64,000 nucleotides of DNA, taken from assembly GCF_025770725.1 (NCBI RefSeq), contig NZ_JANZKZ010000001.1, forward strand, positions 248,001 through 312,000, written 5' to 3'. Every line of letters starts with the position of its first letter. The first letter of the stretch is position 1. Source of the stretch: Sulfurospirillum oryzae. Its GTDB lineage: Bacteria > Campylobacterota > Campylobacteria > Campylobacterales > Sulfurospirillaceae. The notes below the pieces were generated by a model. It worked only from the letters and a program-made list of their open reading frames with translations. It did not search any database and was not told where the DNA came from. Positions 1 through 64,000 of the stretch are shown here, piece by piece. Position numbers and translations under genes: made by a program.

Positions 1-472
1 CCGTCGAAGGCGAAGTAAAAATGAGTTTTGAATCTTTGGGAGGTGCTTCGCACGTAGAATAATGCTTGCATTTTGTCTCATAAACAATACGTTGTTCTAT
101 GTCAATATGATGGGTCCGTAAGATTTCAAACAAGGAAGAAACGACCTCTTTAGCACGAGGGAAAAAGACTTTTTTGTTTTGAAGCAAAGGAATCAAGGCT
201 TGAGCAAAAACATCACCATAAGAATCTTTACATGTAAAGACCACATTGCCACCGCCACGCTCTATGAATGAGGCTGTTCCTTCGCCAATGGCATAAGCTT
301 CTTTATCTTTCCATGCAGTTCCACTTTGTTCAAGTGCTTTCACGCTGTTTTTAGAGGTAAAAATGATCGCGTCAAACCCTTCCAAATCAAGTTTAAAAGG
401 ATCAAACACAATCTCAAAAAGTGGTAGATGTACTACCCCCTCATACGCTTTATCGCTGAAGAGGTAGATCAT
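1..472 (-). CDS. hemD: Uroporphyrinogen-III synthase, partial (3' end outside window)
   Basis: Partial gene running off the left edge; about 157 codons are visible. It would cyclise hydroxymethylbilane to uroporphyrinogen III in cytosolic tetrapyrrole synthesis. The translation starts MIYLFSDKAYEGVVHLPLF and contains IIFTSKNSVKAL and, near the edge, LIFTSPST, both typical of HemD, a family with low overall conservation. The ATG at 472 lies 6 bases after the guaA stop, so the two genes are probably cotranscribed. An exact copy of the 12-bp palindrome TTTACATGTAAA (227-238) is read in frame as Phe-Thr-Cys-Lys, the less common reading. The C-terminal half cannot be judged. Confidence 0.85.
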   Translation of the reverse strand, partial: MIYLFSDKAYEGVVHLPLFEIVFDPFKLDLEGFDAIIFTSKNSVKALEQSGTAWKDKEAYAIGEGTASFIERGGGNVVFTCKDSYGDVFAQALIPLLQNKKVFFPRAKEVVSSLFEILRTHHIDIEQRIVYETKCKHYSTCEAPPKDSKLIFTSPST

Positions 473-478
473 TATTTG

Positions 479-2014
479 TTATTCCCATTCAATCGTTGCA
501 GGTGGTTTAGAAGAGATGTCATACACCACGCGGTTAATGCCATTGACCTCATTGATAATACGTCTAGAGATATTCTCCAAAATCGTATGAGGAATGTGTG
601 CAAAGGTTGCCGTCATACCATCCGTTGCATCAACGATTCTCACGCATATTGTATTATCATACGTTCGATTATCACCCATAACGCCAACACTTTTGACATT
701 TAAAAGCACCGTAAAAGCTTGCCATGTTTTTTCATAATAACCCGTTGAGCGAAGTTCCTCTAACATAATGACATCAGCTGCTCGTAACAGTTTTAAATCC
801 TCTTTCGTGACTTCACCCATGATGCGAATAGCAAGACCAGGTCCTGGGAAAGGATGGCGAGAAAGCATATCTTTTGGAAGCCCTAATTCTGCTCCTAAAA
901 TTCTTACCTCATCTTTAAAGATTTCACGCAATGGCTCAATCAGCTCAAAGGTCATCCAATCTGGCAGCCCGCCAACGTTATGATGTGATTTGATGGTTTT
1001 AGAAGGACCTTTAACCGAAACAGATTCGATGACATCGGTGTAAAGCGTGCCTTGCGCCAAAAACTGAATGCCATTGTGCTTTTTCGCCTCTTCATCAAAC
1101 ACTTCGATGAAAGTCTCTCCAATGATTTTACGTTTTTTCTCAGGATCGCTGACACCCGCAAGTCTGCTTAAAAATTTCTCGCTGGCATCCACCGTAATAA
1201 GTGGTACATTGCGACTTCTAAACATCGCTTCGACTTGTTCACGCTCATTGGCACGAAGAAGTCCATTGTCAACAAAAACAGAAACCAGTTGATCGCCAAT
1301 AGCTTCGGCTAAAAGAGTGGCTACAACTGAGCTATCAACACCGCCACTCACGCCACAAAGTACTTTTTTTGAGCCCACTTTTTCGCGAATTTTAGCAATT
1401 TGCTCTTTTGCAAACGAGCCCATGTTCCATGTACTTTCACAACCACAAATATGTTTTGCAAAGTTTTTTAAAAGCTTACTTCCTTGCTCAGAGTGAAATA
1501 CTTCTGGGTGAAATTGAAACGCGTACATATTGCGTTTTTCATCGGCAATTGCCGCATAAGGAGAGTTTTCACTGTACCCAATTTTTTCAAATCCAGTAGG
1601 TAACGCTTCAACCCTATCACCATGGCTCATCCAAACAATTTGTCCACAGGTTGTATCTTTGAAAATTTTATGATCACTCTCAAATTTAAGCTCAGCCTTA
1701 CCATACTCTTGGTGTGTTGCAGGAATAACACTACCACCAAAATGCTGTGTTAAAAGCTGCATACCATAACAGATACCAAGAAGAGGCAATCCTAATGCAT
1801 AAACAGCAGGATCAGGATGATACGAATCTTTAGCATAAACAGACGCTGGACCACCACTTAAAATAATACCCTTAGGGTTACGTTTTTTAATATCTTCAAT
1901 CTTCTCATTGTAAGGGACGATCTCACAGTAAACACCGCTCTCACGGAGCTTACGTGCAATCAACTGAGTGTATTGTGAACCAAAATCTAAGACTAAGATA
2001 GGGACTTCTTTCAT
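479..2014 (-). CDS. guaA: GMP synthase (glutamine-hydrolysing)
   Basis: Converts XMP to GMP with glutamine and ATP in the cytosol. The 511-residue length is normal for the bacterial fused enzyme. The N-terminal class I amidotransferase domain shows the nucleophile elbow GICYGMQLL (Cys82) and the His/Glu pair in [11 protein letters not shown]. The ATP-pyrophosphatase domain shows the P-loop [11 protein letters not shown], and the C-terminal dimerisation domain ends KPPATIEWE. The start at 2014 is preceded by AGAAGGA. hemD follows after 6 bases. A -10-like element lies about 40 bases upstream (2053-2058). No oddity seen. Confidence 0.98.
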
Positions 2015-2052
2015 TTATTTCCTTCTGTTTAATGTGAACCAAACTCATTTAT

Positions 2053-2058
2053 ATTCTA
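2053..2058 (-). promoter_or_regulatory. Candidate -10 element for guaA-hemD
   Basis: On the minus strand the sequence reads TTTTGATAGAATATAAATG, with TAGAAT as a candidate -10 hexamer about 39 bases before the guaA ATG and a T-rich stretch just upstream, as is common in Campylobacterota sigma-70 promoters. The rest of the gap 2059-2154 holds a short imperfect hairpin (around 2138-2150) after nhaD without a T-tract. Assignment by eye only. Confidence 0.4.
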
Positions 2059-2154
2059 TCAAAATACATAACACGCTTTCAAAGCAAAGCTTCGAAAACT
2101 ACGTTAACACTGGGTTCTCTTCGGCAGAGTGCCCACGCACCATTGGTGCTTTTT

Positions 2155-3504
2155 CTAATATAAACCCAAAATTTCAAATTGTACATACCAAATCACTAAC
2201 GATAAGATATAACCGACTAAGACCGTCCATGCGTATTTCATGTGAGAACCAAAGGTGTAAATACCTCTAAGTTTTCCCATAACACCTACACCTGCAGCGG
2301 AACCAAAACTAATCAAGCTACCACCAATACCTGCTGTCATGGTTACAAGTAACCACTGATCCACACCCATGTTTGGGTTAGCCTTTAAGACCGCGCTCAT
2401 CACTGGAACATTGTCGATAAAAGCCGATAAAAAGCCCACACCGATGTTAACCACTGTAGCACCAGCACGCTCATAAAGTTTAACGGCTAAATCCAAATAA
2501 CCTAAAAAGTGTAGCCCTCCAACAGCTGCAAGTATACCAAAGAAAAAGAGCAATGTGTCGTGTTCTATTTTTCCAATGGCGCTAAACGTTTGCAACGCTT
2601 CGCCATGTTTTCGTTTGAGCTGATAGCTGTAGAGTTTTAAAAGCGAAAAGCCAAACATCATGCCCCACATGGGAGGAATGTTAAAGAGTTGTTGGCACAC
2701 AACCGCAGAAAAAATGGTAAATGCCCCAAGATAGATGACAATTTTGCCGCCTTTTAGAATGCGAACACGTTCTTCCGTATGCACATCAAAACGAGGTTTA
2801 CCCTCTGGTACTGAAAAGGAGAGTAACCAACCTGTGGCTAACCAGCCCAAAAATGCCGCAGGAAAGAGTCCAAAAAAATCAAAAAATTCTGCCTTACCTG
2901 CAATCCAAGGCATGAGTGTTGTAATGTCTCCAAAGGGACTCCACGCACCACCGGCATTAGCACCCACAACGATGTTAATGGCACCTGGCACTAAAAAAGC
3001 GGGATTCTTCTTTTCAATTGTAATCAAAACAGTTGATAAAATGAGTGCGGTGGTTAAATTATCAGCTACAGGACTTATGAAAAAAGCTAAAGTGCCTGTG
3101 AGCCAAAAAAGTTTTTTAAAGGAATAGCCCTTTGAAACAAGTCTATACTTCAAGGCATCAAAAACGTGTCGCTCGATCATCACTTCGATGTAAGTCATCG
3201 CCACCAAAAGGAAAAAAAAGATTTGCGCAATCTCTAAAATGAGCATCTCGACTTCGTGATTTAGTGGCTTAGAATCAATTCCATTGATGGCATTGTACAA
3301 ACCGATTAAAATAAATATAAAGGTACCAACAAAGAGAGCTGGTTTGGCTTTATTGATATGAAATTTTTCTTCCGCGGCAATAATATAATAGCCTACAATA
3401 AACATGACCAAAGAGACAATGCCAACCCATGTCGTCGTGAGATCTTGACCGCTTGATGCCCAAATCGTATTGACGAGGGCGAACAAAGCTACGAGGATTC
3501 GCAT
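2155..3504 (-). CDS. nhaD: Na+/H+ antiporter, NhaD type
   Basis: Inner-membrane sodium/proton antiporter of the ion-transporter superfamily; 449 residues, about a dozen hydrophobic segments. The internal duplication typical of the family is visible: SPVADNLTTALILSTVL in the first half and FIDNVPVMSAVLKANPN in the second, each placing DN at a membrane break, plus GANAGGAWSPFGDITTLM. The start overlaps the end of nadB by 16 bases and has AAGGGA upstream, so it is probably translated from the same message. It likely supports pH and sodium homeostasis. ArsB/CitM relatives are more distant alternatives. Confidence 0.9.
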   Translation of the reverse strand: MRILVALFALVNTIWASSGQDLTTTWVGIVSLVMFIVGYYIIAAEEKFHINKAKPALFVGTFIFILIGLYNAINGIDSKPLNHEVEMLILEIAQIFFFLLVAMTYIEVMIERHVFDALKYRLVSKGYSFKKLFWLTGTLAFFISPVADNLTTALILSTVLITIEKKNPAFLVPGAINIVVGANAGGAWSPFGDITTLMPWIAGKAEFFDFFGLFPAAFLGWLATGWLLSFSVPEGKPRFDVHTEERVRILKGGKIVIYLGAFTIFSAVVCQQLFNIPPMWGMMFGFSLLKLYSYQLKRKHGEALQTFSAIGKIEHDTLLFFFGILAAVGGLHFLGYLDLAVKLYERAGATVVNIGVGFLSAFIDNVPVMSAVLKANPNMGVDQWLLVTMTAGIGGSLISFGSAAGVGVMGKLRGIYTFGSHMKYAWTVLVGYILSLVIWYVQFEILGLY

Positions 3505-4961
3505 GTGTCGTTCCCTTGTTGTAGGTAGTGCGCGCCTAAAGATTCCTTGCGTTTAAGCGCACTGGAGATAATCTCTAGTGATACAAGAAGCCTGAGTCTT
3601 AAAAGTTTTCCTATGGACAACTTTAGCATCTGAGTAACACGCTGTTTTGCTTTTTCTAGATTTTTCGTTTCGCGTAGTATTCCTGCATAAAACCACATCA
3701 AATGGCGTAGTTCATTTTTCAGTGTTTTATCATTTTCTTTCTCAAGTACCTCTTCAGTTTCACTAAATGTATGATGCATTTTTGGCGTGTTCATCGTCGC
3801 TATAATCTCTTGTGCCACGCGAGTGGAAAAGACCAACCCTTCAAGCAATGAGTTACTTGCAAGTCTATTGGCTCCATGAACACCTGTGTGAGCACACTCG
3901 CCCACCGCATAAAGATCTTTTACATGTAAGACTTTTCCGTGTAAATCTGTTTTGATACCACCCATTGAGTAGTGAAATGCTGGTGAGATAGGAATTCTTT
4001 GCTGTGGCACGTTATAACCAATCGTGGTCATGTTAAAATAGATGCTTGGAAAGCGTTGTTTAAAATGCTCAGGCTCAAATGCACTGAGATCTAAATAAAC
4101 CTCTTTGCCCGTTTTTTGTTTGTATTTAAAAATAGCGCGACTTACCACATCACGAGGAGCAAGTTCTCCTCTTGGATCATAATCAAACACGAAGCGTTTG
4201 CCATCTTCATCCACGACCATTGCGCCCTCGCCTCTAAGCGACTCGCTTAAAAGCTGTTTGCGAACGCTGTTTCCAAGCACAAAAGCGGTAGGGTGAAACT
4301 GCATCATCTCCATATCCGCAAGCGCAATGCCGTGACTAAGGCAAATGCCCTGCATATCAGCACTGATGGTTCTTGCATTGGTATGGTATTCATAAAGTGA
4401 CCCGACACCACCACTGGCAATAATGACTTTTTTAGCGTAAAGATTAAAAATTTTATCGGCATGAAAAACACGCGCGCCATAACAGACACCCTCATCAATC
4501 AAGAGATCAGTGACTTGCGTATTATAAAGAATGGGGAACGGAAGCTTTTGCATTAAAAAAAGGTGAATATAACGCCCCGTTGCATCTCCTCCAGCATGTA
4601 AAATACGGTTAGTGCTATGAGCAGCTTCTTTGGTATAAAGCAGATTTCCTGCTTCATCTTTATCGAAATTAAATCCCATATCAATTAAGTGTTTGATTGC
4701 ACTTGGCCCTTCTGAGCAGAGAATTTTGACCGCTTCTTCATTGCAATGCCCTGCACCTGCACTCAGTGTATCGCTTACATGTAAAGGTATATCGGCATCG
4801 TCTCTAGCAACAGCGACACCGCCTTGCGCGTAAAACGTGTTGCACTCCCACGCGTAATCTTTAGAGACAATGAGTACACTGAGTGACTTTGGAAGTGCTA
4901 AAGCGGCACTCAAGCCTGCAATACCAGTGCCAATAATCAGAACATCGTAAGACGTTTTCAT
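3489..4961 (-). CDS. nadB: L-aspartate oxidase
   Basis: FAD enzyme oxidising L-aspartate to iminoaspartate, first step of de novo NAD synthesis. Of 490 residues, the N-terminal Rossmann motif is IIGTGIAGLSAALAL; further family motifs are FYAQGGVAVA, HSTNRILHAGGD, GGIKTDLHGK and GANRLASNSLLEG. It is shorter at the C terminus than the E. coli enzyme. Its ATG overlaps the stop of the upstream small lipoprotein gene as ATGA, indicating translational coupling. Two one-mismatch copies of the TTTACATGTAAA palindrome (3919-3930, 4774-4785) are read as LHVK and LHVS. nadA and nadC are not in the window. Confidence 0.97.
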   Translation of the reverse strand: MKTSYDVLIIGTGIAGLSAALALPKSLSVLIVSKDYAWECNTFYAQGGVAVARDDADIPLHVSDTLSAGAGHCNEEAVKILCSEGPSAIKHLIDMGFNFDKDEAGNLLYTKEAAHSTNRILHAGGDATGRYIHLFLMQKLPFPILYNTQVTDLLIDEGVCYGARVFHADKIFNLYAKKVIIASGGVGSLYEYHTNARTISADMQGICLSHGIALADMEMMQFHPTAFVLGNSVRKQLLSESLRGEGAMVVDEDGKRFVFDYDPRGELAPRDVVSRAIFKYKQKTGKEVYLDLSAFEPEHFKQRFPSIYFNMTTIGYNVPQQRIPISPAFHYSMGGIKTDLHGKVLHVKDLYAVGECAHTGVHGANRLASNSLLEGLVFSTRVAQEIIATMNTPKMHHTFSETEEVLEKENDKTLKNELRHLMWFYAGILRETKNLEKAKQRVTQMLKLSIGKLLRLRLLVSLEIISSALKRKESLGAHYLQQGNDTCESS

Positions 4962-5107
4962 TTGATCGTTGTGTGTATGTTTTTAGGATATTTTGTTTCG
5001 TTATTCTCTTTATAAATTGGAGGGCCTTTAAAACCACATCCAAAAAGAGCAAAGCCTAAACATGCTATAATCAACGCATGAAAGATTCCAAAAGTATAAT
5101 TTCTCAT
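4958..5107 (-). CDS. Small LptM-like lipoprotein
   Basis: Short gene of 49 codons. Translation begins MRNYTFGIFHALIIACLGFA and continues LFGCGFKGPPIYKENN. It has a positively charged N-terminus, a hydrophobic stretch, the lipobox LFGC (Cys24) and then GFKGPPIY, which closely resembles the CGLKGPLY start of mature LptM (YifL), the small lipoprotein that helps LptD fold in E. coli. Its TGA stop overlaps the nadB ATG as ATGA, which supports it being real. The 5' end overlaps the start of the divergent gene at 5078 by 30 bases, so one of the two starts may be misplaced. A TTG at 5074 would remove the positive charge. The function is inferred from the motif only. Confidence 0.6.
   Translation of the reverse strand: MRNYTFGIFHALIIACLGFALFGCGFKGPPIYKENNETKYPKNIHTTIK
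5066..5071 (+). promoter_or_regulatory. -10 box for the 5078 gene
   Basis: A perfect TATAAT ends 6 bases before the ATG at 5078 and has no ribosome site after it. If it is used, transcription would start at or next to the ATG, giving a leaderless message, or translation would begin at the in-frame ATG at 5126. Inference from spacing only. Confidence 0.5.
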
Positions 5108-5533
5108 CTCGTACAACAACCTTCTATGAAGAAATATGAGCAGGTGCGTTGCTATGACAGATTGCTCAGTTTGTTACCCAAAAGCTTCACAAGCATGATA
5201 CGCTTTGTGTACACCAAAAACGAAACGCTCTTTTTTGTACTCAATCATCCTTGCGCCAAAATGGAGTTTAATTATAAACGTAATTTAATAAAGAGTCTAT
5301 TAAAAGAACTTCTTGCCCATTTCCCAGAATGTTCATGTTTACATGTAAAAGAAGTTCAAGCCTTTGTCACCAATCAAAAAAGTGAAGAAGAAGCTTTGAT
5401 TGTCTCTGCCAATTCAGAAATTTTTTACCCAGAACAAGCTAGCGGAGCCTTTGAAACACTGTGCGAAGATGAAAAACTACGTTCCCTTTTTGAAGCGATT
5501 AAAGAGACCATTGCCAAAAACCGATCATGCTAG
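5078..5533 (+). CDS. DUF721/DciA-like small protein
   Basis: A 151-residue cytosolic protein without membrane segments. The central part, TLFFVLNHPCAKMEFNYKRN followed by LIKSLLKELL, resembles the DUF721 (DciA-like) core, where a short strand, a proline-containing turn and an 'EL.Y....L...L' helix recur; DciA loads replicative helicase in many bacteria. The match is weak. Its end overlaps uvrC by 7 bases, so the two are cotranscribed. The exact palindrome at 5338-5349 is read as Leu-His-Val-Lys. The start is uncertain: the ATG at 5078 has no ribosome site, and the ATG at 5126 is an alternative. Confidence 0.7.
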   Translation: MKDSKSIISHLVQQPSMKKYEQVRCYDRLLSLLPKSFTSMIRFVYTKNETLFFVLNHPCAKMEFNYKRNLIKSLLKELLAHFPECSCLHVKEVQAFVTNQKSEEEALIVSANSEIFYPEQASGAFETLCEDEKLRSLFEAIKETIAKNRSC

Positions 5534-7326
5534 CCCAAAAACTTAAAAACGCGCCGCACAATGCGGGCATTTATCAATACTTTAATGCGCAGGGAATGCT
5601 TTTGTATGTCGGCAAAGCCAAAAGCATTAAAAATCGTGTCAAGAGTTATTTTCGCTTTTCTGGTGAACTAAGTGCCGCTCCCAATCTTTCACCTCGCATT
5701 GCAAAAATGATCAGTGAAGTTGACAATGTCGAGTATATTGTCGTGCAAAGTGAACATGACGCACTCATTTTAGAAAACTCTCTGATTAAACAGCTCAAGC
5801 CCAAATATAATATTCTTCTAAGAGATGATAAAACCTACCCTTACATTGCCATCAATCTTTCTGAACCTTTCCCTCGTTTTGAGATCACACGTAAAATTGT
5901 CAATGACAAGCATATCAAATATTTTGGCCCGCTCTCAGGTTCTGCCAAAGCGCTTTTAGAAGCACTCTATTTGGCTTTTCCTTTAGTTCAAAAAAGAGGA
6001 TGTTTAAAAGGTAAAAAAGCGTGCCTTTTTCACCAAATCCATCGTTGTTTAGCGCCATGTGAACAAAAAGTTGACATGGTGACTTATGCCAAAATCGTGC
6101 AAGAAGCATTGGAGTCTTTAAACGATCAAAAAAAGCTCGTGAATCTTTTACATGTAAAGATGGAAGAGGCATCCATGAAGCTCAATTTTGAAGAGGCAGC
6201 CAAACTTCGTGACATTATAAACTCTATCAAAGACGCTTTACATGTAACTCATGTGGAGCTTTCAAAACTCGAAGATTACGATGTTTTTGCGGTTGAGATC
6301 ATGGAAAAGGTGGCGGTGGTGATGCGTCTTTTTATCCGTGAAGGCAAAATCGTTTCAACCTCTCATACGCTGATGCACAACGCCTACGGTTTTGAAAAAG
6401 ATGAGCTTTATCAACGTTCTCTTTTTGAGTTTTACAACCCTATGAATCAAACGTTTGCCAAGCAAATCCTCATTGCTGAATCCTTTAGTGAACAAGAAGA
6501 TATGGCTCAATTTTTAAGTGAAAAATTTGGACAAAAAATCACCATTAGCGCACCGCAAAGAGGTGAAAAACTGCATCTAATATCCATTGCTCATGAAAAT
6601 GCTAAAACACTTTTACTGCAAAATATTACGAAAAACCCAACAACATTACCAGAGCAAATTCAAAAACTTTTTGATCTGATTTCACTTCCTAAACGCATTG
6701 AAATCTTTGATAATTCCCATCTTGGAGGTAAATCTCCCGTGGGTGGTATGGTGGTATGGGATGATGGATTTGATAAGTCAAGTTACCGCCGTTATGAACT
6801 CCACCATGAAGATGAATACGCACAAATGAAAGAGATGTTAGAGCGCCGTATTAATGATTTTTCCAAAGAATCGCCCCCTGATCTTTGGGTACTTGATGGT
6901 GGTGAAACGATTCTTAAACTTGCCAAAAGTTTGCTCGCTCAAAAAGGTTTGTATGTCGATTTACTTGCCATTGCCAAAGAAAAGCGAGATGCCAAAGCGC
7001 ACCGTGCAAAAGGGAGTGCGCACGACCTTCTCTACAACCAAAACCAATCGTTTCATCTGCCACCAAGTGATAAGCGTTTGCAGTTTATTCAAAGACTTCG
7101 CGATGAAGCACACCGCTTTGCCATCACCTATCACCAGAAGAAAAAACGAGGTCGTGATATGAGTTTAGAACTTCTAAAAATCGAAGGAATAGGTACCGCA
7201 ACTATCAAAAAACTGCTACTTTATTTTGGGACATTTGAAGCTATTTACAACGCAGAGCAGGAAGAACTAGAGGTAACCATTGGTAAAAAGGTCGGTGCCA
7301 ATCTATTTCATTGCTTAAGAAAGTAG
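5527..7326 (+). CDS. uvrC: UvrABC nuclease subunit C
   Basis: Dual-incision nuclease of nucleotide excision repair. The 599 residues are normal. Residues about 10-90 form the GIY-YIG domain (NAGIYQYFNAQGMLLYVGKA) that makes the 3' cut. A UVR helix pair (KMEEASMKLNFEEAAKLRD, about 205-225) contacts UvrB. The RNase H-like domain begins IEIFDNSHLGG and makes the 5' cut, and a helix-hairpin-helix (IEGIGTATIKKLLLYFG) ends the protein. One exact palindrome (6147-6158, LHVK) and one near copy (6237-6248, LHVT) lie 90 bases apart inside it. uvrA lies elsewhere in this window at 43121-45940. Confidence 0.98.
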   Translation: MLAQKLKNAPHNAGIYQYFNAQGMLLYVGKAKSIKNRVKSYFRFSGELSAAPNLSPRIAKMISEVDNVEYIVVQSEHDALILENSLIKQLKPKYNILLRDDKTYPYIAINLSEPFPRFEITRKIVNDKHIKYFGPLSGSAKALLEALYLAFPLVQKRGCLKGKKACLFHQIHRCLAPCEQKVDMVTYAKIVQEALESLNDQKKLVNLLHVKMEEASMKLNFEEAAKLRDIINSIKDALHVTHVELSKLEDYDVFAVEIMEKVAVVMRLFIREGKIVSTSHTLMHNAYGFEKDELYQRSLFEFYNPMNQTFAKQILIAESFSEQEDMAQFLSEKFGQKITISAPQRGEKLHLISIAHENAKTLLLQNITKNPTTLPEQIQKLFDLISLPKRIEIFDNSHLGGKSPVGGMVVWDDGFDKSSYRRYELHHEDEYAQMKEMLERRINDFSKESPPDLWVLDGGETILKLAKSLLAQKGLYVDLLAIAKEKRDAKAHRAKGSAHDLLYNQNQSFHLPPSDKRLQFIQRLRDEAHRFAITYHQKKKRGRDMSLELLKIEGIGTATIKKLLLYFGTFEAIYNAEQEELEVTIGKKVGANLFHCLRK

Positions 7327-7387
7327 GTTAGTTTTAAGTATAAGTGAGTTAAAATTGACTTTTTAACGTTCACGAAAGGATCGTCAT

Positions 7388-8560
7388 TTGATACTTTACG
7401 ATAAAAGTGGTCTGTTTCTAGGAATGGGAAACCAAGAGTTGTACCTTTTAGGGTATGAGGATATGGAAGAGTTTCGTAATTATCATAACGATTTTGCTGA
7501 TCTCTTTGTGAACAAACCTGGCTTTATCTTCAAGTTTAAGAACTTCTCGTGGATTGATTACGCGCAGCATAGTGGCACGCCCAATAAGCGCGTTTTGATT
7601 CGTACCAAAAATGGCAAAGAGATCGAAACGTCACTTACTATCAGTGAAATATACCTTCAAAAAGAGATCAACGGTTCAACACAATTTTTTAGCGTTGAAC
7701 TCAGTAACACTCCTTTCAAACATGACCTACCTATTTCTCTCAATAAGTCTCAAACGTTTGAACCAGGAGCCGATGAGCCTTCATCTTCACTCATACAAGA
7801 AGAGTCTTTTATCGAAGATGCACCAACTTCTTTAGGCACAAGCATCAGCTTCGATGCACCACTGATTCCATCTACTTCTACGGTAGAAGAAGATTATACC
7901 ACACCACTTTTTGCTACGACTACCGAAACAGCGAGCATTATGCCTCAGCAAGAGAGTGAAATTACCTTTACACCCGTAACTTCCGTACCACAAGCAGAAG
8001 AAACATTTGATTTTAAACTCAAGTTTGACGATACGATTTTGGAAGAGCCAAAAACACAAGAAAAATCTGAAGAAAGTGAACCACTCGAGTATCATTCGAT
8101 TGACCAAATTCAAATCAACGATCTTGATTTTGTTCCACCTCTTGAGAGCTACCCTGAAGATAAACAAGAAGACCTTTTAGAAGATCCTACACTCCATGTT
8201 GAAGAATTAAGAGTACCAACGCCAGCTATTGCTGAGGAAGAAACATTTGACCTCTCTGAATGTGCTGACGAACTAGGACTTGATATTAGTACCTTAGCTC
8301 AAATTTTGGAAGAGTATGTCAATTCTTTGGATACAACAATGCCTCTACTATCCCAAGCCATCAATGCCAATAATCGAACCAGTGCTAAAGAAGAGATAGC
8401 CAAACTTAAAAGTGTTGCACTTCATTTGCAAATTATTTCACTCTATCATCACTTCGAACATTTAGAAACCAGTTTAGAGTTTGACACAAAAGAAGAGATC
8501 CTCCAAACATTAACAAATCTTCAAGAAGCAATTGCACGCTTTAAGGAGAGTGTTTTATGA
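7388..8560 (+). CDS. Signalling protein with degenerate Hpt domain
   Basis: A 390-residue protein in three parts: a folded N-terminal region (about 1-115, starting MILYDKSGLFLGMGNQELYL) that may be PAS-like; a long acidic, Ser/Thr/Pro-rich linker (about 125-285); and a C-terminal helical domain resembling a histidine phosphotransfer domain. In the Hpt signature H-x-L-K-G-x-A the protein reads A-K-L-K-S-V-A, so the phosphorylatable histidine is alanine. It starts the operon with the Sel1 protein, hybrid kinase and receiver and overlaps the next gene as ATGA. The TTG start is chosen because AAAGGA lies 8 bases upstream. A scaffold or inhibitor role is only a guess. Confidence 0.75.
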   Translation: MILYDKSGLFLGMGNQELYLLGYEDMEEFRNYHNDFADLFVNKPGFIFKFKNFSWIDYAQHSGTPNKRVLIRTKNGKEIETSLTISEIYLQKEINGSTQFFSVELSNTPFKHDLPISLNKSQTFEPGADEPSSSLIQEESFIEDAPTSLGTSISFDAPLIPSTSTVEEDYTTPLFATTTETASIMPQQESEITFTPVTSVPQAEETFDFKLKFDDTILEEPKTQEKSEESEPLEYHSIDQIQINDLDFVPPLESYPEDKQEDLLEDPTLHVEELRVPTPAIAEEETFDLSECADELGLDISTLAQILEEYVNSLDTTMPLLSQAINANNRTSAKEEIAKLKSVALHLQIISLYHHFEHLETSLEFDTKEEILQTLTNLQEAIARFKESVL

Positions 8561-8955
8561 AAAGATTATTGCTATGTTTACTTCTTCTCGCATCATCTGT
8601 CTTCGCAGATTATTTTAGAGATGCAATGATCGCCTATAAAAGCAATAACCTTGCACAAGCAAAAGAGCTTTTCGAACTCTCTATTAAAAAAGAAAATTCA
8701 ATTCAAGGGTATTTTTATCTTGGAAAGATTTACCTTTATGGCGAAGGAGTCGATGCCAATCCCTCTCTTGCTATTCCCTACTTAGAACAAGCGGTGATGA
8801 AAGGCAATGTCAAGGCAAAATGTTACCTAGCCGAAGCCTATCTCAAAAATCGCGTCAAACATGATGAAGCTATTTCGCTTCTGAATCAAGGGGCGAAAGA
8901 AAGCGTTACATGTAAAGAGATCGCTTCTGCCTACAACATACTATTAAACAGTTAA
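8557..8955 (+). CDS. Periplasmic Sel1-repeat protein
   Basis: A 132-residue secreted protein. The signal peptide MKRLLLCLLLLASSVFA is followed by a TPR/Sel1-like array, with the clearest Sel1 repeat in YFYLGKIYLYGEGVDANPSL. Such repeats bind partner proteins. It sits between the Hpt-like protein (ATGA overlap) and the hybrid kinase (15 bases), so a periplasmic partner of the kinase sensor domain is plausible but unproven. A near copy of the palindrome (8905-8916, GTTACATGTAAA) is read as Val-Thr-Cys-Lys near the C terminus. Confidence 0.8.
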   Translation: MKRLLLCLLLLASSVFADYFRDAMIAYKSNNLAQAKELFELSIKKENSIQGYFYLGKIYLYGEGVDANPSLAIPYLEQAVMKGNVKAKCYLAEAYLKNRVKHDEAISLLNQGAKESVTCKEIASAYNILLNS

Positions 8956-8970
8956 TAAAGGACGCCGACC

Positions 8971-11900
8971 ATGAAATTAACGACCCAGCATACGCTAAGG
9001 CTTATCAGTCAATATCCTCTGATTATCCTTTTTATCTTTTCGAGTTACTTTCTCTTTCTGTCATATACCCAATTTGATACAACGTTAACACTTAAAAACA
9101 AGATTGAAAGTACCAAAGTTTTGAGCGCACTGTCCATCGAACTTGCCAAAGAGAGGGGTCTTAGCGCTTCGTATATTTCCAGTCAAGGAAGTATCGCAAA
9201 AGAAGCCCTTCAAGAACAACGTGTTGCAGTTACAAAAGCTATCACAGAATTTCATAATTTTTATCAAACACATGAAGTAACTCCAAATATTAAAAATACC
9301 ATTCTCTATATTAATAAAATTGGCGACATGAGACAAGCGGTAGATAATTTCACCGTTGATTTCAATAAAATGTTCTTTGATTACTATAGCCAAATTAACA
9401 CATTTCTTTTAAAAGAACTCGAAACCATCGGAACAATTAATTCCAACTCAAATATTTCCAACCTCACCTATTCATTGGTTTCAGCCTATAAAAATATTGA
9501 ATATCTAGGACAAGAAAGAGGTTTCGTTTCTAAAATTCTGAGCCAGTATGTTCCTTTCAGCCCTAAAGATCTTGAAATTTGGATCAATATTTTTGGTGTT
9601 TCCAACATTTTTGATCATACAACCATCAATGACAAATCAACACGTACCCAAATCGAAAATCTCTATAAACTACCTGATAATATCAAGCTTGAGGAAGAAA
9701 TCACCCAAGTTAAAGCTGAACTTATTACCGCAGCGCAAAGTGGTGAATACTTAATCGACCCAACATTATGGTTTGGACTTTTAACGAAAAAAATTGATAT
9801 TCTTGATAAATCCGCTCAAATTATTAAAATCTCTCTTAATGCTGAAGAGAAAAGCTATGATAACCAAAATATTGGCCAGCTCATTGGTGCTGCTATCACA
9901 TGGGTTCTTTCTATTATTTTGATGTTCTTAGGTTTCGGACTTTCAGGTCAATTTAGGAAAAACGTTCAAGGGCTTGAAAATATCTTCACACGTGTCGAAG
10001 AGCTCGCTGAAACCAAAGAGAAGGTTGACTTTAACACGGCAGAGGGTATGAACGTCGCTTATGGCATTATTGATAGAGCGATTGAAAACATTGCTAAAGA
10101 GAAGAAAAATGCGGAAGAAGCAAGTGCTGCAAAAAGTATCTTCCTCGCCAACATGTCACATGAAATCAGAACACCGCTTAACGGTATTATTGGCTTTACA
10201 GAGCTCTTAAAGAACTCTGATTTAGATGAAGAAAAACGCGAATTTGTTGATGTTATTGAAAAAAGTTCTGAAAATCTTTTGGCGATTATTAACAATATTC
10301 TTGATCTTTCTAAAGTCGAAAGTAATAAAATCGAGATTGATGAAATTCTTTTCTCACCTATTGATGAATTTGAAAATGCCGTTGAAGTGTATGGACCTAA
10401 GGCTGCTGAGAAAAATATTCAACTCTCTTTATATATTGATCCAAGTCTGCACAACTACCTCAAAGGTGATGCTGTTAAAATCAAAGAGGTTTTGATTAAC
10501 CTTATGAGTAACGCGGTTAAATTTACCCCAAATAACGGTCAAATTACTGTTGAAATTAAACGTATGGACAATGCACCGCTTGATAAAGCACGCGTACTCT
10601 TTAGTGTACAAGATTCTGGTATTGGTATTCATCAAGATAAAATTGAGGGTATTTTTGATGCCTTTAACCAAGCCGATTCAACCATCACACGTAAATTTGG
10701 AGGTACAGGACTTGGTCTTACAATCTCATCTAAATACATCTCACTTATGGGTGGACGCTTAGATGTTGAGAGTGAAGAAGGCAAAGGTAGTCGCTTCTTC
10801 TTTGTGCTTGACCTTGTTGAATCTACAGCCAGTGGTACCGACTATAAAGATCATTTTAGTGACTTCAACTGTGCCATCTACTCTCCACTCAATAGTACAA
10901 AAGCACATACAGAATTTATGTATGACTACTTTACCTATTTTGGCGCACATGCAAAATATTATACTGATTTCCCTGCTCTTAAAAACCTTATCTTTAAAGC
11001 GGGTAGTAATATCATTGTAGCTGATTACAATAACCTCACCAAAGAAGAACTTGAGGAGTATAAAAAGATTAAATTGCCTATTATCTTAATCTTTAAATCC
11101 TCACAACAATCTAAATACAACGAATACAATACAAAATATATTACACCTATGTATGAGCCTATTAACGTCTCTAAATTGGTCAAAGCATTAGAATCCAAAC
11201 GTGAGTTTTTACCTACTAAAGATGACCGTGTTGAACCACAACCACTGCAAAAAGCAACTTTTGGCAAAAAATTTAAAGCCAATGTTCTTGTTGCAGAAGA
11301 TAATGAGATTAATCAAAAATTGATCCGTAGAACCCTTGAAGACTTAGGACTTAATATTACTATCGTTCCTAACGGTTTACAAGCCTTAGAGCGAAGACGT
11401 AGTGAAAATTTTGATATGATCTTCATGGATATTGCAATGCCTGTGATGGACGGTATTGAATCAACCCACAAAATTTTAGAATATGAAGAGAAAAATCATC
11501 TTCCACACATCCCGATTGTTGCCATTACGGCTAATGCACTTAAAGGTGATCGTGAGCGTTTTATGAAAGAAGGGTTGGATGAATACATCACCAAACCAAT
11601 TAAAAAAGACAGCATCATCAGTATTCTTAATCTTTTTATCCAAGATAAAATTGACTATACTGCGCAAGAAGAGGAAACTGCTGAAGTCAAACTCGTTACG
11701 ATGCCTATACTCAACACAGAAGATGAAGTAGCACCTACTTTAAGCATTGAAGAAGAGGCTCCAAGCGAAGAAGCAAGTCAAGACATATCCATTCCTTCGC
11801 AAGAAGACGAGTTACCTACACCTTTGATAACAGAACCATCTATCGCCATGAAAGATATTCTTGTTTTGAAAAAAAGTCCTATTGAAACTAAAATTTTTAC

Positions 11901-12207
11901 GAGTGTTTTAAGTAAAATGTGTGAACAAGTCGATGCGGCTGTTTCGTTTAATGATTTTAAACAAAAAATCGAATCCGAGCATTACAGGATTGTACTTTTT
12001 GATAAAGAAATGCTCTTAGAGGACGCTCAAACATTTTTAACATGGATGGTATCTGTCGCAGAGCACCAACAAGCAGGTAAAATCAATACGATTATGTTTG
12101 TTGATCCAAAAGATAAGAACCAAGATTCTACTGTTGCCTTTGATGCTATTTTACCAAACCAAATTAGCAAAAAAGACCTTGAGATATTGATCCACAAGTT
12201 TATTTAA
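8971..12207 (+). CDS. Hybrid sensor histidine kinase with NIT-like sensor
   Basis: A 1078-residue membrane kinase. Transmembrane segments lie near residues 12-32 and 300-325 and enclose a periplasmic domain. Its start, ALSIELAKERGLSASYISSQ, matches the 'ERGLs' signature of NIT (nitrate/nitrite-sensing type) domains. The H-box FLANMSHEIRTPLNGIIGFT contains His397; a complete ATPase domain follows (DSGIGI, GGTGLGL). A receiver domain (VLVAEDNEINQKLIRRTLED) has Asp820 in FMDIAMPVMDG. The last 150 residues, beginning DILVLKKSPIETKIF, look like a second receiver without the full acidic pocket. The separate receiver gene follows at once. The ligand is not inferable. Confidence 0.92.
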   Translation: MKLTTQHTLRLISQYPLIILFIFSSYFLFLSYTQFDTTLTLKNKIESTKVLSALSIELAKERGLSASYISSQGSIAKEALQEQRVAVTKAITEFHNFYQTHEVTPNIKNTILYINKIGDMRQAVDNFTVDFNKMFFDYYSQINTFLLKELETIGTINSNSNISNLTYSLVSAYKNIEYLGQERGFVSKILSQYVPFSPKDLEIWINIFGVSNIFDHTTINDKSTRTQIENLYKLPDNIKLEEEITQVKAELITAAQSGEYLIDPTLWFGLLTKKIDILDKSAQIIKISLNAEEKSYDNQNIGQLIGAAITWVLSIILMFLGFGLSGQFRKNVQGLENIFTRVEELAETKEKVDFNTAEGMNVAYGIIDRAIENIAKEKKNAEEASAAKSIFLANMSHEIRTPLNGIIGFTELLKNSDLDEEKREFVDVIEKSSENLLAIINNILDLSKVESNKIEIDEILFSPIDEFENAVEVYGPKAAEKNIQLSLYIDPSLHNYLKGDAVKIKEVLINLMSNAVKFTPNNGQITVEIKRMDNAPLDKARVLFSVQDSGIGIHQDKIEGIFDAFNQADSTITRKFGGTGLGLTISSKYISLMGGRLDVESEEGKGSRFFFVLDLVESTASGTDYKDHFSDFNCAIYSPLNSTKAHTEFMYDYFTYFGAHAKYYTDFPALKNLIFKAGSNIIVADYNNLTKEELEEYKKIKLPIILIFKSSQQSKYNEYNTKYITPMYEPINVSKLVKALESKREFLPTKDDRVEPQPLQKATFGKKFKANVLVAEDNEINQKLIRRTLEDLGLNITIVPNGLQALERRRSENFDMIFMDIAMPVMDGIESTHKILEYEEKNHLPHIPIVAITANALKGDRERFMKEGLDEYITKPIKKDSIISILNLFIQDKIDYTAQEEETAEVKLVTMPILNTEDEVAPTLSIEEEAPSEEASQDISIPSQEDELPTPLITEPSIAMKDILVLKKSPIETKIFTSVLSKMCEQVDAAVSFNDFKQKIESEHYRIVLFDKEMLLEDAQTFLTWMVSVAEHQQAGKINTIMFVDPKDKNQDSTVAFDAILPNQISKKDLEILIHKFI

Positions 12208-12219
12208 AAGGCTGAGTAT

Positions 12220-12600
12220 ATGGAAAAGCAATTAAAAATTCTAGCCGTTGACGATGATTTTATCAATCTTAAACTCATTAGTTCCATGTTACGTAAGAAC
12301 ACACAAGTTGGTATTATTATTGAAGCAACCAATGGGCTAGATGCCATTAATCTCTTAAAAACACAAGGCGATATTGATCTTGTTCTTTTAGACATTAAAA
12401 TGCCTGTCATGGATGGTATTGAATTTCTAACGAATATTCAGTCGATGATTGAATTTAAGAAGCTTCCCGTTATCGTTTTAACGACAGATGAGACACGAAA
12501 GCACGAAGCATTTGATCATGGCGCTTTTGATTTTTTAGTTAAACCTATTAGAGAGCATGATTTAAGTAGTAAAATAGCGAAAGTTGCTGATCTTTTTTGA
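12220..12600 (+). CDS. CheY-like single-domain response regulator
   Basis: A 126-residue receiver with no output domain. It has the acidic cluster DDD at 11-13, phosphoacceptor Asp58 in LVLLDIKMPVMDG, the switch threonine in VLTTDE and lysine in FLVKPI. It starts 12 bases after the hybrid kinase and is probably its phosphorelay partner or a diffusible output. Its TGA (12598-12600) directly abuts the hisG stop (12601-12603) on the other strand, and the two 3' ends form one hairpin (12581-12610). Confidence 0.93.
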   Translation: MEKQLKILAVDDDFINLKLISSMLRKNTQVGIIIEATNGLDAINLLKTQGDIDLVLLDIKMPVMDGIEFLTNIQSMIEFKKLPVIVLTTDETRKHEAFDHGAFDFLVKPIREHDLSSKIAKVADLF

Positions 12601-12610
12601 TCAGCAACTT
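12581..12610. terminator. Hairpin shared by the two convergent stop codons
   Basis: AAGTTGCTGATC (12581-12592) and its exact complement GATCAGCAACTT (12599-12610) flank a loop of six T. Both TGA stop codons lie within it, so the coding ends of the receiver gene and hisG build the stem. No T-tract follows on either strand, so it may protect RNA ends or block convergent transcription rather than act as a classic intrinsic terminator. Confidence 0.6.
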
Positions 12611-13221
12611 CGTTGAATAACTTCATTGATTTTGTGATACAGCGACGTAATTTCTTCTTTTTTCTCGATAAAACTATTTTTATTAGCAATCAAATAAGCA
12701 GATGAATCCAAAATTGTTTCAACCACTTTGAGCCCATTTTGCTTCATGGTACTTCCTGTCTCGACAATATCGACAATTACGTCAGAAAGCCCCACAAGCG
12801 GTGCTAATTCAATAGAGCCATAAAGCTTAATAATATCAACCGCCATTGCTTTTTTAGAAAAATACTTCTGCGCAATGTTAGTCATTTTAGTCGCCACTTT
12901 AAGCTCAGGCGCACTGTAATCAATCTCTTTGCCCTCTTGAATACCTACACACACTTTGCACTTTCCAATGCCAAGATCAAGCAAACGAAGCAAATCTTCA
13001 TCTTTTTCTTCTAAAACATCCAAACCTACAACCCCAATATCAGCTGATTGGTGTAAAACATAAGCAGGGACATCTTGGTTTCTAACCAATAAAAATCGAA
13101 AACCGTCTGCTTCTAAGATCAATTTTCGATCATCAAAACGAAAGGCTGTTCCAAAAATTTTTTCAAAAATTTCTAACGTTTCTTCTGCAATTCTACCCTT
13201 TGGCAATGCCACTGTTAACAT
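12601..13221 (-). CDS. hisG: ATP phosphoribosyltransferase, short form
   Basis: First enzyme of histidine synthesis: ATP plus PRPP to phosphoribosyl-ATP. The 206 residues start MLTVALPKGRIAEETLEIFE and include the PRPP-binding stretch VDIVETGSTMKQNGLKVVET. This is the short catalytic form lacking the C-terminal regulatory ACT-like domain; in other bacteria the short form needs the HisZ subunit, which is not in the window. It is the last gene of a minus-strand run after coaX (84-base gap). The gap 13222-13305 shows nothing clear. Confidence 0.96.
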   Translation of the reverse strand: MLTVALPKGRIAEETLEIFEKIFGTAFRFDDRKLILEADGFRFLLVRNQDVPAYVLHQSADIGVVGLDVLEEKDEDLLRLLDLGIGKCKVCVGIQEGKEIDYSAPELKVATKMTNIAQKYFSKKAMAVDIIKLYGSIELAPLVGLSDVIVDIVETGSTMKQNGLKVVETILDSSAYLIANKNSFIEKKEEITSLYHKINEVIQRSC

Positions 13222-13305
13222 ACTTTTCCCTTTTCTATTTATAGGTTTTAAATCTACGCTCGGCGGCCACTATTGTACTGAAGCTTGCCTCTAATTTTCA
13301 TATCG

Positions 13306-13932
13306 TTACTGTTCTAAATGTGCTTCTCTAATGGCTTTGAGCATTCCTCTAAAAATAAGCGTACGATCAAAAATCGCATTACTAAAAAATTTAGAAAAAA
13401 ACTTCCCATCACCGCCTGTAAAAAAGATTCTTTTATCTTTACATGTAACTTCCAAAAGCATAACAATTGACTTAATGATGCCGTATGAAATAGCATCGTT
13501 TGTTTTTTGAGGTAAGGCATCCAAGGCTATGCTCGGATTAACTTGTAAATTCAAGCGTGGAGAAATCGAAGCATAACACTTCTCATAAGCAACCAAACCT
13601 GGCAGAATAAATCCTCCTAGATGCATCCCTCCTGACATAATGTCAACCGTAATGGCACTCCCTGCGTCAACAATCATTCCATCTTCGATGGTACAGCATG
13701 CGGCAATACGATCAATCCCCATACCTTGATAAATCGTGTCAAACTCAAAATATGGCTCCAAGTCAATAAAATTATGTTTGCTTTGAAGGGAGCTTTTAAG
13801 AGCATCATTGACGCAAATATAATAGACTTTCTCTTTTGTTGAAAACTCTTTAAACTGCTTATGTGAAAGACTCCACACTTTTCCATCTTGATAAAAATCA
13901 GCATTTGAATTACCAATATCACATAAGATCAT
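13306..13932 (-). CDS. coaX: Type III pantothenate kinase
   Basis: Phosphorylates pantothenate in coenzyme A synthesis; a member of the ASKHA fold that is not inhibited by CoA. Motifs are the N-terminal phosphate loop MILCDIGNSNADFY and DAGSAITVDIM, followed by GGFILPGL. I choose the ATG at 13932 (208 residues) over one at 13956, because GGAAGG lies 6 bases upstream and the family starts at this loop. It overlaps the unknown upstream gene by 14 bases. A near copy of the palindrome (13438-13449) is read as Val-Thr-Cys-Lys. Confidence 0.93.
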   Translation of the reverse strand: MILCDIGNSNADFYQDGKVWSLSHKQFKEFSTKEKVYYICVNDALKSSLQSKHNFIDLEPYFEFDTIYQGMGIDRIAACCTIEDGMIVDAGSAITVDIMSGGMHLGGFILPGLVAYEKCYASISPRLNLQVNPSIALDALPQKTNDAISYGIIKSIVMLLEVTCKDKRIFFTGGDGKFFSKFFSNAIFDRTLIFRGMLKAIREAHLEQ

Positions 13933-14254
13933 CGTAAACCTTCCAGCCATTTTCATGAAGAAGAAAAGCAGCTTTTGAGCATAATGGAGCTTGCAATAAC
14001 AAATGTTTATGCTTATAACAATGCTTTACATGTAATTCTAATGTAGTGGTAAATCCAAGAATTTCTTGAACATGTTTAAGCAAAAATCTACTTTTTTGCT
14101 CGGGACGAAAGATAAGATGGTAAAAAGAGTTTCGATCGACACCACTAAAAATAGCGAGTTTTTTACGCGTATGAAGAACCATTTTGGGATCCATCACCTC
14201 CAGAGATGTAAAAACGATCTGCTTGCGACAAATGCGCTCTAACATCTCCTTCAT
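13919..14254 (-). CDS. Unknown small protein upstream of coaX
   Basis: I do not recognise this 111-residue protein. It is basic and soluble, with no signal peptide or membrane segment; it begins MKEMLERICRKQIVFTSLEV and is rich in His, Lys and Leu. It lies between the BamB-like gene (20 bases) and coaX (14-base overlap), which supports real translation in this run. A one-mismatch palindrome (14025-14036) is read as Leu-His-Val-Lys. Confidence 0.7.
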   Translation of the reverse strand: MKEMLERICRKQIVFTSLEVMDPKMVLHTRKKLAIFSGVDRNSFYHLIFRPEQKSRFLLKHVQEILGFTTTLELHVKHCYKHKHLLLQAPLCSKAAFLLHENGWKVYDDLM

Positions 14255-14274
14255 GATGGCAACACAACCTATTC

Positions 14275-15285
14275 CTATTTTTTTCGATTAAGCTTGAAGA
14301 AGTGATTTTTATAATACAGTGTATCACCGGTTGTAAATACATGGCTTTCAATCTCATCTGGAAGTTTATATACATTGGTTGTAATCAGATCCAAATCTGT
14401 TGCAATGACATAACCACCCTTCTCAATCATATAAATGAAATCTCCATGAATCGTTCCTGAAAAAGTTGCGAAAGGAAATTTACGCTCTTTAAGTGTTTTA
14501 AGATCGGCATCTGTAAGTAAAACACGTCCATCTTTGGTAAAGACAAAGATACGATTTTCAAGTACAATCACATCTTTGACTTCCGTCTCTAAGAAGTTGA
14601 TTGTTTTTGGGCTAATAGAAACAACTTTACTTTTTGTCGCAGCAACCAAACGATCGCCTAAGACTTGAAGGTAAATAATATTGCCAAAGAATTTCTCATT
14701 ACTAACAACAACGTCACGAATCGGTTTTTTTGTTTGCTCATCAACAATGACCAATTTACCATCGAGTGTTGGGAAAACGATCAAGTCACCTAAAAAATAA
14801 GGTGCAGCGATACGTGAATCTAAGACATACACATCATCTTGTTTGAGATGCATCATCTCTTTACCATCGTTAATGTCCATAAGAACAAGTTCATTTGATC
14901 CAAGAACCAATGCTAAGAGATTATTTTTAAGTGAAGCAGAAGCAACAGCACGTCCACATTCTTTACTAAAGAGCACTTTTTTATTTGCATCAACGATTTG
15001 TAAAGCACCACATTTTGAAGCTGCAACATATCTACCATTGTCTTCTGAAAGGTAGACAAAACCATCAGGTAAAACAACATTTGAAAGCCCTTTTTTGGTG
15101 ATAATTTGTCCATTAGACAATGTTGCACCATCTCTGACTGCATCTACAATAGATCCTGGTAGTGAACCATCGTAACTTACTTTGCCAGAGAGTGACTCTG
15201 GTTCAAAATATTGTCGTTTTGTGCCACAACCACTGACAACCAATAATAAAGCCAAAAGTGAAAAAACAATTTTTGCGTATCTCAT
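14275..15285 (-). CDS. BamB-like beta-propeller lipoprotein
   Basis: A 336-residue lipoprotein: signal peptide [20 protein letters not shown] with lipobox VSGC (Cys20), followed by repeated short strands such as KLVIVDEQTKKPI, GRVLLTDADLKTL and GYVIATDLDLITT, typical of PQQ/WD-like propeller blades. It starts one base before the end of a YfgM-like gene (TAATG overlap); in E. coli yfgM lies directly before bamB, the beta-barrel assembly scaffold. Sequence similarity to BamB is weak, so the role in outer-membrane assembly rests mainly on architecture and neighbour. Confidence 0.75.
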   Translation of the reverse strand: MRYAKIVFSLLALLLVVSGCGTKRQYFEPESLSGKVSYDGSLPGSIVDAVRDGATLSNGQIITKKGLSNVVLPDGFVYLSEDNGRYVAASKCGALQIVDANKKVLFSKECGRAVASASLKNNLLALVLGSNELVLMDINDGKEMMHLKQDDVYVLDSRIAAPYFLGDLIVFPTLDGKLVIVDEQTKKPIRDVVVSNEKFFGNIIYLQVLGDRLVAATKSKVVSISPKTINFLETEVKDVIVLENRIFVFTKDGRVLLTDADLKTLKERKFPFATFSGTIHGDFIYMIEKGGYVIATDLDLITTNVYKLPDEIESHVFTTGDTLYYKNHFFKLNRKK

Positions 15286-15866
15286 TATTTTAAACCTTGA
15301 TAGTGTTCTAGATTTTTTGCAATCTGTTTAAGTGGAGAATTTGCCTCTATCTGAGCAAATTTCAACCTCGCCGCTTCTATTTTCTTTTCTTTAAGCAAAT
15401 CATACCCTTCTTGCAAAAGTACCATACCAGAGAGTAACTCTCCTTTTGGTGTTGCATTGGCATCAAGTTGCGAGAGTTGATACGTAGCCAAATCTGCTAA
15501 GATAGGATTATCTTTAGAAAGTGATACACTTTTAAGTGCTTCAATATCACCTTTAACCAAAGCCGTTTCAAAAATAAACATCGCATACAGTTTTGGATTT
15601 TTTGCTTTGAGAGTTTCAAGTGCAGACGCATTATTGGCATCTTTAAGAAGTGCTTGATATGCGTCATTGGAAACTTTTAAACGCTGCTGTGCCATGATGT
15701 CATTGATTGCATACCCTCCAGCACCCAAAGCTAAGAGCACCAATGCTGAGATAATATATTTTTTATTGCGATTGAAGAAACGCTCACCTTTGATCATTCC
15801 CTCAAGGAATTGTTCTTCCGTGCCAATCTCTTCTTTGACCGCTTGAATATTCTCTTTAAGTCCCAA
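15285..15866 (-). CDS. YfgM-like tetratricopeptide membrane protein
   Basis: A 193-residue protein with a cytoplasmic N-terminal stretch, one membrane anchor (about 36-55, YIISALVLLALGAGGYAIND) and a periplasmic helical region with TPR-like pairs (LLQEGYDLLKEKKIEAARLK). The layout matches YfgM, an ancillary Sec translocon partner that hands clients to periplasmic chaperones. Translationally coupled to the BamB-like lipoprotein by a one-base overlap. First gene of a minus-strand run that faces gatC across a 144-base divergent region. Confidence 0.75.
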   Translation of the reverse strand: MGLKENIQAVKEEIGTEEQFLEGMIKGERFFNRNKKYIISALVLLALGAGGYAINDIMAQQRLKVSNDAYQALLKDANNASALETLKAKNPKLYAMFIFETALVKGDIEALKSVSLSKDNPILADLATYQLSQLDANATPKGELLSGMVLLQEGYDLLKEKKIEAARLKFAQIEANSPLKQIAKNLEHYQGLK

Positions 15867-15970
15867 ACACTATCCTTAATAAGCGATTTTTGAAAAACAT
15901 AACAAAGTTTATCACAAGAAATATAAAAAGCCACTAATGCCATTTCAGTATCCACCAAAAGAGAATTTGC

Positions 15971-15976
15971 TATAAT
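15971..15976 (+). promoter_or_regulatory. -10 box of gatC
   Basis: Perfect TATAAT in the 144-base divergent gap, 34 bases before the gatC ATG, followed by AAGGA (15996-16000) as ribosome site. No clear -35 hexamer, as usual in this phylum. Confidence 0.6.
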
Positions 15977-16010
15977 CGTATTTTTAAAAAGATTTAAGGA
16001 TTTTAAACCG

Positions 16011-16301
16011 ATGAAAATTGACAATGAACTACTCCAAAAACTGGAGAGACTCTCCTCTTTAAAAATCAGTGATGAAAAAAGAGAAGGTGTTATTAATCAA
16101 CTGAGTGAAATTGTCTCTTTTGTTGAAAACCTTAATGAGCTTAATCTCGAGGGTGAAGAAGCGACCTTTACGACACTTAGTGGAGGAACACCATTGCGTG
16201 AAGATATCCCAAGTGTCAATAACGAAATTATAAAAACAATTTTAAATCATGCGCCACAAAGTGAAAGTGGCTTTTTTGTTGTTCCAAAAATCATCGAATA
16301 A
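16011..16301 (+). CDS. gatC: Asp/Glu-tRNA amidotransferase subunit C
   Basis: Small (96 residues) stabilising subunit of GatCAB, which amidates misacylated Glu-tRNA(Gln) and Asp-tRNA(Asn). Family features are LSSLKISDEKREGVINQLSE near the N terminus and the C-terminal LREDIPS followed by APQSESGFFVVPKIIE. gatA and gatB are not adjacent. It heads a long plus-strand block and is 24 bases from the pilT-like gene. Confidence 0.96.
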   Translation: MKIDNELLQKLERLSSLKISDEKREGVINQLSEIVSFVENLNELNLEGEEATFTTLSGGTPLREDIPSVNNEIIKTILNHAPQSESGFFVVPKIIE

Positions 16302-16325
16302 TTCTTCATTAAAGGGAAGCAAGTC

Positions 16326-17393
16326 ATGAGTTCACTCAATATTAAAGCATTATTAAAAAATGTGGTTGCATACAAAGCGTCCGATCTACACCTTGTAGGT
16401 CGTAGTGAACCACAAATTAGAATTGATGGTAAACTTGTTCCTCTCGATATGGAAAAACTGACAGGCAATGTTATTGAAGAGCTCTGTTATACACTTATTA
16501 CCGATAAACAAAAAAAGAAACTCGAAGAAGATAAAGAACTTGACTTTGCGATTATGTTCCCAGACATTGGTCGTTTTCGTGCCAACTATTACTATACAAT
16601 CAATGGAGAACTTGCCGCTGCATTTAGAATTATTCCTATTGAAATTCCCTCTTTAGATGACCTGAATACCCCTATTGTTTTTAAAGATGTCATTAAACGT
16701 GAAAAAGGGCTTATTCTCGTTACTGGACCAACGGGAAGTGGTAAATCAACAACACTTGCGGCATTATTAAATGAAATTAATCTTTTTGAGCATCGCCATA
16801 TCATTACCATTGAAGATCCAGTAGAATTTATTCATACCAATAAAAAGTGCCTCTTTTCGCACCGAAATGTGGGCGAAGACACCAAAAGTTTTGCAAGAGC
16901 ACTTAAATTTTCACTCCGTCAAGATCCTGACATTATTCTCGTAGGTGAGATGAGAGATCAAGAAACAATCAGCACAGCTATTACTGCAGCGGAAACGGGG
17001 CACTTAGTCCTTGGAACATTGCATACCAACTCTGCAGTTCAAACGATTAACAGAATTGTCGATAGCTTTGAAGGTGCTGAGCAAGTACAAGTTCGCAATA
17101 TGCTAGCAAGCTCACTGCATGCTGTTATCTCGCAAAGTCTTCTTCCAAAAGTTGGTGGCGGAAGGATTGCAGTGCATGAAATTATGATTAATAATTCAGC
17201 TATTGCAAACTTGATTCGCGAAAATAAAATTCATCAAATCTACTCTCAAATGCAACTCAATCAGCAAAAAACAGGCATGGTAACGCAAACTCAAGCAATG
17301 ATGAAATGCCTACGAGCAAATCTCATTGGCAAAGAAGATGCGATACGCTACTCCACGCAACCACAAGAACTTCTCAATAATATGGGAATATAA
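16326..17393 (+). CDS. pilT: PilT-like type IV pilus retraction ATPase
   Basis: Hexameric secretion ATPase of 355 residues that would power pilus retraction. Signatures are KASDLHLVGRSEPQIRIDGK at the N terminus, Walker A GPTGSGKST, the Asp box TIEDPVEF, Walker B PDIILVGEMRD and the His box TAAETGHLVLGTLHTNSA. PilT ATPases support twitching and DNA uptake in naturally competent bacteria, which matters given the uptake-sequence-like palindrome in this genome. No other pilus genes are in the window. RBS AAAGGGAAG precedes the ATG. Confidence 0.92.
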   Translation: MSSLNIKALLKNVVAYKASDLHLVGRSEPQIRIDGKLVPLDMEKLTGNVIEELCYTLITDKQKKKLEEDKELDFAIMFPDIGRFRANYYYTINGELAAAFRIIPIEIPSLDDLNTPIVFKDVIKREKGLILVTGPTGSGKSTTLAALLNEINLFEHRHIITIEDPVEFIHTNKKCLFSHRNVGEDTKSFARALKFSLRQDPDIILVGEMRDQETISTAITAAETGHLVLGTLHTNSAVQTINRIVDSFEGAEQVQVRNMLASSLHAVISQSLLPKVGGGRIAVHEIMINNSAIANLIRENKIHQIYSQMQLNQQKTGMVTQTQAMMKCLRANLIGKEDAIRYSTQPQELLNNMGI

Positions 17394-17480
17394 TAGGCAC
17401 GTTTTACTAAGATTACAGCTTATTCAAGCTATACTAAAGCATAAAAAACTCTAAAACAATGGGTAAAAAGGCACCTATTC

Positions 17481-18428
17481 ATGAACAATGGTAATCAGAT
17501 TTCAGAAATGATCTTTCAATTTGCAGAAGAAACATTTGCAAAACTTAAAAGCTTAAACATTCCACCTTATCCAAAATATTATCATGATACCTTTGTCGAA
17601 ACACTACAAAAAAGTGGTAATCCTGAGATAATAGAACTATCCCAAAAGCACAGTTATCTTTTTTCCAATGCTGGACAAGAAGAGATGGTGAGTGAGACGT
17701 GCTTTGGACTGATGAAAAAAGGGTTAGAAGAGTTTGTTAAAACAAACGATAACCTCAAATTTATTTCGGATGAAACATCGATAAATATCGATAATATTAA
17801 AAAAGACTATGAAAGTGTTGATACACACCAAGTGCTGCAAGCCTTTGATAATTTTCAAGGCAAAATATTGCATGAACTACAAGCGGCAGATGAGACAATT
17901 GCGAAACTCAAACTCGAAGTTGAACGCTTAGAGCGCGAATCCAATATCGACCCTTTAACCAAAGCACATAACCGAAGAGTTCTTGTTAAAGACTTAGAGG
18001 AAGTACTGAACTTTGGTCAAGACAAAGACATGGATATGCACCTTGTGATGTTTGATGCCGATGATTTTAAACAGATCAACGACTCTTTTGGACATATTGC
18101 AGGAGATAAAACACTGATTTTTCTATCTAAATTGATTCAAAACTCCCTTCGCCGTGGTACACGCATTTATCGATACGGTGGTGAAGAATTTGTGGTTATT
18201 CTCAACCGAACTTCTTTTGATGAAGCTACTAAAATTGTTGATCGCATCATCAAAGAGACGAGTGATAGTAAACTACTCTATAAAAACCATGACATCCATT
18301 TGACACTCAGTGCGGGTATTTGTTCGCATAAACAGAATATGAGTGCCGATGAGCTTTTAGACAAAGCAGATAAGGCTTTATATGAAGCCAAAAGAAGTGG
18401 TAAAAACTGTTTCAGGAGCACCTATTAA
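17481..18428 (+). CDS. Diguanylate cyclase
   Basis: A 315-residue soluble protein. The N-terminal 150 residues are helical without a recognised sensor and end in a coiled coil (AADETIAKLKLEVERLERES). A GGDEF domain follows: DPLTKAHNRR, metal-binding FDADDFKQINDSFGH and the active loop RYGGEEF, all intact, so it should make cyclic di-GMP. The inhibitory RxxD site before the loop is absent (RRGT). A -10-like TATACT lies at 17430-17435 and AAGG precedes the ATG. It overlaps cvpA by one base (TAATG). Confidence 0.93.
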   Translation: MNNGNQISEMIFQFAEETFAKLKSLNIPPYPKYYHDTFVETLQKSGNPEIIELSQKHSYLFSNAGQEEMVSETCFGLMKKGLEEFVKTNDNLKFISDETSINIDNIKKDYESVDTHQVLQAFDNFQGKILHELQAADETIAKLKLEVERLERESNIDPLTKAHNRRVLVKDLEEVLNFGQDKDMDMHLVMFDADDFKQINDSFGHIAGDKTLIFLSKLIQNSLRRGTRIYRYGGEEFVVILNRTSFDEATKIVDRIIKETSDSKLLYKNHDIHLTLSAGICSHKQNMSADELLDKADKALYEAKRSGKNCFRSTY

Positions 18429-18961
18429 TGGCAAGTTTTTCGATGTTTGATATTATTTCACTCGCATTAGTACTTATTCTAGGTATTAAGGGCATTATTA
18501 ACGGTTTTGTTAAAGAGGTCTTTGGACTTTTAGGCATTATTGGTGGTATTTACTTTGCTTCTCGCTATGCACATGTTGCTGGCAAAATGATCAATGATAA
18601 TTTTTTTGCTTTCAGCAACCAAGCATCGCTGTATCTTTTTGGTTTTATTGCCGTTTTGATTATTTTTTGGATTACATGTATCTTCTTAGGCTATCTTATC
18701 GCTCAGGCTTTAAGCCTTAGCGGTTTGAGCATCTTCGATAAGCTTGCTGGCTTTGTTGTTGGTAGCATGAAAATATTTTTAGTTTTCTCAGTACTTGCTG
18801 TAACATTGAGCAATATTGAATTTATCAAATCACGCATAGAGCCTTATGTGGCAAAAAGTATGATGTTTCCACTCTTTTTAGAAATGGGCAATTATATTGT
18901 AAAGCTCGATACAAACACGATGTTTGAGAGTCTACAGCCTAAAGAGAAAACCAACCCTTAA
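18428..18961 (+). CDS. cvpA: CvpA family membrane protein
   Basis: A 177-residue inner-membrane protein with four hydrophobic segments. The start [20 protein letters not shown] with [18 protein letters not shown] is the CvpA/colicin V production signature. The molecular role is unsettled; in other bacteria it affects envelope stress and bile resistance. It sits directly before fur, as in Campylobacter jejuni, and is translationally coupled to the diguanylate cyclase gene. Confidence 0.9.
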
Positions 18962-18972
18962 AAGAGGTCATG

Positions 18973-19440
18973 ATGAGTACATTTGAAAATCTTGAATATA
19001 ACTCTTTGCTCTCAAGCTTTAAAGAGTTATTGAAAAATAATAGTCTAAAATTTACAAAACAGCGTGAAGTGGTTTTAAAAACTCTTTATGAAAAAAATGA
19101 ACACTTTACGCCTGAAGATCTCTATATTTTTCTTAAAAGTACCTACCCTGAACTCAATATTGGCATTGCTACGGTGTACCGCACACTTAACCTTCTTGAA
19201 GAGTCTAACATGGTCACTTCGATCTCGTTTGGTGTTGCAGGTAAAAAATTTGAACTTGCCAACAAACCACACCACGATCACATGATCTGCAAAAGTTGTG
19301 GACTCATCATCGAATTTCAAAATGATAAAATCGAACAACTACAACTTGAAATTGCGAAAGCAAACCATTTCATCATTACCAGCCATTTAATGCAACTACG
19401 TGGTCTTTGCAAAGAGTGTGCTCAAAAAAGCAAACATTAG
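18973..19440 (+). CDS. fur: Ferric uptake regulator Fur
   Basis: Iron-responsive repressor. A winged-helix domain with [20 protein letters not shown] and [14 protein letters not shown] is followed by the metal-binding dimer domain with [16 protein letters not shown] and a second Cys pair LCKECAQ; it matches Fur in length (about 155 residues). Two ATG codons are adjacent at 18970 and 18973; GAGG (18964-18967) is better spaced for the second. It lies between cvpA and lysS as in Campylobacter. Confidence 0.95.
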
Positions 19441-19457
19441 GAAAAGAGGACGAGATT

Positions 19458-20978
19458 TTGATATTTCAAGACCAATACCAACAACAACGTATCGAAAAGG
19501 GAAAAGCGCTCCATGCGCTTGGTCGCAACCCTTATAGGCACAATATTATCAAAGATACTAGCACGAAAGAATTTCTTGAGTGTTATGAATATGTCATTGA
19601 GAGTGAACTCAAACGTGATGAACATAAAAACAACACGGTTGTAGGTCGTATCAAATTTTTGCGTCACATGGGCAAAGCTGCTTTTGCAAAAATCGAAGAT
19701 GAGCAAGGATTATTACAAATTTATTTTAGTCGTGAATCTATCGGTGAAGAGTGGTTTGAAGAAGCCAAAAGACTGGTTGAAGTGGGTGATATTATTAGCG
19801 TAACAGGCTTTCCTTTCGTTACTAAAACAGGTGAACTTTCTTTACATGTAAAAGCCTTAGAGGTTGCCACAAAGTCTATTGTTCCATTGCCTGAAAAGTT
19901 CCATGGTCTTCAAGATAAAGAGCTTCGTTACCGCAAACGCTACCTCGATATGATTATGAATAGCGATGTGCGCAGAACGTTTAAAATCAGAAGTAAAATC
20001 GTGAGCGAAATTCGTCACTTCTTTGAAGAGAGAGACTTTTTAGAGGTCGAAACACCGATGATGCACCCCATTGCTGGAGGCGCAAATGCTAAACCATTTG
20101 TAACACACCACAATGCACTTGGTATTGATCGTTATCTCCGTATTGCACCTGAACTTTACCTCAAACGCCTTGTTGTCGGCGGTTTTGAAGCTGTTTTTGA
20201 AATCAACCGTAACTTTAGAAATGAAGGTATGGATCAAACCCATAACCCTGAATTTACGATGATCGAATTTTACTGGGCATACCATAATTACCATGATTTG
20301 ATGCATTTAACCGAAGAGATGTTCGATGTATTGCTTAAAAAACTCAAACTTCCACGTAAACTTCCTTATGGTGAAATGGAGATTGATTTTTCAAAACCAT
20401 TCCGCAAAATTGCCTTTAGAGCAGCCCTCAGTGAAATTGGTGGCGTTCCTGATGAGATTTTAGATAATCGTGCTCAAATTATCAAGTATATTACCGACAA
20501 AGGCTTGAACGTTGAAGCAAACCTTAGTCTTGGTAAACTCTATGAAGAACTGTTTGATCTTTTTGTCGAAGAGAAACTTATCAATCCTACCTTTATTATT
20601 GATTACCCTATTGAAATTAGTCCACTCGCTCGTAGAAGTGAAGAAAATCCAAACATTGCAGAGCGCTTTGAGCTCTTCATTGCGGGGCGAGAGATCGCCA
20701 ATGGATTTAATGAACTCAATGATCCTCTGGATCAATACGAACGATTTGCAAAACAGTTGCAAGCTAAAAATGCAGGTGATGATGAAGCCCATGAGATGGA
20801 TGAAGATTACGTCTACGCTCTAGGCTATGGCTTGCCACCAACAGCGGGACAAGGACTAGGAATTGATCGTTTGACGATGCTTTTAACCAATGAGCAATCG
20901 ATCAAAGATGTTATTCTTTTCCCAGCGATGAAACCGCTGAATGACAATGATGAACAAACACAAAAAGATGAGGAATAA
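19458..20978 (+). CDS. lysS: Lysyl-tRNA synthetase, class II
   Basis: Charges tRNA(Lys). About 506 residues: an OB-fold anticodon domain near the N terminus ([20 protein letters not shown]), class II motif 2 with [20 protein letters not shown] and motif 3 [12 protein letters not shown] place the start at the TTG at 19458, just after the fur stop, because GAGGACGAG lies upstream and the protein then begins [20 protein letters not shown] like its relatives; a start inside fur at 19407 is unlikely. An exact palindrome (19841-19852) is read as LHVK. glyA follows after two bases. Confidence 0.97.
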
Positions 20979-20980
20979 AA

Positions 20981-22228
20981 ATGAGTATTTTAAAAACTGT
21001 TGACCCTGTTGTTTATGACTTAACCGTAAAAGAGTTGCACCGCCAATGTGACCATTTGGAAATGATTGCCAGTGAAAATTTTACCTACCCCGCTGTTATG
21101 GAAGCAATGGGAAGTGTCTTTACAAACAAATACGCTGAGGGTTATCCAGGTAAACGCTACTACGGTGGTTGTGAATTTGCGGACGCTGTTGAGCAACTTG
21201 CGATTGACAGAGTCTGTAAACTTTTCGGATGTACCTATGCCAATGTTCAACCAAACTCCGGTAGCCAAGCCAATCAAGGTGTTTACCAAGCCCTTCTTAA
21301 TCCTTATGACAAAATTTTAGGTATGGATTTAAGCCACGGTGGTCACTTAACGCACGGTGCCAAAGTGAGTAGTTCAGGTAAAACCTATTCAAGTTTCTTC
21401 TATGGTGTTGAGCTTGATGGTCGCATTAATTATGACAAAGTAAGAGAAATTGCCAATATCGTTAAACCTAAAATGATCGTGTGTGGCGCAAGTGCATACC
21501 CAAGAGAGATTGATTTTGCAAAATTTAGAGAGATCGCAGACGAAGTGGGCGCTTACCTTTTTGCTGACATCGCACATATTGCTGGTTTAGTCGCAGGTGG
21601 TGAGCATCCAAGTCCATTCCCTCACTGTCATGTGGTTAGTTCGACAACACACAAAACGCTTCGCGGCGCACGTGGCGGTATTATCCTTACCAATGACGAA
21701 GAGATCGCTAAAAAAGTCAATAGCGCGATCTTCCCAGGAATTCAAGGTGGTCCATTAGTACACGTCATTGCAGCCAAAGCGGTTGGTTTTGCAGAAAACT
21801 TGAAACCTGAGTGGACAACGTATGCAAAACAAGTACGTGCCAATGCTAAAGTTTTGGCAGATGTTCTCATCAAACGTGGCTATGACATCGTGAGTGGTGG
21901 CACAGACAACCATCTTGTTCTTGTCTCTTTCTTGAACAAAGAATTTAGCGGTAAAGAGGCTGACCTTGCTCTTGGTCGCGCAGGTATTACGGTCAATAAA
22001 AACACCGTTCCTGGCGAAACACGAAGCCCTTTTGTCACCAGTGGTGTTCGCATTGGCTCACCCGCACTTACAGCGCGTGGTATGAAAGAGAAAGAGTTTG
22101 AAATTATTGCGAATAAAATCGCTGATGTGTTAGACAATATCAACGATGAAGCTTTACATGTAAAGATCAAAGATGAGATGAAAGCGCTAGCAAGCAACTT
22201 CATCATCTATGACAGACCAACCTACTAA
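20981..22228 (+). CDS. glyA: Serine hydroxymethyltransferase
   Basis: PLP enzyme interconverting serine and glycine and feeding one-carbon units to folate. The 415 residues include [15 protein letters not shown], the substrate loop YPGKRYYGG, the PLP-lysine region [13 protein letters not shown] and [10 protein letters not shown]. Two bases separate it from lysS and 8 from the DUF1882 gene. An exact palindrome at 22153-22164 near the 3' end is read as LHVK in a surface-like helix. Confidence 0.98.
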
Positions 22229-22236
22229 GGGAAACT

Positions 22237-22779
22237 ATGTACAATATTGATGTCTCTCTCATTAAAATGATTACCGATCACTATTGGATTAAACGTGACA
22301 ACATTGTCCAAAAGATCGATTTTGGCGGGAGAGTCTTTTTTGATAAGTATGAGCGTATTGATCAGCCATTGAGCAACAGTATCATCAAAGATCATCTTGA
22401 TGGCAAAATTACCGTTGCTCACTCTTTGATTAACCGTTTTGATAAGGTCGAAAATATTGTTTTTGACTATAATGGAAGAAATACCGAGCGATTTTGGCAT
22501 AGGGCACAACTTTTGCTTAGAGAAGAGGGATTCATCAATTTTACTGCGTATAAAAGTAAAACGGAGGGTCATCTACATCTGTATGTTCATAAAGGTCATA
22601 CTACCTTGCAAGAGGGGTATCAGATCGCTAAAATGCTCTCGGCAAAGCTTTCTCAAAAGCTTCCGCGCGAGTGGAGGATGTTCCCAACACAGGAGCTTCC
22701 AAAAGAGTTTAACATTTTGGCACTGCCTTATGACTTGTACCAAAAAGAGCGAGGCGCTTCTTGGTCGAAGCATATGTAG
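22237..22779 (+). CDS. DUF1882 protein with primase-like features
   Basis: A 180-residue protein of the DUF1882 family, found to my knowledge in Campylobacterota, where it follows glyA. No function is known. I see a pattern like archaeo-eukaryotic primase (AEP) polymerases: an acidic strand IVFDYNG, a helix, then [17 protein letters not shown] (like the S/T-G-x-G-x-H-x-Y strand), then [20 protein letters not shown] (like 'FPK...gn.irLP'). The second metal ligand would be Asn instead of Asp, so it may be inactive. The comparison is by eye only. Confidence 0.75.
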
Positions 22780-22804
22780 TATAACATCATTCTAAGGAGA
22801 ACCG

Positions 22805-23545
22805 ATGGAAAATAGAAATGAGCTCAGTGATATTGTCTTAGAAAAAGGAGACAGTAAAACCGTTAAAATGAAACGAATCCTTATTTTAGTTGCTTTTTTA
22901 ATTCTTGTATTTCTTGTTGCACTCGCAAGTATGAAATTAGCAAACAAAGATCAAGGCAAAGATGCATCTAAACTGATTTTACCGCCAGAACCAACACAAG
23001 AGACACAAGTTCCTAAAGATGACCAACTCTTTAAGCAAGTACCAATTATTGAAGAGAACCCTAAAAAAGAGAGTTTTGAAGATATGATCAAAACCCTTAA
23101 AGAAAAAGAAGCTCAAAAGCAAGAAGAAGCAAAAGGCACTGATGCAAAAACAAAAGAGACAACAGTCCCAGTTACTGCTCCAGTCAAAGAAGCAACACCA
23201 ACGAAAACAGTCAAAGAAGAACCTAAAAAAGAGGCTGCGAAACCTCAGCCAATGCTTCGTAGTACCGAAGTTACATCTAGTACACCGACTGCTCCTTCTA
23301 GCGGAAATGCCGATGCGGGGATTTATGTTCAAGTAGGCGCTGTTGCAACTGCACCTGATGCAAAACAACTCAACGACATCAAATCCAAAGGGTTTGAATA
23401 CAAACTTTATACCACCGTTGTCAATGGCAATAAAGTGACAAAAATTCTTATTGGACCATACGCTAAATCAAGTGATGCAGAAAGTGCTCTTGTTCTTATT
23501 CGCTCTAGTGTCAACAAAAACGCATTTATTTACAGGGTGAAGTAA
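22805..23545 (+). CDS. SPOR-domain membrane protein
   Basis: A 246-residue bitopic protein: a cytoplasmic start, one membrane segment (about 24-44, ILILVAFLILVFLVALAS), a Lys/Glu/Pro-rich spacer and a C-terminal SPOR domain (about 172-246, IYVQVGAVATAPDAKQLNDI, with ILIGPYAKSSDAESAL). SPOR domains bind denuded septal peptidoglycan, so a role in cell division is likely. It corresponds in position to Campylobacter Cj0404. TAAGGAG precedes the ATG; trpE starts two bases after its stop. Confidence 0.88.
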   Translation: MENRNELSDIVLEKGDSKTVKMKRILILVAFLILVFLVALASMKLANKDQGKDASKLILPPEPTQETQVPKDDQLFKQVPIIEENPKKESFEDMIKTLKEKEAQKQEEAKGTDAKTKETTVPVTAPVKEATPTKTVKEEPKKEAAKPQPMLRSTEVTSSTPTAPSSGNADAGIYVQVGAVATAPDAKQLNDIKSKGFEYKLYTTVVNGNKVTKILIGPYAKSSDAESALVLIRSSVNKNAFIYRVK

Positions 23546-23546
23546 G

Positions 23547-24959
23547 GTGCTAAACTCTCGTAAAATTCTTTTCGATCAGCTCACTCCGATTACGATTTTT
23601 GCAAAGTTGCAAAGTTATTTTTCGGGTGAGCTCTGCTTTTTATTTGAAAGTGCCATCAATAACAACGATGGCAACTTTAGTTTTCTCTTTATTGGCGCAC
23701 GTGAACGCATTATCCACCAACACGATAAAAGTACGCACATCGATGAAAATGGAATCTCCCACGATCTTGGAAACAACCCTTTTACCTATCTAAAAAAACG
23801 CTATGCAGAGATTGATAAAACACGCTACCAAAACCAAGCCAAAGAGCTAGGTGTTGGCTTTGTCGATGGGTTTATCGGCTACATCGGATATGATGCCGTC
23901 AAAATTTTTGAGCCACGTTTAAGATCTCACATGGATCCGCTCGAAGATGAGATAAACATCCCTGACATTGATCTTATGCGACCAAAACTGGTCTGTACTT
24001 TTTCACACAAGACCAATACGCTCGTACTCACAACGTTTGTTCCAGAGATTGCGGCACAAATGGATAAGATCGAGGGGGCACTTAAAGAGCCTCATGTTTA
24101 TATTCCTATTCAAACAGCGCATGTCGATAAATCTAAAGGAAATTTTGCTTTTTCAAAAGAACATTTTTTTGAGATGGTAAACAAATCCAAAGAGATGATT
24201 CGCAGTGGTGATGTCTTTCAGATTTTGATGTCAAACCGTTTCACCCAATACACAAAAATTGATCGCCTCAGTTTTTATCGTATTTTGCGCCAGAAAAATC
24301 CATCGCCTTATATGTTTTACCTCTCTTATCCAAAGTTTGCCATCATTGGCAGCTCTCCTGAGGTCATGATAGGGCTTAAAGATGGACACATTTTACTTCG
24401 TCCAATTGCTGGAACACGCAAACGTGGCTCTACCTATGAGAAAGACCAAGCCTACGAAAAAGAGATGCTCAGTGATGAGAAAGAACGAGCAGAGCATTTA
24501 ATGCTCATCGATCTTGGACGCAACGACCTTGGACGCGTCGCCAAAGTGGGAAGTGTGAAAGTGAAAGAGATGATGCGTGTGGAGCGTTACTCACACGTCA
24601 TGCACATGGTGAGTGACATTGAAGCAACACTCGATGCAAAACATGACATGTTCGACCTTTTTGCGGCTACCTTTACTGCTGGAACGATGACAGGAACACC
24701 CAAAATTCGCGCGATGGAACTTATTAGCGATTTTGAAGGCATTAAACGAAGTTTCTACAGTGGTGCGGCAGGTTATTTTGGATTTGATGGCAATATGGAC
24801 AGCTGTATTATGATTCGTACCGCGTACTTGGATGACGAAAAGATTATTTTCCAAGCAGGTGCTGGCATTGTTGCCGATAGCCAACCCGAGCTTGAATACT
24901 TGGAAGTAACCAATAAACTAGGAGCCATGACTAGCTCTTTAGATGATCTTAAAGAGTAG
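23547..24959 (+). CDS. trpE: Anthranilate synthase component I
   Basis: Chorismate-utilising enzyme of 470 residues making anthranilate with a glutaminase partner. C-terminal motifs are RPIAGTRKRG, LIDLGRNDLGRVAKVGSVKV, HMVSDIEATL and TFTAGTMTGTPKIRAMELIS. Aminodeoxychorismate synthase (PabB) is the main alternative, but PIAGTRKRG and the full-length N-terminal domain favour TrpE. The GTG start is one base after the SPOR gene stop. The partner TrpG/PabA and other trp genes are not in the window. Confidence 0.85.
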   Translation: MLNSRKILFDQLTPITIFAKLQSYFSGELCFLFESAINNNDGNFSFLFIGARERIIHQHDKSTHIDENGISHDLGNNPFTYLKKRYAEIDKTRYQNQAKELGVGFVDGFIGYIGYDAVKIFEPRLRSHMDPLEDEINIPDIDLMRPKLVCTFSHKTNTLVLTTFVPEIAAQMDKIEGALKEPHVYIPIQTAHVDKSKGNFAFSKEHFFEMVNKSKEMIRSGDVFQILMSNRFTQYTKIDRLSFYRILRQKNPSPYMFYLSYPKFAIIGSSPEVMIGLKDGHILLRPIAGTRKRGSTYEKDQAYEKEMLSDEKERAEHLMLIDLGRNDLGRVAKVGSVKVKEMMRVERYSHVMHMVSDIEATLDAKHDMFDLFAATFTAGTMTGTPKIRAMELISDFEGIKRSFYSGAAGYFGFDGNMDSCIMIRTAYLDDEKIIFQAGAGIVADSQPELEYLEVTNKLGAMTSSLDDLKE

Positions 24960-24967
24960 CTTTTAAT

Positions 24968-25759
24968 ATGTTACTCTTTAGTATTTTTGGCTACCCCGTT
25001 GCACACTCCATCTCTCCTCGTCTACACAATACCGTCTTACAAGCACTTAAACTTGATGGTTGTTATATTCGAAAAGCCATCACAGAGCCTGAAAAACTTC
25101 TTTCTACTTTTCATGCAATGGGGCTTTCTGGCGCTAATGTAACAGTGCCTCATAAAGAAACAGCCTTTGCTCAATGCGATGAAGTACGGGGCATTGCTAA
25201 AGAGATTGGTGCAGTGAATACCTTGGTGAAAGAAGGGTCTCGTGTCATTGGATACAACACGGATGCCGAAGGGTTTTTTGAAGCGATTAAAAGTTTTGGA
25301 TACATTCGAAATGCCCTTATTTTAGGCGCAGGAGGAACAGCTAAAGCAATTGCTGTGATTTTAAAAGAACGCGACATTGAAGTCACAATTTTGAACCGTT
25401 CCGCTTCCAGACTTGCCTTTTTTGAGGCAAAAGGCTTTACATGTAAAACATGGGAAACCTTCACTCCTATGCCTTATGACCTCATCATCAATACCACGTC
25501 TGCTGGTTTAAAAGATGAAGAGTATCCGTGCGATAAAGAGCTTTTAAAAAGCATTTTTAAAGAATCAAAGTATGCTTTTGATGTTATTTATAACAAACCA
25601 ACGCCATTTTTAGATCTGGCACGAAGCTGTCATCTTACCTGTAAAGATGGTAAAGAGATGCTTTTGTACCAAGGTGTACTTGCTTTCAATCTTTTTTTCT
25701 CACAACATTACGACTTTAAAACCATCGAATCTTTGATGCGTCCCGCTTTTGAACTCTAA
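24968..25759 (+). CDS. aroE: Shikimate dehydrogenase
   Basis: NADPH-dependent reduction of 3-dehydroshikimate. The 263 residues show the substrate site GYPVAHSISPRLHN, VTVPHKE, NTLV...GYNTDAEGF and the nucleotide loop ALILGAGGTAKAIA. It follows trpE by 8 bases, so two steps of aromatic synthesis are coexpressed. An exact palindrome (25436-25447) is read as Phe-Thr-Cys-Lys, the rarer reading. Confidence 0.96.
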   Translation: MLLFSIFGYPVAHSISPRLHNTVLQALKLDGCYIRKAITEPEKLLSTFHAMGLSGANVTVPHKETAFAQCDEVRGIAKEIGAVNTLVKEGSRVIGYNTDAEGFFEAIKSFGYIRNALILGAGGTAKAIAVILKERDIEVTILNRSASRLAFFEAKGFTCKTWETFTPMPYDLIINTTSAGLKDEEYPCDKELLKSIFKESKYAFDVIYNKPTPFLDLARSCHLTCKDGKEMLLYQGVLAFNLFFSQHYDFKTIESLMRPAFEL

Positions 25760-25779
25760 ATCTTTCTAAAGGAGAGCTC

Positions 25780-27420
25780 GTGCAGCTCGAAAAAACACTG
25801 GGTAACCCTTATGCGCATGATTATCAACTCCTCATTAAAAATATTCTAAACGCTCCCATCTATTTTGATCCGAACCAAGAGATCGTTTACCGTGGCGAAA
25901 AACGTTTCACCTATGCTACTTTTAAAAAACGTGTTCACAGACTTGCCAATATGCTAACCTCTTTAGGGGTTAAAGCTGGCGATACGGTCGCTGTCATGGA
26001 TTATGATTCGCATCGCTATTTAGAGTGCTATTTCGCCATTCCCATGTTAGGAGCGGTGCTTCATACCATCAACATTCGCCTCTCGCCTGAACAGATTCTC
26101 TACACCATTGACCATGCAGAAGATGATGTTATCTTAGCGCATACCGATTTGTTACCTGTCCTTGAGCAGATCAAAGGAAGGCTTGATGTGGAGAGTTTTA
26201 TCGTTTTATCGGATGATGAAAAAATACCTCCAACCTCTTTACATGTAAAAGGGGAATACGAAGCGCTTCTTTCACAACAGAGTGATTTTTTCGACTTCCC
26301 AGACTTTAATGAAAACACGCGTGCAACGACTTTTTACACCACAGGAACAACCGGTCTTCCTAAAGGCGTTTACTTTACCCATCGCCAACTGGTTCTTCAC
26401 ACATTAGGCGTACTCGCAACACTTGGCAGTGCCCCAAGGCAAGGCAATTTTCAACAAAATGACGTTTATATGCCCATCACGCCAATGTTTCATGTCCATG
26501 CGTGGGGACTCCCTTATGTTGCAACGATGCTAGGTGTCAAGCAAGTTTACCCAGGGCGATATATGCCAGACCTCTTATTAGAACTTATCGACAAAGAAAA
26601 GGTCACCTTCTCGCACTGTGTTCCAACCATCATGCACATGCTCTTTAATTCCCCCAAAATAAATGAAGTCAATCTCAAAGGATGGAAAGTTATTATCGGA
26701 GGAGCGGCACTTCCAAAAGCGATGTGTAAAGAGGCTCTTAAAAGAGGGATTGATATGTTCACAGGGTATGGCATGAGTGAGACCTGCCCAATTTTGAGCC
26801 TTGCACAGCTTACACCTGATATGCTTGAGCTAGATTGCGATGCACAAAGCGACATCCGCATTAAGACAGGTCGTCCTATGGGGCTTGTTGAAATGCAAAT
26901 CGTAGACGAGCAAATGACACCTCTTCCAAGAGATGGCATCAGCACAGGTGAGATTGTTGTACGTTCTCCATGGCTAACACAAGGCTATTTCAAAGACCAA
27001 AAAAATTCTGAGATACTTTGGCATGGAGGGTATCTGCATACGGGAGATATGGCAAATGTCGATGAAAAAGGCTATATCAAGATCACCGATCGCGTCAAAG
27101 ACATCATCAAAGTGGGTGGTGAATGGGTTTCATCTTTGGAGCTCGAAGATATTATTAACCAACATCCGCATGTCAAAGAAGTTGCCGTCATTGGCGTGGA
27201 AGATGATAAATGGGGTGAGAGACCACTCGCCCTTGTTGTTCTTGATGCCAATAGCACCGTCAGCGATAAAGAGATACTTCTCCATGCCAAAGAGTTCATC
27301 AAAAAAGGCATTATGGCACGTGAAGGTATGCTACTCAAAGTAAAATTTGTTGAAAGTATTGATAAAACCAGTGTTGGGAAGGTTGATAAGAAAGAGCTAC
27401 GTAAAAAATATAGTCTCTAA
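25780..27420 (+). CDS. Acyl-CoA synthetase (AMP-forming), AlkK-like
   Basis: A 546-residue acid:CoA ligase of the ANL superfamily. Motifs are the P-loop TFYTTGTTGLPKGVYF, GYGMSETCPILS, LHTGDMANVDEKGYIKITDR and the C-terminal lysine region SVGKVDKKELRKKY. The sequence pattern is that of the medium/long-chain fatty acid ligase group; the exact substrate cannot be read. The start is GTG, with GGAGAG upstream. An exact palindrome (26238-26249) is read as LHVK. A 32-bp palindrome follows the stop. Confidence 0.88.
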   Translation: MQLEKTLGNPYAHDYQLLIKNILNAPIYFDPNQEIVYRGEKRFTYATFKKRVHRLANMLTSLGVKAGDTVAVMDYDSHRYLECYFAIPMLGAVLHTINIRLSPEQILYTIDHAEDDVILAHTDLLPVLEQIKGRLDVESFIVLSDDEKIPPTSLHVKGEYEALLSQQSDFFDFPDFNENTRATTFYTTGTTGLPKGVYFTHRQLVLHTLGVLATLGSAPRQGNFQQNDVYMPITPMFHVHAWGLPYVATMLGVKQVYPGRYMPDLLLELIDKEKVTFSHCVPTIMHMLFNSPKINEVNLKGWKVIIGGAALPKAMCKEALKRGIDMFTGYGMSETCPILSLAQLTPDMLELDCDAQSDIRIKTGRPMGLVEMQIVDEQMTPLPRDGISTGEIVVRSPWLTQGYFKDQKNSEILWHGGYLHTGDMANVDEKGYIKITDRVKDIIKVGGEWVSSLELEDIINQHPHVKEVAVIGVEDDKWGERPLALVVLDANSTVSDKEILLHAKEFIKKGIMAREGMLLKVKFVESIDKTSVGKVDKKELRKKYSL

Positions 27421-27424
27421 AAGA

Positions 27425-27456
27425 AAGAAAGATATTTACATGTAAATATCTTTCTT
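27425..27456. repeat. 32-bp perfect palindrome centred on TTTACATGTAAA
   Basis: Five bases after the acyl-CoA ligase stop, a gapless perfect palindrome of 16-base arms (left arm AAGAAAGATATTTACA) surrounds an exact copy of the recurrent 12-mer at 27435-27446. As RNA it could fold into a long hairpin ending transcription of the upstream gene, but no T-tract follows. The rest of the gap to 27645 holds only a possible short hydrophobic reading frame. Confidence 0.85.
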
Positions 27457-27485
27457 GAAAATTCGCAAACCGTATAAAAGGGACT

Positions 27486-27617
27486 ATGACTCTTTTTTTC
27501 CTATCCTTTTTGATTTTAGGAAACACCCTCTTATTTGCTATCGCCATCTTTGATCAAAAAATGTTGTTCTTTGTAAGACAACATTGCGAATTTTATGTTA
27601 CACTAATACAATTATAG
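27486..27617 (+). CDS. Possible 43-residue hydrophobic peptide
   Basis: A short frame starting MTLFFLSFLILGNTLLFAIA with AAAGGG about 5 bases upstream; residues 2-22 would form one membrane helix, followed by a polar tail. It would fill most of the gap between the acyl-CoA ligase and the sensor cyclase. No family is recognised, and AT-rich intergenic DNA easily yields such frames, so this is tentative. Confidence 0.25.
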   Translation: MTLFFLSFLILGNTLLFAIAIFDQKMLFFVRQHCEFYVTLIQL

Positions 27618-27645
27618 GTGTGACATTTCAAAGCAGAGAGCTCAA

Positions 27646-29844
27646 ATGAATTTATTTTCAACACTATTTCATACTTTATTTTCATCAGATAGCACATATA
27701 ATGCACTGTATAGATTTTTTGATGAAAGTAACTCAATCATGTTACTGATTGATCCAGAAAGTGGTGAAATCATCAATGCAAATCATGCGGCATCACACTA
27801 TTATGGTTATGCACTCGATCAACTAGTAGGTATGTCTATCTCTTCGTTTAACATACTTCCACATGAGGAAGTCAAACAAGAACGCCAACGTGCCCTTACG
27901 GAAGAACGCAACTATTTTAATTTCAAACACCGCATTGCCAATGGTGAAATCAGAGATGTTGAAGTTTATTCAACTCCTATCAATCTTGATGATAGAAAAG
28001 TTCTTTTTTCCATTATTCATGATATAACAGAGCGTAAAAAAGCAGAAGCACACCTGCAAGAAGTCAATGAAAATCTTGCTAAACAAGAATTAATCTTTAA
28101 ACAGATCATGGATACATCCAGCGTTGCCATCTTTTTAGTCAACTTACAAGGATTCATTACCCATGCCAATCAACGCATGGCAGAGATGTTCTTGTACCCT
28201 CTTGACGAGCTTATCGGCAAAGAGTATGTTGAACTCATCCATAGTTCTGAAAAAGAGATTGCTCGCCAAAAAATGCTTGCACTTTTAAGCAGTAAAATTC
28301 CCTCAGTAGATCTCGAACGCATCTACTGTCGTTTCGATGGAAGCAATTTTTGGGGTCGCCTTACAGGAAAACGTTTTTATGATACGAAGGGCATAGAGAT
28401 AGGCCTTGTTGGTGTCATCGCCGATATTGACGAAAGTAAATATATTCAGCAATGTGAGCAGCATCATAAACAAATTCTCCAAATGATTGCACTCAAATCA
28501 CCGCTTTACACCATTTTACATGTCATGATAGGAGATATTGAATCTATTCATCATCAACGCGTTGGCTGTAGCATTGTACTTTTTGATGAAACAAATCATA
28601 AACTCATCCTTGGAGCGACCTCAAATGAGCTACAACTTTTAAGCACAACGCTTATTGAAGCATCATCTAACAATGCACTTTTTTTACAAAATTTACTTCA
28701 CCTTCCCAGTAAGCCAACACTCTTTAGTACACTAGCTGAAAACAGATGGTGGAGTGAAAATATCGAATGTCCTCCCTCTCATGATAACGAAAATTGTTGG
28801 GTAAATCCGATTGTCTCTGCATTTGGTAAGCCATTAGGCCTCTTAATTATTTGCTCATTAAAGCACCAAGCGTTGACGCCACGAGAGATTAAATTGGTCG
28901 AAGATGAAGTACAATTTGTTGCGCTTGCCATTGAAAAAAGTCAAAGTGATGCTAAAGTACAACTGGCTGCTAATGTTTTTACGCACGCTAAAGAGGGAAT
29001 TATTATCACCGATCCGCATGGAACAATTATTGAAGCCAATGAGGCATTTATCCGTACCACAGGGTTTAACCTTGAAGAGATCATCGGACACAATCCACGC
29101 ATCTTAAAATCAGGGCGACAAGAGACATCATTTTATACCCACATGTGGCAAAGTATTCTCACACAAGGAAATTGGCAAGGAGAGATTTGGAATCGCCGCA
29201 AAGACGGTAGTATCTATGCAGAAATGGTGAACATTAGTGCGATTAAAGATAGTGAAGGAGAGATTCAACATTTTGTCGCACTTTTTACAGACATCACAAC
29301 CATTAAAGAGCATGAAAAAAAACTAGAACACATGGCACACCACGATGCGCTTACCTCTCTTCCAAACCGTGTATTGCTATGGGATAGGATTCATCAAGCG
29401 ATTGCAGAAGCACAACGTTATAACACCTATCTTGCCTTACTTTACATTGATCTTGATGGCTTTAAAGAGATTAATGACACGTATGGTCACAGTATTGGCG
29501 ATGAGCTTTTGATTACCATTTCTCAGCGTATTAGCGCATTGTTACGCAAAAATGAAACGATTGCACGCCTAGGTGGGGATGAATTTGTTGCACTGCTAAC
29601 CGATTTAAAGAAACCCGAAGAGTGCATTTCAATTCTTGAGCGAATTTTAGAAGCCATGAGAGAAGTTATTGTGATTCATGGCATTGATTTGTATGTTTCA
29701 GCGAGCATTGGCGTGAGTTTTTATCCTAAAGACACTATCGATGCAGAAAAGCTTGTCTTACATGCAGACAAAGCTATGTATCGTGCCAAGCAATCAGGAA
29801 AAAATCGTTATCAGTTCTTTAACATGCAAGAAGATTTATCTTAG
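27646..29844 (+). CDS. PAS-PAS-GAF-PAS-GGDEF diguanylate cyclase
   Basis: A 732-residue cytosolic sensor without membrane segments. Order: PAS (about 25-130, ESGEIINANHAASHYYGYAL), PAS (about 145-265, GFITHANQRMAEMFLYPLDE), GAF-like (about 285-430), PAS (about 440-550, IIEANEAFIRTTGFNLEEII) with PAC, then GGDEF (about 560-730, HDALTSLPNR, DLDGFKEINDTYGH, RLGGDEF). The active site is intact. At the inhibitory RxxD position it reads RKNE. There is no EAL domain, so it should only make cyclic di-GMP. Its last 4 bases overlap recR on the other strand. Confidence 0.93.
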   Translation: MNLFSTLFHTLFSSDSTYNALYRFFDESNSIMLLIDPESGEIINANHAASHYYGYALDQLVGMSISSFNILPHEEVKQERQRALTEERNYFNFKHRIANGEIRDVEVYSTPINLDDRKVLFSIIHDITERKKAEAHLQEVNENLAKQELIFKQIMDTSSVAIFLVNLQGFITHANQRMAEMFLYPLDELIGKEYVELIHSSEKEIARQKMLALLSSKIPSVDLERIYCRFDGSNFWGRLTGKRFYDTKGIEIGLVGVIADIDESKYIQQCEQHHKQILQMIALKSPLYTILHVMIGDIESIHHQRVGCSIVLFDETNHKLILGATSNELQLLSTTLIEASSNNALFLQNLLHLPSKPTLFSTLAENRWWSENIECPPSHDNENCWVNPIVSAFGKPLGLLIICSLKHQALTPREIKLVEDEVQFVALAIEKSQSDAKVQLAANVFTHAKEGIIITDPHGTIIEANEAFIRTTGFNLEEIIGHNPRILKSGRQETSFYTHMWQSILTQGNWQGEIWNRRKDGSIYAEMVNISAIKDSEGEIQHFVALFTDITTIKEHEKKLEHMAHHDALTSLPNRVLLWDRIHQAIAEAQRYNTYLALLYIDLDGFKEINDTYGHSIGDELLITISQRISALLRKNETIARLGGDEFVALLTDLKKPEECISILERILEAMREVIVIHGIDLYVSASIGVSFYPKDTIDAEKLVLHADKAMYRAKQSGKNRYQFFNMQEDLS

Positions 29845-30410
29845 ATTTTTGTACGTGATTCGAGTGCTTTGGACAAAGAGAGCATATCGACATTTTCAAG
29901 ATGAACCCCTGTTGGAACTCCTTGCGCAATCTTCGTAAAATGTAGCGTATGATTTTTGAGCTTATCTTCAATAAATAAAATCAAAGCATCATTGGCTAAA
30001 GAAGGCGTCAATGCAAAGATCATCTCGCGAGTGCCATCTTTGACCATCTCTTCAAGCTTACTCAGCGTCTCTTCTTCCAAATTCCCTAGGACAAAATAAC
30101 GCCCATCAAAGAGCTTATGCTCTTCAAGAACAAAAATATCTTTAGCACTCTCAACGATGCAGAGCTTTTGCACATCACGCCTTTCATCAAGGCAAATATC
30201 GCAAATTTCATGCTCACTCAAAGCCCCACAACGCTCGCACTTACGAATACTCTTAATCGCACTCTCAATAGCATTGGAGAGTTTCATCGCAGAAAATGTG
30301 TCATTTAAAACAAGATGATATGCAAACCTTACAGCGGACTTTCGTCCAACCGTAGGAAGTTTTTCAAACGCATCGACCAACTTGTTAAACTTCTCCAATC
30401 CTCGCATCAT
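29841..30410 (-). CDS. recR: Recombination protein RecR
   Basis: RecFOR mediator subunit that helps load RecA at gaps. The 189 residues contain the N-terminal helix-hairpin-helix (KLPTVGRKSAVRFAYHLV), a four-Cys zinc motif CERCGALSEHEICDIC and a Toprim domain (KLCIVESAKDIFVLEEH). It overlaps the ArsS-like kinase stop as ATGA, an unusual but probably cotranscribed arrangement, and converges with the upstream cyclase with a 4-base overlap. Confidence 0.96.
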   Translation of the reverse strand: MMRGLEKFNKLVDAFEKLPTVGRKSAVRFAYHLVLNDTFSAMKLSNAIESAIKSIRKCERCGALSEHEICDICLDERRDVQKLCIVESAKDIFVLEEHKLFDGRYFVLGNLEEETLSKLEEMVKDGTREMIFALTPSLANDALILFIEDKLKNHTLHFTKIAQGVPTGVHLENVDMLSLSKALESRTKI

Positions 30411-31654
30411 GCTACGCTTCCTCTTGAAAAATCAATGCTAAACTGATGGAACCCTGCTTCATAGCTGTAACTGACCTCCAAGCCATGTTGAGTAACAATA
30501 TTTTGAACAATGTAAAGACCAAGACCAAGTCCACTACCACAAGCTTTTGAGCCTGAAACGAACGGTCTAAAATACTCATCAATTGCCATTTTAAGAGCTT
30601 CTCCCTCATTGGCAATAATCAATTTCTGCTCACTATTTTTCACAAAAACACGGTGATTGAGGCTATGCTTCATCGCATTGTCCATCAAGTTTTTAATCGC
30701 CAACGCCATAAGATCAAAATCAACAGTGACTTTAAAATCAAAATCGCCTTCAACCTTCACTTGCTCTTCTCGTTTTTTATCATCAAGCATCAACAGATCA
30801 ATGGCTTGATCGATGACATGCAAAAGCGAATATTCTTTCATATTGAGTTCATAGCGTTGTGATGTCAGCTGCTCTATTTTGGAAAACTCGGCAATTAACA
30901 GATCAAGCCTTCCAAAAACACCGACTAAACGTTTTTTAGCCGTATCATCTTCTAACATTTCCGCCACAATCCGCCCTTTACCAATAGGCGTTTTAAGCTC
31001 GTGCATAATCGTACGTAGAAACAACTGCCTTGAATGAATCAGGTCGCGTATCTTTTTAACCGCACGATCAAATTCATTGGCAACTTCACCAATTTCGTCA
31101 TTGTGCTCACTCGCACACTCTATACTTAAATCACCACTGGCAAATTTGCGTATTTGTGCGCTAAGTGACTTGAGAGGTGCAATACTTTTATAAATAGAAA
31201 CATACATGTAAAGCAAAATCAAAAGGGCTATCACAAAAACAACCCACAAACTCTCATTAAAGTTTTTGTAGTCCTGACTCTCTAAAAGAACGCTTGACTC
31301 GAAGTTATCGATAAAAAGATAATAACGATCATTGTAAATGATGGAGGAAAAACGACTGATAGGAGAGAGCTTTTGAAAAATAATAACACCACGCTCCAAA
31401 ACCGAATCACGCAGATATTTACTCGAAACCTTTTTGAGCCCAAAGTTGTTAAAATACTCTTCGATATCTCCTGGTTGAACGTTATTGCGGTACATGACAA
31501 GAAGATAATTCACCGATTGAAGCTGACGTTGCTTCATGTTTTCAAGATTTTTATCGCTTTGATGCTCCAAAAGCAGTGCAAAAAACATCGCCAGTAAAAA
31601 AAGCGAAAGAAAAAAAACCGCGCTAATTTTGTTAAGAATTGAGTTTTTAATCAT
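30407..31654 (-). CDS. ArsS-like sensor histidine kinase
   Basis: A 415-residue membrane kinase. Two membrane segments (about 10-28 and 135-155) enclose a periplasmic sensor of about 105 residues. HAMP follows (SIAPLKSLSAQIRKFASGDL), then the H-box IMHELKTPIGKGRIVAEMLE and ATPase motifs NLMDNAMKHS and GLGLGLYIVQNI. The H-box and overall layout resemble Helicobacter/Campylobacter ArsS, an acid-responsive kinase; the signal here is unknown. It overlaps the regulator gene by 4 bases. A two-mismatch palindrome occurs at 31201-31212. Confidence 0.88.
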   Translation of the reverse strand: MIKNSILNKISAVFFLSLFLLAMFFALLLEHQSDKNLENMKQRQLQSVNYLLVMYRNNVQPGDIEEYFNNFGLKKVSSKYLRDSVLERGVIIFQKLSPISRFSSIIYNDRYYLFIDNFESSVLLESQDYKNFNESLWVVFVIALLILLYMYVSIYKSIAPLKSLSAQIRKFASGDLSIECASEHNDEIGEVANEFDRAVKKIRDLIHSRQLFLRTIMHELKTPIGKGRIVAEMLEDDTAKKRLVGVFGRLDLLIAEFSKIEQLTSQRYELNMKEYSLLHVIDQAIDLLMLDDKKREEQVKVEGDFDFKVTVDFDLMALAIKNLMDNAMKHSLNHRVFVKNSEQKLIIANEGEALKMAIDEYFRPFVSGSKACGSGLGLGLYIVQNIVTQHGLEVSYSYEAGFHQFSIDFSRGSVA

Positions 31655-32322
31655 CCGACAAGCTTATATCCGATCCCTCGAACAGAGTGGATGTATTCGG
31701 GATTTTTAGAATCATCATTGATCTTAGCACGTAACCTTCCAACAATGACATCTAAACTTTTAGAGCCTTTATCTTTGAGCGATTTGCAGTTATAGACCAA
31801 TTGCTCTCTGGAAATTGAAAAGCCATTTTGACGAATCATATACGAAAGTATCTCATACTCAGCAGGTGTCAGACTTAACACTTCACCCTTAAAAGAGATC
31901 TCATGGCGCTTCTCATCGACAGCAAAAACACTCACACCATGTTGCTCTTCGGGTGCCGAACTTTTTTTATAACGGCGAATCAAGCTCTGAATACGTGCGT
32001 ACATCTCTTTAGGATCATACGGCTTTGGCAAATAGTCATCTGCTCCAATTTGAAGCCCAATGACTTTATCGCTAATATCGCTGCGCGCCGAAGAGATGAT
32101 AATTGGAATGTCATATTTTGCGACAACCTCTTTGCACACTTCAAGCCCATCCATACCGGGCAATGTAAGGTCTAAAATCAAAAGATCATACTTTTTAACA
32201 CCCGCACTAAGCCCCAAATAAGGGTCTTCATAATTGGTAATTTTGATATTGTATTTGGCGAGGTATTCACTTAATATTTCGGCAAACTCGGCATCATCTT
32301 CTATCATTAAGACATTAATCAT
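31651..32322 (-). CDS. ArsR-like OmpR-family response regulator
   Basis: A 223-residue regulator: receiver with acidic pocket IEDDAEF, phosphoacceptor in LLILDLTLPGMDG and lysine in YLPKPYDP, then a winged-helix output domain (SLTPAEYEILSYMIRQNGFS; DVIVGRLRAKINDD; VRGIGYKL). Resembles Helicobacter ArsR, the two-component regulator, not the arsenic repressor. A good -10 box lies 55 bases upstream (32377-32382). The phased GTTAA boxes before the adjacent Spy-like gene are a plausible target. Confidence 0.9.
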   Translation of the reverse strand: MINVLMIEDDAEFAEILSEYLAKYNIKITNYEDPYLGLSAGVKKYDLLILDLTLPGMDGLEVCKEVVAKYDIPIIISSARSDISDKVIGLQIGADDYLPKPYDPKEMYARIQSLIRRYKKSSAPEEQHGVSVFAVDEKRHEISFKGEVLSLTPAEYEILSYMIRQNGFSISREQLVYNCKSLKDKGSKSLDVIVGRLRAKINDDSKNPEYIHSVRGIGYKLVG

Positions 32323-32376
32323 TCCATGACCTTTGCTGCTTTTAGTTATTGCAAAATTTAGTTTTACAAGAACTCT

Positions 32377-32382
32377 ATTATA
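32377..32382 (-). promoter_or_regulatory. -10 box of the ArsRS-like operon
   Basis: TATAAT on the minus strand, 55 bases before the regulator ATG, in an AT-rich leader; AAAGGT lies before the ATG. It drives the regulator, kinase and probably recR, which are joined by 4-base overlaps. Confidence 0.55.
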
Positions 32383-32401
32383 CTAAATTTGAGAGGGTTT
32401 T

Positions 32402-32429
32402 AAAAAAAGAAGACCTCCGAAGAGGTCTT
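32402..32429 (-). terminator. Intrinsic terminator of the Spy-like gene
   Basis: On the minus strand AAGACCTC, loop TTCG, then GAGGTCTT followed by CTTTTTTT: a perfect 8-bp stem with a very stable UUCG tetraloop and a T-tract, 22 bases after the Spy-like stop. A textbook Rho-independent terminator that separates it from the ArsRS-like operon. Confidence 0.92.
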
Positions 32430-32450
32430 AAGGGGTAAATTTTGAACTTT

Positions 32451-32945
32451 TTATTTACTTGCAGGGGTAGTAGCAGGTGTTACAGGAGCTGGTTTTTGTG
32501 GTTTTTGAGCCATCAGTGTTTTAAGTTCAGCACGTTGCTCTTTCGTTAAAAGGTTGAACACTTTTTCCATGTGATCCGCTTGAAGCGTTACCATTTTTTC
32601 ATGCATTTCATTGTGCATTTTAATAAATGCTTTTTTATCAAAGCTTTCACCGCTCATCAAATCTTGCATTTTTGTCATCATCTTTGGATCACGAAGCTTG
32701 GTCATTTCTAACTTCATTTCACTTTGCAAAACAGCTAATTTATGGCGTTGATCATCAGTAAGATTGAGTTGCTGAAGCATACCCATACCACCTTTACCGC
32801 CATGCATCATCATACTACCTTGTCCCATACCTTGCATCATTCCCATATCAGATTGCATGCCTTGACAGTTACCACCACCATAAGCGAAAGCTCCTGTCGT
32901 TCCTAGGGCAACTAGAGTTGCTAGCGTTAAGATTGTCTTTTTCAT
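32451..32945 (-). CDS. Spy/CpxP-like periplasmic protein
   Basis: A 164-residue secreted protein: signal peptide MKKTILTLATLVALGTTGAF ending in AYG, then a Met/Gly/His-rich stretch (about 25-55, MQSDMGMMQGMGQG) that could bind copper or similar metals, then two LTxxQ-like motifs (LNLTDDQRHKL and LLTKEQRAEL) of the Spy/CpxP chaperone family, and a Pro-rich tail. AAGGAG precedes the ATG. It is transcribed toward the ArsRS-like pair, and four phased GTTAA boxes lie upstream, suggesting control like CpxR-cpxP. Confidence 0.85.
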   Translation of the reverse strand: MKKTILTLATLVALGTTGAFAYGGGNCQGMQSDMGMMQGMGQGSMMMHGGKGGMGMLQQLNLTDDQRHKLAVLQSEMKLEMTKLRDPKMMTKMQDLMSGESFDKKAFIKMHNEMHEKMVTLQADHMEKVFNLLTKEQRAELKTLMAQKPQKPAPVTPATTPASK

Positions 32946-32991
32946 TGTGTACTCCTTAAAAGTTTTATGATGAAATCTTACAAGAGCGCTA

Positions 32992-33028
32992 TTAACAAGC
33001 TTTTAACGGTTTGTTAACAGACCTTAAC
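32992..33028 (-). promoter_or_regulatory. Four helically phased GTTAA boxes
   Basis: Read on the minus strand, GTTAA occurs at 33028-33024, 33018-33014, 33007-33003 and 32996-32992, i.e. with 10-, 11- and 11-base periods. They lie 47-83 bases before the Spy-like ATG, with a -10-like TAAGAT at 32980-32975, so the last boxes cover the -35 zone. OmpR-family regulators bind such direct repeats (compare the CpxR box GTAAA-N5-GTAAA). The dnaJ gene is divergent from the same gap. Confidence 0.6.
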
Positions 33029-33096
33029 AACCAAAATTTAAACTACTTTTTGATAAAATCTTGATCTTCAAAATCTTACATGTAAAGAGAACAATA

Positions 33097-34230
33097 GTGG
33101 ATCTAGAATATTATGAAGTATTAGAAATTACCAGAAATGCAGACGCTACAGAGATTAAAAAAGCGTATCGAAAATTGGCACTTCAGTACCATCCCGATCG
33201 CAATCAAGGCGACAAAGAAGCTGAAGAAAAATTCAAAGCCATCAATGAAGCTTATCAAGTTTTAAGTGATGAACAAAAACGCTCTACTTACGATCGTTAT
33301 GGTAAATCTGGACTTGACTCTCAGGGCTTTAGCCACTTCTCCGATATGCGCTACGAAGACATCATGGGTGATCTTGGCTCCATTTTTGAGTCAGTTTTTG
33401 GTGGAGGATTTAGCAGTGGTGGTTTTGGCGGAGGCGGATCAAAACAAAATCGCAAATACAACTTGGATCTTGAAGCTGAAGTCACTTTAGCATTTAATGA
33501 AGCTATTTTTGGAACCAAAAAAGAGGTGAGCTTTTCCTACAAAAAACCTTGTGACACTTGCGATGGCACTGGAAGCAAGGACAAATCAAAAGCGACATGT
33601 AAAGAGTGTAAAGGCAAAGGTCAAGTCTTTTACCGACAAGGCTTTATGACCTTTTCGCAAACGTGTCCTGAGTGTAATGGCAAAGGCAGTGTCGTAACGA
33701 ACCCTTGCCCAAGTTGTAATGCCAAAGGCTTTTCACAAGTGGACGATAAAGTCACTATCGACATTCCAGAAGGCATCGACAACAACAATCGCATCCGTGT
33801 TGCAGGTCGTGGTAACATCGATGAACGAGGTACTAGAGGTGATCTTTACATCTTGGTACATGTCAAAGAAGATGAGCATTTTGTACGCCATAACGATGAT
33901 ATTTACATTGAAGTACCTGTATTTTTTACGCAAGTAGCACTCGGTGAAACCATCAAAATCCCAACGATTCGTGGTGAAACAGAGCTTGAGCTACCTTTAG
34001 GGGCAAAAGACAAACAACAGTTTATCTTCAAAAAAGAGGGTGTTAAGAACGTTCATACTCATCAATTGGGTGGTATGATCGCTCAGATTTCAATCCGCTA
34101 CCCTAAAAAACTCACCAAAGAGCAAAAAGAATTGCTTACAAAACTGCAAGAAGAATTTGGTGTTGAAACCAAACACAAAGACGAGAAATACGAAGGCGTC
34201 TTTGATAAAATCAAAAGCTGGTTTAACTAA
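33097..34230 (+). CDS. dnaJ: Chaperone DnaJ
   Basis: Hsp40 co-chaperone of DnaK. The GTG at 33097 gives 377 residues starting [20 protein letters not shown]; the J-domain HPD is in LQYHPDRN. A Gly/Phe region (about 80-115) and four zinc repeats follow ([32 protein letters not shown]), then the C-terminal substrate domain. An ATG at 33061 would add 12 non-homologous residues. The near palindrome CTTACATGTAAA (33075-33086) runs into the purine-rich ribosome site. A -10-like TAAAAT lies at 33054-33059. No dnaK or grpE nearby. Confidence 0.97.
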
Positions 34231-34233
34231 ACC

Positions 34234-34848
34234 ATGTCATCTTTCATAGAGTATCAAGGCGAAACGCTTTGCTACTCTATCATTACCAATCGCCGTCTTA
34301 AAAATATCTACATTCAAATTCACCCAACAAAAGGTGTCATCGTCAAAGCACCCTCCTCTTCTAAGGAGTACATTCACGCTTTGGTTGAGCAAAAAGCAGC
34401 TTGGATTTTTACGAAAGTAAAAGCTGCAAAAGAGCGCACAACGCTGCCTTCGCTCTTTGAAGACGAGGGGAAAGTACTCTATTTGGGTGAGCCAATACTT
34501 TTACATGTAAACCAAACACCTGAAGAATTTTATAGAGCAAAGACAATCCCTTTAGTAACACGATTGGTTGAAGAGTGGAGTTTTTTGATGGGTGTTAAAC
34601 CCACGAAAATTAGCTTTCGTAAAGCCAAAAAGCGTTGGGGAAGTTGTAGCCATACCAATGAACTCAGTTTCAACCTCAGCCTTGCACAACTGCCTTTAGA
34701 GTGTATCATCTACATCGTTATCCATGAGCTTTCGCACATTGAGCATAAACATCATCAAAAAGCATTTTGGCATTGTGTCAATGAATTTATGCCTGAGTAT
34801 AAAACATGTGAGAAAATTCTTAAAAACTATTCGCCAACACTTTCTTGA
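34234..34848 (+). CDS. YgjP/SprT-like zinc metallopeptidase
   Basis: A 204-residue soluble protein of the YgjP (DUF45) family. Its C-terminal half carries KAKKRWGSCSHTNELSFNLS and the gluzincin-like motif HELSHIEHKHHQKAFW, with two histidines and the catalytic glutamate, and a third histidine five residues later. The substrate is unknown; hydrolase activity is inferred from the motif. It starts 3 bases after dnaJ. An exact palindrome (34500-34511) is read as Leu-His-Val-Asn. The 3' end overlaps the XRE gene on the other strand by 22 bases. Confidence 0.88.
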   Translation: MSSFIEYQGETLCYSIITNRRLKNIYIQIHPTKGVIVKAPSSSKEYIHALVEQKAAWIFTKVKAAKERTTLPSLFEDEGKVLYLGEPILLHVNQTPEEFYRAKTIPLVTRLVEEWSFLMGVKPTKISFRKAKKRWGSCSHTNELSFNLSLAQLPLECIIYIVIHELSHIEHKHHQKAFWHCVNEFMPEYKTCEKILKNYSPTLS

Positions 34849-35093
34849 AAAAAATCTGCTATATCACACTCTAAAATATAGGCTATCTTGAAAAGATGCT
34901 CAAGGTTAAAGTGTTGCCTTTTGTGATAAATTTCAGCTTGGGAGATAAGACCAACCGATTTATACCCTAAAGCTTGAGAAAGAGCTAACTGTGAATAACC
35001 TTTGCGTTCACGTAGTTTTTTAACATTTTTTCCAACTGTGTAATGAAATTTTTCTATAAAAGAATGATCTATCGTAGTCTCTACTGTTTTCAA
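34827..35093 (-). CDS. XRE-family small DNA-binding regulator
   Basis: An 88-residue protein that is essentially one helix-turn-helix (about 18-80): VGKNVKKLRERKGYSQLALS, QALGYKS, ISQAEIYHKRQHFNLEHLFK. No sensor domain. It is divergent from the outer-membrane barrel gene across about 258 bases that contain a tandem 9-base repeat (35196-35216), and its end overlaps the metallopeptidase gene by 22 bases. It may control itself or the barrel gene; no sequence evidence decides. Confidence 0.8.
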   Translation of the reverse strand: MKTVETTIDHSFIEKFHYTVGKNVKKLRERKGYSQLALSQALGYKSVGLISQAEIYHKRQHFNLEHLFKIAYILECDIADFFQESVGE

Positions 35094-35195
35094 AGCTATC
35101 CTTCATCATACGAATTTACTTTAACCAATCCAAGCTAGCACTTTGCCTACTTTACCGTTTAGATTAAATTCTAATGTAAATTTTATCGTGTTCGT

Positions 35196-35216
35196 GTCAC
35201 AGAACGCGTCACAGAA
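35196..35216. repeat. Tandem 9-bp direct repeat, possible operator
   Basis: GTCACAGAA occurs at 35196-35204 and 35208-35216, a 12-base period, in otherwise AT-rich DNA between the XRE gene and the barrel gene. The first copy is also framed by GTTC/GAAC. It is markedly richer in G+C than its surroundings. A regulator binding site is plausible. The rest of this 258-base gap is AT-rich with no clear promoter. Confidence 0.4.
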
Positions 35217-35351
35217 TTCATTTTTTTTCATAATTTTCATGATTTTTGCATATATTTTTTAATTTACATCATCCCATAGTAATAACTATTTGAATTAAAT
35301 TCACCAATCTGCTTTAATTGCATGTTTATATATTTAAAAGGAGTTTTTCTT

Positions 35352-35945
35352 ATGAAAAAAAGTTTGATCGTAGCATCATTGCTGTGTGTAAGTTTAACGA
35401 GTGCCATTGCTGCAGAAGCTAACAATAGCTGGTTTGTAGGTGGTGAGTTTGGTGGAATGAATATGAAATACAAAACAGCTGGCAGCTACAATGGTGATGC
35501 GTGGGATTATTCTGATAGCATTAATTCAACCTATGAAGCAATTAAAATAGGTAAGTATTTTGATTATGGAAGAATTTATGGTGCCGTAATGCGTCAAAAT
35601 CAAAAAGACTATTTTTCTTCATGGAGCCTTGGACTTGGTTATGACTACCTCTTTAAGAACAGCTCTTCATTCAGCCCTTTTATTGGTGTTAATGCCCTCT
35701 ATACTAAAGGTAAAGATCATTACAGTAGTGCAATTGATAACGATTTGGATAGCCCAAAAGGATTTAGTTATGGTGCCGAAGCGGGTGTGATTTATGCGGT
35801 TACAAGCCATGTTGATCTTGAAATTGGAGCACGCTATATGGATAGTAGCAATGTTGACGACTCAGCAGTCAATGGAGCTAATCATGGTACATTTGATGGT
35901 AAAACAACACTTCAATATTATTTTGGTGTAAACTATAAATTCTAA
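35352..35945 (+). CDS. Outer-membrane beta-barrel protein
   Basis: A 197-residue secreted protein: signal peptide MKKSLIVASLLCVSLTSAIA cleaved before AEANN, then alternating hydrophobic strands (SWFVGGEFGGMNMKY, GAVMRQNQKDYF, HVDLEIGARYMD) ending in FGVNYKF, the aromatic C terminus of barrels. It is of the small 8-strand opacity/OmpW-like type. The ATG at 35352 is chosen because AAAAGGAG lies upstream; the ATG at 35322 would prepend ten residues. Substrate or function unknown. Confidence 0.82.
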   Translation: MKKSLIVASLLCVSLTSAIAAEANNSWFVGGEFGGMNMKYKTAGSYNGDAWDYSDSINSTYEAIKIGKYFDYGRIYGAVMRQNQKDYFSSWSLGLGYDYLFKNSSSFSPFIGVNALYTKGKDHYSSAIDNDLDSPKGFSYGAEAGVIYAVTSHVDLEIGARYMDSSNVDDSAVNGANHGTFDGKTTLQYYFGVNYKF

Positions 35946-35957
35946 AAATTATTCAAT

Positions 35958-35988
35958 CTTGTCTTTAACAACCACTGTTAAAGACAAG
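35958..35988. terminator. Bidirectional hairpin between barrel gene and mntP
   Basis: A 13-bp perfect stem (left arm CTTGTCTTTAACA, 35958-35970), 5-base loop, right arm 35976-35988, lying between two converging genes (stops at 35945 and 35997). T-tracts are poor on both sides, but position and stem strength suit a two-way terminator. Confidence 0.7.
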
Positions 35989-35996
35989 ACTCTCTC

Positions 35997-36536
35997 CTAA
36001 AAAAACAAAATTCTAAATCCTATTGCTACTAAAACAACGCCACCAAAAATTTCTGCTTTGCTCTCTAACCATGTTCCAGTCAATTTTCCAACATAAACAC
36101 CGATAAAACTGATGATAAATGTTGTCAAGCCGATGATACCACAGGCGAGCAAAGGATTAAGCGGTAAAAGCATCAAACTAAAGCCTGCCGCCATGGCATC
36201 AATGCTTGTAGCAATAGCAAGGGTAAGCATGATCTTATTGGTAATCTTCGCTATTTCCTCTTCAACGCCCTCATTGACCCCTTCATAAATCATCTTCGCC
36301 CCAATAAGAAGCAGAAGTCCAAAAGCAATATACGATGCATAACTGCTCACAAATCCAAGCACGCCTTTTCCACCCAAATAACCAATAAGTGGCATTATGG
36401 CTTGAAACACGCCAAAGAAAAGCCCTGCTTTAAGCGCAAGCGATCTATACTCACTGTTCTGCTTAGCGCCAAGACCAATGGAAACCGCAAAAGCATCCAT
36501 GCTCAACGCAAATGCCAATAGCAATACTTCTATCAT
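35997..36536 (-). CDS. mntP: Manganese efflux pump MntP
   Basis: A six-helix inner-membrane exporter of 179 residues with two half-repeats: [20 protein letters not shown] and [20 protein letters not shown], each with the conserved Asp in a helix. I place the start at 36536, where ATGA overlaps the polA stop; an ATG at 36551 would add five residues. It protects against manganese excess. No yybP-ykoY riboswitch is visible, and the position inside polA's message suggests constitutive expression. Confidence 0.93.
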
Positions 36537-39190
36537 TTTAATTCGCCCCAATTATTGCCTATGGCAATGGAAACTTTTAAAGGTACTTTGAGTGTGTATA
36601 TCTCTTCCATCACTTTTTGTGCCTGTATCGCAAAGCTTTCTGCCCTCTCCTCTTTCACTTCAAAAATAAGCTCATCGTGAATTTGAAGCAACAATTTTGC
36701 TTCATCATCCACAAGCGTCGTCATAATTTTATTCATCGCAAGTTTGATAAGATCGGCGGCACTGCCTTGAAAAACGGTATTGACCGCTTCACGAAGGTAG
36801 CCAGCGTATTGCATAGCATTGGCATGTTCAAAGTCAAAAAAGCGCTTTCGCCCCAGCAACGTCTGAACATAACCCTCTTTTTTAGCACTCTCCGCTACTG
36901 ATGTGAGGTAGTTTTTAATGGTAGGAAACGTCGCAAAATAGCTCTCAATATAACTCTTTGCCTCTTTGGTTGTGATCCCAATTGTTTCTGACAAACGTTT
37001 GGGTCCCATACCATAAAGAAGACCAAAGTTAATGCTTTTAGCCACACCGCGTTTGGCTGCCGCTTCCTCTTCACCAAAAAGCTTCAGCGCTGTTTCTTTA
37101 TGGATATCTTTGCCAGCTTGAAATGCATGCACCATTGCTTCATCACCACTAAAATGCGCCAAAAGCCTGAGCTCGATTTGTGAGTAGTCGATGCCGATGA
37201 GTTTATAGCCCTCTTTTGCCACAAAACCACCGCGTACTTCGCGTCCCAACTCTGTTTTTACAGGGATATTTTGAAGATTTGGGTCTTTGGAACTGAGCCT
37301 TCCTGTGGAAGTTCCCGTTTGCATAAACGACGTATGAACGCGTCCCAATGGAGACTCTTTTGAGAGTTTAAGCAATGGCTCAATGTAGGTTGAACGAAGC
37401 TTATACAGCTCTCTGTACTCCAAAATTTTGGCGATGCTTGGGTGCTTATCTAAAAGCTCATTGAGGACATTTTCATCCGTGCTGTACCCTGTTTTCGTTT
37501 TTTTAACCGTAGGAAGACCTAATTGTTCAAAAAGCACATTGCCTAGTTGTTGCGTTGAGTTTAGATTAAAGGTTGCATCACACAGCGTAAATATCTCTGC
37601 TTTCAGCGCTTCAATAGCTAGATCGGTGCGTTTTAAAAGCTTTTCAAAATAAGCACCATCAATTTGTATGCCCTCTTTTTCCATCTTCATGAGTGTCTTA
37701 ATGAAAGGAAACTCCACCTCTTTGGCAAGATCGAGCAAGTGAGGGTCTAACATCTCATGCAGTTTATGGTAGAGTCTGAGCGTCATCCATGCATCTTCGC
37801 TCGCATATTCACACGCTTTTTCCAATGGCACATTACTAAAGTTTTCGCCTTTTTGCACCACGTCTTTAAACTTGACCATTGCGTGATTAAAAAAGCGTAA
37901 AGCAAGGGTATCAAGCCCCACGCTCGTTTCAGGATTGAGAAGCCATGCAAGAAGCATTGTATCGGCATAAATGTTGACATCTTTTAGACCAAAATTGTTT
38001 TCAATCACAGCAAGGTCAAATTTGAGGTTTTGCCCCACAATTTTATGTTTAAAAAGCTCTTCCAACGCGTGCTTTGCATCCGTAAGACTGATCTGATCAC
38101 CAACGCCCAAATAGTGATGCGCTATAGGTACATAGTACGCTTCCTCTGCGTTTATGGCAAAGGAGAAACCTACGATCTTGGCATTATACGCATCCAAAGC
38201 GTTAGTTTCGGTATCAAACGCAACAATGGCGTCCTCTTCAATGCCTTCAATGATGTTAAAAAGCATCTTGGTATCATCGAGCAATATCGCTTTAAACCTA
38301 TTGCTTGGCGTCTCTTTTGGCTTTACATGTAAAGACTCATTTTTCACACGAGAGAGTATATGGCGTAGCTCGTACTTCTCCAATTCATCGACGATGTTGA
38401 TAAGAGGATTGTTGCAAGGAAAATGAAATGACTCAAATTTATCGGCGATGATCAGTGAATCGTCCAAACGCACCAACTGCTTGCTCAAAAAAGCTTTTTC
38501 TCTGCCTTCTTCTAGCATGCTTTGCACACGTGGGTTTGAGACACGCTCTAAGTTTGCATAGACATTTTCAACACTGCCAAAATCATCCAAAAGCTTTTTA
38601 GCACCCTTTGGACCAATGCCTTTAACACCTGGGATATTATCGGCAACATCTCCAACCAAGGAAAGATACTCATTAATTTTATTGGGATATACGCCAAATT
38701 TTTCAAAACACTTTTCGGTATCTATCTCTATTTTTTTCATCGGATCATAAATGACCACTCTACCATCATCAATGAGCTGGTAAAGATCTTTATCGTGCGT
38801 CACAATGCGTACTTTTATATCATGGCTTTTAGCAAAAGCAACCGCAGATGCGATGACATCATCCGCTTCAAACCCCTCTTCGCTGTAAAATTTAAAGCCC
38901 ATTTTCTCAATCCATGAAACGGCCACAGGTAATTGGCGTTTAAGATCTTCGGGAGCTTCAGGACGGTTGGCTTTATAATTTGGATCAATCGTATGGCGAA
39001 AGTTTTTACCTTTACTATCCAGTGCAAACATCAAATAGTCTGTGTCATGTTCATTTTTAATCGCATAGATAAAATTGGCAAATCCTGTCAAAAGCCCTGT
39101 GGGAAACCCTTGGGAATTGCGAAGTTGCGGAAGTGCATAGTAATTTCTAAAAAAAAAGCCAAAAGTATCAATGATAGTAAGTGTTTTCAC
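36533..39190 (-). CDS. polA: DNA polymerase I
   Basis: An 885-residue repair and Okazaki-processing polymerase. The N-terminal 5' nuclease starts [20 protein letters not shown]. The 3'-5' exonuclease keeps its acidic residues ([25 protein letters not shown]). Polymerase motifs A ([16 protein letters not shown]), B ([17 protein letters not shown]) and C ([11 protein letters not shown]) are intact. Start is GTG at 39190; its ribosome site AAAGG is the tail of a near palindrome at 39200-39211. An exact palindrome (38322-38333) is read as LHVK between the nuclease and exonuclease domains. Confidence 0.98.
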
Positions 39191-39213
39191 AAAAGCGCCT
39201 TTACATGTAAGGG

Positions 39214-40023
39214 TTAGTAGTATTCTTTGAGTTTGTTAATAACTTCGATAAAAGAGCTCTTATCCAGTTTTTCTTTCTCTATAAGATTGAGAGCAAGATT
39301 GACGCTACGCTCACTTAATGGAGCATTGAGAGGAATGGCTGTTTTGACTATTTTAAGCGCTAATGCGTAAGGACGAATTATTTCTGGAATAGTACCAACA
39401 GCATCTGAATATTCAATCGCTTGTACCATTTTATCTTCAAATTTCCAATGTTTAAAAATAAGTGCTGTCACTTCACTGCTACTCATACGTACAAACATTC
39501 GTTCAACGTCAGCAATGTTACTACTATTGGCGATCTCAGAAGAAAATTGATAGGTTTCGTTATTTTTCACGACCTCATCGGCAATCAAGATTTTACCGGT
39601 CTCTTGTAAAAGTGCGGCTAAGAAAAGCATGTCAACTTTGCTAGCATCAACTTTACTGTACCATTGCAACATAAGCGCACTTTGAAGGCTTGATATTGCG
39701 GCAAACTCTTCAGGGCTCACCCCATAAGGCGCCATATCAACTTGCAGTAATTTTTTAATCGACATATCGGTTACCAAAGAACGCGTTGTTGACATACCAA
39801 AAAGACCTACAGCTTGTGCGACACTTTTTATCTCGCGTCTAAATCCATACAATGGAGAATTGGCAACTTTTAAAAGGTTAGCAACCATCATAGGGTCTTC
39901 TTCAATCACACGAGCAAGGTCATTGACACTTGCATTGGGGTCTTGACAAAGTTGCGTCATTTGATGAAAACTTTTAGGAAGGGGAGGAAGTGCTTTGATG
40001 CGCTCAGCTATTTCTTCTAGCAT
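39214..40023 (-). CDS. HDOD-domain signalling protein
   Basis: A 269-residue soluble protein: HDOD domain (about 12-210) with LPPLPKSFHQMTQLCQDPNA, DLARVIEEDPMMVANLLKVA and NSPLYGFRREIKSVAQAV. HDOD domains are degenerate HD relatives acting as signalling scaffolds, here likely tied to cyclic di-GMP or motility. The start at 40023 (MLEEIAERIKAL) has AAGAGAG upstream; a start at 40095 is unlikely. It is followed by polA after 23 bases. Confidence 0.85.
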   Translation of the reverse strand: MLEEIAERIKALPPLPKSFHQMTQLCQDPNASVNDLARVIEEDPMMVANLLKVANSPLYGFRREIKSVAQAVGLFGMSTTRSLVTDMSIKKLLQVDMAPYGVSPEEFAAISSLQSALMLQWYSKVDASKVDMLFLAALLQETGKILIADEVVKNNETYQFSSEIANSSNIADVERMFVRMSSSEVTALIFKHWKFEDKMVQAIEYSDAVGTIPEIIRPYALALKIVKTAIPLNAPLSERSVNLALNLIEKEKLDKSSFIEVINKLKEYY

Positions 40024-40069
40024 GTCATCTCTCTTTATAAATTTGTTAAGATTATAGCGCGGTTTAGTT

Positions 40070-40100
40070 AAAAAGCTAATGAGGACTAGCCTCATTAGCT
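40070..40100 (-). terminator. Terminator of the first symporter gene
   Basis: On the minus strand AGCTAATGAGG, loop CTAGT, CCTCATTAGCT followed by TTTTT; an 11-bp perfect stem 12 bases after the stop. Its stem resembles that of the paralog's terminator (41611-41652), so the terminator was duplicated with the gene. Confidence 0.88.
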
Positions 40101-40111
40101 AAAAGAAACGA

Positions 40112-41440
40112 TTAACCAGGTATTGCATCTTCAACACTCTCTGGATAATTTAACGCGTGTTTGAATTTTTTCATATCAATCTGTTTGTCCCAAACGCCGA
40201 CAAAAACAGTAGCCACCGCATTTCCGCAAAGGTTACCAACGGCTCTCATCTCACTCATAAACTTATCAACACCTAAAAGAACTGCCACTGTTGCAACAGG
40301 AATGGCTCCACCCATAGCGGACAATGTTCCCGCAAGAATGATAATTCCAGAACCCGTAACACCCACAGCACCTTTTGATGTCACCATCAAAATAAGAATA
40401 ATGCTCATCTGCTCACTAAGGCTTAATGGAACATTGAACGCTTGAGAAAGGAAGATGATGGAAAGTGCCAAATAGATATTGGTACAACCCAGATTAAAAG
40501 AGTAACCTGTTGGAATAACCAAACCTGTTGTTCCTCTGCTCACACCAGCAGACTCAAGACGACGCATAAGTGGCGCCAGCGCTGCTTCACTTGAAGAGGT
40601 TGCGAACACAATCAACACCTCTTTAGAAATAAAACGCATGAACTTGAAAACGTTGATTTTGTAGAACCATAAAATAATACCGAGTACACCAAATGTGAAA
40701 ACAAGAACAGAAACAAGCATCACACCTAGTAAATTCGCCATACCGATGAGGGAAGAGACACCAAACTTACCAATTAAAAATGCCATAGCACTAAAGCTCG
40801 CAATAGGACTCAACCACATAATCAAGGTTAAAATTTTAAAGAAAAAGTTTTGAGCTTTCTCCAATGGCTTTAAGATCGTTGGTTTATATTTTCCACCAAA
40901 TGCAGAAATTAAAATCGCCAGTACAAGAGCCATTGTTAAAACTTGAAGCGTATTCCCTTGAATAAACGGTGAAATTGGATCGTGTGGAATAGCGCCTTTA
41001 AGAATATTCCATGCTGAACCTACCTCTTGAGGTGTTTGCGTAAAGCTCTCTATACTAGAAGCATCCAAGGATTCAATGGAGAGATTCATTCCATGACCTG
41101 GGTTTAAAATATTGCCAAACAAAACACCAATAGCAAGGGCAAAGGTACTTACAACTTCAAAGTAGATAAATGCCTTTATACCAATAGAACCAACCTCTTT
41201 GAGGCTTTCAAGTCCAACGATACCCGAAATAATCGTTAAGAAGATAATCGGTCCAACAAGCCATTTCAATGCTTGAATAAACCAATCAATACCTGGTTTT
41301 GATTTGATGGCATTGGTTGGATCAACCATACCAAATGCTACACCTGCAATAATTGCACAAATAACCCAAAATGCTAAACTTTTGACAGTGTAATGCTTCC
41401 AATCTTTTTTGACTGTCTTTTTCTTGTGCCCACTTTTCAA
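40112..41440 (-). CDS. Dicarboxylate/amino acid:cation symporter, paralog 1
   Basis: A 442-residue inner-membrane transporter of the DAACS (DctA/GltP) family, with reentrant serine motif FATSSSEAALAPLMRRLE and hairpin 2 region TSKGAVGVTGSGIIILAGTL. The family's NMDGT sodium motif in helix 7 reads NLGCT here: the acidic residue is Gly. The next gene upstream, a tandem paralog, keeps Asp (NLDCT). The start is TTG, with AAAGGGG upstream. Substrates are probably C4-dicarboxylates or aspartate/glutamate; altered ion coupling is an inference. Confidence 0.9.
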   Translation of the reverse strand: MKSGHKKKTVKKDWKHYTVKSLAFWVICAIIAGVAFGMVDPTNAIKSKPGIDWFIQALKWLVGPIIFLTIISGIVGLESLKEVGSIGIKAFIYFEVVSTFALAIGVLFGNILNPGHGMNLSIESLDASSIESFTQTPQEVGSAWNILKGAIPHDPISPFIQGNTLQVLTMALVLAILISAFGGKYKPTILKPLEKAQNFFFKILTLIMWLSPIASFSAMAFLIGKFGVSSLIGMANLLGVMLVSVLVFTFGVLGIILWFYKINVFKFMRFISKEVLIVFATSSSEAALAPLMRRLESAGVSRGTTGLVIPTGYSFNLGCTNIYLALSIIFLSQAFNVPLSLSEQMSIILILMVTSKGAVGVTGSGIIILAGTLSAMGGAIPVATVAVLLGVDKFMSEMRAVGNLCGNAVATVFVGVWDKQIDMKKFKHALNYPESVEDAIPG

Positions 41441-41610
41441 CGAAGCCCCTTTAATACTTTAAAACCATTTCAAGCCCTAATAAATGCCTATTTTTATGAA
41501 AAACTTAAGATGTGTTTGCAAAGTGTGTTTTATGATATATGTATTTATTATGACATACGCAAGGGGATTTTAATGAGATTTTTTAAATAAAAAAGGGATA
41601 GAAGTGTTAG

Positions 41611-41652
41611 AAAAAAAGAAGCCAATGAGGTAATTGTAACACCTCATTGGCT
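41611..41652 (-). terminator. Terminator of the second symporter gene
   Basis: On the minus strand AGCCAATGAGGT (41652-41641), 9-base loop, ACCTCATTGGCT (41631-41620) followed by TTCTTTTTTT; a 12-bp stem 15 bases after the stop. It ends the upstream paralog, so each symporter has its own transcript. The remainder of the gap to 41440 is AT-rich, with the ribosome site of paralog 1 and no other gene. Confidence 0.92.
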
Positions 41653-41666
41653 GATATAAGATTTGA

Positions 41667-42992
41667 TTAACCTGGAATTGCATCCGCAACAGTTTCTGGA
41701 TGATCAAGTGCGTATTTGAATTTTTCCATATCGATTTGCTTGTCCCATGCACCAACAACAACAGCTGCAACCGCGTTACCACAAAGGTTACCAACTGCTC
41801 TCATCTCGCTCATAAATTTATCGACACCAAGAAGGACAGAAACAGTAGCAACAGGGATTGCGCCACCCATTGCAGACAATGTTCCTGCAAGAACGATAAA
41901 GCCTGAACCTGTAACACCAACCGCACCTTTTGACGTAATCATCAAAATAAGAATGATGCTTAACTCTTCGCCAAGTGTCAATGGAATATTGAACGCTTGA
42001 GAAAGGAAGATGATGGAAAGTGAAAGATAGATGTTCGTACAATCAAGGTTAAATGAATACCCCGTTGGAATAACAAGACCTGTTGTACCTCTGCTGACAC
42101 CTGCTGCTTCTAGACGACGCATCAATGGAGCCAATGCTGATTCGCTTGAAGAAGTTGCAAATACAATTAAAACCTCTTTGTAGATAAAACGCATAAATTT
42201 GAAGATATTGATCTTAAAGAGTGCCATGATGATACCAAGGACACCAAAGACAAATGCAAGAACAGAGATAAGCATAACGCCAAGTAAGCTTGCCATGTTG
42301 ATCAATGAAGCAACACCAAATTTTCCAATCAAAAACGCCATAGCACTAAAGGATGCAATTGGGCTTAACCACATTAAGATCGTTAAGATTTTAAAGAAAA
42401 AGTTTTGTGCAATTTCAAGTGGTTTAAGAATAGCCGCTTTATGTTTTCCACCAAATGCAGAAATTAAAATCGCTAAAACCAATGCCATTGTTAATACTTG
42501 AAGTGTTTGACCATTGATAAATGGTGAAATTGGATCACTAGGAATGGCACCTTTTAAAATAGACCAGATAGAGCCAACATCACCTGTATTGGTTGTAAAT
42601 TTAGCAACACTTTTAGCATCCAATGACTCAACAGAGAGGTTCATACCCTTTCCAGCACCCAAAAGATTACCAAAAAGTACACCAATTGCCAAAGCAAATG
42701 TACTGACAATCTCAAAGTAGATAAATGCTTTAAGTCCGATAGAGCCAACTTCTTTCAAGCTCTCAAGTCCAACGATACCTGAGATAATCGTTAAGAAGAT
42801 AATCGGTCCTACAAGCCATTTCAATATTTGAATAAACCAATCAATGCCTGGTTTTGCTTGTATTGCTAACTTGGGATCAACCATACCCAATGCAATACCT
42901 GCAATAATGCCTACAATAACCCAAAAAGCTAAACTTTTAATCGTATAGCTCATCCAGTTTTTTTTCTTGACAACATTCGCTGTTTGTTCCAC
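41667..42992 (-). CDS. Dicarboxylate/amino acid:cation symporter, paralog 2
   Basis: A 441-residue DAACS transporter very similar along its length to the gene at 40112-41440, so a tandem duplication. It has FATSSSESALAPLMRRLEAA, the sodium motif NLDCT with Asp kept, and TSKGAVGVTGSGFIVLAGTL. The GTG start has AAGGA upstream. Both paralogs carry Cys where the family usually has Gly in NxDGT. An exact palindrome (43058-43069) lies in its promoter region. Confidence 0.92.
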   Translation of the reverse strand: MEQTANVVKKKNWMSYTIKSLAFWVIVGIIAGIALGMVDPKLAIQAKPGIDWFIQILKWLVGPIIFLTIISGIVGLESLKEVGSIGLKAFIYFEIVSTFALAIGVLFGNLLGAGKGMNLSVESLDAKSVAKFTTNTGDVGSIWSILKGAIPSDPISPFINGQTLQVLTMALVLAILISAFGGKHKAAILKPLEIAQNFFFKILTILMWLSPIASFSAMAFLIGKFGVASLINMASLLGVMLISVLAFVFGVLGIIMALFKINIFKFMRFIYKEVLIVFATSSSESALAPLMRRLEAAGVSRGTTGLVIPTGYSFNLDCTNIYLSLSIIFLSQAFNIPLTLGEELSIILILMITSKGAVGVTGSGFIVLAGTLSAMGGAIPVATVSVLLGVDKFMSEMRAVGNLCGNAVAAVVVGAWDKQIDMEKFKYALDHPETVADAIPG

Positions 42993-43057
42993 GAAACATC
43001 CTTTTCGTTTTTTAGATGAATCGATTATAGTTAAAAATTATGTCTATATTATGTAGG

Positions 43058-43069
43058 TTTACATGTAAA
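43058..43069. repeat. Intergenic TTTACATGTAAA copy
   Basis: Exact 12-mer in the 128-base gap between the uvrA stop (43121) and the symporter start (42992). A partial copy (TTCATGTAAAA) begins about 31 bases further along, so a decayed second copy is possible. No terminator for uvrA is evident here. Confidence 0.85.
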
Positions 43070-43120
43070 AGGTATTGCACCATTTATTCATGTAAAAAGC
43101 GTTACAAAATGAAACAAAAG

Positions 43121-45940
43121 CTACTTCTTCTTTTCTGACTCTAACTCTAAGGCTAAAAATTTACCTGTGTAACTTCCATTTTTCTCTGCTTTTTCTGCAA
43201 CCTCTAAAGGCGTTCCAACTGCGATAATACGCCCTCCGTAGCTACCACCATCGGGTCCCATGTCGATCATATAGTCTGCATTTTTGATGACATCCATGTT
43301 ATGTTCAATGACCAAAACACTGTTACCCATATCTGTGAGATGGTGTAACACTTTTACCAGTCTGTCCACATCGGCGAAATGTAACCCTGTCGTTGGTTCA
43401 TCCAAAACATAGAGGGTATTGCCTGTATCTTTTTTGCTCAGTTCTTTTGCAAGCTTAATACGCTGTGCCTCGCCGCCACTTAACGTCACCGCATTTTGAC
43501 CTAGCGTTATATACCCCAAACCAACATCAACAAGCGTTTGTACTTTTTGATGAATTTTAGGAATAGCTTTGAAAAATTCAAAAGCCTCATCAACACTCAT
43601 ATTTAAAACATCAGAGATGGACTTTCCTTTGTATTTGATCTCTAAAGTTTGCGCGTTATAGCGATGCCCTTTACAACTGTCGCATTTGACCATGATGTCA
43701 GGCAAAAAGTGCATTTCTATCTTAATCTCACCATCGCCCTGACACTTCTCACAACGACCACCTTTGACGTTAAAGGAGAAACGACCAACGCTGTAACCCC
43801 TTATTTGCGCCTCTTTGGTTTTAGCAAATAAAGCTCTTATCTCATCCATTACACCTGTGTATGTCGCAGGATTTGAACGGGGTGTTCTTCCTATCGGGCT
43901 TTGATCAAGGTAAATTACTTTATCAAGCTGGTCAAGTCCTATGCACTCTACACCTGCTACTTTGTTGACCTTTTTCGCACGGTTAAGGTACTCTTTTGCC
44001 ACAGGAAGAAGGGTTTGAAGAATGAGTGAACTCTTACCACTGCCACTCACACCCGTAATCGCGACAAGATTTCCCAGAGGGATTTTCACATCAAGGTTTT
44101 GAATATTGTTAATCGAAACATTGTTTAGTTCTATCCATCGGTCTTGTTTTCTATTTTCACGATAATCAATCACTTTACTACCATTAAGGTACTGAGCCGT
44201 CAACGTATTGCTTTTTAAAAGCTCTTCATTCGTACCTTTAAAAACAATCTCTCCACCGAACTTTCCAGCACCTGGTCCTATGTCGACAATAAAATCTGCT
44301 GTTTTGATGGTCTCTTTGTCGTGTTCAACAACAATAACCGAATTGCCTTTTTTCTGTAAGTTGCGCAACGTTCGGATGAGTTTGAGGGTATCCCTCTCAT
44401 GCAAACCGATGCTTGGCTCATCTAAAACATACATAACCCCCGTGAGCCCACTGCCAATTTGCGAAGCAATACGAATACGTTGTGCCTCGCCACCACTAAT
44501 GGTTCTCGCATCGCGTCCTAAACTAATATAGCCAAGTCCCACATCAAAAAGGAAGAAAAGACGTTCTTTGATCTCTTTTAAAATAGGCTCCGAGATCATT
44601 TTGTGTTGTGATTTCATCGAAGCAAAATTCTTTTCATCTTGGAAAAAGGCAAGACACTGATCGATGGGAAGTTCTAAAATATCGGCGATATTTTTCTTCG
44701 CCAAACGAACCGCCAAACTCTCTTTTTTCAGACGATACCCACCACACGTGTCGCACGTCTTTTCGCTCATATAATCACCCAGCTCTTTTTCATCTTTGAG
44801 CATATCATAGGCAATTTTAATGACACCATCCCATTTGCGGGTGAGTTTATGTTTTTTCCAAAAGAAAGTCGCCTCTTCAACGCCACCATGCAAAATGGAT
44901 TTTTGTTGATACTCTTCAAGTTCCTCATACGGAATGCGTGTATTAATACCCGCGGCTTCGCAGTAGGCTGTTAAAAACTTCGCATAAAAGCTTTTGTTAA
45001 AGCCATAAAAGATTTTAATAGCGCCCTCATCAATACTTACATGCTCATTGATGATTTTTTTAAGATCAAGTGTATAGCGAATGCCCAAACCATCACACGT
45101 TGGACATGCACCTTTGGGTGAGTTAAATGAAAAGGAGAGCGGCTCTAACGGCTCAAAGCTGATCTTACAGTCAAAGCAGGCTAAATGCTCGCTGTAATGA
45201 ATGTGAGAAGTAGGAAGCCCTACTTCTTCGGCATTGGAGATGTCAAGCTCCACTTCGCCATAGCTCTCTAAAAGTGCTTTTTCGATGTCGGTTGCTATAC
45301 GCTCTTTATTCTCTTCACGAACCACCACACGGTCAATAATAACTTTAATGGTATGTTTTTTGGTTTTTGAAAGCTCTATTTCCTCATCTAAACGTACCAT
45401 AACACCATCGACTAAAGCACGGACATAGCCTTTATGTCGCAATGATTCGATCATGTCGGCAAAACTACCTTTTTTCTCACGTACCAGAGGGGCGAGGATG
45501 GAAAGTTTGGTTTCAGGAGGCAGTTTTAAAACCTGCTCAATAATGTCAGCCACCGACATCTGTGAAATCTCTTTACCGCACAGATGACAATGCTGTTTTC
45601 CTACACGTGCGTAAAGCAGACGCAAATAGTCATAAATCTCAGTAATCGTTCCCACCGTAGAGCGTGGGTTTTTACTCGTTGTTTTTTGATCAATCGCAAT
45701 GGCAGGTGTTAGCCCTTCGATTTTTTCAACATCGGGCTTACCGACACGATCCAAAAACTGTCTTGCATACGAAGAGAGAGACTCGATGTAACGGCGTTGT
45801 CCTTCAGCATACAATGTATCAAACGCTAGTGTACTTTTACCACTTCCACTAAGGCCTGTAAAGACAACAAGCTTGTTTTTTGGAATTTCTAAATTAATAT
45901 TTTTAAGATTATTCTCTTTAGCACCGTAAATTTTGATCAT
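43121..45940 (-). CDS. uvrA: UvrABC damage-recognition ATPase
   Basis: A 939-residue ABC-type ATPase that finds DNA lesions and loads UvrB. It has two Walker A loops (FTGLSGSGKSTLAFDTLY and ITGVSGSGKSSLILQTLL), ABC signatures (TISGGEAQRIRIASQIG, TLSGGEAQRIKLAKEL), Walker B (VLDEPSIGLHERD, VLDEPTTGLHFADV) and zinc Cys pairs (CHLCGKEI, CEKCQGDGEI, CDSCKGHRY). ATGA overlap with the TSUP exporter gene upstream. No SOS box was recognised. Confidence 0.98.
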   Translation of the reverse strand: MIKIYGAKENNLKNINLEIPKNKLVVFTGLSGSGKSTLAFDTLYAEGQRRYIESLSSYARQFLDRVGKPDVEKIEGLTPAIAIDQKTTSKNPRSTVGTITEIYDYLRLLYARVGKQHCHLCGKEISQMSVADIIEQVLKLPPETKLSILAPLVREKKGSFADMIESLRHKGYVRALVDGVMVRLDEEIELSKTKKHTIKVIIDRVVVREENKERIATDIEKALLESYGEVELDISNAEEVGLPTSHIHYSEHLACFDCKISFEPLEPLSFSFNSPKGACPTCDGLGIRYTLDLKKIINEHVSIDEGAIKIFYGFNKSFYAKFLTAYCEAAGINTRIPYEELEEYQQKSILHGGVEEATFFWKKHKLTRKWDGVIKIAYDMLKDEKELGDYMSEKTCDTCGGYRLKKESLAVRLAKKNIADILELPIDQCLAFFQDEKNFASMKSQHKMISEPILKEIKERLFFLFDVGLGYISLGRDARTISGGEAQRIRIASQIGSGLTGVMYVLDEPSIGLHERDTLKLIRTLRNLQKKGNSVIVVEHDKETIKTADFIVDIGPGAGKFGGEIVFKGTNEELLKSNTLTAQYLNGSKVIDYRENRKQDRWIELNNVSINNIQNLDVKIPLGNLVAITGVSGSGKSSLILQTLLPVAKEYLNRAKKVNKVAGVECIGLDQLDKVIYLDQSPIGRTPRSNPATYTGVMDEIRALFAKTKEAQIRGYSVGRFSFNVKGGRCEKCQGDGEIKIEMHFLPDIMVKCDSCKGHRYNAQTLEIKYKGKSISDVLNMSVDEAFEFFKAIPKIHQKVQTLVDVGLGYITLGQNAVTLSGGEAQRIKLAKELSKKDTGNTLYVLDEPTTGLHFADVDRLVKVLHHLTDMGNSVLVIEHNMDVIKNADYMIDMGPDGGSYGGRIIAVGTPLEVAEKAEKNGSYTGKFLALELESEKKK

Positions 45941-46695
45941 AGGATATTTAACTCACTTAAAATTTTATTGACTGTTAATACAAACATAACGACATACAAG
46001 ATCAAAAGGGCTCGTTTTTGCACCTTTTTCTCAACACGATGGGCTAACTTAACCCCAAAATAGACACCAATTAAAGAGCCTATACCCACAGCCACACCTG
46101 CATTGTAATCAACTAAACCATTGGCAGAAAGGCTGATAAAACCAGAAATTGAGCCAAAAATGATAAAAAAGAGCGTGGTTCCAACCGCTTTTTTAATATC
46201 CCAGTTCATAAAACCAACCAGTACAGGTGTCAAAAAGATAGCGCCACCGGTTCCTGTACTAATCGCAATCGCACCGATGACCACACCCACAACAAAAAGT
46301 AAAAGTTTTGACTCATTGGGTGTACTTTTAGGCTCTATAGGCGCTGTAAAAAATTTATAAATAGACATCGAAAGAATAGCGGCAAAAAGAATTAAAAGTG
46401 CCATTTGAGGTAATGCTTTGACGATAAACCCACTAAGTGCCGCGCCAAAAAGTGCGCCAAACCCTAGGAAAATTCCACTGTTTAGTTGAAGAACGCCGGC
46501 CTTATAGTTCACATACGAGCCAAACATCGAGCTAAAAATCATCTGCATCACAGAAATTCCGATTGCCATTTTAATGTCATAACCAAAATAGATCAAAGCA
46601 GGTACAAGAATCGTTCCTCCACCGATGCCAAAGAAACCAGAAGAAAATCCTACTAAGATACCGAAAAATGCAAGACCCACTAACATATATGCCAA
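45937..46695 (-). CDS. TSUP (TauE/SafE-like) anion exporter
   Basis: A 252-residue inner-membrane protein with about eight segments in two halves: GFSSGFFGIGGGTILVPALI near the N terminus and GAIAISTGTGGAIFLTPVLV in the second half, typical of the TSUP family that exports sulfite, sulfonates or other sulfur compounds. The substrate is unknown; the sulfite dehydrogenase in this window makes sulfite plausible, though it is not linked. It overlaps uvrA by 4 bases. Confidence 0.87.
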   Translation of the reverse strand: MAYMLVGLAFFGILVGFSSGFFGIGGGTILVPALIYFGYDIKMAIGISVMQMIFSSMFGSYVNYKAGVLQLNSGIFLGFGALFGAALSGFIVKALPQMALLILFAAILSMSIYKFFTAPIEPKSTPNESKLLLFVVGVVIGAIAISTGTGGAIFLTPVLVGFMNWDIKKAVGTTLFFIIFGSISGFISLSANGLVDYNAGVAVGIGSLIGVYFGVKLAHRVEKKVQKRALLILYVVMFVLTVNKILSELNIL

Positions 46696-46772
46696 CTTTA
46701 ATTATTAAGATGATTGATTGTACTCGAAGCCCTCTTAATAAACCATTTAAAGAGTGAGTTAGCAAGGGAAGT

Positions 46773-46808
46773 CGTCTTTACATGTAAAAGGTTTTACATG
46801 TAAAGACG
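46773..46808. repeat. Hairpin made of two TTTACATGTAAA copies
   Basis: Two exact 12-mers (46777-46788 and 46793-46804) sit four bases apart and are extended outward by complementary flanks, giving a perfect 17-bp inverted repeat (46773-46789 and 46792-46808) with a 2-base gap. It starts 6 bases after the APC permease stop, a terminator-like place, but has no T-tract. Paired uptake sequences form such structures in Neisseria and Pasteurellaceae. Confidence 0.9.
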
Positions 46809-46814
46809 GGGGTA

Positions 46815-48152
46815 TTATTTACGAGAGAGTTTGTACCCAATGGCAAGGAGCACGAGCCATGCTGGAATGAGATAAACAGAGATGTTAATGCCATCAATAA
46901 AAAGCATAACGATCAAAATCATTGCAAAGAATAGAATACAGATAATGTTACCCACAGGAAACCAAAACGCTTTAAATTTAGGCTCTATCCCCTCTTTGAT
47001 TTTGGCATAGCGAAATTTGAGGTGTGCAAACGTAATCATAAACCAGTTAACCATCAGTGCTGAAACAACCAATGCCATCAAAAATTGAAACGCACCTTCT
47101 GGCATAAAATAATTGAGCGCAACACATGTACCCGTGATAAGTGCTGAGAAAAGCACCGCATTGACAGGAACACCTTTGCTGTTTAGGCTCATCATTATTT
47201 TAGGTGCATTGCCTTGTACTGCCAAACCAAACAACATACGTGAATTGGAGTAAACACCACTGTTATAAACCGAAAGTGCCGCTGTTAAAACGATGGCATT
47301 AAGCACATGCGCAATAAAGTTTTGATTTAAACTACTAAAAACCATAACAAATGGCGTTACCTCTTTGGTCATCTGCATCCACGGCATTAAGGAAAGAAGA
47401 ACTGCCAATGCGCCGATGTAAAAAATGAGGATTCGGTAGATGACTTGATTGGTCGCACGTGGAATCGTATGACTTGGATCATCCGTCTCAGCCGCCGCAA
47501 TACCAATAAGCTCAAGTCCACCAAAAGAGAACATGATGAACACCATCGCCATCAAAAAGCCTTTGATACCATGTGGAAAAAATCCACCCTCTAACGCCCA
47601 AAGGTTGCTAAAATGGGCATTTTCACCGCCATTTCCGCTGATGAGCAAATAACTACCAAACGTAATCATCGCAATGATCGCCGCTACTTTGATGATGGAG
47701 AACCAAAACTCAAACTCACCATAAATGCGAACATTGACTAAATTGACAAGATTGACCAAGACAAAGAAAAATGCCGCTGATGCCCATGTTGGGATATTTG
47801 GAAGCCAAAAATGCACAAATGTGCCAATGGCGGTGAGTTCTGCCATACCCACTAAAACATAGAGTATCCAGTAGTTCCAGCCTGATGCAAAACCCGCAAA
47901 TGGATGCCAGTATTTGTTTGCAAAATGGCTAAATGAACCAGCAACTGGTTCTTCTACGACCATTTCTCCTAGTTGACGCATAATCATAAATGCAATAAAT
48001 CCACCAAGCGCATACCCTAAAAGTACCGCTGGACCTGTCATTTGAACAGTTGTAGAAACGCCTAAAAAAAGACCTGTTCCAATAGCCCCGCCCAATGCTA
48101 TAAGCTGGACGTGTCTATTTTTCAAGCCTCGTGAAAGCCCTTTTGTGTGCAT
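46815..48152 (-). CDS. APC-family amino acid permease
   Basis: A 445-residue, 12-segment permease. The N-terminal signature GLKNRHVQLIALGGAIGTGL FLG and later GLELIGIAAAETDDPSHTIP belong to the amino acid transporter family of GABA, proline, lysine and aromatic amino acid permeases of enteric bacteria. The substrate is not determinable. AAAGGA precedes the ATG. An exact palindrome lies 83 bases upstream (48235-48246), and a paired-copy hairpin follows the stop. Confidence 0.9.
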   Translation of the reverse strand: MHTKGLSRGLKNRHVQLIALGGAIGTGLFLGVSTTVQMTGPAVLLGYALGGFIAFMIMRQLGEMVVEEPVAGSFSHFANKYWHPFAGFASGWNYWILYVLVGMAELTAIGTFVHFWLPNIPTWASAAFFFVLVNLVNLVNVRIYGEFEFWFSIIKVAAIIAMITFGSYLLISGNGGENAHFSNLWALEGGFFPHGIKGFLMAMVFIMFSFGGLELIGIAAAETDDPSHTIPRATNQVIYRILIFYIGALAVLLSLMPWMQMTKEVTPFVMVFSSLNQNFIAHVLNAIVLTAALSVYNSGVYSNSRMLFGLAVQGNAPKIMMSLNSKGVPVNAVLFSALITGTCVALNYFMPEGAFQFLMALVVSALMVNWFMITFAHLKFRYAKIKEGIEPKFKAFWFPVGNIICILFFAMILIVMLFIDGINISVYLIPAWLVLLAIGYKLSRK

Positions 48153-48234
48153 AAAATTCCTTTTACTCTAAAAAATGAACGCGTTATTGTACTCTTTTTA
48201 AAAATAATTATCATAAAGATTTGTATGAAAAAAG

Positions 48235-48246
48235 TTTACATGTAAA
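48235..48246. repeat. Intergenic TTTACATGTAAA copy
   Basis: Exact 12-mer in the 205-base divergent region between the APC permease and the CheX-like gene, flanked by GTTT and AAAG. The rest of the region is AT-rich with the -10 box for the CheX-like gene. Confidence 0.85.
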
Positions 48247-48317
48247 GAATTTTCCCTTTTCAAAACGAGCTTATCTACTGAGGTTTTTCTTTAATACGCA
48301 ATTTAATTATTTTAATC

Positions 48318-48323
48318 TATAAT
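48318..48323 (+). promoter_or_regulatory. -10 box of the CheX-like gene
   Basis: Perfect TATAAT 34 bases before the ATG at 48358; AAGAGGA follows as ribosome site. Confidence 0.6.
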
Positions 48324-48357
48324 GTTCTTAAATCGCATATCTAATAAGAGGAATAGC

Positions 48358-48774
48358 ATGAAAAACGCTGTTATTGAGGCAACTGAAAATTTCTGCTCAA
48401 CGATTTTATGTGAACTTCCACAACTTGTTGAAAATTTTGGCAAAGAATTTTACGGCTCGGCGATTTCACTGATTGAAAATGAGTGTGAACACACATGGTA
48501 TCTGCTTTTTGAAAAAAGTGCCCTTAATGAAATTGCTAAAAATCTCCTCTTTGAAGACAACCTTTGTGAAGACGATTTGGATGATCTTTTAAAAGAAATT
48601 TCCAATCAAATCATCGGTTCTGCCAAAGTGATCTTAGAAGCGAAAAATCCTCACATCGACTACCACCTCAACGTCCCTGAATTCATGGGCAATGTATCGG
48701 CTCCTTTTCCTATTTCATTTCAAGAAACCTTCCCTTACCAAGTCAAAAACAGTACCTTTATCATCGGCAGATAA
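48358..48774 (+). CDS. CheX/CheC-like protein
   Basis: A 138-residue cytosolic protein. The helix DLDDLLKEISNQIIGSAKVI contains the E-x-x-N-x-x-x-G pattern of the CheC/CheX/FliY phosphatase-related family, with a second sheet region after it. Only one such motif is seen, as in CheX. It may dephosphorylate CheY or another receiver. The ATG at 48358 has AAGAGGA upstream; an upstream ATG at 48322 lies inside the promoter. It stands alone before the thiC leader. Confidence 0.7.
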   Translation: MKNAVIEATENFCSTILCELPQLVENFGKEFYGSAISLIENECEHTWYLLFEKSALNEIAKNLLFEDNLCEDDLDDLLKEISNQIIGSAKVILEAKNPHIDYHLNVPEFMGNVSAPFPISFQETFPYQVKNSTFIIGR

Positions 48775-48876
48775 TCTTTACATGTGAACAAAGCTACTTT
48801 TTTACTACACTCTTTTTTCTTTAAGTCTCTTTTTGGATTGGCTTTGTATAATCTCTTTTCATCATTTACCATTGTC

Positions 48877-48968
48877 TGTGGGGGTGCCGAACGTATGGCT
48901 GAGATAATACCCCAAGAAGTCATTAATGTGGCTTCACGAACCTGATCTGGGTAATGCCAGCGTAGGAA
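48877..48968 (+). ncRNA. TPP riboswitch (THI element)
   Basis: The conserved blocks are present in order: GTGGGGGTGCCGAACG, the pyrimidine-sensing CTGAGA within GGCTGAGATAATACC, then GAACCTGATCTGGGTAATGC and CAGCGTAGGAA. It ends 16 bases before the thiC ATG, and the final helix comes close to the ribosome site AAGGAG, so translation control by thiamine pyrophosphate is likely. Confidence 0.97.
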
Positions 48969-48972
48969 ATAA

Positions 48973-50853
<1,881 letters not shown>

Positions 50854-50860
50854 AACTTTT

Positions 50861-50882
50861 TAGCCCTCTAAATAGAGGGCTA
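50861..50882 (+). terminator. Hairpin after thiC
   Basis: TAGCCCTCT, loop AAAT, AGAGGGCTA: 9-bp perfect stem 7 bases after the thiC stop. T-tract weak. A double-variant palindrome CTTACATGTAAG follows at 50887-50898. Confidence 0.7.
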
Positions 50883-50952
50883 ACTTCTTACATGTAAGTT
50901 TAAAAGTTTAGTCCTCCCCCCTAATTTCTGCTAAAATTATTTTGATGCAATT

Positions 50953-50958
50953 TATAAT
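50953..50958 (+). promoter_or_regulatory. -10 box of the 50996 gene
   Basis: TATAAT 37 bases before the GTG start; AAAGGA lies 8 bases before the GTG. Confidence 0.5.
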
Positions 50959-50995
50959 TTACTAATATTCTTTGACGAAGACAAAGGAATTATCT

Positions 50996-51400
50996 GTGAT
51001 AAAAAACATTCTACTGACTCTTAAAAAAGTACTAATTACCTTTTTAGCAATCACAGGATTTTTAGCTATCTTAGGTGGAATATTCGTGTGGTGGATGACA
51101 ATTGGAGTCTTTTCACATCAATCTTTTGATACCAAAAAATGGAATATTCCACTTACCCAAGAACTAGATTCCACCTGTTATCGAGGTGGTATGGCAAAAG
51201 ATATTAGAGATAACCTTTTAAAACAAGGTGAAAGTAAACAATTTGTAGAAAATCTACTAGGGAAACCTGATCATATTCGAGAAAATGAATACAGCTACGT
51301 TCTTGGAATGTGCAGCGGTTTTGGATTTGACTATGATAACTTGCATATTTATTTTAACAAACAAGATAAAATTATTTATTCAAAAATTCGGCAACATTAA
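50996..51400 (+). CDS. Membrane-anchored SmpA/OmlA-like protein
   Basis: A 134-residue protein with one N-terminal membrane segment (about 12-34) and an extracytoplasmic domain. The pattern 'LLKQGESKQFVENLLGKPDH' then 'YVLG', 'LHIYFNKQDKIIYSKI' matches the SmpA/OmlA (BamE-like) fold, but there is no lipobox. The GTG at 50996 is preferred over the TTG at 50972 because AAAGGA is well placed. Function unknown; probably an isolated gene. Confidence 0.65.
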   Translation: MIKNILLTLKKVLITFLAITGFLAILGGIFVWWMTIGVFSHQSFDTKKWNIPLTQELDSTCYRGGMAKDIRDNLLKQGESKQFVENLLGKPDHIRENEYSYVLGMCSGFGFDYDNLHIYFNKQDKIIYSKIRQH

Positions 51401-51446
51401 GACTTGTCAAAAGGAAAAATGACAACTAAACTTTTAACTTTCCCCT

Positions 51447-51458
51447 TTTACATGTAAA
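51447..51458. repeat. Intergenic TTTACATGTAAA copy
   Basis: Exact 12-mer in the 63-base gap between two converging genes (stops at 51400 and 51464), where a terminator would be expected. A weak TTGTCA/TGACAA stem lies near 51404-51426; no other terminator is seen. Confidence 0.85.
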
Positions 51459-51463
51459 GCTTT

Positions 51464-51946
51464 TCACTTCACCCCATGATGCGGATTATCGCCTGTTCGC
51501 TCTACCAATTCGTCCATATTTTCCCCACCGATAAAATACGCTTTGCCAAACCCAAATGTCGCTTCGCCGTAATTCACTTTGAACTCGTAGAGATTAAAGT
51601 CCGTCATTTTTTTAAGGGTTGCAACCATCTTAACATCAAACTTTTTGGCAAAGAGTTCTAAGACCGTTTCAAAACGCTCGCATCCTCGTTCAATTTTTTG
51701 GCTATTGCATTGCAAACTGACGCGTTTTCGTGCAAAAAGATTGTCTGTTTTACTCTCATCTTCAACAAAAAAGAGTGAAGCTCTAGGATCTTTTTGAATG
51801 TTTTTAGCGTGTGTTGCAATGTCTGAGATATAAACGTAAAAACGGTTTGCATCGTAAATGTAAGGCGCGTAAGAACTAAAAGGATGGCTGTTTTTATCGA
51901 GTGTGCCGATGATGGCGGTTTGAATGGTTGCTATAAAATCTTTCAT
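51464..51946 (-). CDS. Short HugZ-like FMN-split-barrel protein
   Basis: A 160-residue split-barrel protein of the pyridoxamine 5'-phosphate oxidase-like superfamily. SSYAPYIYDANRFYVYISDI, DPRASLFFVEDE, ARKRVSLQC and GFGKAYFIGG follow the pattern of Helicobacter HugZ/Campylobacter ChuZ heme oxygenases, and the tail GDNPHHGVK has a histidine pair. It lacks the N-terminal domain of those 250-residue enzymes. Heme degradation or general pyridoxal/flavin binding are both possible. Confidence 0.7.
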   Translation of the reverse strand: MKDFIATIQTAIIGTLDKNSHPFSSYAPYIYDANRFYVYISDIATHAKNIQKDPRASLFFVEDESKTDNLFARKRVSLQCNSQKIERGCERFETVLELFAKKFDVKMVATLKKMTDFNLYEFKVNYGEATFGFGKAYFIGGENMDELVERTGDNPHHGVK

Positions 51947-52026
51947 GGAGTCTCTTTTTTGTTTTAGTCTACCATGAAGGCATTAAAAATCTACTCCAAA
52001 ATCGTAATTAACGCTTCAAACTAAGC

Positions 52027-52044
52027 TTGCCTCTTTCGAGGCAA
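52027..52044 (-). terminator. Hairpin after the cupin gene
   Basis: TTGCCTC, 4-base loop, GAGGCAA: 7-bp stem beginning 7 bases after the cupin stop on the minus strand; only a weak T run follows. Confidence 0.5.
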
Positions 52045-52050
52045 ACCTTG

Positions 52051-52446
52051 TTATAACCAAGAGGGTTTTGACGCAGCAGGCAGTCCATCGGTTTCTGTAA
52101 AACCTTCAAGTGTGTTGGCTTTGGCTTGAACACAGATAAAACGAAGAGAGCTTGTATCGCCCGCTTTAATACAGCGCTCCCCTTTGGGGTCTATGCGAAA
52201 GGCATCGCCCTCTTTGATTTCAAACTCATCGCCATCAATAAATAAAAAGCCTTTTCCACTGAGCACCACATAAATCTCTTCATTGTTTTTATGCGCATGT
52301 ACAAAAGGAACACTCACACCTGCTGGAAGTTCATTGACCGAAACTTCTGCACCTGTGAGCGCTAATGTATCGTGCAGTACAACACGACCAAGAGATTGAA
52401 TATTTCCACATGAGATAACTTTATAATTTTGTCCTAACTTTTCCAT
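52051..52446 (-). CDS. Cupin-domain protein
   Basis: A 131-residue single-domain cupin: PFVHAHKNNEEIYVVLSGKG (first motif with two His and a Glu) and GDAFRIDPKGERCIKAGDTS (second motif). The metal-binding residues look intact. It could be an enzyme or a sensor; the substrate is unknown. An 18-bp operator identical to that in the marR promoter lies about 100 bases upstream, so the adjacent MarR repressor probably controls it. Confidence 0.82.
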   Translation of the reverse strand: MEKLGQNYKVISCGNIQSLGRVVLHDTLALTGAEVSVNELPAGVSVPFVHAHKNNEEIYVVLSGKGFLFIDGDEFEIKEGDAFRIDPKGERCIKAGDTSSLRFICVQAKANTLEGFTETDGLPAASKPSWL

Positions 52447-52541
52447 ACTTTATTCCTTTTTTGAATTGTTTATTTTTATGTAACGGTCATTTCAAACGAT
52501 AGTAATACTGTTGCAAACCTCCTCAATGCAGTGAATATAAT

Positions 52542-52559
52542 TAATTAGATATCTAACTA
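52542..52559. promoter_or_regulatory. MarR operator copy 1 (cupin side)
   Basis: TAATTAGATATCTAACTA, containing the palindrome TTAGATATCTAA, lies between the marR stop and the cupin start and is identical to the copy at 53019-53036. It sits just upstream of AT-rich DNA suitable as the cupin promoter. Confidence 0.7.
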
Positions 52560-52572
52560 TATACACAAATGT

Positions 52573-53007
52573 TTATTCTTTCTTTTCAAAATTAACAATG
52601 GCTTTTTCAAGCAATATTTCTAACAGTAATGCCTCTTCGTCTCGAAGCCCTGCATAAGCCAAAGCGTTTAGGTCTTGGGAAATAGCTTCAAACATAGGCT
52701 GAAGTTCAAACCCTTTTTTAGTAAGTGAAACTTTTGTAAACCTCGCATCAACGTCTGATTTGATGCGTTGCACATAGCCACTCTTTTCAAGTTTTTCAAC
52801 CAGAACAGTCACCGTTGGCTTTGTTCTATGAATTTTCTTTGCGATTTCACCCATCTCATAGGCGTTACCATCAAATAACAAACTCAAGATATCTCCATGA
52901 CTAGGTGCGATATCAGAAAGTTCATATTTTTTAAGTTCAGCAATGATAAATTTATTGGCTTTCTCAGCAAGTCTGCTTGAAAGCGATATGAGTCTTTGAT
53001 TTTTCAT
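52573..53007 (-). CDS. MarR-family transcription regulator
   Basis: A 144-residue winged-helix regulator: DGNAYEMGEIAKKIHRTKPT and VTVLVEKLEKSGYVQRIKSD form the helix-turn-helix, then DARFTKVSLTKKG is the wing. The start at 53007 (MKNQRLISLSSRL) leaves the operator at 53019-53036 in the promoter, favouring it over an ATG at 53043 that would place the operator inside the gene. Expected to repress itself and the cupin gene; the ligand is unknown. Confidence 0.88.
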   Translation of the reverse strand: MKNQRLISLSSRLAEKANKFIIAELKKYELSDIAPSHGDILSLLFDGNAYEMGEIAKKIHRTKPTVTVLVEKLEKSGYVQRIKSDVDARFTKVSLTKKGFELQPMFEAISQDLNALAYAGLRDEEALLLEILLEKAIVNFEKKE

Positions 53008-53018
53008 AAGTAGCATTA

Positions 53019-53036
53019 TAATTAGATATCTAACTA
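53019..53036. promoter_or_regulatory. MarR operator copy 2 (marR promoter)
   Basis: TAATTAGATATCTAACTA 12 bases before the marR ATG, identical to copy 1 at 52542-52559 over 18 bases; the likely autoregulatory site. Confidence 0.75.
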
Positions 53037-53108
53037 ATGTCAAGTGTCGATTTCGGTAAATTGCTACAAAGATATGCTTATTTTGCGTTACAATACCTTT
53101 TCAAAATC

Positions 53109-53120
53109 TTTACATGTAAA
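53109..53120. repeat. Intergenic TTTACATGTAAA copy before the AEC gene
   Basis: Exact 12-mer, extended to a 14-bp palindrome by flanking C and G, ending 8 bases before the ATG at 53129; its TAAAG end takes the place of a ribosome site. Confidence 0.85.
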
Positions 53121-53128
53121 GCTACAAC

Positions 53129-54055
53129 ATGAACATAGCTCTTTCCATCCTTGCCATTTATGTTTTCATTTTACTTGGCTACATCGCCAAAAAAATCTTC
53201 AAAGACGAGTTAGGTGAGCGTGGTATGGTCATTCTCTCCGTCTATTTTCTGCACCCCATCTTCTCGTTTTGGGGACTCTCCACAAAACCAATGAGTTTAG
53301 AGCTGTTGCAAGTGCCGCTTTACTATGTGCTTTTTTCACTTCTGACCATCGCGGTCAGTTTTGTTTTTGCACGAGTATTTTTTGAAGATGTCAAAGAGCG
53401 TTCCATTATGACGATCGCAGCGGCGATTAACAACACGGGAAATTTAGGCATACCGCTTGGCATTGCCATCTTTGGAGAAGCGTCCATCATCTACACCAGC
53501 ATGATGAGTGTCGCCAATACGCTCATGACCTACACGCTAGGCGTTTTCTTCTACTCTGCAGGCACCTCGAGCATGAAGCAGGCGTTTTTGAACATTTTCA
53601 AACTGCCCGTTATATGGGCGGCAATGTTTGCACTTGGGCTTAATTTTGCAGGCATTGTGATTCATCCTACGTTATTTAAGTCATTGGAAATGGGTGCATA
53701 CTGCACCGTTGTGCTTCAACTCATGATCTTTGGCATGTACCTTTACAACATGAAACTAGGCGAGCTTAACTACAAACTGCTTTTACATGTAAACCTCATC
53801 AAGTTTGTCATTATGCCCATCATTACGGCATGGCTGCTCTTTTTTGTGCTTCCGCTAGAGCCGTTTGTTGCCTCAGTCATTTTCTTAGAGCTTATTGTTC
53901 CACTCGCCGTTACCAACGTGAACATTGCCGCACTTTATGACTGCAAGCCCATAGATGTCGCCAGTCTTATTCTCTTTACCTCGCTTCTTTTTATACCTTT
54001 TTTGCTGATCGTAAGTTACGCCTTGAACTATTTTGGCATCGCACATTTTGGCTAA
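53129..54055 (+). CDS. AEC-family transporter, paralog 1
   Basis: A 308-residue, about ten-segment inner-membrane carrier of the auxin efflux carrier (AEC) family, with NNTGNLGIPLGIAIFGEASI as the family core and LIVPLAVTNVNIAALYDCKP near the end. AEC members move malonate, malate or similar anions; the substrate is unknown. It is clearly homologous to the gene at 57977. The exact palindrome at 53782-53793 is read as Leu-His-Val-Asn, at the same codons as a near copy in the paralog. Confidence 0.88.
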   Translation: MNIALSILAIYVFILLGYIAKKIFKDELGERGMVILSVYFLHPIFSFWGLSTKPMSLELLQVPLYYVLFSLLTIAVSFVFARVFFEDVKERSIMTIAAAINNTGNLGIPLGIAIFGEASIIYTSMMSVANTLMTYTLGVFFYSAGTSSMKQAFLNIFKLPVIWAAMFALGLNFAGIVIHPTLFKSLEMGAYCTVVLQLMIFGMYLYNMKLGELNYKLLLHVNLIKFVIMPIITAWLLFFVLPLEPFVASVIFLELIVPLAVTNVNIAALYDCKPIDVASLILFTSLLFIPFLLIVSYALNYFGIAHFG

Positions 54056-54351
54056 ATTTTTTGGTAGAGATGGGTGATTTTCACAAAGTCGTAAAAATCG
54101 CTAAGAAGTAAATAACGCATACCGATGTCAGAAAAACGTTTCAGAACTACCGTATCACCTGCATTGTAAAGGTTTGCAACGTCTAAAAACTCGTGTGGAT
54201 AGCGCTTTTTTTCAAACGGATACTCTAAAAAGCAGTGCATGAAATTTTCAAAAAGATTGTTGATGATGAGCTCTTTGGCAGGACTTGGATGGTGCAGATA
54301 GTCTTTGACTTTTTCAAACTCCCGACAGATGTACTCTAGGCATTGTTGCAT
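54052..54351 (-). CDS. Unknown 99-residue protein
   Basis: I do not recognise this soluble, helical, aromatic-rich protein (starts MQQCLEYICREFEKVKDYLH). It overlaps the ArsC-like gene upstream by 16 bases, so the two are coupled, and its end overlaps the AEC gene on the other strand by 4 bases. If the ArsC-like protein is nitrogenase-associated, this one may belong to nitrogen metabolism too, but nothing in its own sequence says so. Confidence 0.65.
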   Translation of the reverse strand: MQQCLEYICREFEKVKDYLHHPSPAKELIINNLFENFMHCFLEYPFEKKRYPHEFLDVANLYNAGDTVVLKRFSDIGMRYLLLSDFYDFVKITHLYQKI

Positions 54352-54758
54352 GTATCACTACTTAAACAGGCGTTAATGTGTTCGGGCGTTGGCATCTTTA
54401 CATGTAAGAGTTCATTGAGTTTGGCGATGTCGAAACCACAGAGCTTCACTTCACCGATTTGCAAGAGTGGGCGACGAATTAAAATGGGCGTTTCTAACAT
54501 TTTTTCGATCAGTGCGTCTTTCGTATACGCTTCTACAACAAAGCCCTCTTTTAGTTGTGGGGCAAACGAGTTGAGCATCTCTTTAGGCGTTAACCCTTCA
54601 AAAAAAGCTTCTAATGTGGCTTTCGTCCATTTGGTATCCAAAAGACTTCTGACATCAAGGCAAATGCCATGTTCACGCAAAAGTGCTTTTTGGCGGGCAT
54701 TTCCACTGCAACCCGTTTTTTCGTAGAAAATGACCTCTTTTTTGGGTTGAAAAACCAT
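54336..54758 (-). CDS. ArsC/Spx-like nitrogenase-associated protein
   Basis: A 140-residue thioredoxin-fold protein of the ArsC/Spx family: FYEKTGCSGNARQKALLREH, ETPILIRRPLLQIGE and the conserved Arg are seen. 'KTGCSGNARQK' with a single Cys, and the long C-terminal tail, resemble the group annotated as nitrogenase-associated in nif clusters rather than true arsenate reductases. No nif genes are in the window. A near palindrome (54397-54408) is read as LHVK. Confidence 0.72.
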   Translation of the reverse strand: MVFQPKKEVIFYEKTGCSGNARQKALLREHGICLDVRSLLDTKWTKATLEAFFEGLTPKEMLNSFAPQLKEGFVVEAYTKDALIEKMLETPILIRRPLLQIGEVKLCGFDIAKLNELLHVKMPTPEHINACLSSDTCNNA

Positions 54759-54839
54759 CGCTTCTCTCCTTGCTTTTGAATGCTCTATGCAAAAGATATG
54801 CCAAACATCATAGCAGATTAAGAAGCGATTGGTTTCACA

Positions 54840-55253
54840 TCAATCTTTCCACTGCACTTTCAAAGGTGCTCGACGAAACACAGGACTCTGCCCATAATGC
54901 GTCGCAAGGTAACTTAGGATGATAGGCTCATCTGCGCCCAAGTCCCAAAGGCCTTGATTTTTCTGCATATAACGAATCGCATCTTTCCAGTACTTTTCAT
55001 TGCCTTTGTTTTGCGTTACCAAAGTTGCACTGTGGCAAGCTATGGTACAGTTTGCTTTGACAGATTCAAACCCATTGGCGATGACTAAGCCAGTCTCTTT
55101 GTCGGTGGCGAGTGCTTTTGCTGTCTTTTTCTCACTCTTGTTCTCTTTAGGCGTCTCAACTTTTGCAGGAACAACAGTAGCTTCCTCTTTGGGAGCGCAC
55201 CCTAACACAAAAAGTCCAACCGCTAAAAGCAAACTCGTTGTTAATTTTCCCAT
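54840..55253 (-). CDS. sorB: Sulfite dehydrogenase c-type cytochrome subunit
   Basis: A 137-residue lipoprotein-like protein: signal MGKLTTSLLLAVGLFVLGC with lipobox VLGC, a Lys/Glu/Pro linker, and a small cytochrome domain (GLVIANGFESVKANC ... YWKDAIRYMQKNQGLWDL). The heme site reads CTIACH, i.e. CX3CH instead of CX2CH, checked on the nucleotide sequence. It follows the molybdenum subunit gene by 12 bases and should pass sulfite electrons to the respiratory chain. Similar in role to Campylobacter Cj0004. Confidence 0.82.
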   Translation of the reverse strand: MGKLTTSLLLAVGLFVLGCAPKEEATVVPAKVETPKENKSEKKTAKALATDKETGLVIANGFESVKANCTIACHSATLVTQNKGNEKYWKDAIRYMQKNQGLWDLGADEPIILSYLATHYGQSPVFRRAPLKVQWKD

Positions 55254-55265
55254 ACGAGTACTCCT

Positions 55266-56540
55266 TTAGACGATCTTAACAGCGATGCGGTGCGTTGCAT
55301 TGTTGAGATAGCCCTTAGGATTCCAACCAGGGATGACCATTGGCTGGGAAACACCTTTTTTATCGACTGCGCGTGTCCACAGTTCATAGTAACCTTTGGA
55401 AGGAAATTTGAGATTGGCACTAAAGCGTTGCCATGCAAATTTATTTTTAGGTTTTTTGAGGTTTGTTTTGATCCACGTTGCCCCAAAGTCAATGGAAACA
55501 AGAACCTCTTTGACATCTCCGATGCCACTCCACGCATTACCACGAATTTCGACTTTATCACCAAAATTAAACTTCGTGCCCGACGATGGATACGTAATCA
55601 ACGACTTAATCGGCATCTCTTCAATGACACACATATTGCTCTCAGGTACGTCACTCGCAGGCTCCACTGGCGTGCAAGGCGTACGGTAGTCATCAACCAT
55701 TTTCGCACCATCATGCACTTTGTTGCGTACCACGATGCGGTTAAGCCACTTGCCGCTGACCGATGCGGGGTAACCTGGAACGATCAAACGCAAAGGGTAG
55801 CCATTTTGAACGGGCAATGGCTCGCCGTTCATCTCCCAGACGATTAAAGCATCTTCTTCTAGCGCCTTTTTAATCGGAGCACCACGAGAAATGGAAACTT
55901 TTGACGTATCACCACTCAGATGTGGATCTGCCCCATAATAACCAATGTAAACAGCATCATTTTTAAGCCCTACATAGTTCAAAACATCTTTAAGGCGCAC
56001 GCCCGTCCACGATGGACAGCCAACACCTCCAAGTGTCCATTGATTGCCTTTTGCAGGTGGATTAAACTCAGCCCTTCCATTACCACCGCATTCTATTACC
56101 AAGTTACTGGTGTAGTGTTTGAACTTGCTTTTAAGCTCTGCTATCGTAAAGGTAACCGTACGCTTCGTTGACTCGCTTTCCCTCGCAGGAGAAGTAGCCG
56201 TTGCTTCCGAGCCAATGGTAAGCGTCCATGTGGATGCATCAAGACTCGCTGGAACCAATCCATTGTTACGAATGAACATAAGATCATTCGGCGTTACTTC
56301 GCTATCCAAAAGGTGCGGTGGTGTTTCAGCCACAACAGGCTTGTCACCCAAAACGACCAACTCCAAACTTTTGCCAGGGATGCCCAGTTCCGCCATAGAA
56401 GGTGCAGCCATTGCTACGGGGATCAATCCTCTTGAAAGATTTTGTGCAAAAGGAATTTCACTTCCTACTGCGGTTACGAGTGCAAGAATGCCACTCTTCT
56501 TAAAAAAACCTCTTCGATCTAGGGATGCGTTTTGACTCAT
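55266..56540 (-). CDS. sorA: Sulfite dehydrogenase molybdopterin subunit
   Basis: A 424-residue periplasmic molybdoenzyme oxidising sulfite to sulfate. The start at 56540 gives a twin-arginine signal (LDRRGFFKKSGILALVTAVG); AAGGAG lies upstream, and an ATG at 56564 is less likely. The cofactor domain has the Cys ligand in NLVIECGGNGRAEFNPP, and LRLIVPGYPASVSGKWLNRI; a dimerisation domain ends with AWQRFSANLKFPSKGYYELW. It resembles Campylobacter Cj0005 and may act on host or environmental sulfite. Confidence 0.93.
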   Translation of the reverse strand: MSQNASLDRRGFFKKSGILALVTAVGSEIPFAQNLSRGLIPVAMAAPSMAELGIPGKSLELVVLGDKPVVAETPPHLLDSEVTPNDLMFIRNNGLVPASLDASTWTLTIGSEATATSPARESESTKRTVTFTIAELKSKFKHYTSNLVIECGGNGRAEFNPPAKGNQWTLGGVGCPSWTGVRLKDVLNYVGLKNDAVYIGYYGADPHLSGDTSKVSISRGAPIKKALEEDALIVWEMNGEPLPVQNGYPLRLIVPGYPASVSGKWLNRIVVRNKVHDGAKMVDDYRTPCTPVEPASDVPESNMCVIEEMPIKSLITYPSSGTKFNFGDKVEIRGNAWSGIGDVKEVLVSIDFGATWIKTNLKKPKNKFAWQRFSANLKFPSKGYYELWTRAVDKKGVSQPMVIPGWNPKGYLNNATHRIAVKIV

Positions 56541-56717
56541 GTACGTTCTCCTTGTTGTCAGCATATTGGGGATACCTGAGCATTATAGTTATGTATAAAC
56601 AAAATAAATAACTCTTTTTTAAGTCAACTCGATAATTTAAGATAATTTTTTGTTATCACAAAAAAGACACTCTTTGCACTAAAAATTACCTTAATAAACA
56701 ATTTAAACAAAATAAAC

Positions 56718-56723
56718 TATAAT
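56718..56723 (+). promoter_or_regulatory. -10 box upstream of fliN
   Basis: Perfect TATAAT about 70 bases before the fliN start. A second, sigma-54-like element lies between it and the gene (56743-56758). The remainder of the 252-base gap 56541-56792 is AT-rich with nothing else evident. Confidence 0.45.
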
Positions 56724-56742
56724 AAGGCGTATATACCAAGGT

Positions 56743-56758
56743 TTGGAAGAGTTTTTGC
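56743..56758 (+). promoter_or_regulatory. Sigma-54-like -24/-12 element before fliN
   Basis: TTGGAAGAGTTTTTGC has GG and GC separated by exactly 10 bases, close to the TGGCAC-N5-TTGC consensus. Transcription would start about 56770, 23 bases before the fliN start. Sigma-54 controls middle flagellar genes in this phylum, but fliN is not usually in that class, so this may be coincidence. Confidence 0.35.
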
Positions 56759-56792
56759 TTTCATGGATTAACTCATCTTTAAAGGAATGACA

Positions 56793-57104
56793 TTGGACGC
56801 AGCCGATCAAGAGTATGTCGCACGAAAACTTCTCTCAGGATTTGAAAATCTTTTAGATATTAGCGTTGATTTTGTGGCAGAACTTGGAACGACCAATATT
56901 ACGATACAAAAGCTCTTAAAGCTTGAAAAAGGCTCTGTTATCGACCTTGAAAAACCAGCGGGTGAGAGTGTTGAGCTTTACATCAATAATAAAATTTTTG
57001 GTAAAGGAGAAGTCATGGTCTATGAAAAAAACCTTGCTATCCGTATCAACGAAATCTTAGACTCTAAAACCGTTATCCAATACTTTAAGAAAGAGAATCT
57101 ATGA
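56793..57104 (+). CDS. fliN: Flagellar motor switch protein FliN
   Basis: A 103-residue C-ring protein. LDISVDFVAELGTTNITIQK and LEKPAGESVELYINNKIFGK with GEVMVYEKNLAIRINEIL are the SpoA/FliN core. I set the start at the TTG at 56793 because AAAGGA (56781-56786) is 6 bases before it and abuts the ATG at 56787 with no spacing. It overlaps the fliO-like gene by 4 bases. Confidence 0.94.
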   Translation: MDAADQEYVARKLLSGFENLLDISVDFVAELGTTNITIQKLLKLEKGSVIDLEKPAGESVELYINNKIFGKGEVMVYEKNLAIRINEILDSKTVIQYFKKENL

Positions 57105-57970
57105 GAATTTTCTTTGCGCTTTTAGCATTATGGTCATGGGCAAGTGCTTCCAATTTACTAACCTATAACGTTTATGAGCGAAGCGACCGTGTCGATGTGA
57201 TGCTCTCGTTTGATGCTCCGCATGAAGGTGGTATTTCTCAAAAAAATGACGCCACATCTATCACCCTAACGATTAACGATCTTGGCTATGATAAGATGAT
57301 TGAGAAGAGCATTAACTCAAACATTATTCAAGAACTTAGCATTGTTCCAGAAAAAAACAATACCCTTAAAGTCGTTCTTAAAAGCGATAAAAAAATAAGC
57401 GTCGTTGCTTCTAAAACCGTTGATGGCTTTGGACTTCGCATAAGAAGTAGCATCATGCAAGCTCCAACGCAAAGCTCCGAAGCAGCTACAGCGTCATCAC
57501 TCCCAACAGCATCAACCTCATCGGCTGATTTCATCGATACACGTTATATTATTGTGATTGTCGTTTTATTGGCTCTTATTATTTTGATGTTCTGGATCAA
57601 AAAGCGATTAGGAATCCAAACACTTAGACCAGCATCCGCAAAAGGCGGAAATGGTAAGTCTTGGCTTTTTAACCCAAAAACAGGTTCTCAACAAGAGGTC
57701 AATGTCCTTCATAAAAAACAGATTGACAATCAAAATAGTGTTGTTCTTTTTGAATACGGCACCATCAAATACCTCGTTATGACAGGAAATTCTAACGTAC
57801 TTCTTGAGAAGTTTCAAAATGGCGAAGTCAAAGATAATAACGATTTTGAAAAGGTCTTCGAAGAAAATCGCAGACGTCTGGATGATTACTTGAAACTCCA
57901 AGATACAAAGCTTAGTACCTATAAAAACAAAGCATCCGCTGACTACACTCCCTTTGATGAGACACGTTAA
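57101..57970 (+). CDS. FliO-like flagellar biosynthesis protein
   Basis: A 289-residue protein: signal peptide (MRIFFALLALWSWASA), a periplasmic AMIN-like domain (about 18-115), a Ser/Ala/Thr linker, one membrane segment (about 149-167, YIIVIVVLLALIILMFW) and a cytosolic domain (about 185-285). The last part (LFNPKTGSQQEVNVLHKK, VVLFEYGTIKYLVMTG) fits FliO, and the gene follows fliN like Campylobacter Cj0352. It would assist assembly of the flagellar export gate. The large periplasmic domain is a phylum trait. Confidence 0.78.
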   Translation: MRIFFALLALWSWASASNLLTYNVYERSDRVDVMLSFDAPHEGGISQKNDATSITLTINDLGYDKMIEKSINSNIIQELSIVPEKNNTLKVVLKSDKKISVVASKTVDGFGLRIRSSIMQAPTQSSEAATASSLPTASTSSADFIDTRYIIVIVVLLALIILMFWIKKRLGIQTLRPASAKGGNGKSWLFNPKTGSQQEVNVLHKKQIDNQNSVVLFEYGTIKYLVMTGNSNVLLEKFQNGEVKDNNDFEKVFEENRRRLDDYLKLQDTKLSTYKNKASADYTPFDETR

Positions 57971-57976
57971 GACCTT

Positions 57977-58906
57977 ATGACCATTGCTATCTCCATCTTG
58001 TCCATTTACGCCTTTATTTTTCTTGGCTTTATGGCAAAAAGGATGCTCAAAGAGGAGATGAATGAGAAGGGGATGATTCTTCTTTCCATCTACTTCTTTC
58101 AACCCATGCTCTCTTTTTGGGGTTTATCGAGCAGACCAATTAATTTTTCACTCCTTCAAGCACCTTTTTGGTATTTAGCTATCTCCTTAATTTGTGTGCT
58201 TATAAGCTCACTCATTGCATTTATGTTCTTTAAAGAGGACATCAAAGAAAAGTCTATTATCACTATTTGTGTCATCATTGGTAATACAGGAAATCTTGGG
58301 ATTCCTCTTGGCATTGCCCTTTTTGGAGACGCTTCTATTTTGTACATGAGCCTTATCAATATTACCAATGTTTTCATCGTCTATACGCTCGGTGTCTTTT
58401 TCTACTCCAGAGGTAACTTTAGTATCAAACAATCTCTCTTTAACATTGTGAAGCTGCCTGTGATCTGGTTTGCAACACTAGCCCTCTTGATGAATATCTT
58501 TGAGATAAAAATCCATCCTGCAATGCAAAAGCCTTTGGAAATGGGCGCATACTGCACAATGGTCATTCAACTCGTCGTCTTTGGCATGTATCTTTACAAC
58601 ATCAAACTTCGCAGTATCAACTACAAACTGCTTTTACATGTAAGCATTATCAAGTTTTTTATTACGCCGCTTATTGCTGGTTTTATCCTTTATGGATTGC
58701 TGGATTTAGAGCCAATGGTAGCAACACTTATTTTTATTGAACTCATTGTTCCCCTTGCTGTTACCAATGTTAATTTAGCCGCTTTGTATGAGTGTAAACC
58801 ACTTGATGTTACCGTCTTAGTCTTTTTTACATCGCTTATTTTCATCCCTTTCTTTATTCTTATCAGCAATCTTTTGCACTACCTTAACATCGTGAGTCTA
58901 CCATGA
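57977..58906 (+). CDS. AEC-family transporter, paralog 2
   Basis: A 309-residue AEC carrier homologous to the gene at 53129 along its length: MAKRMLKEEMNEKGMILLSI, GNTGNLGIPLGIALFGDASI, LIVPLAVTNVNLAALYECKP. The two copies are separated by about 4 kb carrying unrelated genes. A one-mismatch palindrome (58633-58644) is read as Leu-His-Val-Ser at the position where paralog 1 has an exact copy. It starts 6 bases after the fliO-like stop and overlaps the next gene by 4. Confidence 0.88.
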   Translation: MTIAISILSIYAFIFLGFMAKRMLKEEMNEKGMILLSIYFFQPMLSFWGLSSRPINFSLLQAPFWYLAISLICVLISSLIAFMFFKEDIKEKSIITICVIIGNTGNLGIPLGIALFGDASILYMSLINITNVFIVYTLGVFFYSRGNFSIKQSLFNIVKLPVIWFATLALLMNIFEIKIHPAMQKPLEMGAYCTMVIQLVVFGMYLYNIKLRSINYKLLLHVSIIKFFITPLIAGFILYGLLDLEPMVATLIFIELIVPLAVTNVNLAALYECKPLDVTVLVFFTSLIFIPFFILISNLLHYLNIVSLP

Positions 58907-59265
58907 ATATAAACGATAAAGACGCGAGAGTCAAATACATTAGAGCACTTGAGCGCTTTTTAGGAAGTTGTGTGAGTGCGCTCAAAAATGAAAATTTTGA
59001 TTTTGCACTCTTTGTAAAGCGTGCCGAAAAAGGGCTTAAAACCTTACAGAAAGTGGAAGTTGTTCGGCTTGATTCAACCTACACCAATTTGCTTCAAAAC
59101 TATGTTAATTTGGTCTCTAACAGCATTGCAAATACAGAAGATGTTGATCTCGAAGAGGTACACAAACGTCTTTTAAAAGAGGCTAATTTACTGGAGAAAG
59201 AGAAATATCGGGGAAGCTATAAAAAAGATAAGCACAAAGCACAAGGCTTTAATGACGGTTATTGA
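58903..59265 (+). CDS. Unknown small helical protein
   Basis: A 120-residue soluble, charged, mostly helical protein (starts MNINDKDARVKYIRALERFL) with a Lys-rich tail. No family recognised. ATGA overlap with the AEC gene and a 7-base tail-to-tail overlap with dus; part of the fliN message by position. Confidence 0.7.
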   Translation: MNINDKDARVKYIRALERFLGSCVSALKNENFDFALFVKRAEKGLKTLQKVEVVRLDSTYTNLLQNYVNLVSNSIANTEDVDLEEVHKRLLKEANLLEKEKYRGSYKKDKHKAQGFNDGY

Positions 59266-60197
59266 GCAAAAAAAGTAGCTATCGTTTCACGCATTAGCGC
59301 ATCATCTTCAATGCGGTTAATTTTATCTCTAAACTCAGATGCCTCGCGAAATCCTTTTGAGTACGTGTGTAAATGCTTACGAAAAATTGAGTGTCCTTTC
59401 TCGCCATAAAAATCGACCATAGCATCGAAATGCTCTAGCACAATCTCCAAGATTTTTGTTTTTTCAACATGAACTAACTCATTTTTAATCTGATAAAAAA
59501 TCCATGGATTTCCCACTGCACCTCGCCCTATCATCAAGCTTTTACACCCTGTCACCTCTTTTACATGTAAAGCTTTTTCATAGCTTGTGATGTCACCGTT
59601 GGCAATAACGGGAATGCTAACAGCCGCACGCGCTCTTGCAATCGCATGGTAATCAACTTCAGCTTTGTAAGCCCCTGCACGAGTCCTGCCGTGCATACTC
59701 ATAAAATCAACGCCTGCGCTTTCACACGCTTTAGCAATCTCTTCAGGAATTTTGGTACTAAACCCAAGACGCACTTTAGCGCTGGTATAGCGTTTATTTG
59801 AATAGGTTTTTATTGTCTCAATGATCTTCTGCATGTGCGGCAAGTTTAATAAAAGTGACGAGCCTGCCTCTTGCGAAATGATTTTTGGCACAGGGCAGCC
59901 ACAGTTCAGATCGATCCCATCAATCCCTTCAATGTCATTCAGAGCTAAAACAGCCTCTTTAATTGACACCAAATCAGATCCTGCAATTTGAACAATGTAG
60001 GGTGTTTCTCGCGGAGATTTGGTAAGCATCTTGAAGGTTTTCTCAGAGCCATAACGCAGAGCATTTGCACTAATCATTTCTGAAAAGGTAACATCTGCGC
60101 CAAACTTTTTAACAACGGAACGAAAAGGGAGGTCTGTAAAGCCAGCAAGAGGAGCGAGGGCTAGGATGCCTCGCTCAAAGTCTATCTCATGATTCAT
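59259..60197 (-). CDS. dus: tRNA-dihydrouridine synthase
   Basis: FMN enzyme reducing uridines in tRNA D-loops. The 312 residues show LAPLAGFTDLPFRSVVKKFG, the active-site cysteine region GIDLNCGCPVPKI, FMSMHGRTRAGAYKAEVDY and VIANGDITSYEKAL. It is most like the DusB group. An exact palindrome (59560-59571) is read as LHVK right after NGDITSYEKA. It starts by ATGA overlap with the membrane protein gene. Confidence 0.94.
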   Translation of the reverse strand: MNHEIDFERGILALAPLAGFTDLPFRSVVKKFGADVTFSEMISANALRYGSEKTFKMLTKSPRETPYIVQIAGSDLVSIKEAVLALNDIEGIDGIDLNCGCPVPKIISQEAGSSLLLNLPHMQKIIETIKTYSNKRYTSAKVRLGFSTKIPEEIAKACESAGVDFMSMHGRTRAGAYKAEVDYHAIARARAAVSIPVIANGDITSYEKALHVKEVTGCKSLMIGRGAVGNPWIFYQIKNELVHVEKTKILEIVLEHFDAMVDFYGEKGHSIFRKHLHTYSKGFREASEFRDKINRIEDDALMRETIATFFAQ

Positions 60198-61204
60198 AGG
60201 CGCAAAAATTTGTCGATGTCAATACTTTTTCCATGATCTCGTAAGAACATAATGGTTTTAAATTTCACAAAGTCTTCAGGATCAGAATTGAGTAAAAGCT
60301 CACGGATTTTATCAATCATCTGAAGATCATAGAGTACATACAAGTAAGCATCAGCAGCAACTGCACCTTTGCTGTTATAAAGTTTTTCAAATAAAGCAAT
60401 CAAAGCATCCGGTGAGAGTTTAATCTTAATCTCACGAGCAAGCTCTAAATAGTCAGCACGATCCGCGTTAAACTGTTCAAGAATATCTTCAATTGATTTT
60501 ATATCCATATCAAAACTATCATCAGCATCCAAATAACGCTCCATCATACGACGGAAAGTACGCTTATCTTGAGGGAAGTCATAACGTTTAATTTCGTTAA
60601 AACTTGCAAAATCAAGCAATGCATCATAAGCTTTAAGACAAAGCTCGCTGTTGAGATCTTTACAGTTTTTCAACACTTCTACTGCCGAGCGAGGCTCTAT
60701 TTTAAGGCGATTGATACTGTTTTGAATCACAAGAGGATTCGTTTTAGCAAGTCTATATTTTTTTAAGTCTTCATAATTGCCATTGGTAACACTCACTGCA
60801 ACCGCACACGCTTTAGCAACATCTTCTTCAAGAAATGTTGTTGGAAGAGCCGCATCAAAACGCATACATTGCAATACTTTGCCCGCGAATTTAAAGCCAT
60901 CTGTTTTATAAGAAGTTGTAACTTCTTCGCCTAAAATACGATTTCTTGCAGCCTCTTGAAAAAGTTCAATATCTTTTTTCAAAGCTCTTTTATACAAAAA
61001 ATCTTTGAAATTATAAAAAACCAGATGACCAATAGAAGCAATAACCAAAAATAAAATGGGAAGAACAATCCAAAACGCTACAGGTAGAGTCATTGAGAAA
61101 CCAAACAGCTCAAGTGTAGTGCTCTCACCATTAAAACTATAGACATAAAGTCCAATAGCTAACATATAAATTAGTGTTACAAGAAAATAGCGTTTGATTC
61201 CCAT
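60194..61204 (-). CDS. Membrane protein of unknown function
   Basis: A 336-residue protein with two N-terminal membrane segments (about 8-24 and 38-66) and a large helical cytosolic part (about 80-336) that looks repeat-like. It begins MGIKRYFLVTLIYMLAIGLY. I recognise no domain; in position it resembles a conserved campylobacterial gene between dksA-like and dus genes. ATGA overlap with dus. Confidence 0.75.
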   Translation of the reverse strand: MGIKRYFLVTLIYMLAIGLYVYSFNGESTTLELFGFSMTLPVAFWIVLPILFLVIASIGHLVFYNFKDFLYKRALKKDIELFQEAARNRILGEEVTTSYKTDGFKFAGKVLQCMRFDAALPTTFLEEDVAKACAVAVSVTNGNYEDLKKYRLAKTNPLVIQNSINRLKIEPRSAVEVLKNCKDLNSELCLKAYDALLDFASFNEIKRYDFPQDKRTFRRMMERYLDADDSFDMDIKSIEDILEQFNADRADYLELAREIKIKLSPDALIALFEKLYNSKGAVAADAYLYVLYDLQMIDKIRELLLNSDPEDFVKFKTIMFLRDHGKSIDIDKFLRL

Positions 61205-61219
61205 GATGTGTCTTCCTAC

Positions 61220-61579
61220 TTACTTATTTTTTGCTGATTTTTCGATAATCTCACGGCACACAATGCAGTATCTAGCATGAGGCTTCACTTTGAGTCTTTG
61301 AAAACCAATTTCCTCTTCACACATTTCACAAATACCATAACTGCCATTTCTGATTTTATTGATCGCAAACTCTATCTCATTGAGTTCTTTCATCTGTTGC
61401 GCACTAATAGCTTGCTCAATCATACGATCTGTACTTATAGAAGCATGATCTGCTTCATCACCTACATCGGTATCTTTAAGATCTTCGATTTCTCGCATCG
61501 AGTCTTCAATGTTTTTTTTGATTTGGACTCTTCTCTCTTTAAGAATGTCCTCGAAATGCTTTAATTCGTGTTCTCTCAT
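61220..61579 (-). CDS. DksA/TraR-family zinc-finger regulator
   Basis: A 119-residue protein: coiled-coil N-terminal half (about 1-75, with DEADHASISTDRM in the coil tip) and C-terminal four-Cys zinc finger CEMCEEEIGFQRLKVKPHARYC. DksA binds RNA polymerase in the secondary channel and acts with ppGpp; Campylobacter DksA-like protein has the same length. Followed by the membrane protein after 15 bases. Confidence 0.9.
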   Translation of the reverse strand: MREHELKHFEDILKERRVQIKKNIEDSMREIEDLKDTDVGDEADHASISTDRMIEQAISAQQMKELNEIEFAINKIRNGSYGICEMCEEEIGFQRLKVKPHARYCIVCREIIEKSAKNK

Positions 61580-61632
61580 CCTTTGTTTCCTTTACAAAAA
61601 ATTGACCTGAAATCGTCCTGCATTATAATCAA

Positions 61633-62088
61633 CTATTTATGATAGGGATGGTTGTTTTTTATACACAATCCCCTATAAATCTGCTCAAATAAAACCACTT
61701 TCGCGATCTTATGGGCGTATGTTAATCTACTTAAACTTATAATCTTTTGAGTTTGACCTAAAAAGGCCTCTTCAAACCCAAAAGCACCACCAATGAAAAA
61801 ATTGACATTCACATCTTGGTCAAAAAGTGCGCTAAATTGCTCACTACTCAGTTCTACTCCCTCCACGTCCAACGCTACATTATACCCTTTTAAATGAGGT
61901 TCGTATGCTTTCGTGTAGGAAGCACGAGCTTCTTTCTCACCTATCATCTGTGCTGAGGCAATCTGCTTATTAAAGATCTTGATCTCTTCGACTTTTGCGA
62001 AGCGAGAGATCATTTTAGTGTATTCGCCAGCGATTGCATCCAATGCTTTATCGCTGCTTTTTTCGATCGTAAAGACCTTTACATTCAT
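61633..62088 (-). CDS. rlmH: 23S rRNA (pseudouridine1915-N3)-methyltransferase
   Basis: A 151-residue SPOUT methyltransferase acting on helix 69 of 23S rRNA. The SAM-binding knot is visible in VNFFIGGAFGFEEAFLGQT and SLSRLTYAHKIAKVVLFEQI with YRGLCIKNNHPYHK at the C terminus. ATGA overlap with accD upstream. Confidence 0.96.
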   Translation of the reverse strand: MNVKVFTIEKSSDKALDAIAGEYTKMISRFAKVEEIKIFNKQIASAQMIGEKEARASYTKAYEPHLKGYNVALDVEGVELSSEQFSALFDQDVNVNFFIGGAFGFEEAFLGQTQKIISLSRLTYAHKIAKVVLFEQIYRGLCIKNNHPYHK

Positions 62089-62963
62089 GCTTTGAGTCTT
62101 AACTCAAATGAATCTTTTTGACAATTTTCACCCAAAAGCTTCAACAAATCTGCCACCACCTTTTTCATATCGGTACGTGTAACGATCATATCGATTAAAC
62201 CATGGTCTAACAAGAATTCCGCTTTTTGAAATCCTTCTGGAAGATCTGCTCCGATGGTCTGTTTAATAACCCTCTGCCCCGCAAATCCTACCAGTGCCCC
62301 TGGTTCTGCCATAATTATATCGCCCAAAAAGGCAAATGATGCACTAACACCTCCCATCGTTGGATCGGTGAGAATGGAGATGTAAGGCAATTTAGCTTCA
62401 GAAAGTTTTGCAAGTGCCGCGGATGTTTTAGACATTTGAAGCAACGAGAATGTGCTCTCTTGCATACGCGCACCACCGCTGGCACTCACGATAATTAAGC
62501 CCTCTTTATTTGCCATAGCACGATTAATGGCACGAACAATCTTTTCGCCCTCAACAGAACCTAGACTTCCACCCATAAAAGCAAAGTCAAAAACAACAAT
62601 TTGCGCACGGATGCCATCAATACTGCATGAGCCACATAATACAGAAGAATTCTTACCTGTTTTTTCTTGTGCCTCTTCAATACGTTTTTTATACGATTTT
62701 TTATCCACAAATTTTAAAGGATCTATCGGTATTAAATTAGCATCAAATTCAACAAAACTGCCTTCATCACAGAGTTGATCGATGCGCTGTTTTGCGGAAA
62801 TTCGCATATGGAAACCACATTTGGGACAGACATTAAAACGTTGTTCAATCTCTTTGTAGTACATTAAAGATTGGCATGCGCTACACTTAACCCAATGGCT
62901 TGGAGCTTCATTTGGAGTAGATTGAGTTTTTCGAATCTTAGAGAAAATTTCTGCAAATCGCAT
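62085..62963 (-). CDS. accD: Acetyl-CoA carboxylase carboxyltransferase beta subunit
   Basis: Carboxyltransferase subunit for malonyl-CoA formation. 292 residues with the N-terminal zinc ribbon WVKCSACQSLMYYKEIEQRF and CPKCGFHM, and the crotonase-like core SASGGARMQESTFSLLQMS and LTDPTMGGVSASFAFLGDII. accA and the biotin subunits are not in the window. Cotranscribed with rlmH. Confidence 0.97.
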   Translation of the reverse strand: MRFAEIFSKIRKTQSTPNEAPSHWVKCSACQSLMYYKEIEQRFNVCPKCGFHMRISAKQRIDQLCDEGSFVEFDANLIPIDPLKFVDKKSYKKRIEEAQEKTGKNSSVLCGSCSIDGIRAQIVVFDFAFMGGSLGSVEGEKIVRAINRAMANKEGLIIVSASGGARMQESTFSLLQMSKTSAALAKLSEAKLPYISILTDPTMGGVSASFAFLGDIIMAEPGALVGFAGQRVIKQTIGADLPEGFQKAEFLLDHGLIDMIVTRTDMKKVVADLLKLLGENCQKDSFELRLKA

Positions 62964-62985
62964 AGGTTTTTATCCTCTTTTAAAG

Positions 62986-63726
62986 CTAATTGCTTATAAA
63001 TAAACTTTTTATTTTATCAAAAATTTCCTTATCTTTGCTTACGAGGAAGATATCACTCTCATAAAAGGTATGAAGATCTGCACACATGAAGAGTCCCGCT
63101 TCGACATCATAAGTGCGCATAACACCTTCATACAAAACAAACGAAACATCGTGTGCATAGGCTAAAGAGAGTGCAAAAGCACCAGGAGAGCGGTACTTAA
63201 TATGAGCACTTTGAAGCTTGTCGTGCGCGTGTACTGAACAGTAAGAACGCTCAAAAATTCCCACTTTTGAAAAGGTGTTACATGTAACCAAATTAAATGA
63301 ATTTTTTCCTATTTTTCCTTGGCGCAAACCGTTTTCATCTTTGATAAAAACATCGCCATTGGCTAAGTTTGTAATCATCGCTTTTGTGCATTGATTGTTT
63401 TCAAAATAAGCAATGGAGGTACCAAAGAAAGGAAGATGCGAAAGCAGATTATCACTGCCATCAATGGGGTCAAGGACAATGCGAGCAGAGGTATTGGGGC
63501 TTTGTATCACCCCACTCTCCTCAGAGACGATCTCGCCAAAAGGCAAAAGGTGTTTAATGAAAATCTGTTCAGCCTCAAGATCAATTCCAGAGCTACGATC
63601 TCCCCCCGCTCCAATGTCGAAGGATTGGTGAGCAGACTCATCCAACCCTTTTACATGTAAAAGCTCAGATACCTCAAGATTCGCTCTGAGTGCGGCTTCA
63701 ATAAAGCTCACGAAAGGCTTATCCAA
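62986..63726 (-). CDS. Inositol monophosphatase family protein
   Basis: A 246-residue metal-dependent phosphatase: EIVSEESGV, the metal site LDPIDGSDNLLSHLPFFG and the C-terminal acidic segment TYDVEAGLFMCADL. It may act on inositol phosphate, 3'-phosphoadenosine phosphate (CysQ) or fructose bisphosphate; the sequence does not decide. Overlaps the gltD end by 8 bases. It holds an exact palindrome (63650-63661, LHVK) and a double-variant one (63277-63288, VTCN). Confidence 0.87.
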   Translation of the reverse strand: MDKPFVSFIEAALRANLEVSELLHVKGLDESAHQSFDIGAGGDRSSGIDLEAEQIFIKHLLPFGEIVSEESGVIQSPNTSARIVLDPIDGSDNLLSHLPFFGTSIAYFENNQCTKAMITNLANGDVFIKDENGLRQGKIGKNSFNLVTCNTFSKVGIFERSYCSVHAHDKLQSAHIKYRSPGAFALSLAYAHDVSFVLYEGVMRTYDVEAGLFMCADLHTFYESDIFLVSKDKEIFDKIKSLFISN

Positions 63727-64000
63727 GCAATTTTTTAATGATGCTAAGTGCGGCTTCTTTACCCTCTTTAGCAGCAGTTACAACAAGGTCAGAGCCTCGC
63801 TTACAGTCTCCACCCGCATACACACCTGATTTTGTTGTTTGGTATTCATGATTGACAATAATGCCGCCCGATTTATTAACCTCAATGCCATTTTCTGCAA
63901 GGAATGTAGGTACAGATGGTGTAAAACCAAGTGCAAAGATGATGACATCGGCATCCACTCTAAAGTCGCCACCTTTGACGATTTCAACGCACTGTCGGCA
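63719..64000 (-). CDS. gltD: Glutamate synthase small subunit, C-terminal part
   Basis: Partial gene entering from the right edge; 93 codons are visible. VIIFALGFTPSVPTFLAENG with YAGGDCKRGSDLVVTAAKEG is the NADPH/FAD-binding end of the GltD-type oxidoreductases. It would deliver NADPH electrons to GltB for glutamate synthesis. A related iron-sulfur flavoprotein reductase is the alternative, as only the end is seen. Confidence 0.8.
   Translation of the reverse strand, partial: CRQCVEIVKGGDFRVDADVIIFALGFTPSVPTFLAENGIEVNKSGGIIVNHEYQTTKSGVYAGGDCKRGSDLVVTAAKEGKEAALSIIKKLLG

Follow-up and report, generated by a model that had tools for sequence, protein, structure and literature searches.

A row of four GTTAA boxes upstream of a spy-like gene in Sulfurospirillum oryzae is most probably the operator of the adjoining RacR-type response regulator, through which that regulator would activate spy; from comparison of sequences alone, we give this reading a probability of roughly 0.8. 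The array lies in a 64-kb stretch of the genome (64,000 nt), here called the window, and reads on the minus strand, from 33028 to 32992, GTTAAGGTCT GTTAACAAACC GTTAAAAGCTT GTTAA, that is, GTTAA-N5-GTTAA-N6-GTTAA-N6-GTTAA with periods of 10, 11 and 11 bases. The features on the spy side, most of them read directly from the sequence, are as follows.

33024..33028, minus strand: box 1 (GTTAA), most distant from spy
33014..33018, minus strand: box 2 (GTTAA), 10 bases past box 1
33003..33007, minus strand: box 3 (GTTAA), 11 bases past box 2
32992..32996, minus strand: box 4 (GTTAA), 11 bases past box 3
32975..32980, minus strand: TAAGAT, -10-like hexamer of the spy promoter, 11 nt past box 4, with conserved spacing
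32953..32958, minus strand: AAGGAG, ribosome-binding-site-like
32451..32945, minus strand: Spy/LTXXQ-family periplasmic protein of 164 aa with a Met-rich N-terminal part (PF07813)
32410..32429, minus strand: hairpin and T run, terminator-like, between spy and the regulator gene
32377..32382, minus strand: TATAAT, promoter-like, separate, for the regulator genes; also upstream of the regulator in relatives

The phased boxes had been pointed out in an earlier sequence-only reading, and the observation is confirmed. With up to three mismatches allowed, the four-box pattern has a single site in the window, and a match of any kind was obtained in 0 of 100 dinucleotide-preserving shuffles of the window. 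Counting adjacent phased GTTAA pairs is a weak test by itself, since at least three pairs were reached in 7 of 100 shuffles; the window has three, against a mean of 1.04 expected, and all three are inside the array.

The description of the downstream gene as Spy/CpxP-like is also borne out. Its product scores 45.5 bits against PF07813 (Spy/LTXXQ; gathering cut-off 24.3), and a profile built from the protein and 12 relatives matches Spy (3oeo, E 3.1e-14) and CpxP (3itf, E 3.3e-8) in the PDB. The predicted structure has an all-helical core of high confidence and a Met-rich N-terminal part of low confidence, and its best Foldseek matches are again Spy and CpxP, at modest E values of 7.7e-3 and 2.6e-2. 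Because the scores fall under the cut-offs of both the Spy equivalog (NF007769, 48.7 bits; cut-off 174) and the CpxP equivalog (NF007687, 36.9 bits; cut-off 160), "Spy-like" is the right term and "Spy" would be too strong.

The TAAGAT hexamer, a feature missed by the sequence-only reading, is followed by 29 nt that include AAGGAG, and then, at 32945, by the start codon (ATG) of the 164-aa gene. If transcription starts about 7 nt past the -10, as seems likely, the box positions come out near -58, -48, -37 and -26. Box 3 then overlaps the -35 region, box 4 stops 11 nt short of the -10, and no good -35 is present. PhoB-type class II activators work with the same layout, in which boxes replace the -35. 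In a comparable mechanism, phosphorylated RacR molecules would line up head to tail across the four boxes, all on the same helical face, and the bound RacR would replace the -35 element and recruit RNA polymerase, such that activity of the ArsS-family kinase RacS would lead to more of the Spy-type periplasmic chaperone. The gene probably has its own transcript here, since the terminator-like hairpin parts it from the promoter-like site before racR, and in this the window is unlike the overlapping spy-regulator pairs found elsewhere. TATAAT-type promoter-like sites are no commoner in this region than in shuffles.

The same site might instead be used for repression, with the bound RacR blocking the promoter. 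The boxes do overlap the core promoter region; however, a gap of exactly 11 nt before the -10, together with the absence of a good -35, is the layout of class II activation as known for PhoB. The evidence from Campylobacter jejuni points both ways, in that RacR represses aspA/dcuA (PMC6682613, PMC5293742) and activates ggt (PMC4456614). Repression of spy seems unlikely to us. Because the C. jejuni protein activates ggt yet represses aspA/dcuA, activation of spy by RacR is a direction that we infer.

The array is strongly conserved in the genus. A spy gene is present in 22 of 24 Sulfurospirillum genomes, and four boxes and a -10 were found at all 22 of the spy loci read. Over the 88 pooled boxes TTA is fixed, the last A has a frequency of 0.99, and the first base is G (0.72) or A (0.28). 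The four boxes and -10 of the window (32975-33028) correspond to the genome match G000:C1:280975-281028, and in 15 of the 16 genus genomes searched there is exactly one perfect site of this composition, always at spy; the sixteenth (G001), a genome of 86% completeness, yielded no match to spy. A wider regulon of perfect sites was looked for in these 16 genomes and none was found. The proposal to search for the same phased boxes elsewhere in the genome thus gave no second perfect site, its near matches leading instead to the sRNA-like genes described below. The sequence-only reading had also staked itself on conservation of the repeats in close relatives, and this refuting condition fails because the array is kept in them, in the genus and also in other families. 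In other genera of the same family it is kept even where dnaJ does not adjoin spy. In two genus genomes (L077, at G008:C1:701213-707221, and G004:C7:16781-22787), about 5 kb separates spy from racR, and the array before spy is still perfect.

Outside the family, we scored 99 spy loci, drawn from the better part of one match list and from a second search rather than at random, and with some weaker or second places left out, using box and -10 frequencies (PWM) from the genus alone. Where a regulator gene adjoins spy downstream, 55 of 68 loci scored above the 99% line of the shuffles; where none does, 5 of 31 did. The figure of 55/68 is somewhat optimistic because the geometry (11,11,11,16) was added after it had emerged in the same set and several of the arrays were seen by eye before scoring. 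As controls we took the upstream regions of further ORFs from these AT-rich loci, called mechanically at a length of at least 120 aa; of 251 such regions, 1 was above the line. In a comparison of all spacings over 104 spy upstreams, (11,11,11) ranked first and (10,11,11) second of 216, and with the -10 included (11,11,11,16) ranked first and (10,11,11,16) second of 576; in shuffled upstreams, (10,11,11) was 151st of 216 and (10,11,11,16) 308th of 576. Both the scoring and the ranking used shuffles of single bases as well as of two-base blocks. On average, the boxes carry 1.2-1.3 bits of information per position and the spacers 0.4-0.6, a difference of two to three times.

Helically phased TTAA steps are able to bend DNA, and it is conceivable that the boxes, being phased and AT-rich, only serve as a curved-DNA or UP-like promoter element to which no specific regulator binds. 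Such an element would not be expected to have the purine-TTAA specificity of the boxes, to become RTTTAC in another regulator clade, or to be absent from 250 of the 251 controls, which come from equally AT-rich surroundings at these loci, and we regard it as very improbable. Adjacency and clade association suggest instead that the spy array is occupied by an OmpR-family regulator. Across the order, spy is usually directly upstream of regulator and kinase genes, and the spy-linked regulators outside the family belong in the regulator tree to several ArsR-like lineages, RacR being one among them. In the window these genes are the following.

31651..32322, minus strand: OmpR-family response regulator, RacR ortholog (gene order, tree)
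30407..31654, minus strand: ArsS-family sensor kinase in the position of RacS (NF038389, gene order)
29841..30410, minus strand: recR, member of the conserved gene order

The pair had been described as an ArsRS-like system. The kinase is indeed of the ArsS family (NF038389, 445.5 bits; curated cut-off 250), and the assignment can be refined, since both gene order and the regulator tree make the pair an ortholog of C. jejuni RacRS. The order dnaJ (divergent), regulator, kinase, recR occurs in C. jejuni (L160, L164, L165) and C. coli (L157, L161), and the window has the same order except that spy stands between dnaJ and the regulator gene. In the tree, the regulators of the window, of Sulfurospirillum and of Campylobacter, including C. 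jejuni, form one clade (support 98/96), and both of the window-genome paralogs that were included fall outside it. The recognition-helix segment, SKSLDVI(I/V)GRLR, is near-identical in C. jejuni RacR, whose genes are given as Cj1261-Cj1262 for racRS (PMC9449129). A spy gene is also located between dnaJ and the regulator in L136 (isolate Kmv14), L137, L150 and L151, and the L136 regulator groups with Campylobacter (98/87). With spy at the same place in these four loci, its loss in Campylobacter is the simpler reading.

The proposed sensing of metal by the system is unsupported: the stretch between the two hydrophobic segments of the kinase contains neither a Cys nor more than one His, which lies at the membrane edge, and only the Met-rich tail points in that direction. 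A candidate signal is envelope protein stress. For RacS itself, the activating signal is called unknown in a RacRS-group review (PMC6682613).

The type of box goes with the type of regulator. RTTTAC boxes at the same spacing were found with 8 of 10 WSxxR-type regulators and 2 of 71 others (Fisher 6e-8), the WSxxR motif being situated before the recognition helix in the RTTTAC-linked clade. When regulator columns were associated with box type, the top columns were spread over the whole regulator and the recognition helix was not singled out, which argues for a clade effect, with co-inheritance of box and regulator type, rather than for a contact residue. The spy promoters with RTTTAC boxes at this spacing are those of L260, L264, L266, L267, L268, L284, L269, L280 and L066; the reverse complement of their boxes is GTAAA-N5-GTAAA, the CpxR half-site.

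A further scenario is that the array is bound by another OmpR-family regulator of the genome, and that RacR is a mere neighbour. Four further regulators are encoded at E <= 1e-40, and sRNA-like genes elsewhere in the genome have related boxes. However, spy and the regulator adjoin across the order, the array score depends on the adjacent regulator (55/68 versus 5/31), and the box type tracks the clade of that adjacent regulator. The probability of another binder therefore appears low, and RacR is the likely binder of the array.

The remaining question about the target concerns the divergent gene on the other side of the array.

33097..34230, plus strand: dnaJ, divergent, beyond the array as seen from spy
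33051..33059, plus strand: TGATAAAAT, extended -10-like site, presumably of the dnaJ promoter; similar sequence in relatives

The array could act mainly on dnaJ, or on both genes equally, since it lies between the two with box 1 about 25 nt from the dnaJ -10-like site, and heat-shock proteins are misregulated in C. jejuni RacRS mutants (PMC9449129). Among the RacR-type loci of named genomes, however, the array is over the line in 14 of 17 with spy and in 1 of 30 without it, two loci (L125, L154) being left out of the count as too short. The single spy-less positive is a C. jejuni locus with a score of 6.6 against a line of 6.4, whichever strand scored better over 400 bases being taken. Most of the spy-less loci still have dnaJ adjacent, and the array therefore belongs to spy. 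It also stays with spy where dnaJ does not adjoin (L126, L129, L130), with the spacing of 11 nt to the spy-side -10 still fixed. Three RacR-type loci have spy without an array (L133, L150, L151). Because the array tracks spy and not dnaJ, we reject dnaJ as the main target and consider any such role for the array, alone or shared equally, quite improbable; spy is presumably the main local target of RacR.

In general terms, the array has the form of an OmpR-type operator, a class already known: its direct repeats are helically phased and keep a constant distance to the -10. The proposed link between regulator and target is new, and the geometry is unusually rigid. A literature search, largely of open-access papers, returned no description of a four-box spy operator or of the sRNA-like family. 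Like the class II operators of PhoB and OmpR, the array has head-to-tail boxes with a period of 10-11 bp that end about one turn before the -10 and replace the -35; it differs from them in its own box sequence and target, and in having four boxes at 11 nt from the -10 that are kept across families. A parallel to the CpxR boxes before cpxP was drawn in the sequence-only reading. The layout does work alike, as in the CpxRA-CpxP system of enteric bacteria and Pseudomonas short direct repeats precede a Spy/CpxP-fold gene beside an OmpR-family regulator and a kinase. The regulator, in contrast, is separate: CpxR identity is rejected for this RacR ortholog, which scores 119.5 bits against the CpxR equivalog NF008199 (cut-off 341). 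The operators differ as well, with two GTAAA boxes in the one case, arranged as GTAAA-N5-GTAAA (PMC12802237), and four GTTAA boxes with N5, N6 and N6 spacers and a period of 10-11 in the other. Within the genus Sulfurospirillum there is a precedent in the site of the OmpR-family regulator PceP (TCS2) at pceAB, where three CTATA boxes with a period of 11 bases overlap the -35 (PMC7755780); the phasing of 11 bp is shared, whereas the boxes (CTATW) and the target genes, those of organohalide respiration, are different.

The C. jejuni system shares the orthologous regulator and kinase, the gene order and the recognition-helix segment, but Campylobacter has no spy at racRS and, save for the one borderline locus, no array. 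The targets described for C. jejuni RacR are fumarate and glutamate genes (PMC4456614, PMC6682613, PMC5293742), and judged by their sequences they appear to be only partly like the array. Before aspA in C. jejuni and C. coli, in a promoter region known to be bound by RacR, a conserved ATTAA-N6-ATTAA is found in all three records (L332, L333, L331), a pair that has an 8% chance by shuffle per 260 bases. No exact pair was seen before ggt or dcuB.

Taken together, the finding is both stronger and older than could be known from the window. A wider scenario, which we offer tentatively and at somewhat less than even odds, is that RacRS began as a Spy-coupled envelope-stress system, with the four-box, -35-less spy operator an old design common to several ArsR-like lineages of Campylobacterales. 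In Campylobacter, spy would have disappeared together with the array, the regulator being retained for metabolic targets, and the Sulfurospirillum design would also drive multicopy anti-Shine-Dalgarno small RNAs as an RNA arm. In Campylobacter, RacRS has been studied as a respiratory and colonisation regulator. The conservation of an operator with one target, the gene of a periplasmic chaperone, suggests that RacS originally responded to envelope protein stress. The spy promoter could serve as a simple reporter for testing RacRS input in a harmless, free-living relative. For the spy-linked regulators of the order, the data provide an operator model of four RTTAA boxes spaced 10/11-11-11 at 11 nt from the -10, and the spy-less lineages without an array provide its natural contrast.

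Near matches to the array in its own genome revealed a multicopy family of units, here called sRNA-like, that are short, end in a terminator and apparently do not code for protein; their 5' part has ACCTCCTTTTTGTG, complementary to a Shine-Dalgarno sequence.

G000:C6:31296-31441: sRNA-like unit in the same genome (L367)
G000:C5:17675-17808: sRNA-like unit in the same genome (L385)
G000:C1 near 531514: sRNA-like unit in the same genome (L415)
L368-L425: sRNA-like units in relatives

By DNA search, the family is found in 18 of 19 genus genomes and in 0 of 12 others. Phased RTTNA boxes lie 11 nt before TATACT in all 37 anchored copies (38 anchored rows, of which one, the first of two for L375, is not a real copy) and in 19 of 20 further copies. 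These 20 come from 22 loci without the anchor and were scored with a less strict anchor and a -10 matrix that differed slightly, the other two being too short. For about a dozen copies, the boxes lay outside the search match. Since the boxes are nearer RTTTA than GTTAA, the regulator may be a RacR paralog. Rfam gave nothing in the window between 32200 and 33200, and in six sRNA-like loci it gave tRNAs only, with no family for the units themselves.

Some Sulfurospirillum genomes have a second, distant spy gene (L075, L076; also L204-L206), located directly after a different regulator-kinase pair, and its -10 is preceded by TTTACC(T)TC repeats. Finally, a thioredoxin-fold, DsbC-like protein, so named by eye, is encoded at L078:243-963 on the minus strand (G000:C3), with ATTTACCTTTCATTACC before its promoter; this gene is near a 61% paralog of the window regulator.

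Follow-up and report, generated by a model that had tools for sequence, protein, structure and literature searches.

A covarying gene-end hairpin built from two copies of an iterated palindromic word in Sulfurospirillum

The locus under study lies in a 64,000-nucleotide stretch of the Sulfurospirillum oryzae genome, referred to here as the window, between two co-directional genes on the minus strand. The upstream gene (46815-48152) encodes a 445-residue amino-acid permease that matches Pfam AA_permease. The nearest NCBIfam model is AroP, although the protein scores under the AroP cut-off, and its closest copies among named relatives are from Sulfurospirillum. The downstream gene (45937-46695) encodes, by family match, a TauE/SafE (TSUP) family permease. 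Between them, at 46773-46808 on the minus strand, is a perfect 36-base inverted repeat. Its 17-nt arms (46773-46789 and 46792-46808) are 100% complementary and flank a 2-nt centre. The repeat contains two exact copies of a 12-letter word, TTTACATGTAAA, located 4 nt apart at 46777-46788 and 46793-46804, with the core sequence TTACATGTAA at 46778-46787 and 46794-46803. Read along the minus strand, the repeat begins 6 nt after the permease stop codon (TAA, 46817-46815). Both the 17-bp arrangement of the two copies and its distance from the stop codon agree with a preliminary description of this sequence. Because the word is a palindrome, two nearby copies automatically constitute an inverted repeat.

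The transcribed strand of this repeat is predicted to fold with an energy of -21.4 kcal/mol (z = -10.7 relative to shuffled sequences). As in a rho-independent terminator, a stable hairpin is found right after the stop codon, and its stem covaries. Unlike such a terminator, the stem is A/T-rich, and no U-tract, the other feature of an intrinsic terminator, is present 3' of the stem in the transcribed direction, where the minus-strand tail reads ACUUCCCUUGC. A terminator scan returned a sole candidate at the hairpin, on the plus strand. A terminator role is plausible at this site, although the transcribed direction lacks a U-tract.

The hairpin recurs at orthologous loci, where its flanks are altered yet still match. 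In an alignment of 11 orthologous sequences, 94% of the stem cells are paired, and changes on both sides are found in 6 of 16 pairs. Doubly changed stem cells number 13, whereas shuffled alignments give 3.7 and controls with a slid stem give 0-1. Word copy 1 is retained in the relatives G155 and G152 and is gone in G116 and G078. In G078 and G116, the word is lost but a hairpin still stands at the permease end (CTCTTTGCAT...ATGCAAAGAG and CACTCTTTGCA...TGCAAAGAGTG). It takes the form TTTGCA..TGCAAA, in which an A-U pair of the word core has been converted to G-C by changes on both sides. The persistence of a hairpin with paired changes in genomes that have lost the word indicates that the RNA fold is retained for its own sake, so that hairpin and word can be told apart in function. 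The transporter gene ends in a conserved RNA structure, which we read as the probable 3' end of the permease transcript. At the permease ends of G150 and G065, no word pair is found, and other hairpins are predicted there.

The core, TTACATGTAA, is a perfect 10-letter palindrome that occurs 1056 times in the 2.63 Mb genome, whereas its reversed control occurs 3 times. The 12-mer TTTACATGTAAA occurs 549 times (reversed control, 0), including 19 copies in the window, where 0.01 are expected. Genes were called by a simple ORF-based method, and positional statistics were gathered over 452 kb of one contig and the loci around all 35 word pairs. The 452 kb contain 180 copies of TTACATGTAA versus 0.7-2.3 expected. 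These excesses and the reversed controls rule out chance or base composition as the origin of the word. One-letter variants in the same sequence number 51 versus 23 expected; because they are merely about twofold over expectation, the word is very sharp. The extended consensus, about 26 bp long, is symmetric in both coding and intergenic copies, with an A-rich left flank, YTTTACATGTAAAR and a T-rich right flank; a Y precedes TTTACATGTAAA and an R follows it.

Within the 452 kb, 65 of the 180 sites (36%) fall in the approximately 6% of sequence that is non-coding, at a median of 14 nt from a stop codon, and 46 of 171 free gene ends have a word copy. The other 115 sites (64%) are inside genes, where they translate as LHV(K/N/S) or (F/L/V)TCK. 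Spacing between sites is uneven (CV 1.24). A mobile element of the MITE or REP type is not favored, because 64% of the copies are genic and the short word alone is conserved. Site density is slightly lower in unaligned (accessory) sequence than in aligned sequence (0.37 versus 0.44 per kb, over 292 kb). One 30-kb segment of this genome, G000 (C1:12249-42027, L096-L098; GC 34.8%), is devoid of word copies; it contains an integrase-like ORF and ORFs resembling a type I restriction-modification set and is probably an acquired island.

Word copies are distributed along the window in genes and between them; their positions are given here without strand. A single copy of the 12-mer forms the centre of a longer dyad at 27435-27446, 15 nt past the stop codon of ORF 25780-27420. 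Intergenic core copies are found at 39201-39210, separating polA (36533-39190) from the following gene, retained in four relatives; at 43059-43068, downstream of uvrA (43121-45940, minus strand), retained in G155, G152 and G065; and at 48236-48245, between the permease and ORF 48322-48774. A further core copy (51448-51457) separates convergent genes and is 6 nt past the stop codon of ORF 51464-51946. The coding core copies at 228-237, 3920-3929, 4775-4784 and 5339-5348 are each retained in G155, G152, G065 and G157 and missing in G154, G164, G116 and G078, and those at 22154-22163, 59561-59570 and 63651-63660 are retained in G155, G152, G065 and G157 only. Another coding copy is located at 19842-19851. 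Two copies lie in uvrC (5527-7326), at 6148-6157 and 6238-6247, and one lies in polA, at 38323-38332. In the window, the repair genes uvrC and polA thus contain word copies, and uvrA has one close downstream.

The preliminary description would have been contradicted had there been no other word pairs, but others do exist. The genome contains 35 word pairs within 30 nt (reversed control, 0), and the 24 genomes of the genus that were compared contain 4-66 each. Its view of paired copies as gene-end hairpins also holds: 28 of the 35 pairs are intergenic, nearly all of them 2-16 nt past a stop codon and many between convergent genes. At least three additional stem pairs extend 22 of the 28 intergenic pairs, as compared to 1 of the 7 pairs inside genes. 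The number of pairs is in modest excess over chance when the clustering of sites at gene ends is allowed for (8 versus 3.2 +/- 1.6 in 452 kb). It is pair geometry, not pair number, that looks selected. Five identical 30-base hairpins, TTACATGTAAGGA-TTTT-TCCTTACATGTAA, occur on either strand at separate gene ends in G000 (C1:513215, C1:747650, C2:578880, C3:12792 and C3:46712), and near-identical hairpins are seen again in G150 and G151. The set has the look of a terminator cassette used repeatedly.

Conservation of the sites was examined in relatives with nucleotide identities to G000 of 82% (G155, G152 and G078), 83% (G116), 77% (G065) and 75% (G164 and G154). Orthologous sites are retained at 71 of 80 positions in G155, 58 of 67 in G152 and 54 of 67 in G065 (81-89%). 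Third codon positions within coding copies, where many changes would be synonymous, are 0.951, 0.943 and 0.885 identical in these three genomes, versus background third-position identities of 0.614, 0.605 and 0.555. This constraint argues against a genome-wide mutation bias as the source of the word. Except in a few lineages, Sulfurospirillum thus keeps about 1000 copies of the word in fixed positions, under much stricter conservation than the DNA around them. Retention falls to 6 of 80 sites in G078, 10 of 58 in G116, 8 of 56 in G164 and 17 of 68 in G154. In G078 and G116, third positions at former word sites are at background, although these genomes are no more distant than those that keep the word. 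In contrast, G157, which is as distant as G164 and G154, retains 42 of 60 sites, with third positions 0.860 identical versus a background of 0.519. Whole-genome counts follow the same division, with 49, 238, 412 and 411 copies in G078, G116, G164 and G154, respectively, versus 934-1496 in the keepers compared. No replacement "dialect" word stands out in the stretches of G078 and G116 examined, where the top 10-mer is still TTACATGTAA (6 and 13 copies). The four losers occupy separate places in a single-gene phylogeny based on UvrA. Because the sites are held in keepers but mostly gone in separate lineages, the simplest explanation implies a trans-acting reader of the word that would have been lost several times.

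Several candidates for this reader, or for the cause of its loss, were rejected. Every genome tested, word losers among them, has the ComEC and T2SSF families, which argues against loss of either ComEC or T2SSF as the cause of word loss; for the same reason, these families neither support nor exclude a role in uptake. A beta-class methyltransferase (PF01555) is missing from most word-rich genomes. Within an aligned region of approximately 200 kb, no gene is common to G155 and G065 yet missing in G078. Restriction avoidance does not account for the pattern, given that ACATGT outside the longer word occurs near expectation. A type II restriction-modification site is likewise rejected: TTACATGTAA is over-represented, and no restriction gene was recognized beside the D12-class methyltransferase gene described below.

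Our studies lead us to propose two layers of function, a proposal to which we give about an even chance of being correct. In the first, the hairpin would form a conserved structure at the 3' end of the permease transcript, acting as a terminator or a 3' stabilizer and built from two side-by-side word copies. In the second, TTACATGTAA would be an iterated genomic word shared across the genus, and a trans-acting reader specific for its sequence would hold it at its roughly 1000 fixed places; this reader would most likely be the DNA-uptake or self-recognition step of natural transformation. We infer that a single reader is involved, that uptake is its role and that the hairpin serves to terminate or protect the transcript. 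Such a word would resemble the DNA uptake sequences (DUS and USS) of other bacteria but be palindromic. Neisseria DUS occur at gene ends as inverted pairs with close spacing and are 97% conserved in surroundings that are approximately 85% conserved (PMC2397512). In Haemophilus influenzae, 35% of USS are in non-ORF sequence, which is similar to the approximately one-third of word sites that are intergenic here, and published uptake sequences are non-palindromic (PMC1939737). Like DUS and USS, the Sulfurospirillum word has hundreds to thousands of copies, is conserved above its surroundings, forms inverted pairs at gene ends and is flanked by A/T sequence. As for the scarcity in acquired DNA that is typical of DUS and USS, the 30-kb island has 0 copies, and unaligned sequence overall is slightly poorer. 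Unlike DUS and USS, the word is a perfect palindrome, and ComEC and T2SSF persist in genomes that have lost it. The word therefore appears to behave most like an uptake word, but we stop short of assigning it to that class. The preliminary description had recognized in this locus the terminator and uptake design of Neisseria and Haemophilus. That comparison is borne out by the gene-end hairpins, the covarying stem and the uptake-like abundance and conservation, but not by the missing U-tract, the palindromic word and competence genes that do not track it.

A possible, if rather unlikely, alternative is that the word serves methylation in the manner of HIP1. Within the word, a core such as CATG or ACATGT would be recognized by an orphan adenine methyltransferase of the D12 class or by a factor that reads its mark, and methylation-dependent repair, replication or recombination would keep the sites. 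HIP1 is also a perfect palindrome that runs through coding and non-coding DNA, is tied to orphan methyltransferases and is lost sporadically from lineages (PMC4390886). It differs from the Sulfurospirillum word in that it is another sequence (GCGATCGC) in another phylum (cyanobacteria); strong enrichment at gene ends and in hairpin pairs and an incomplete link to the methyltransferase, as in G157, set the Sulfurospirillum word apart. The candidate enzyme is 325 residues long (L289:8221-9198; G000:C3:196220-197194). Its neighbors are conserved in G155 and G152, and no restriction gene was recognized by inspection of the neighboring ORFs. The gene adjoins a CheY-like response regulator, and its product evolves faster (62-74% identity) than UvrA from the same genomes (94-97%). 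Homologs are present in 17 of 24 genomes, which have more sites than the remainder (Mann-Whitney p = 7e-4, not corrected for phylogeny); the genomes without one include G078, G116, G164 and G165. Distant phage homologs are annotated as "ulcer associated adenine specific DNA methyltransferase," a label also given to HpyIM of Helicobacter, an enzyme that methylates CATG. A CATG specificity would fit the CATG centre of the word and offers a lead. However, the enzyme is a correlated but imperfect candidate for the reader. G157 keeps its sites without a detectable D12 homolog, and so does the incomplete genome G161, in both cases at full density; G154 has a homolog (55% identity) in a different neighborhood and shows weak site constraint. 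In addition, G091 and G126 carry 283 and 86 copies of the 12-mer, respectively, and have no D12 homolog.

Methylation and uptake might also be combined, a reading that we regard as unlikely. The orphan adenine methyltransferase would place its mark at the centre of TTACATGTAA, and DNA with marked word copies would be imported by the competence machinery. This combination is suggested by Campylobacter jejuni, which takes up DNA with methylated RAATTY in a process involving CtsM (PMC8468864, there written RATTY). RAATTY resembles the Sulfurospirillum word in phylum, in being a palindrome and in a methylation-dependent self-recognition at uptake, and differs from it in being a short, common 6-mer; the system is not known to involve an iterated 10-bp word.

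A role in chromosome organization, in which a dimeric DNA-binding nucleoid protein would compact, segregate or occlude DNA by occupying the roughly 1000 symmetric sites, seems quite unlikely to us. The symmetric consensus, flanked left and right by A/T tracts, is what a homodimer would be expected to bind, and per-site conservation is consistent with such occupancy. This role would not, however, be expected to produce enrichment right after stop codons or hairpin pairing, and the spacing of the sites is uneven. Finally, a simple gene-end terminator repeat that spilled into genes, with no reader of a DNA word, could explain the gene-end enrichment, the hairpins and the recurring identical 30-mer, but is very improbable given the 115 of 180 sites that are genic and under extreme third-codon-position constraint and the G078 hairpin, which survives while the word decays, separating the two functions.

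A search of the open-access literature found no prior description of the word (by title and abstract, none of the 18 papers containing the letters TTACATGTAA dealt with Sulfurospirillum or an iterated word), no report of an uptake sequence in Sulfurospirillum and no iterated uptake word in Campylobacterota. How iterated palindromes such as HIP1 are maintained is a long-standing open question. In Sulfurospirillum, close relatives of similar divergence either hold the word in fixed positions or, in several lineages, have lost nearly all copies. Comparison of gene content should therefore be able to find the reader, and what the word does can be tested in free-living laboratory bacteria. If it is a true uptake word, iterated uptake words extend to another phylum and can be symmetric. 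If it is a methylation-licensed uptake word, a single system would unite HIP-type and DUS-type words, and its repeated natural losses would serve as controls.

The word also appears in another family of the order. G126 stands apart from other members of its genus, which have 0-2 copies of TTTACATGTAAA, and its genome contains extra T2SSF genes (10 matches).
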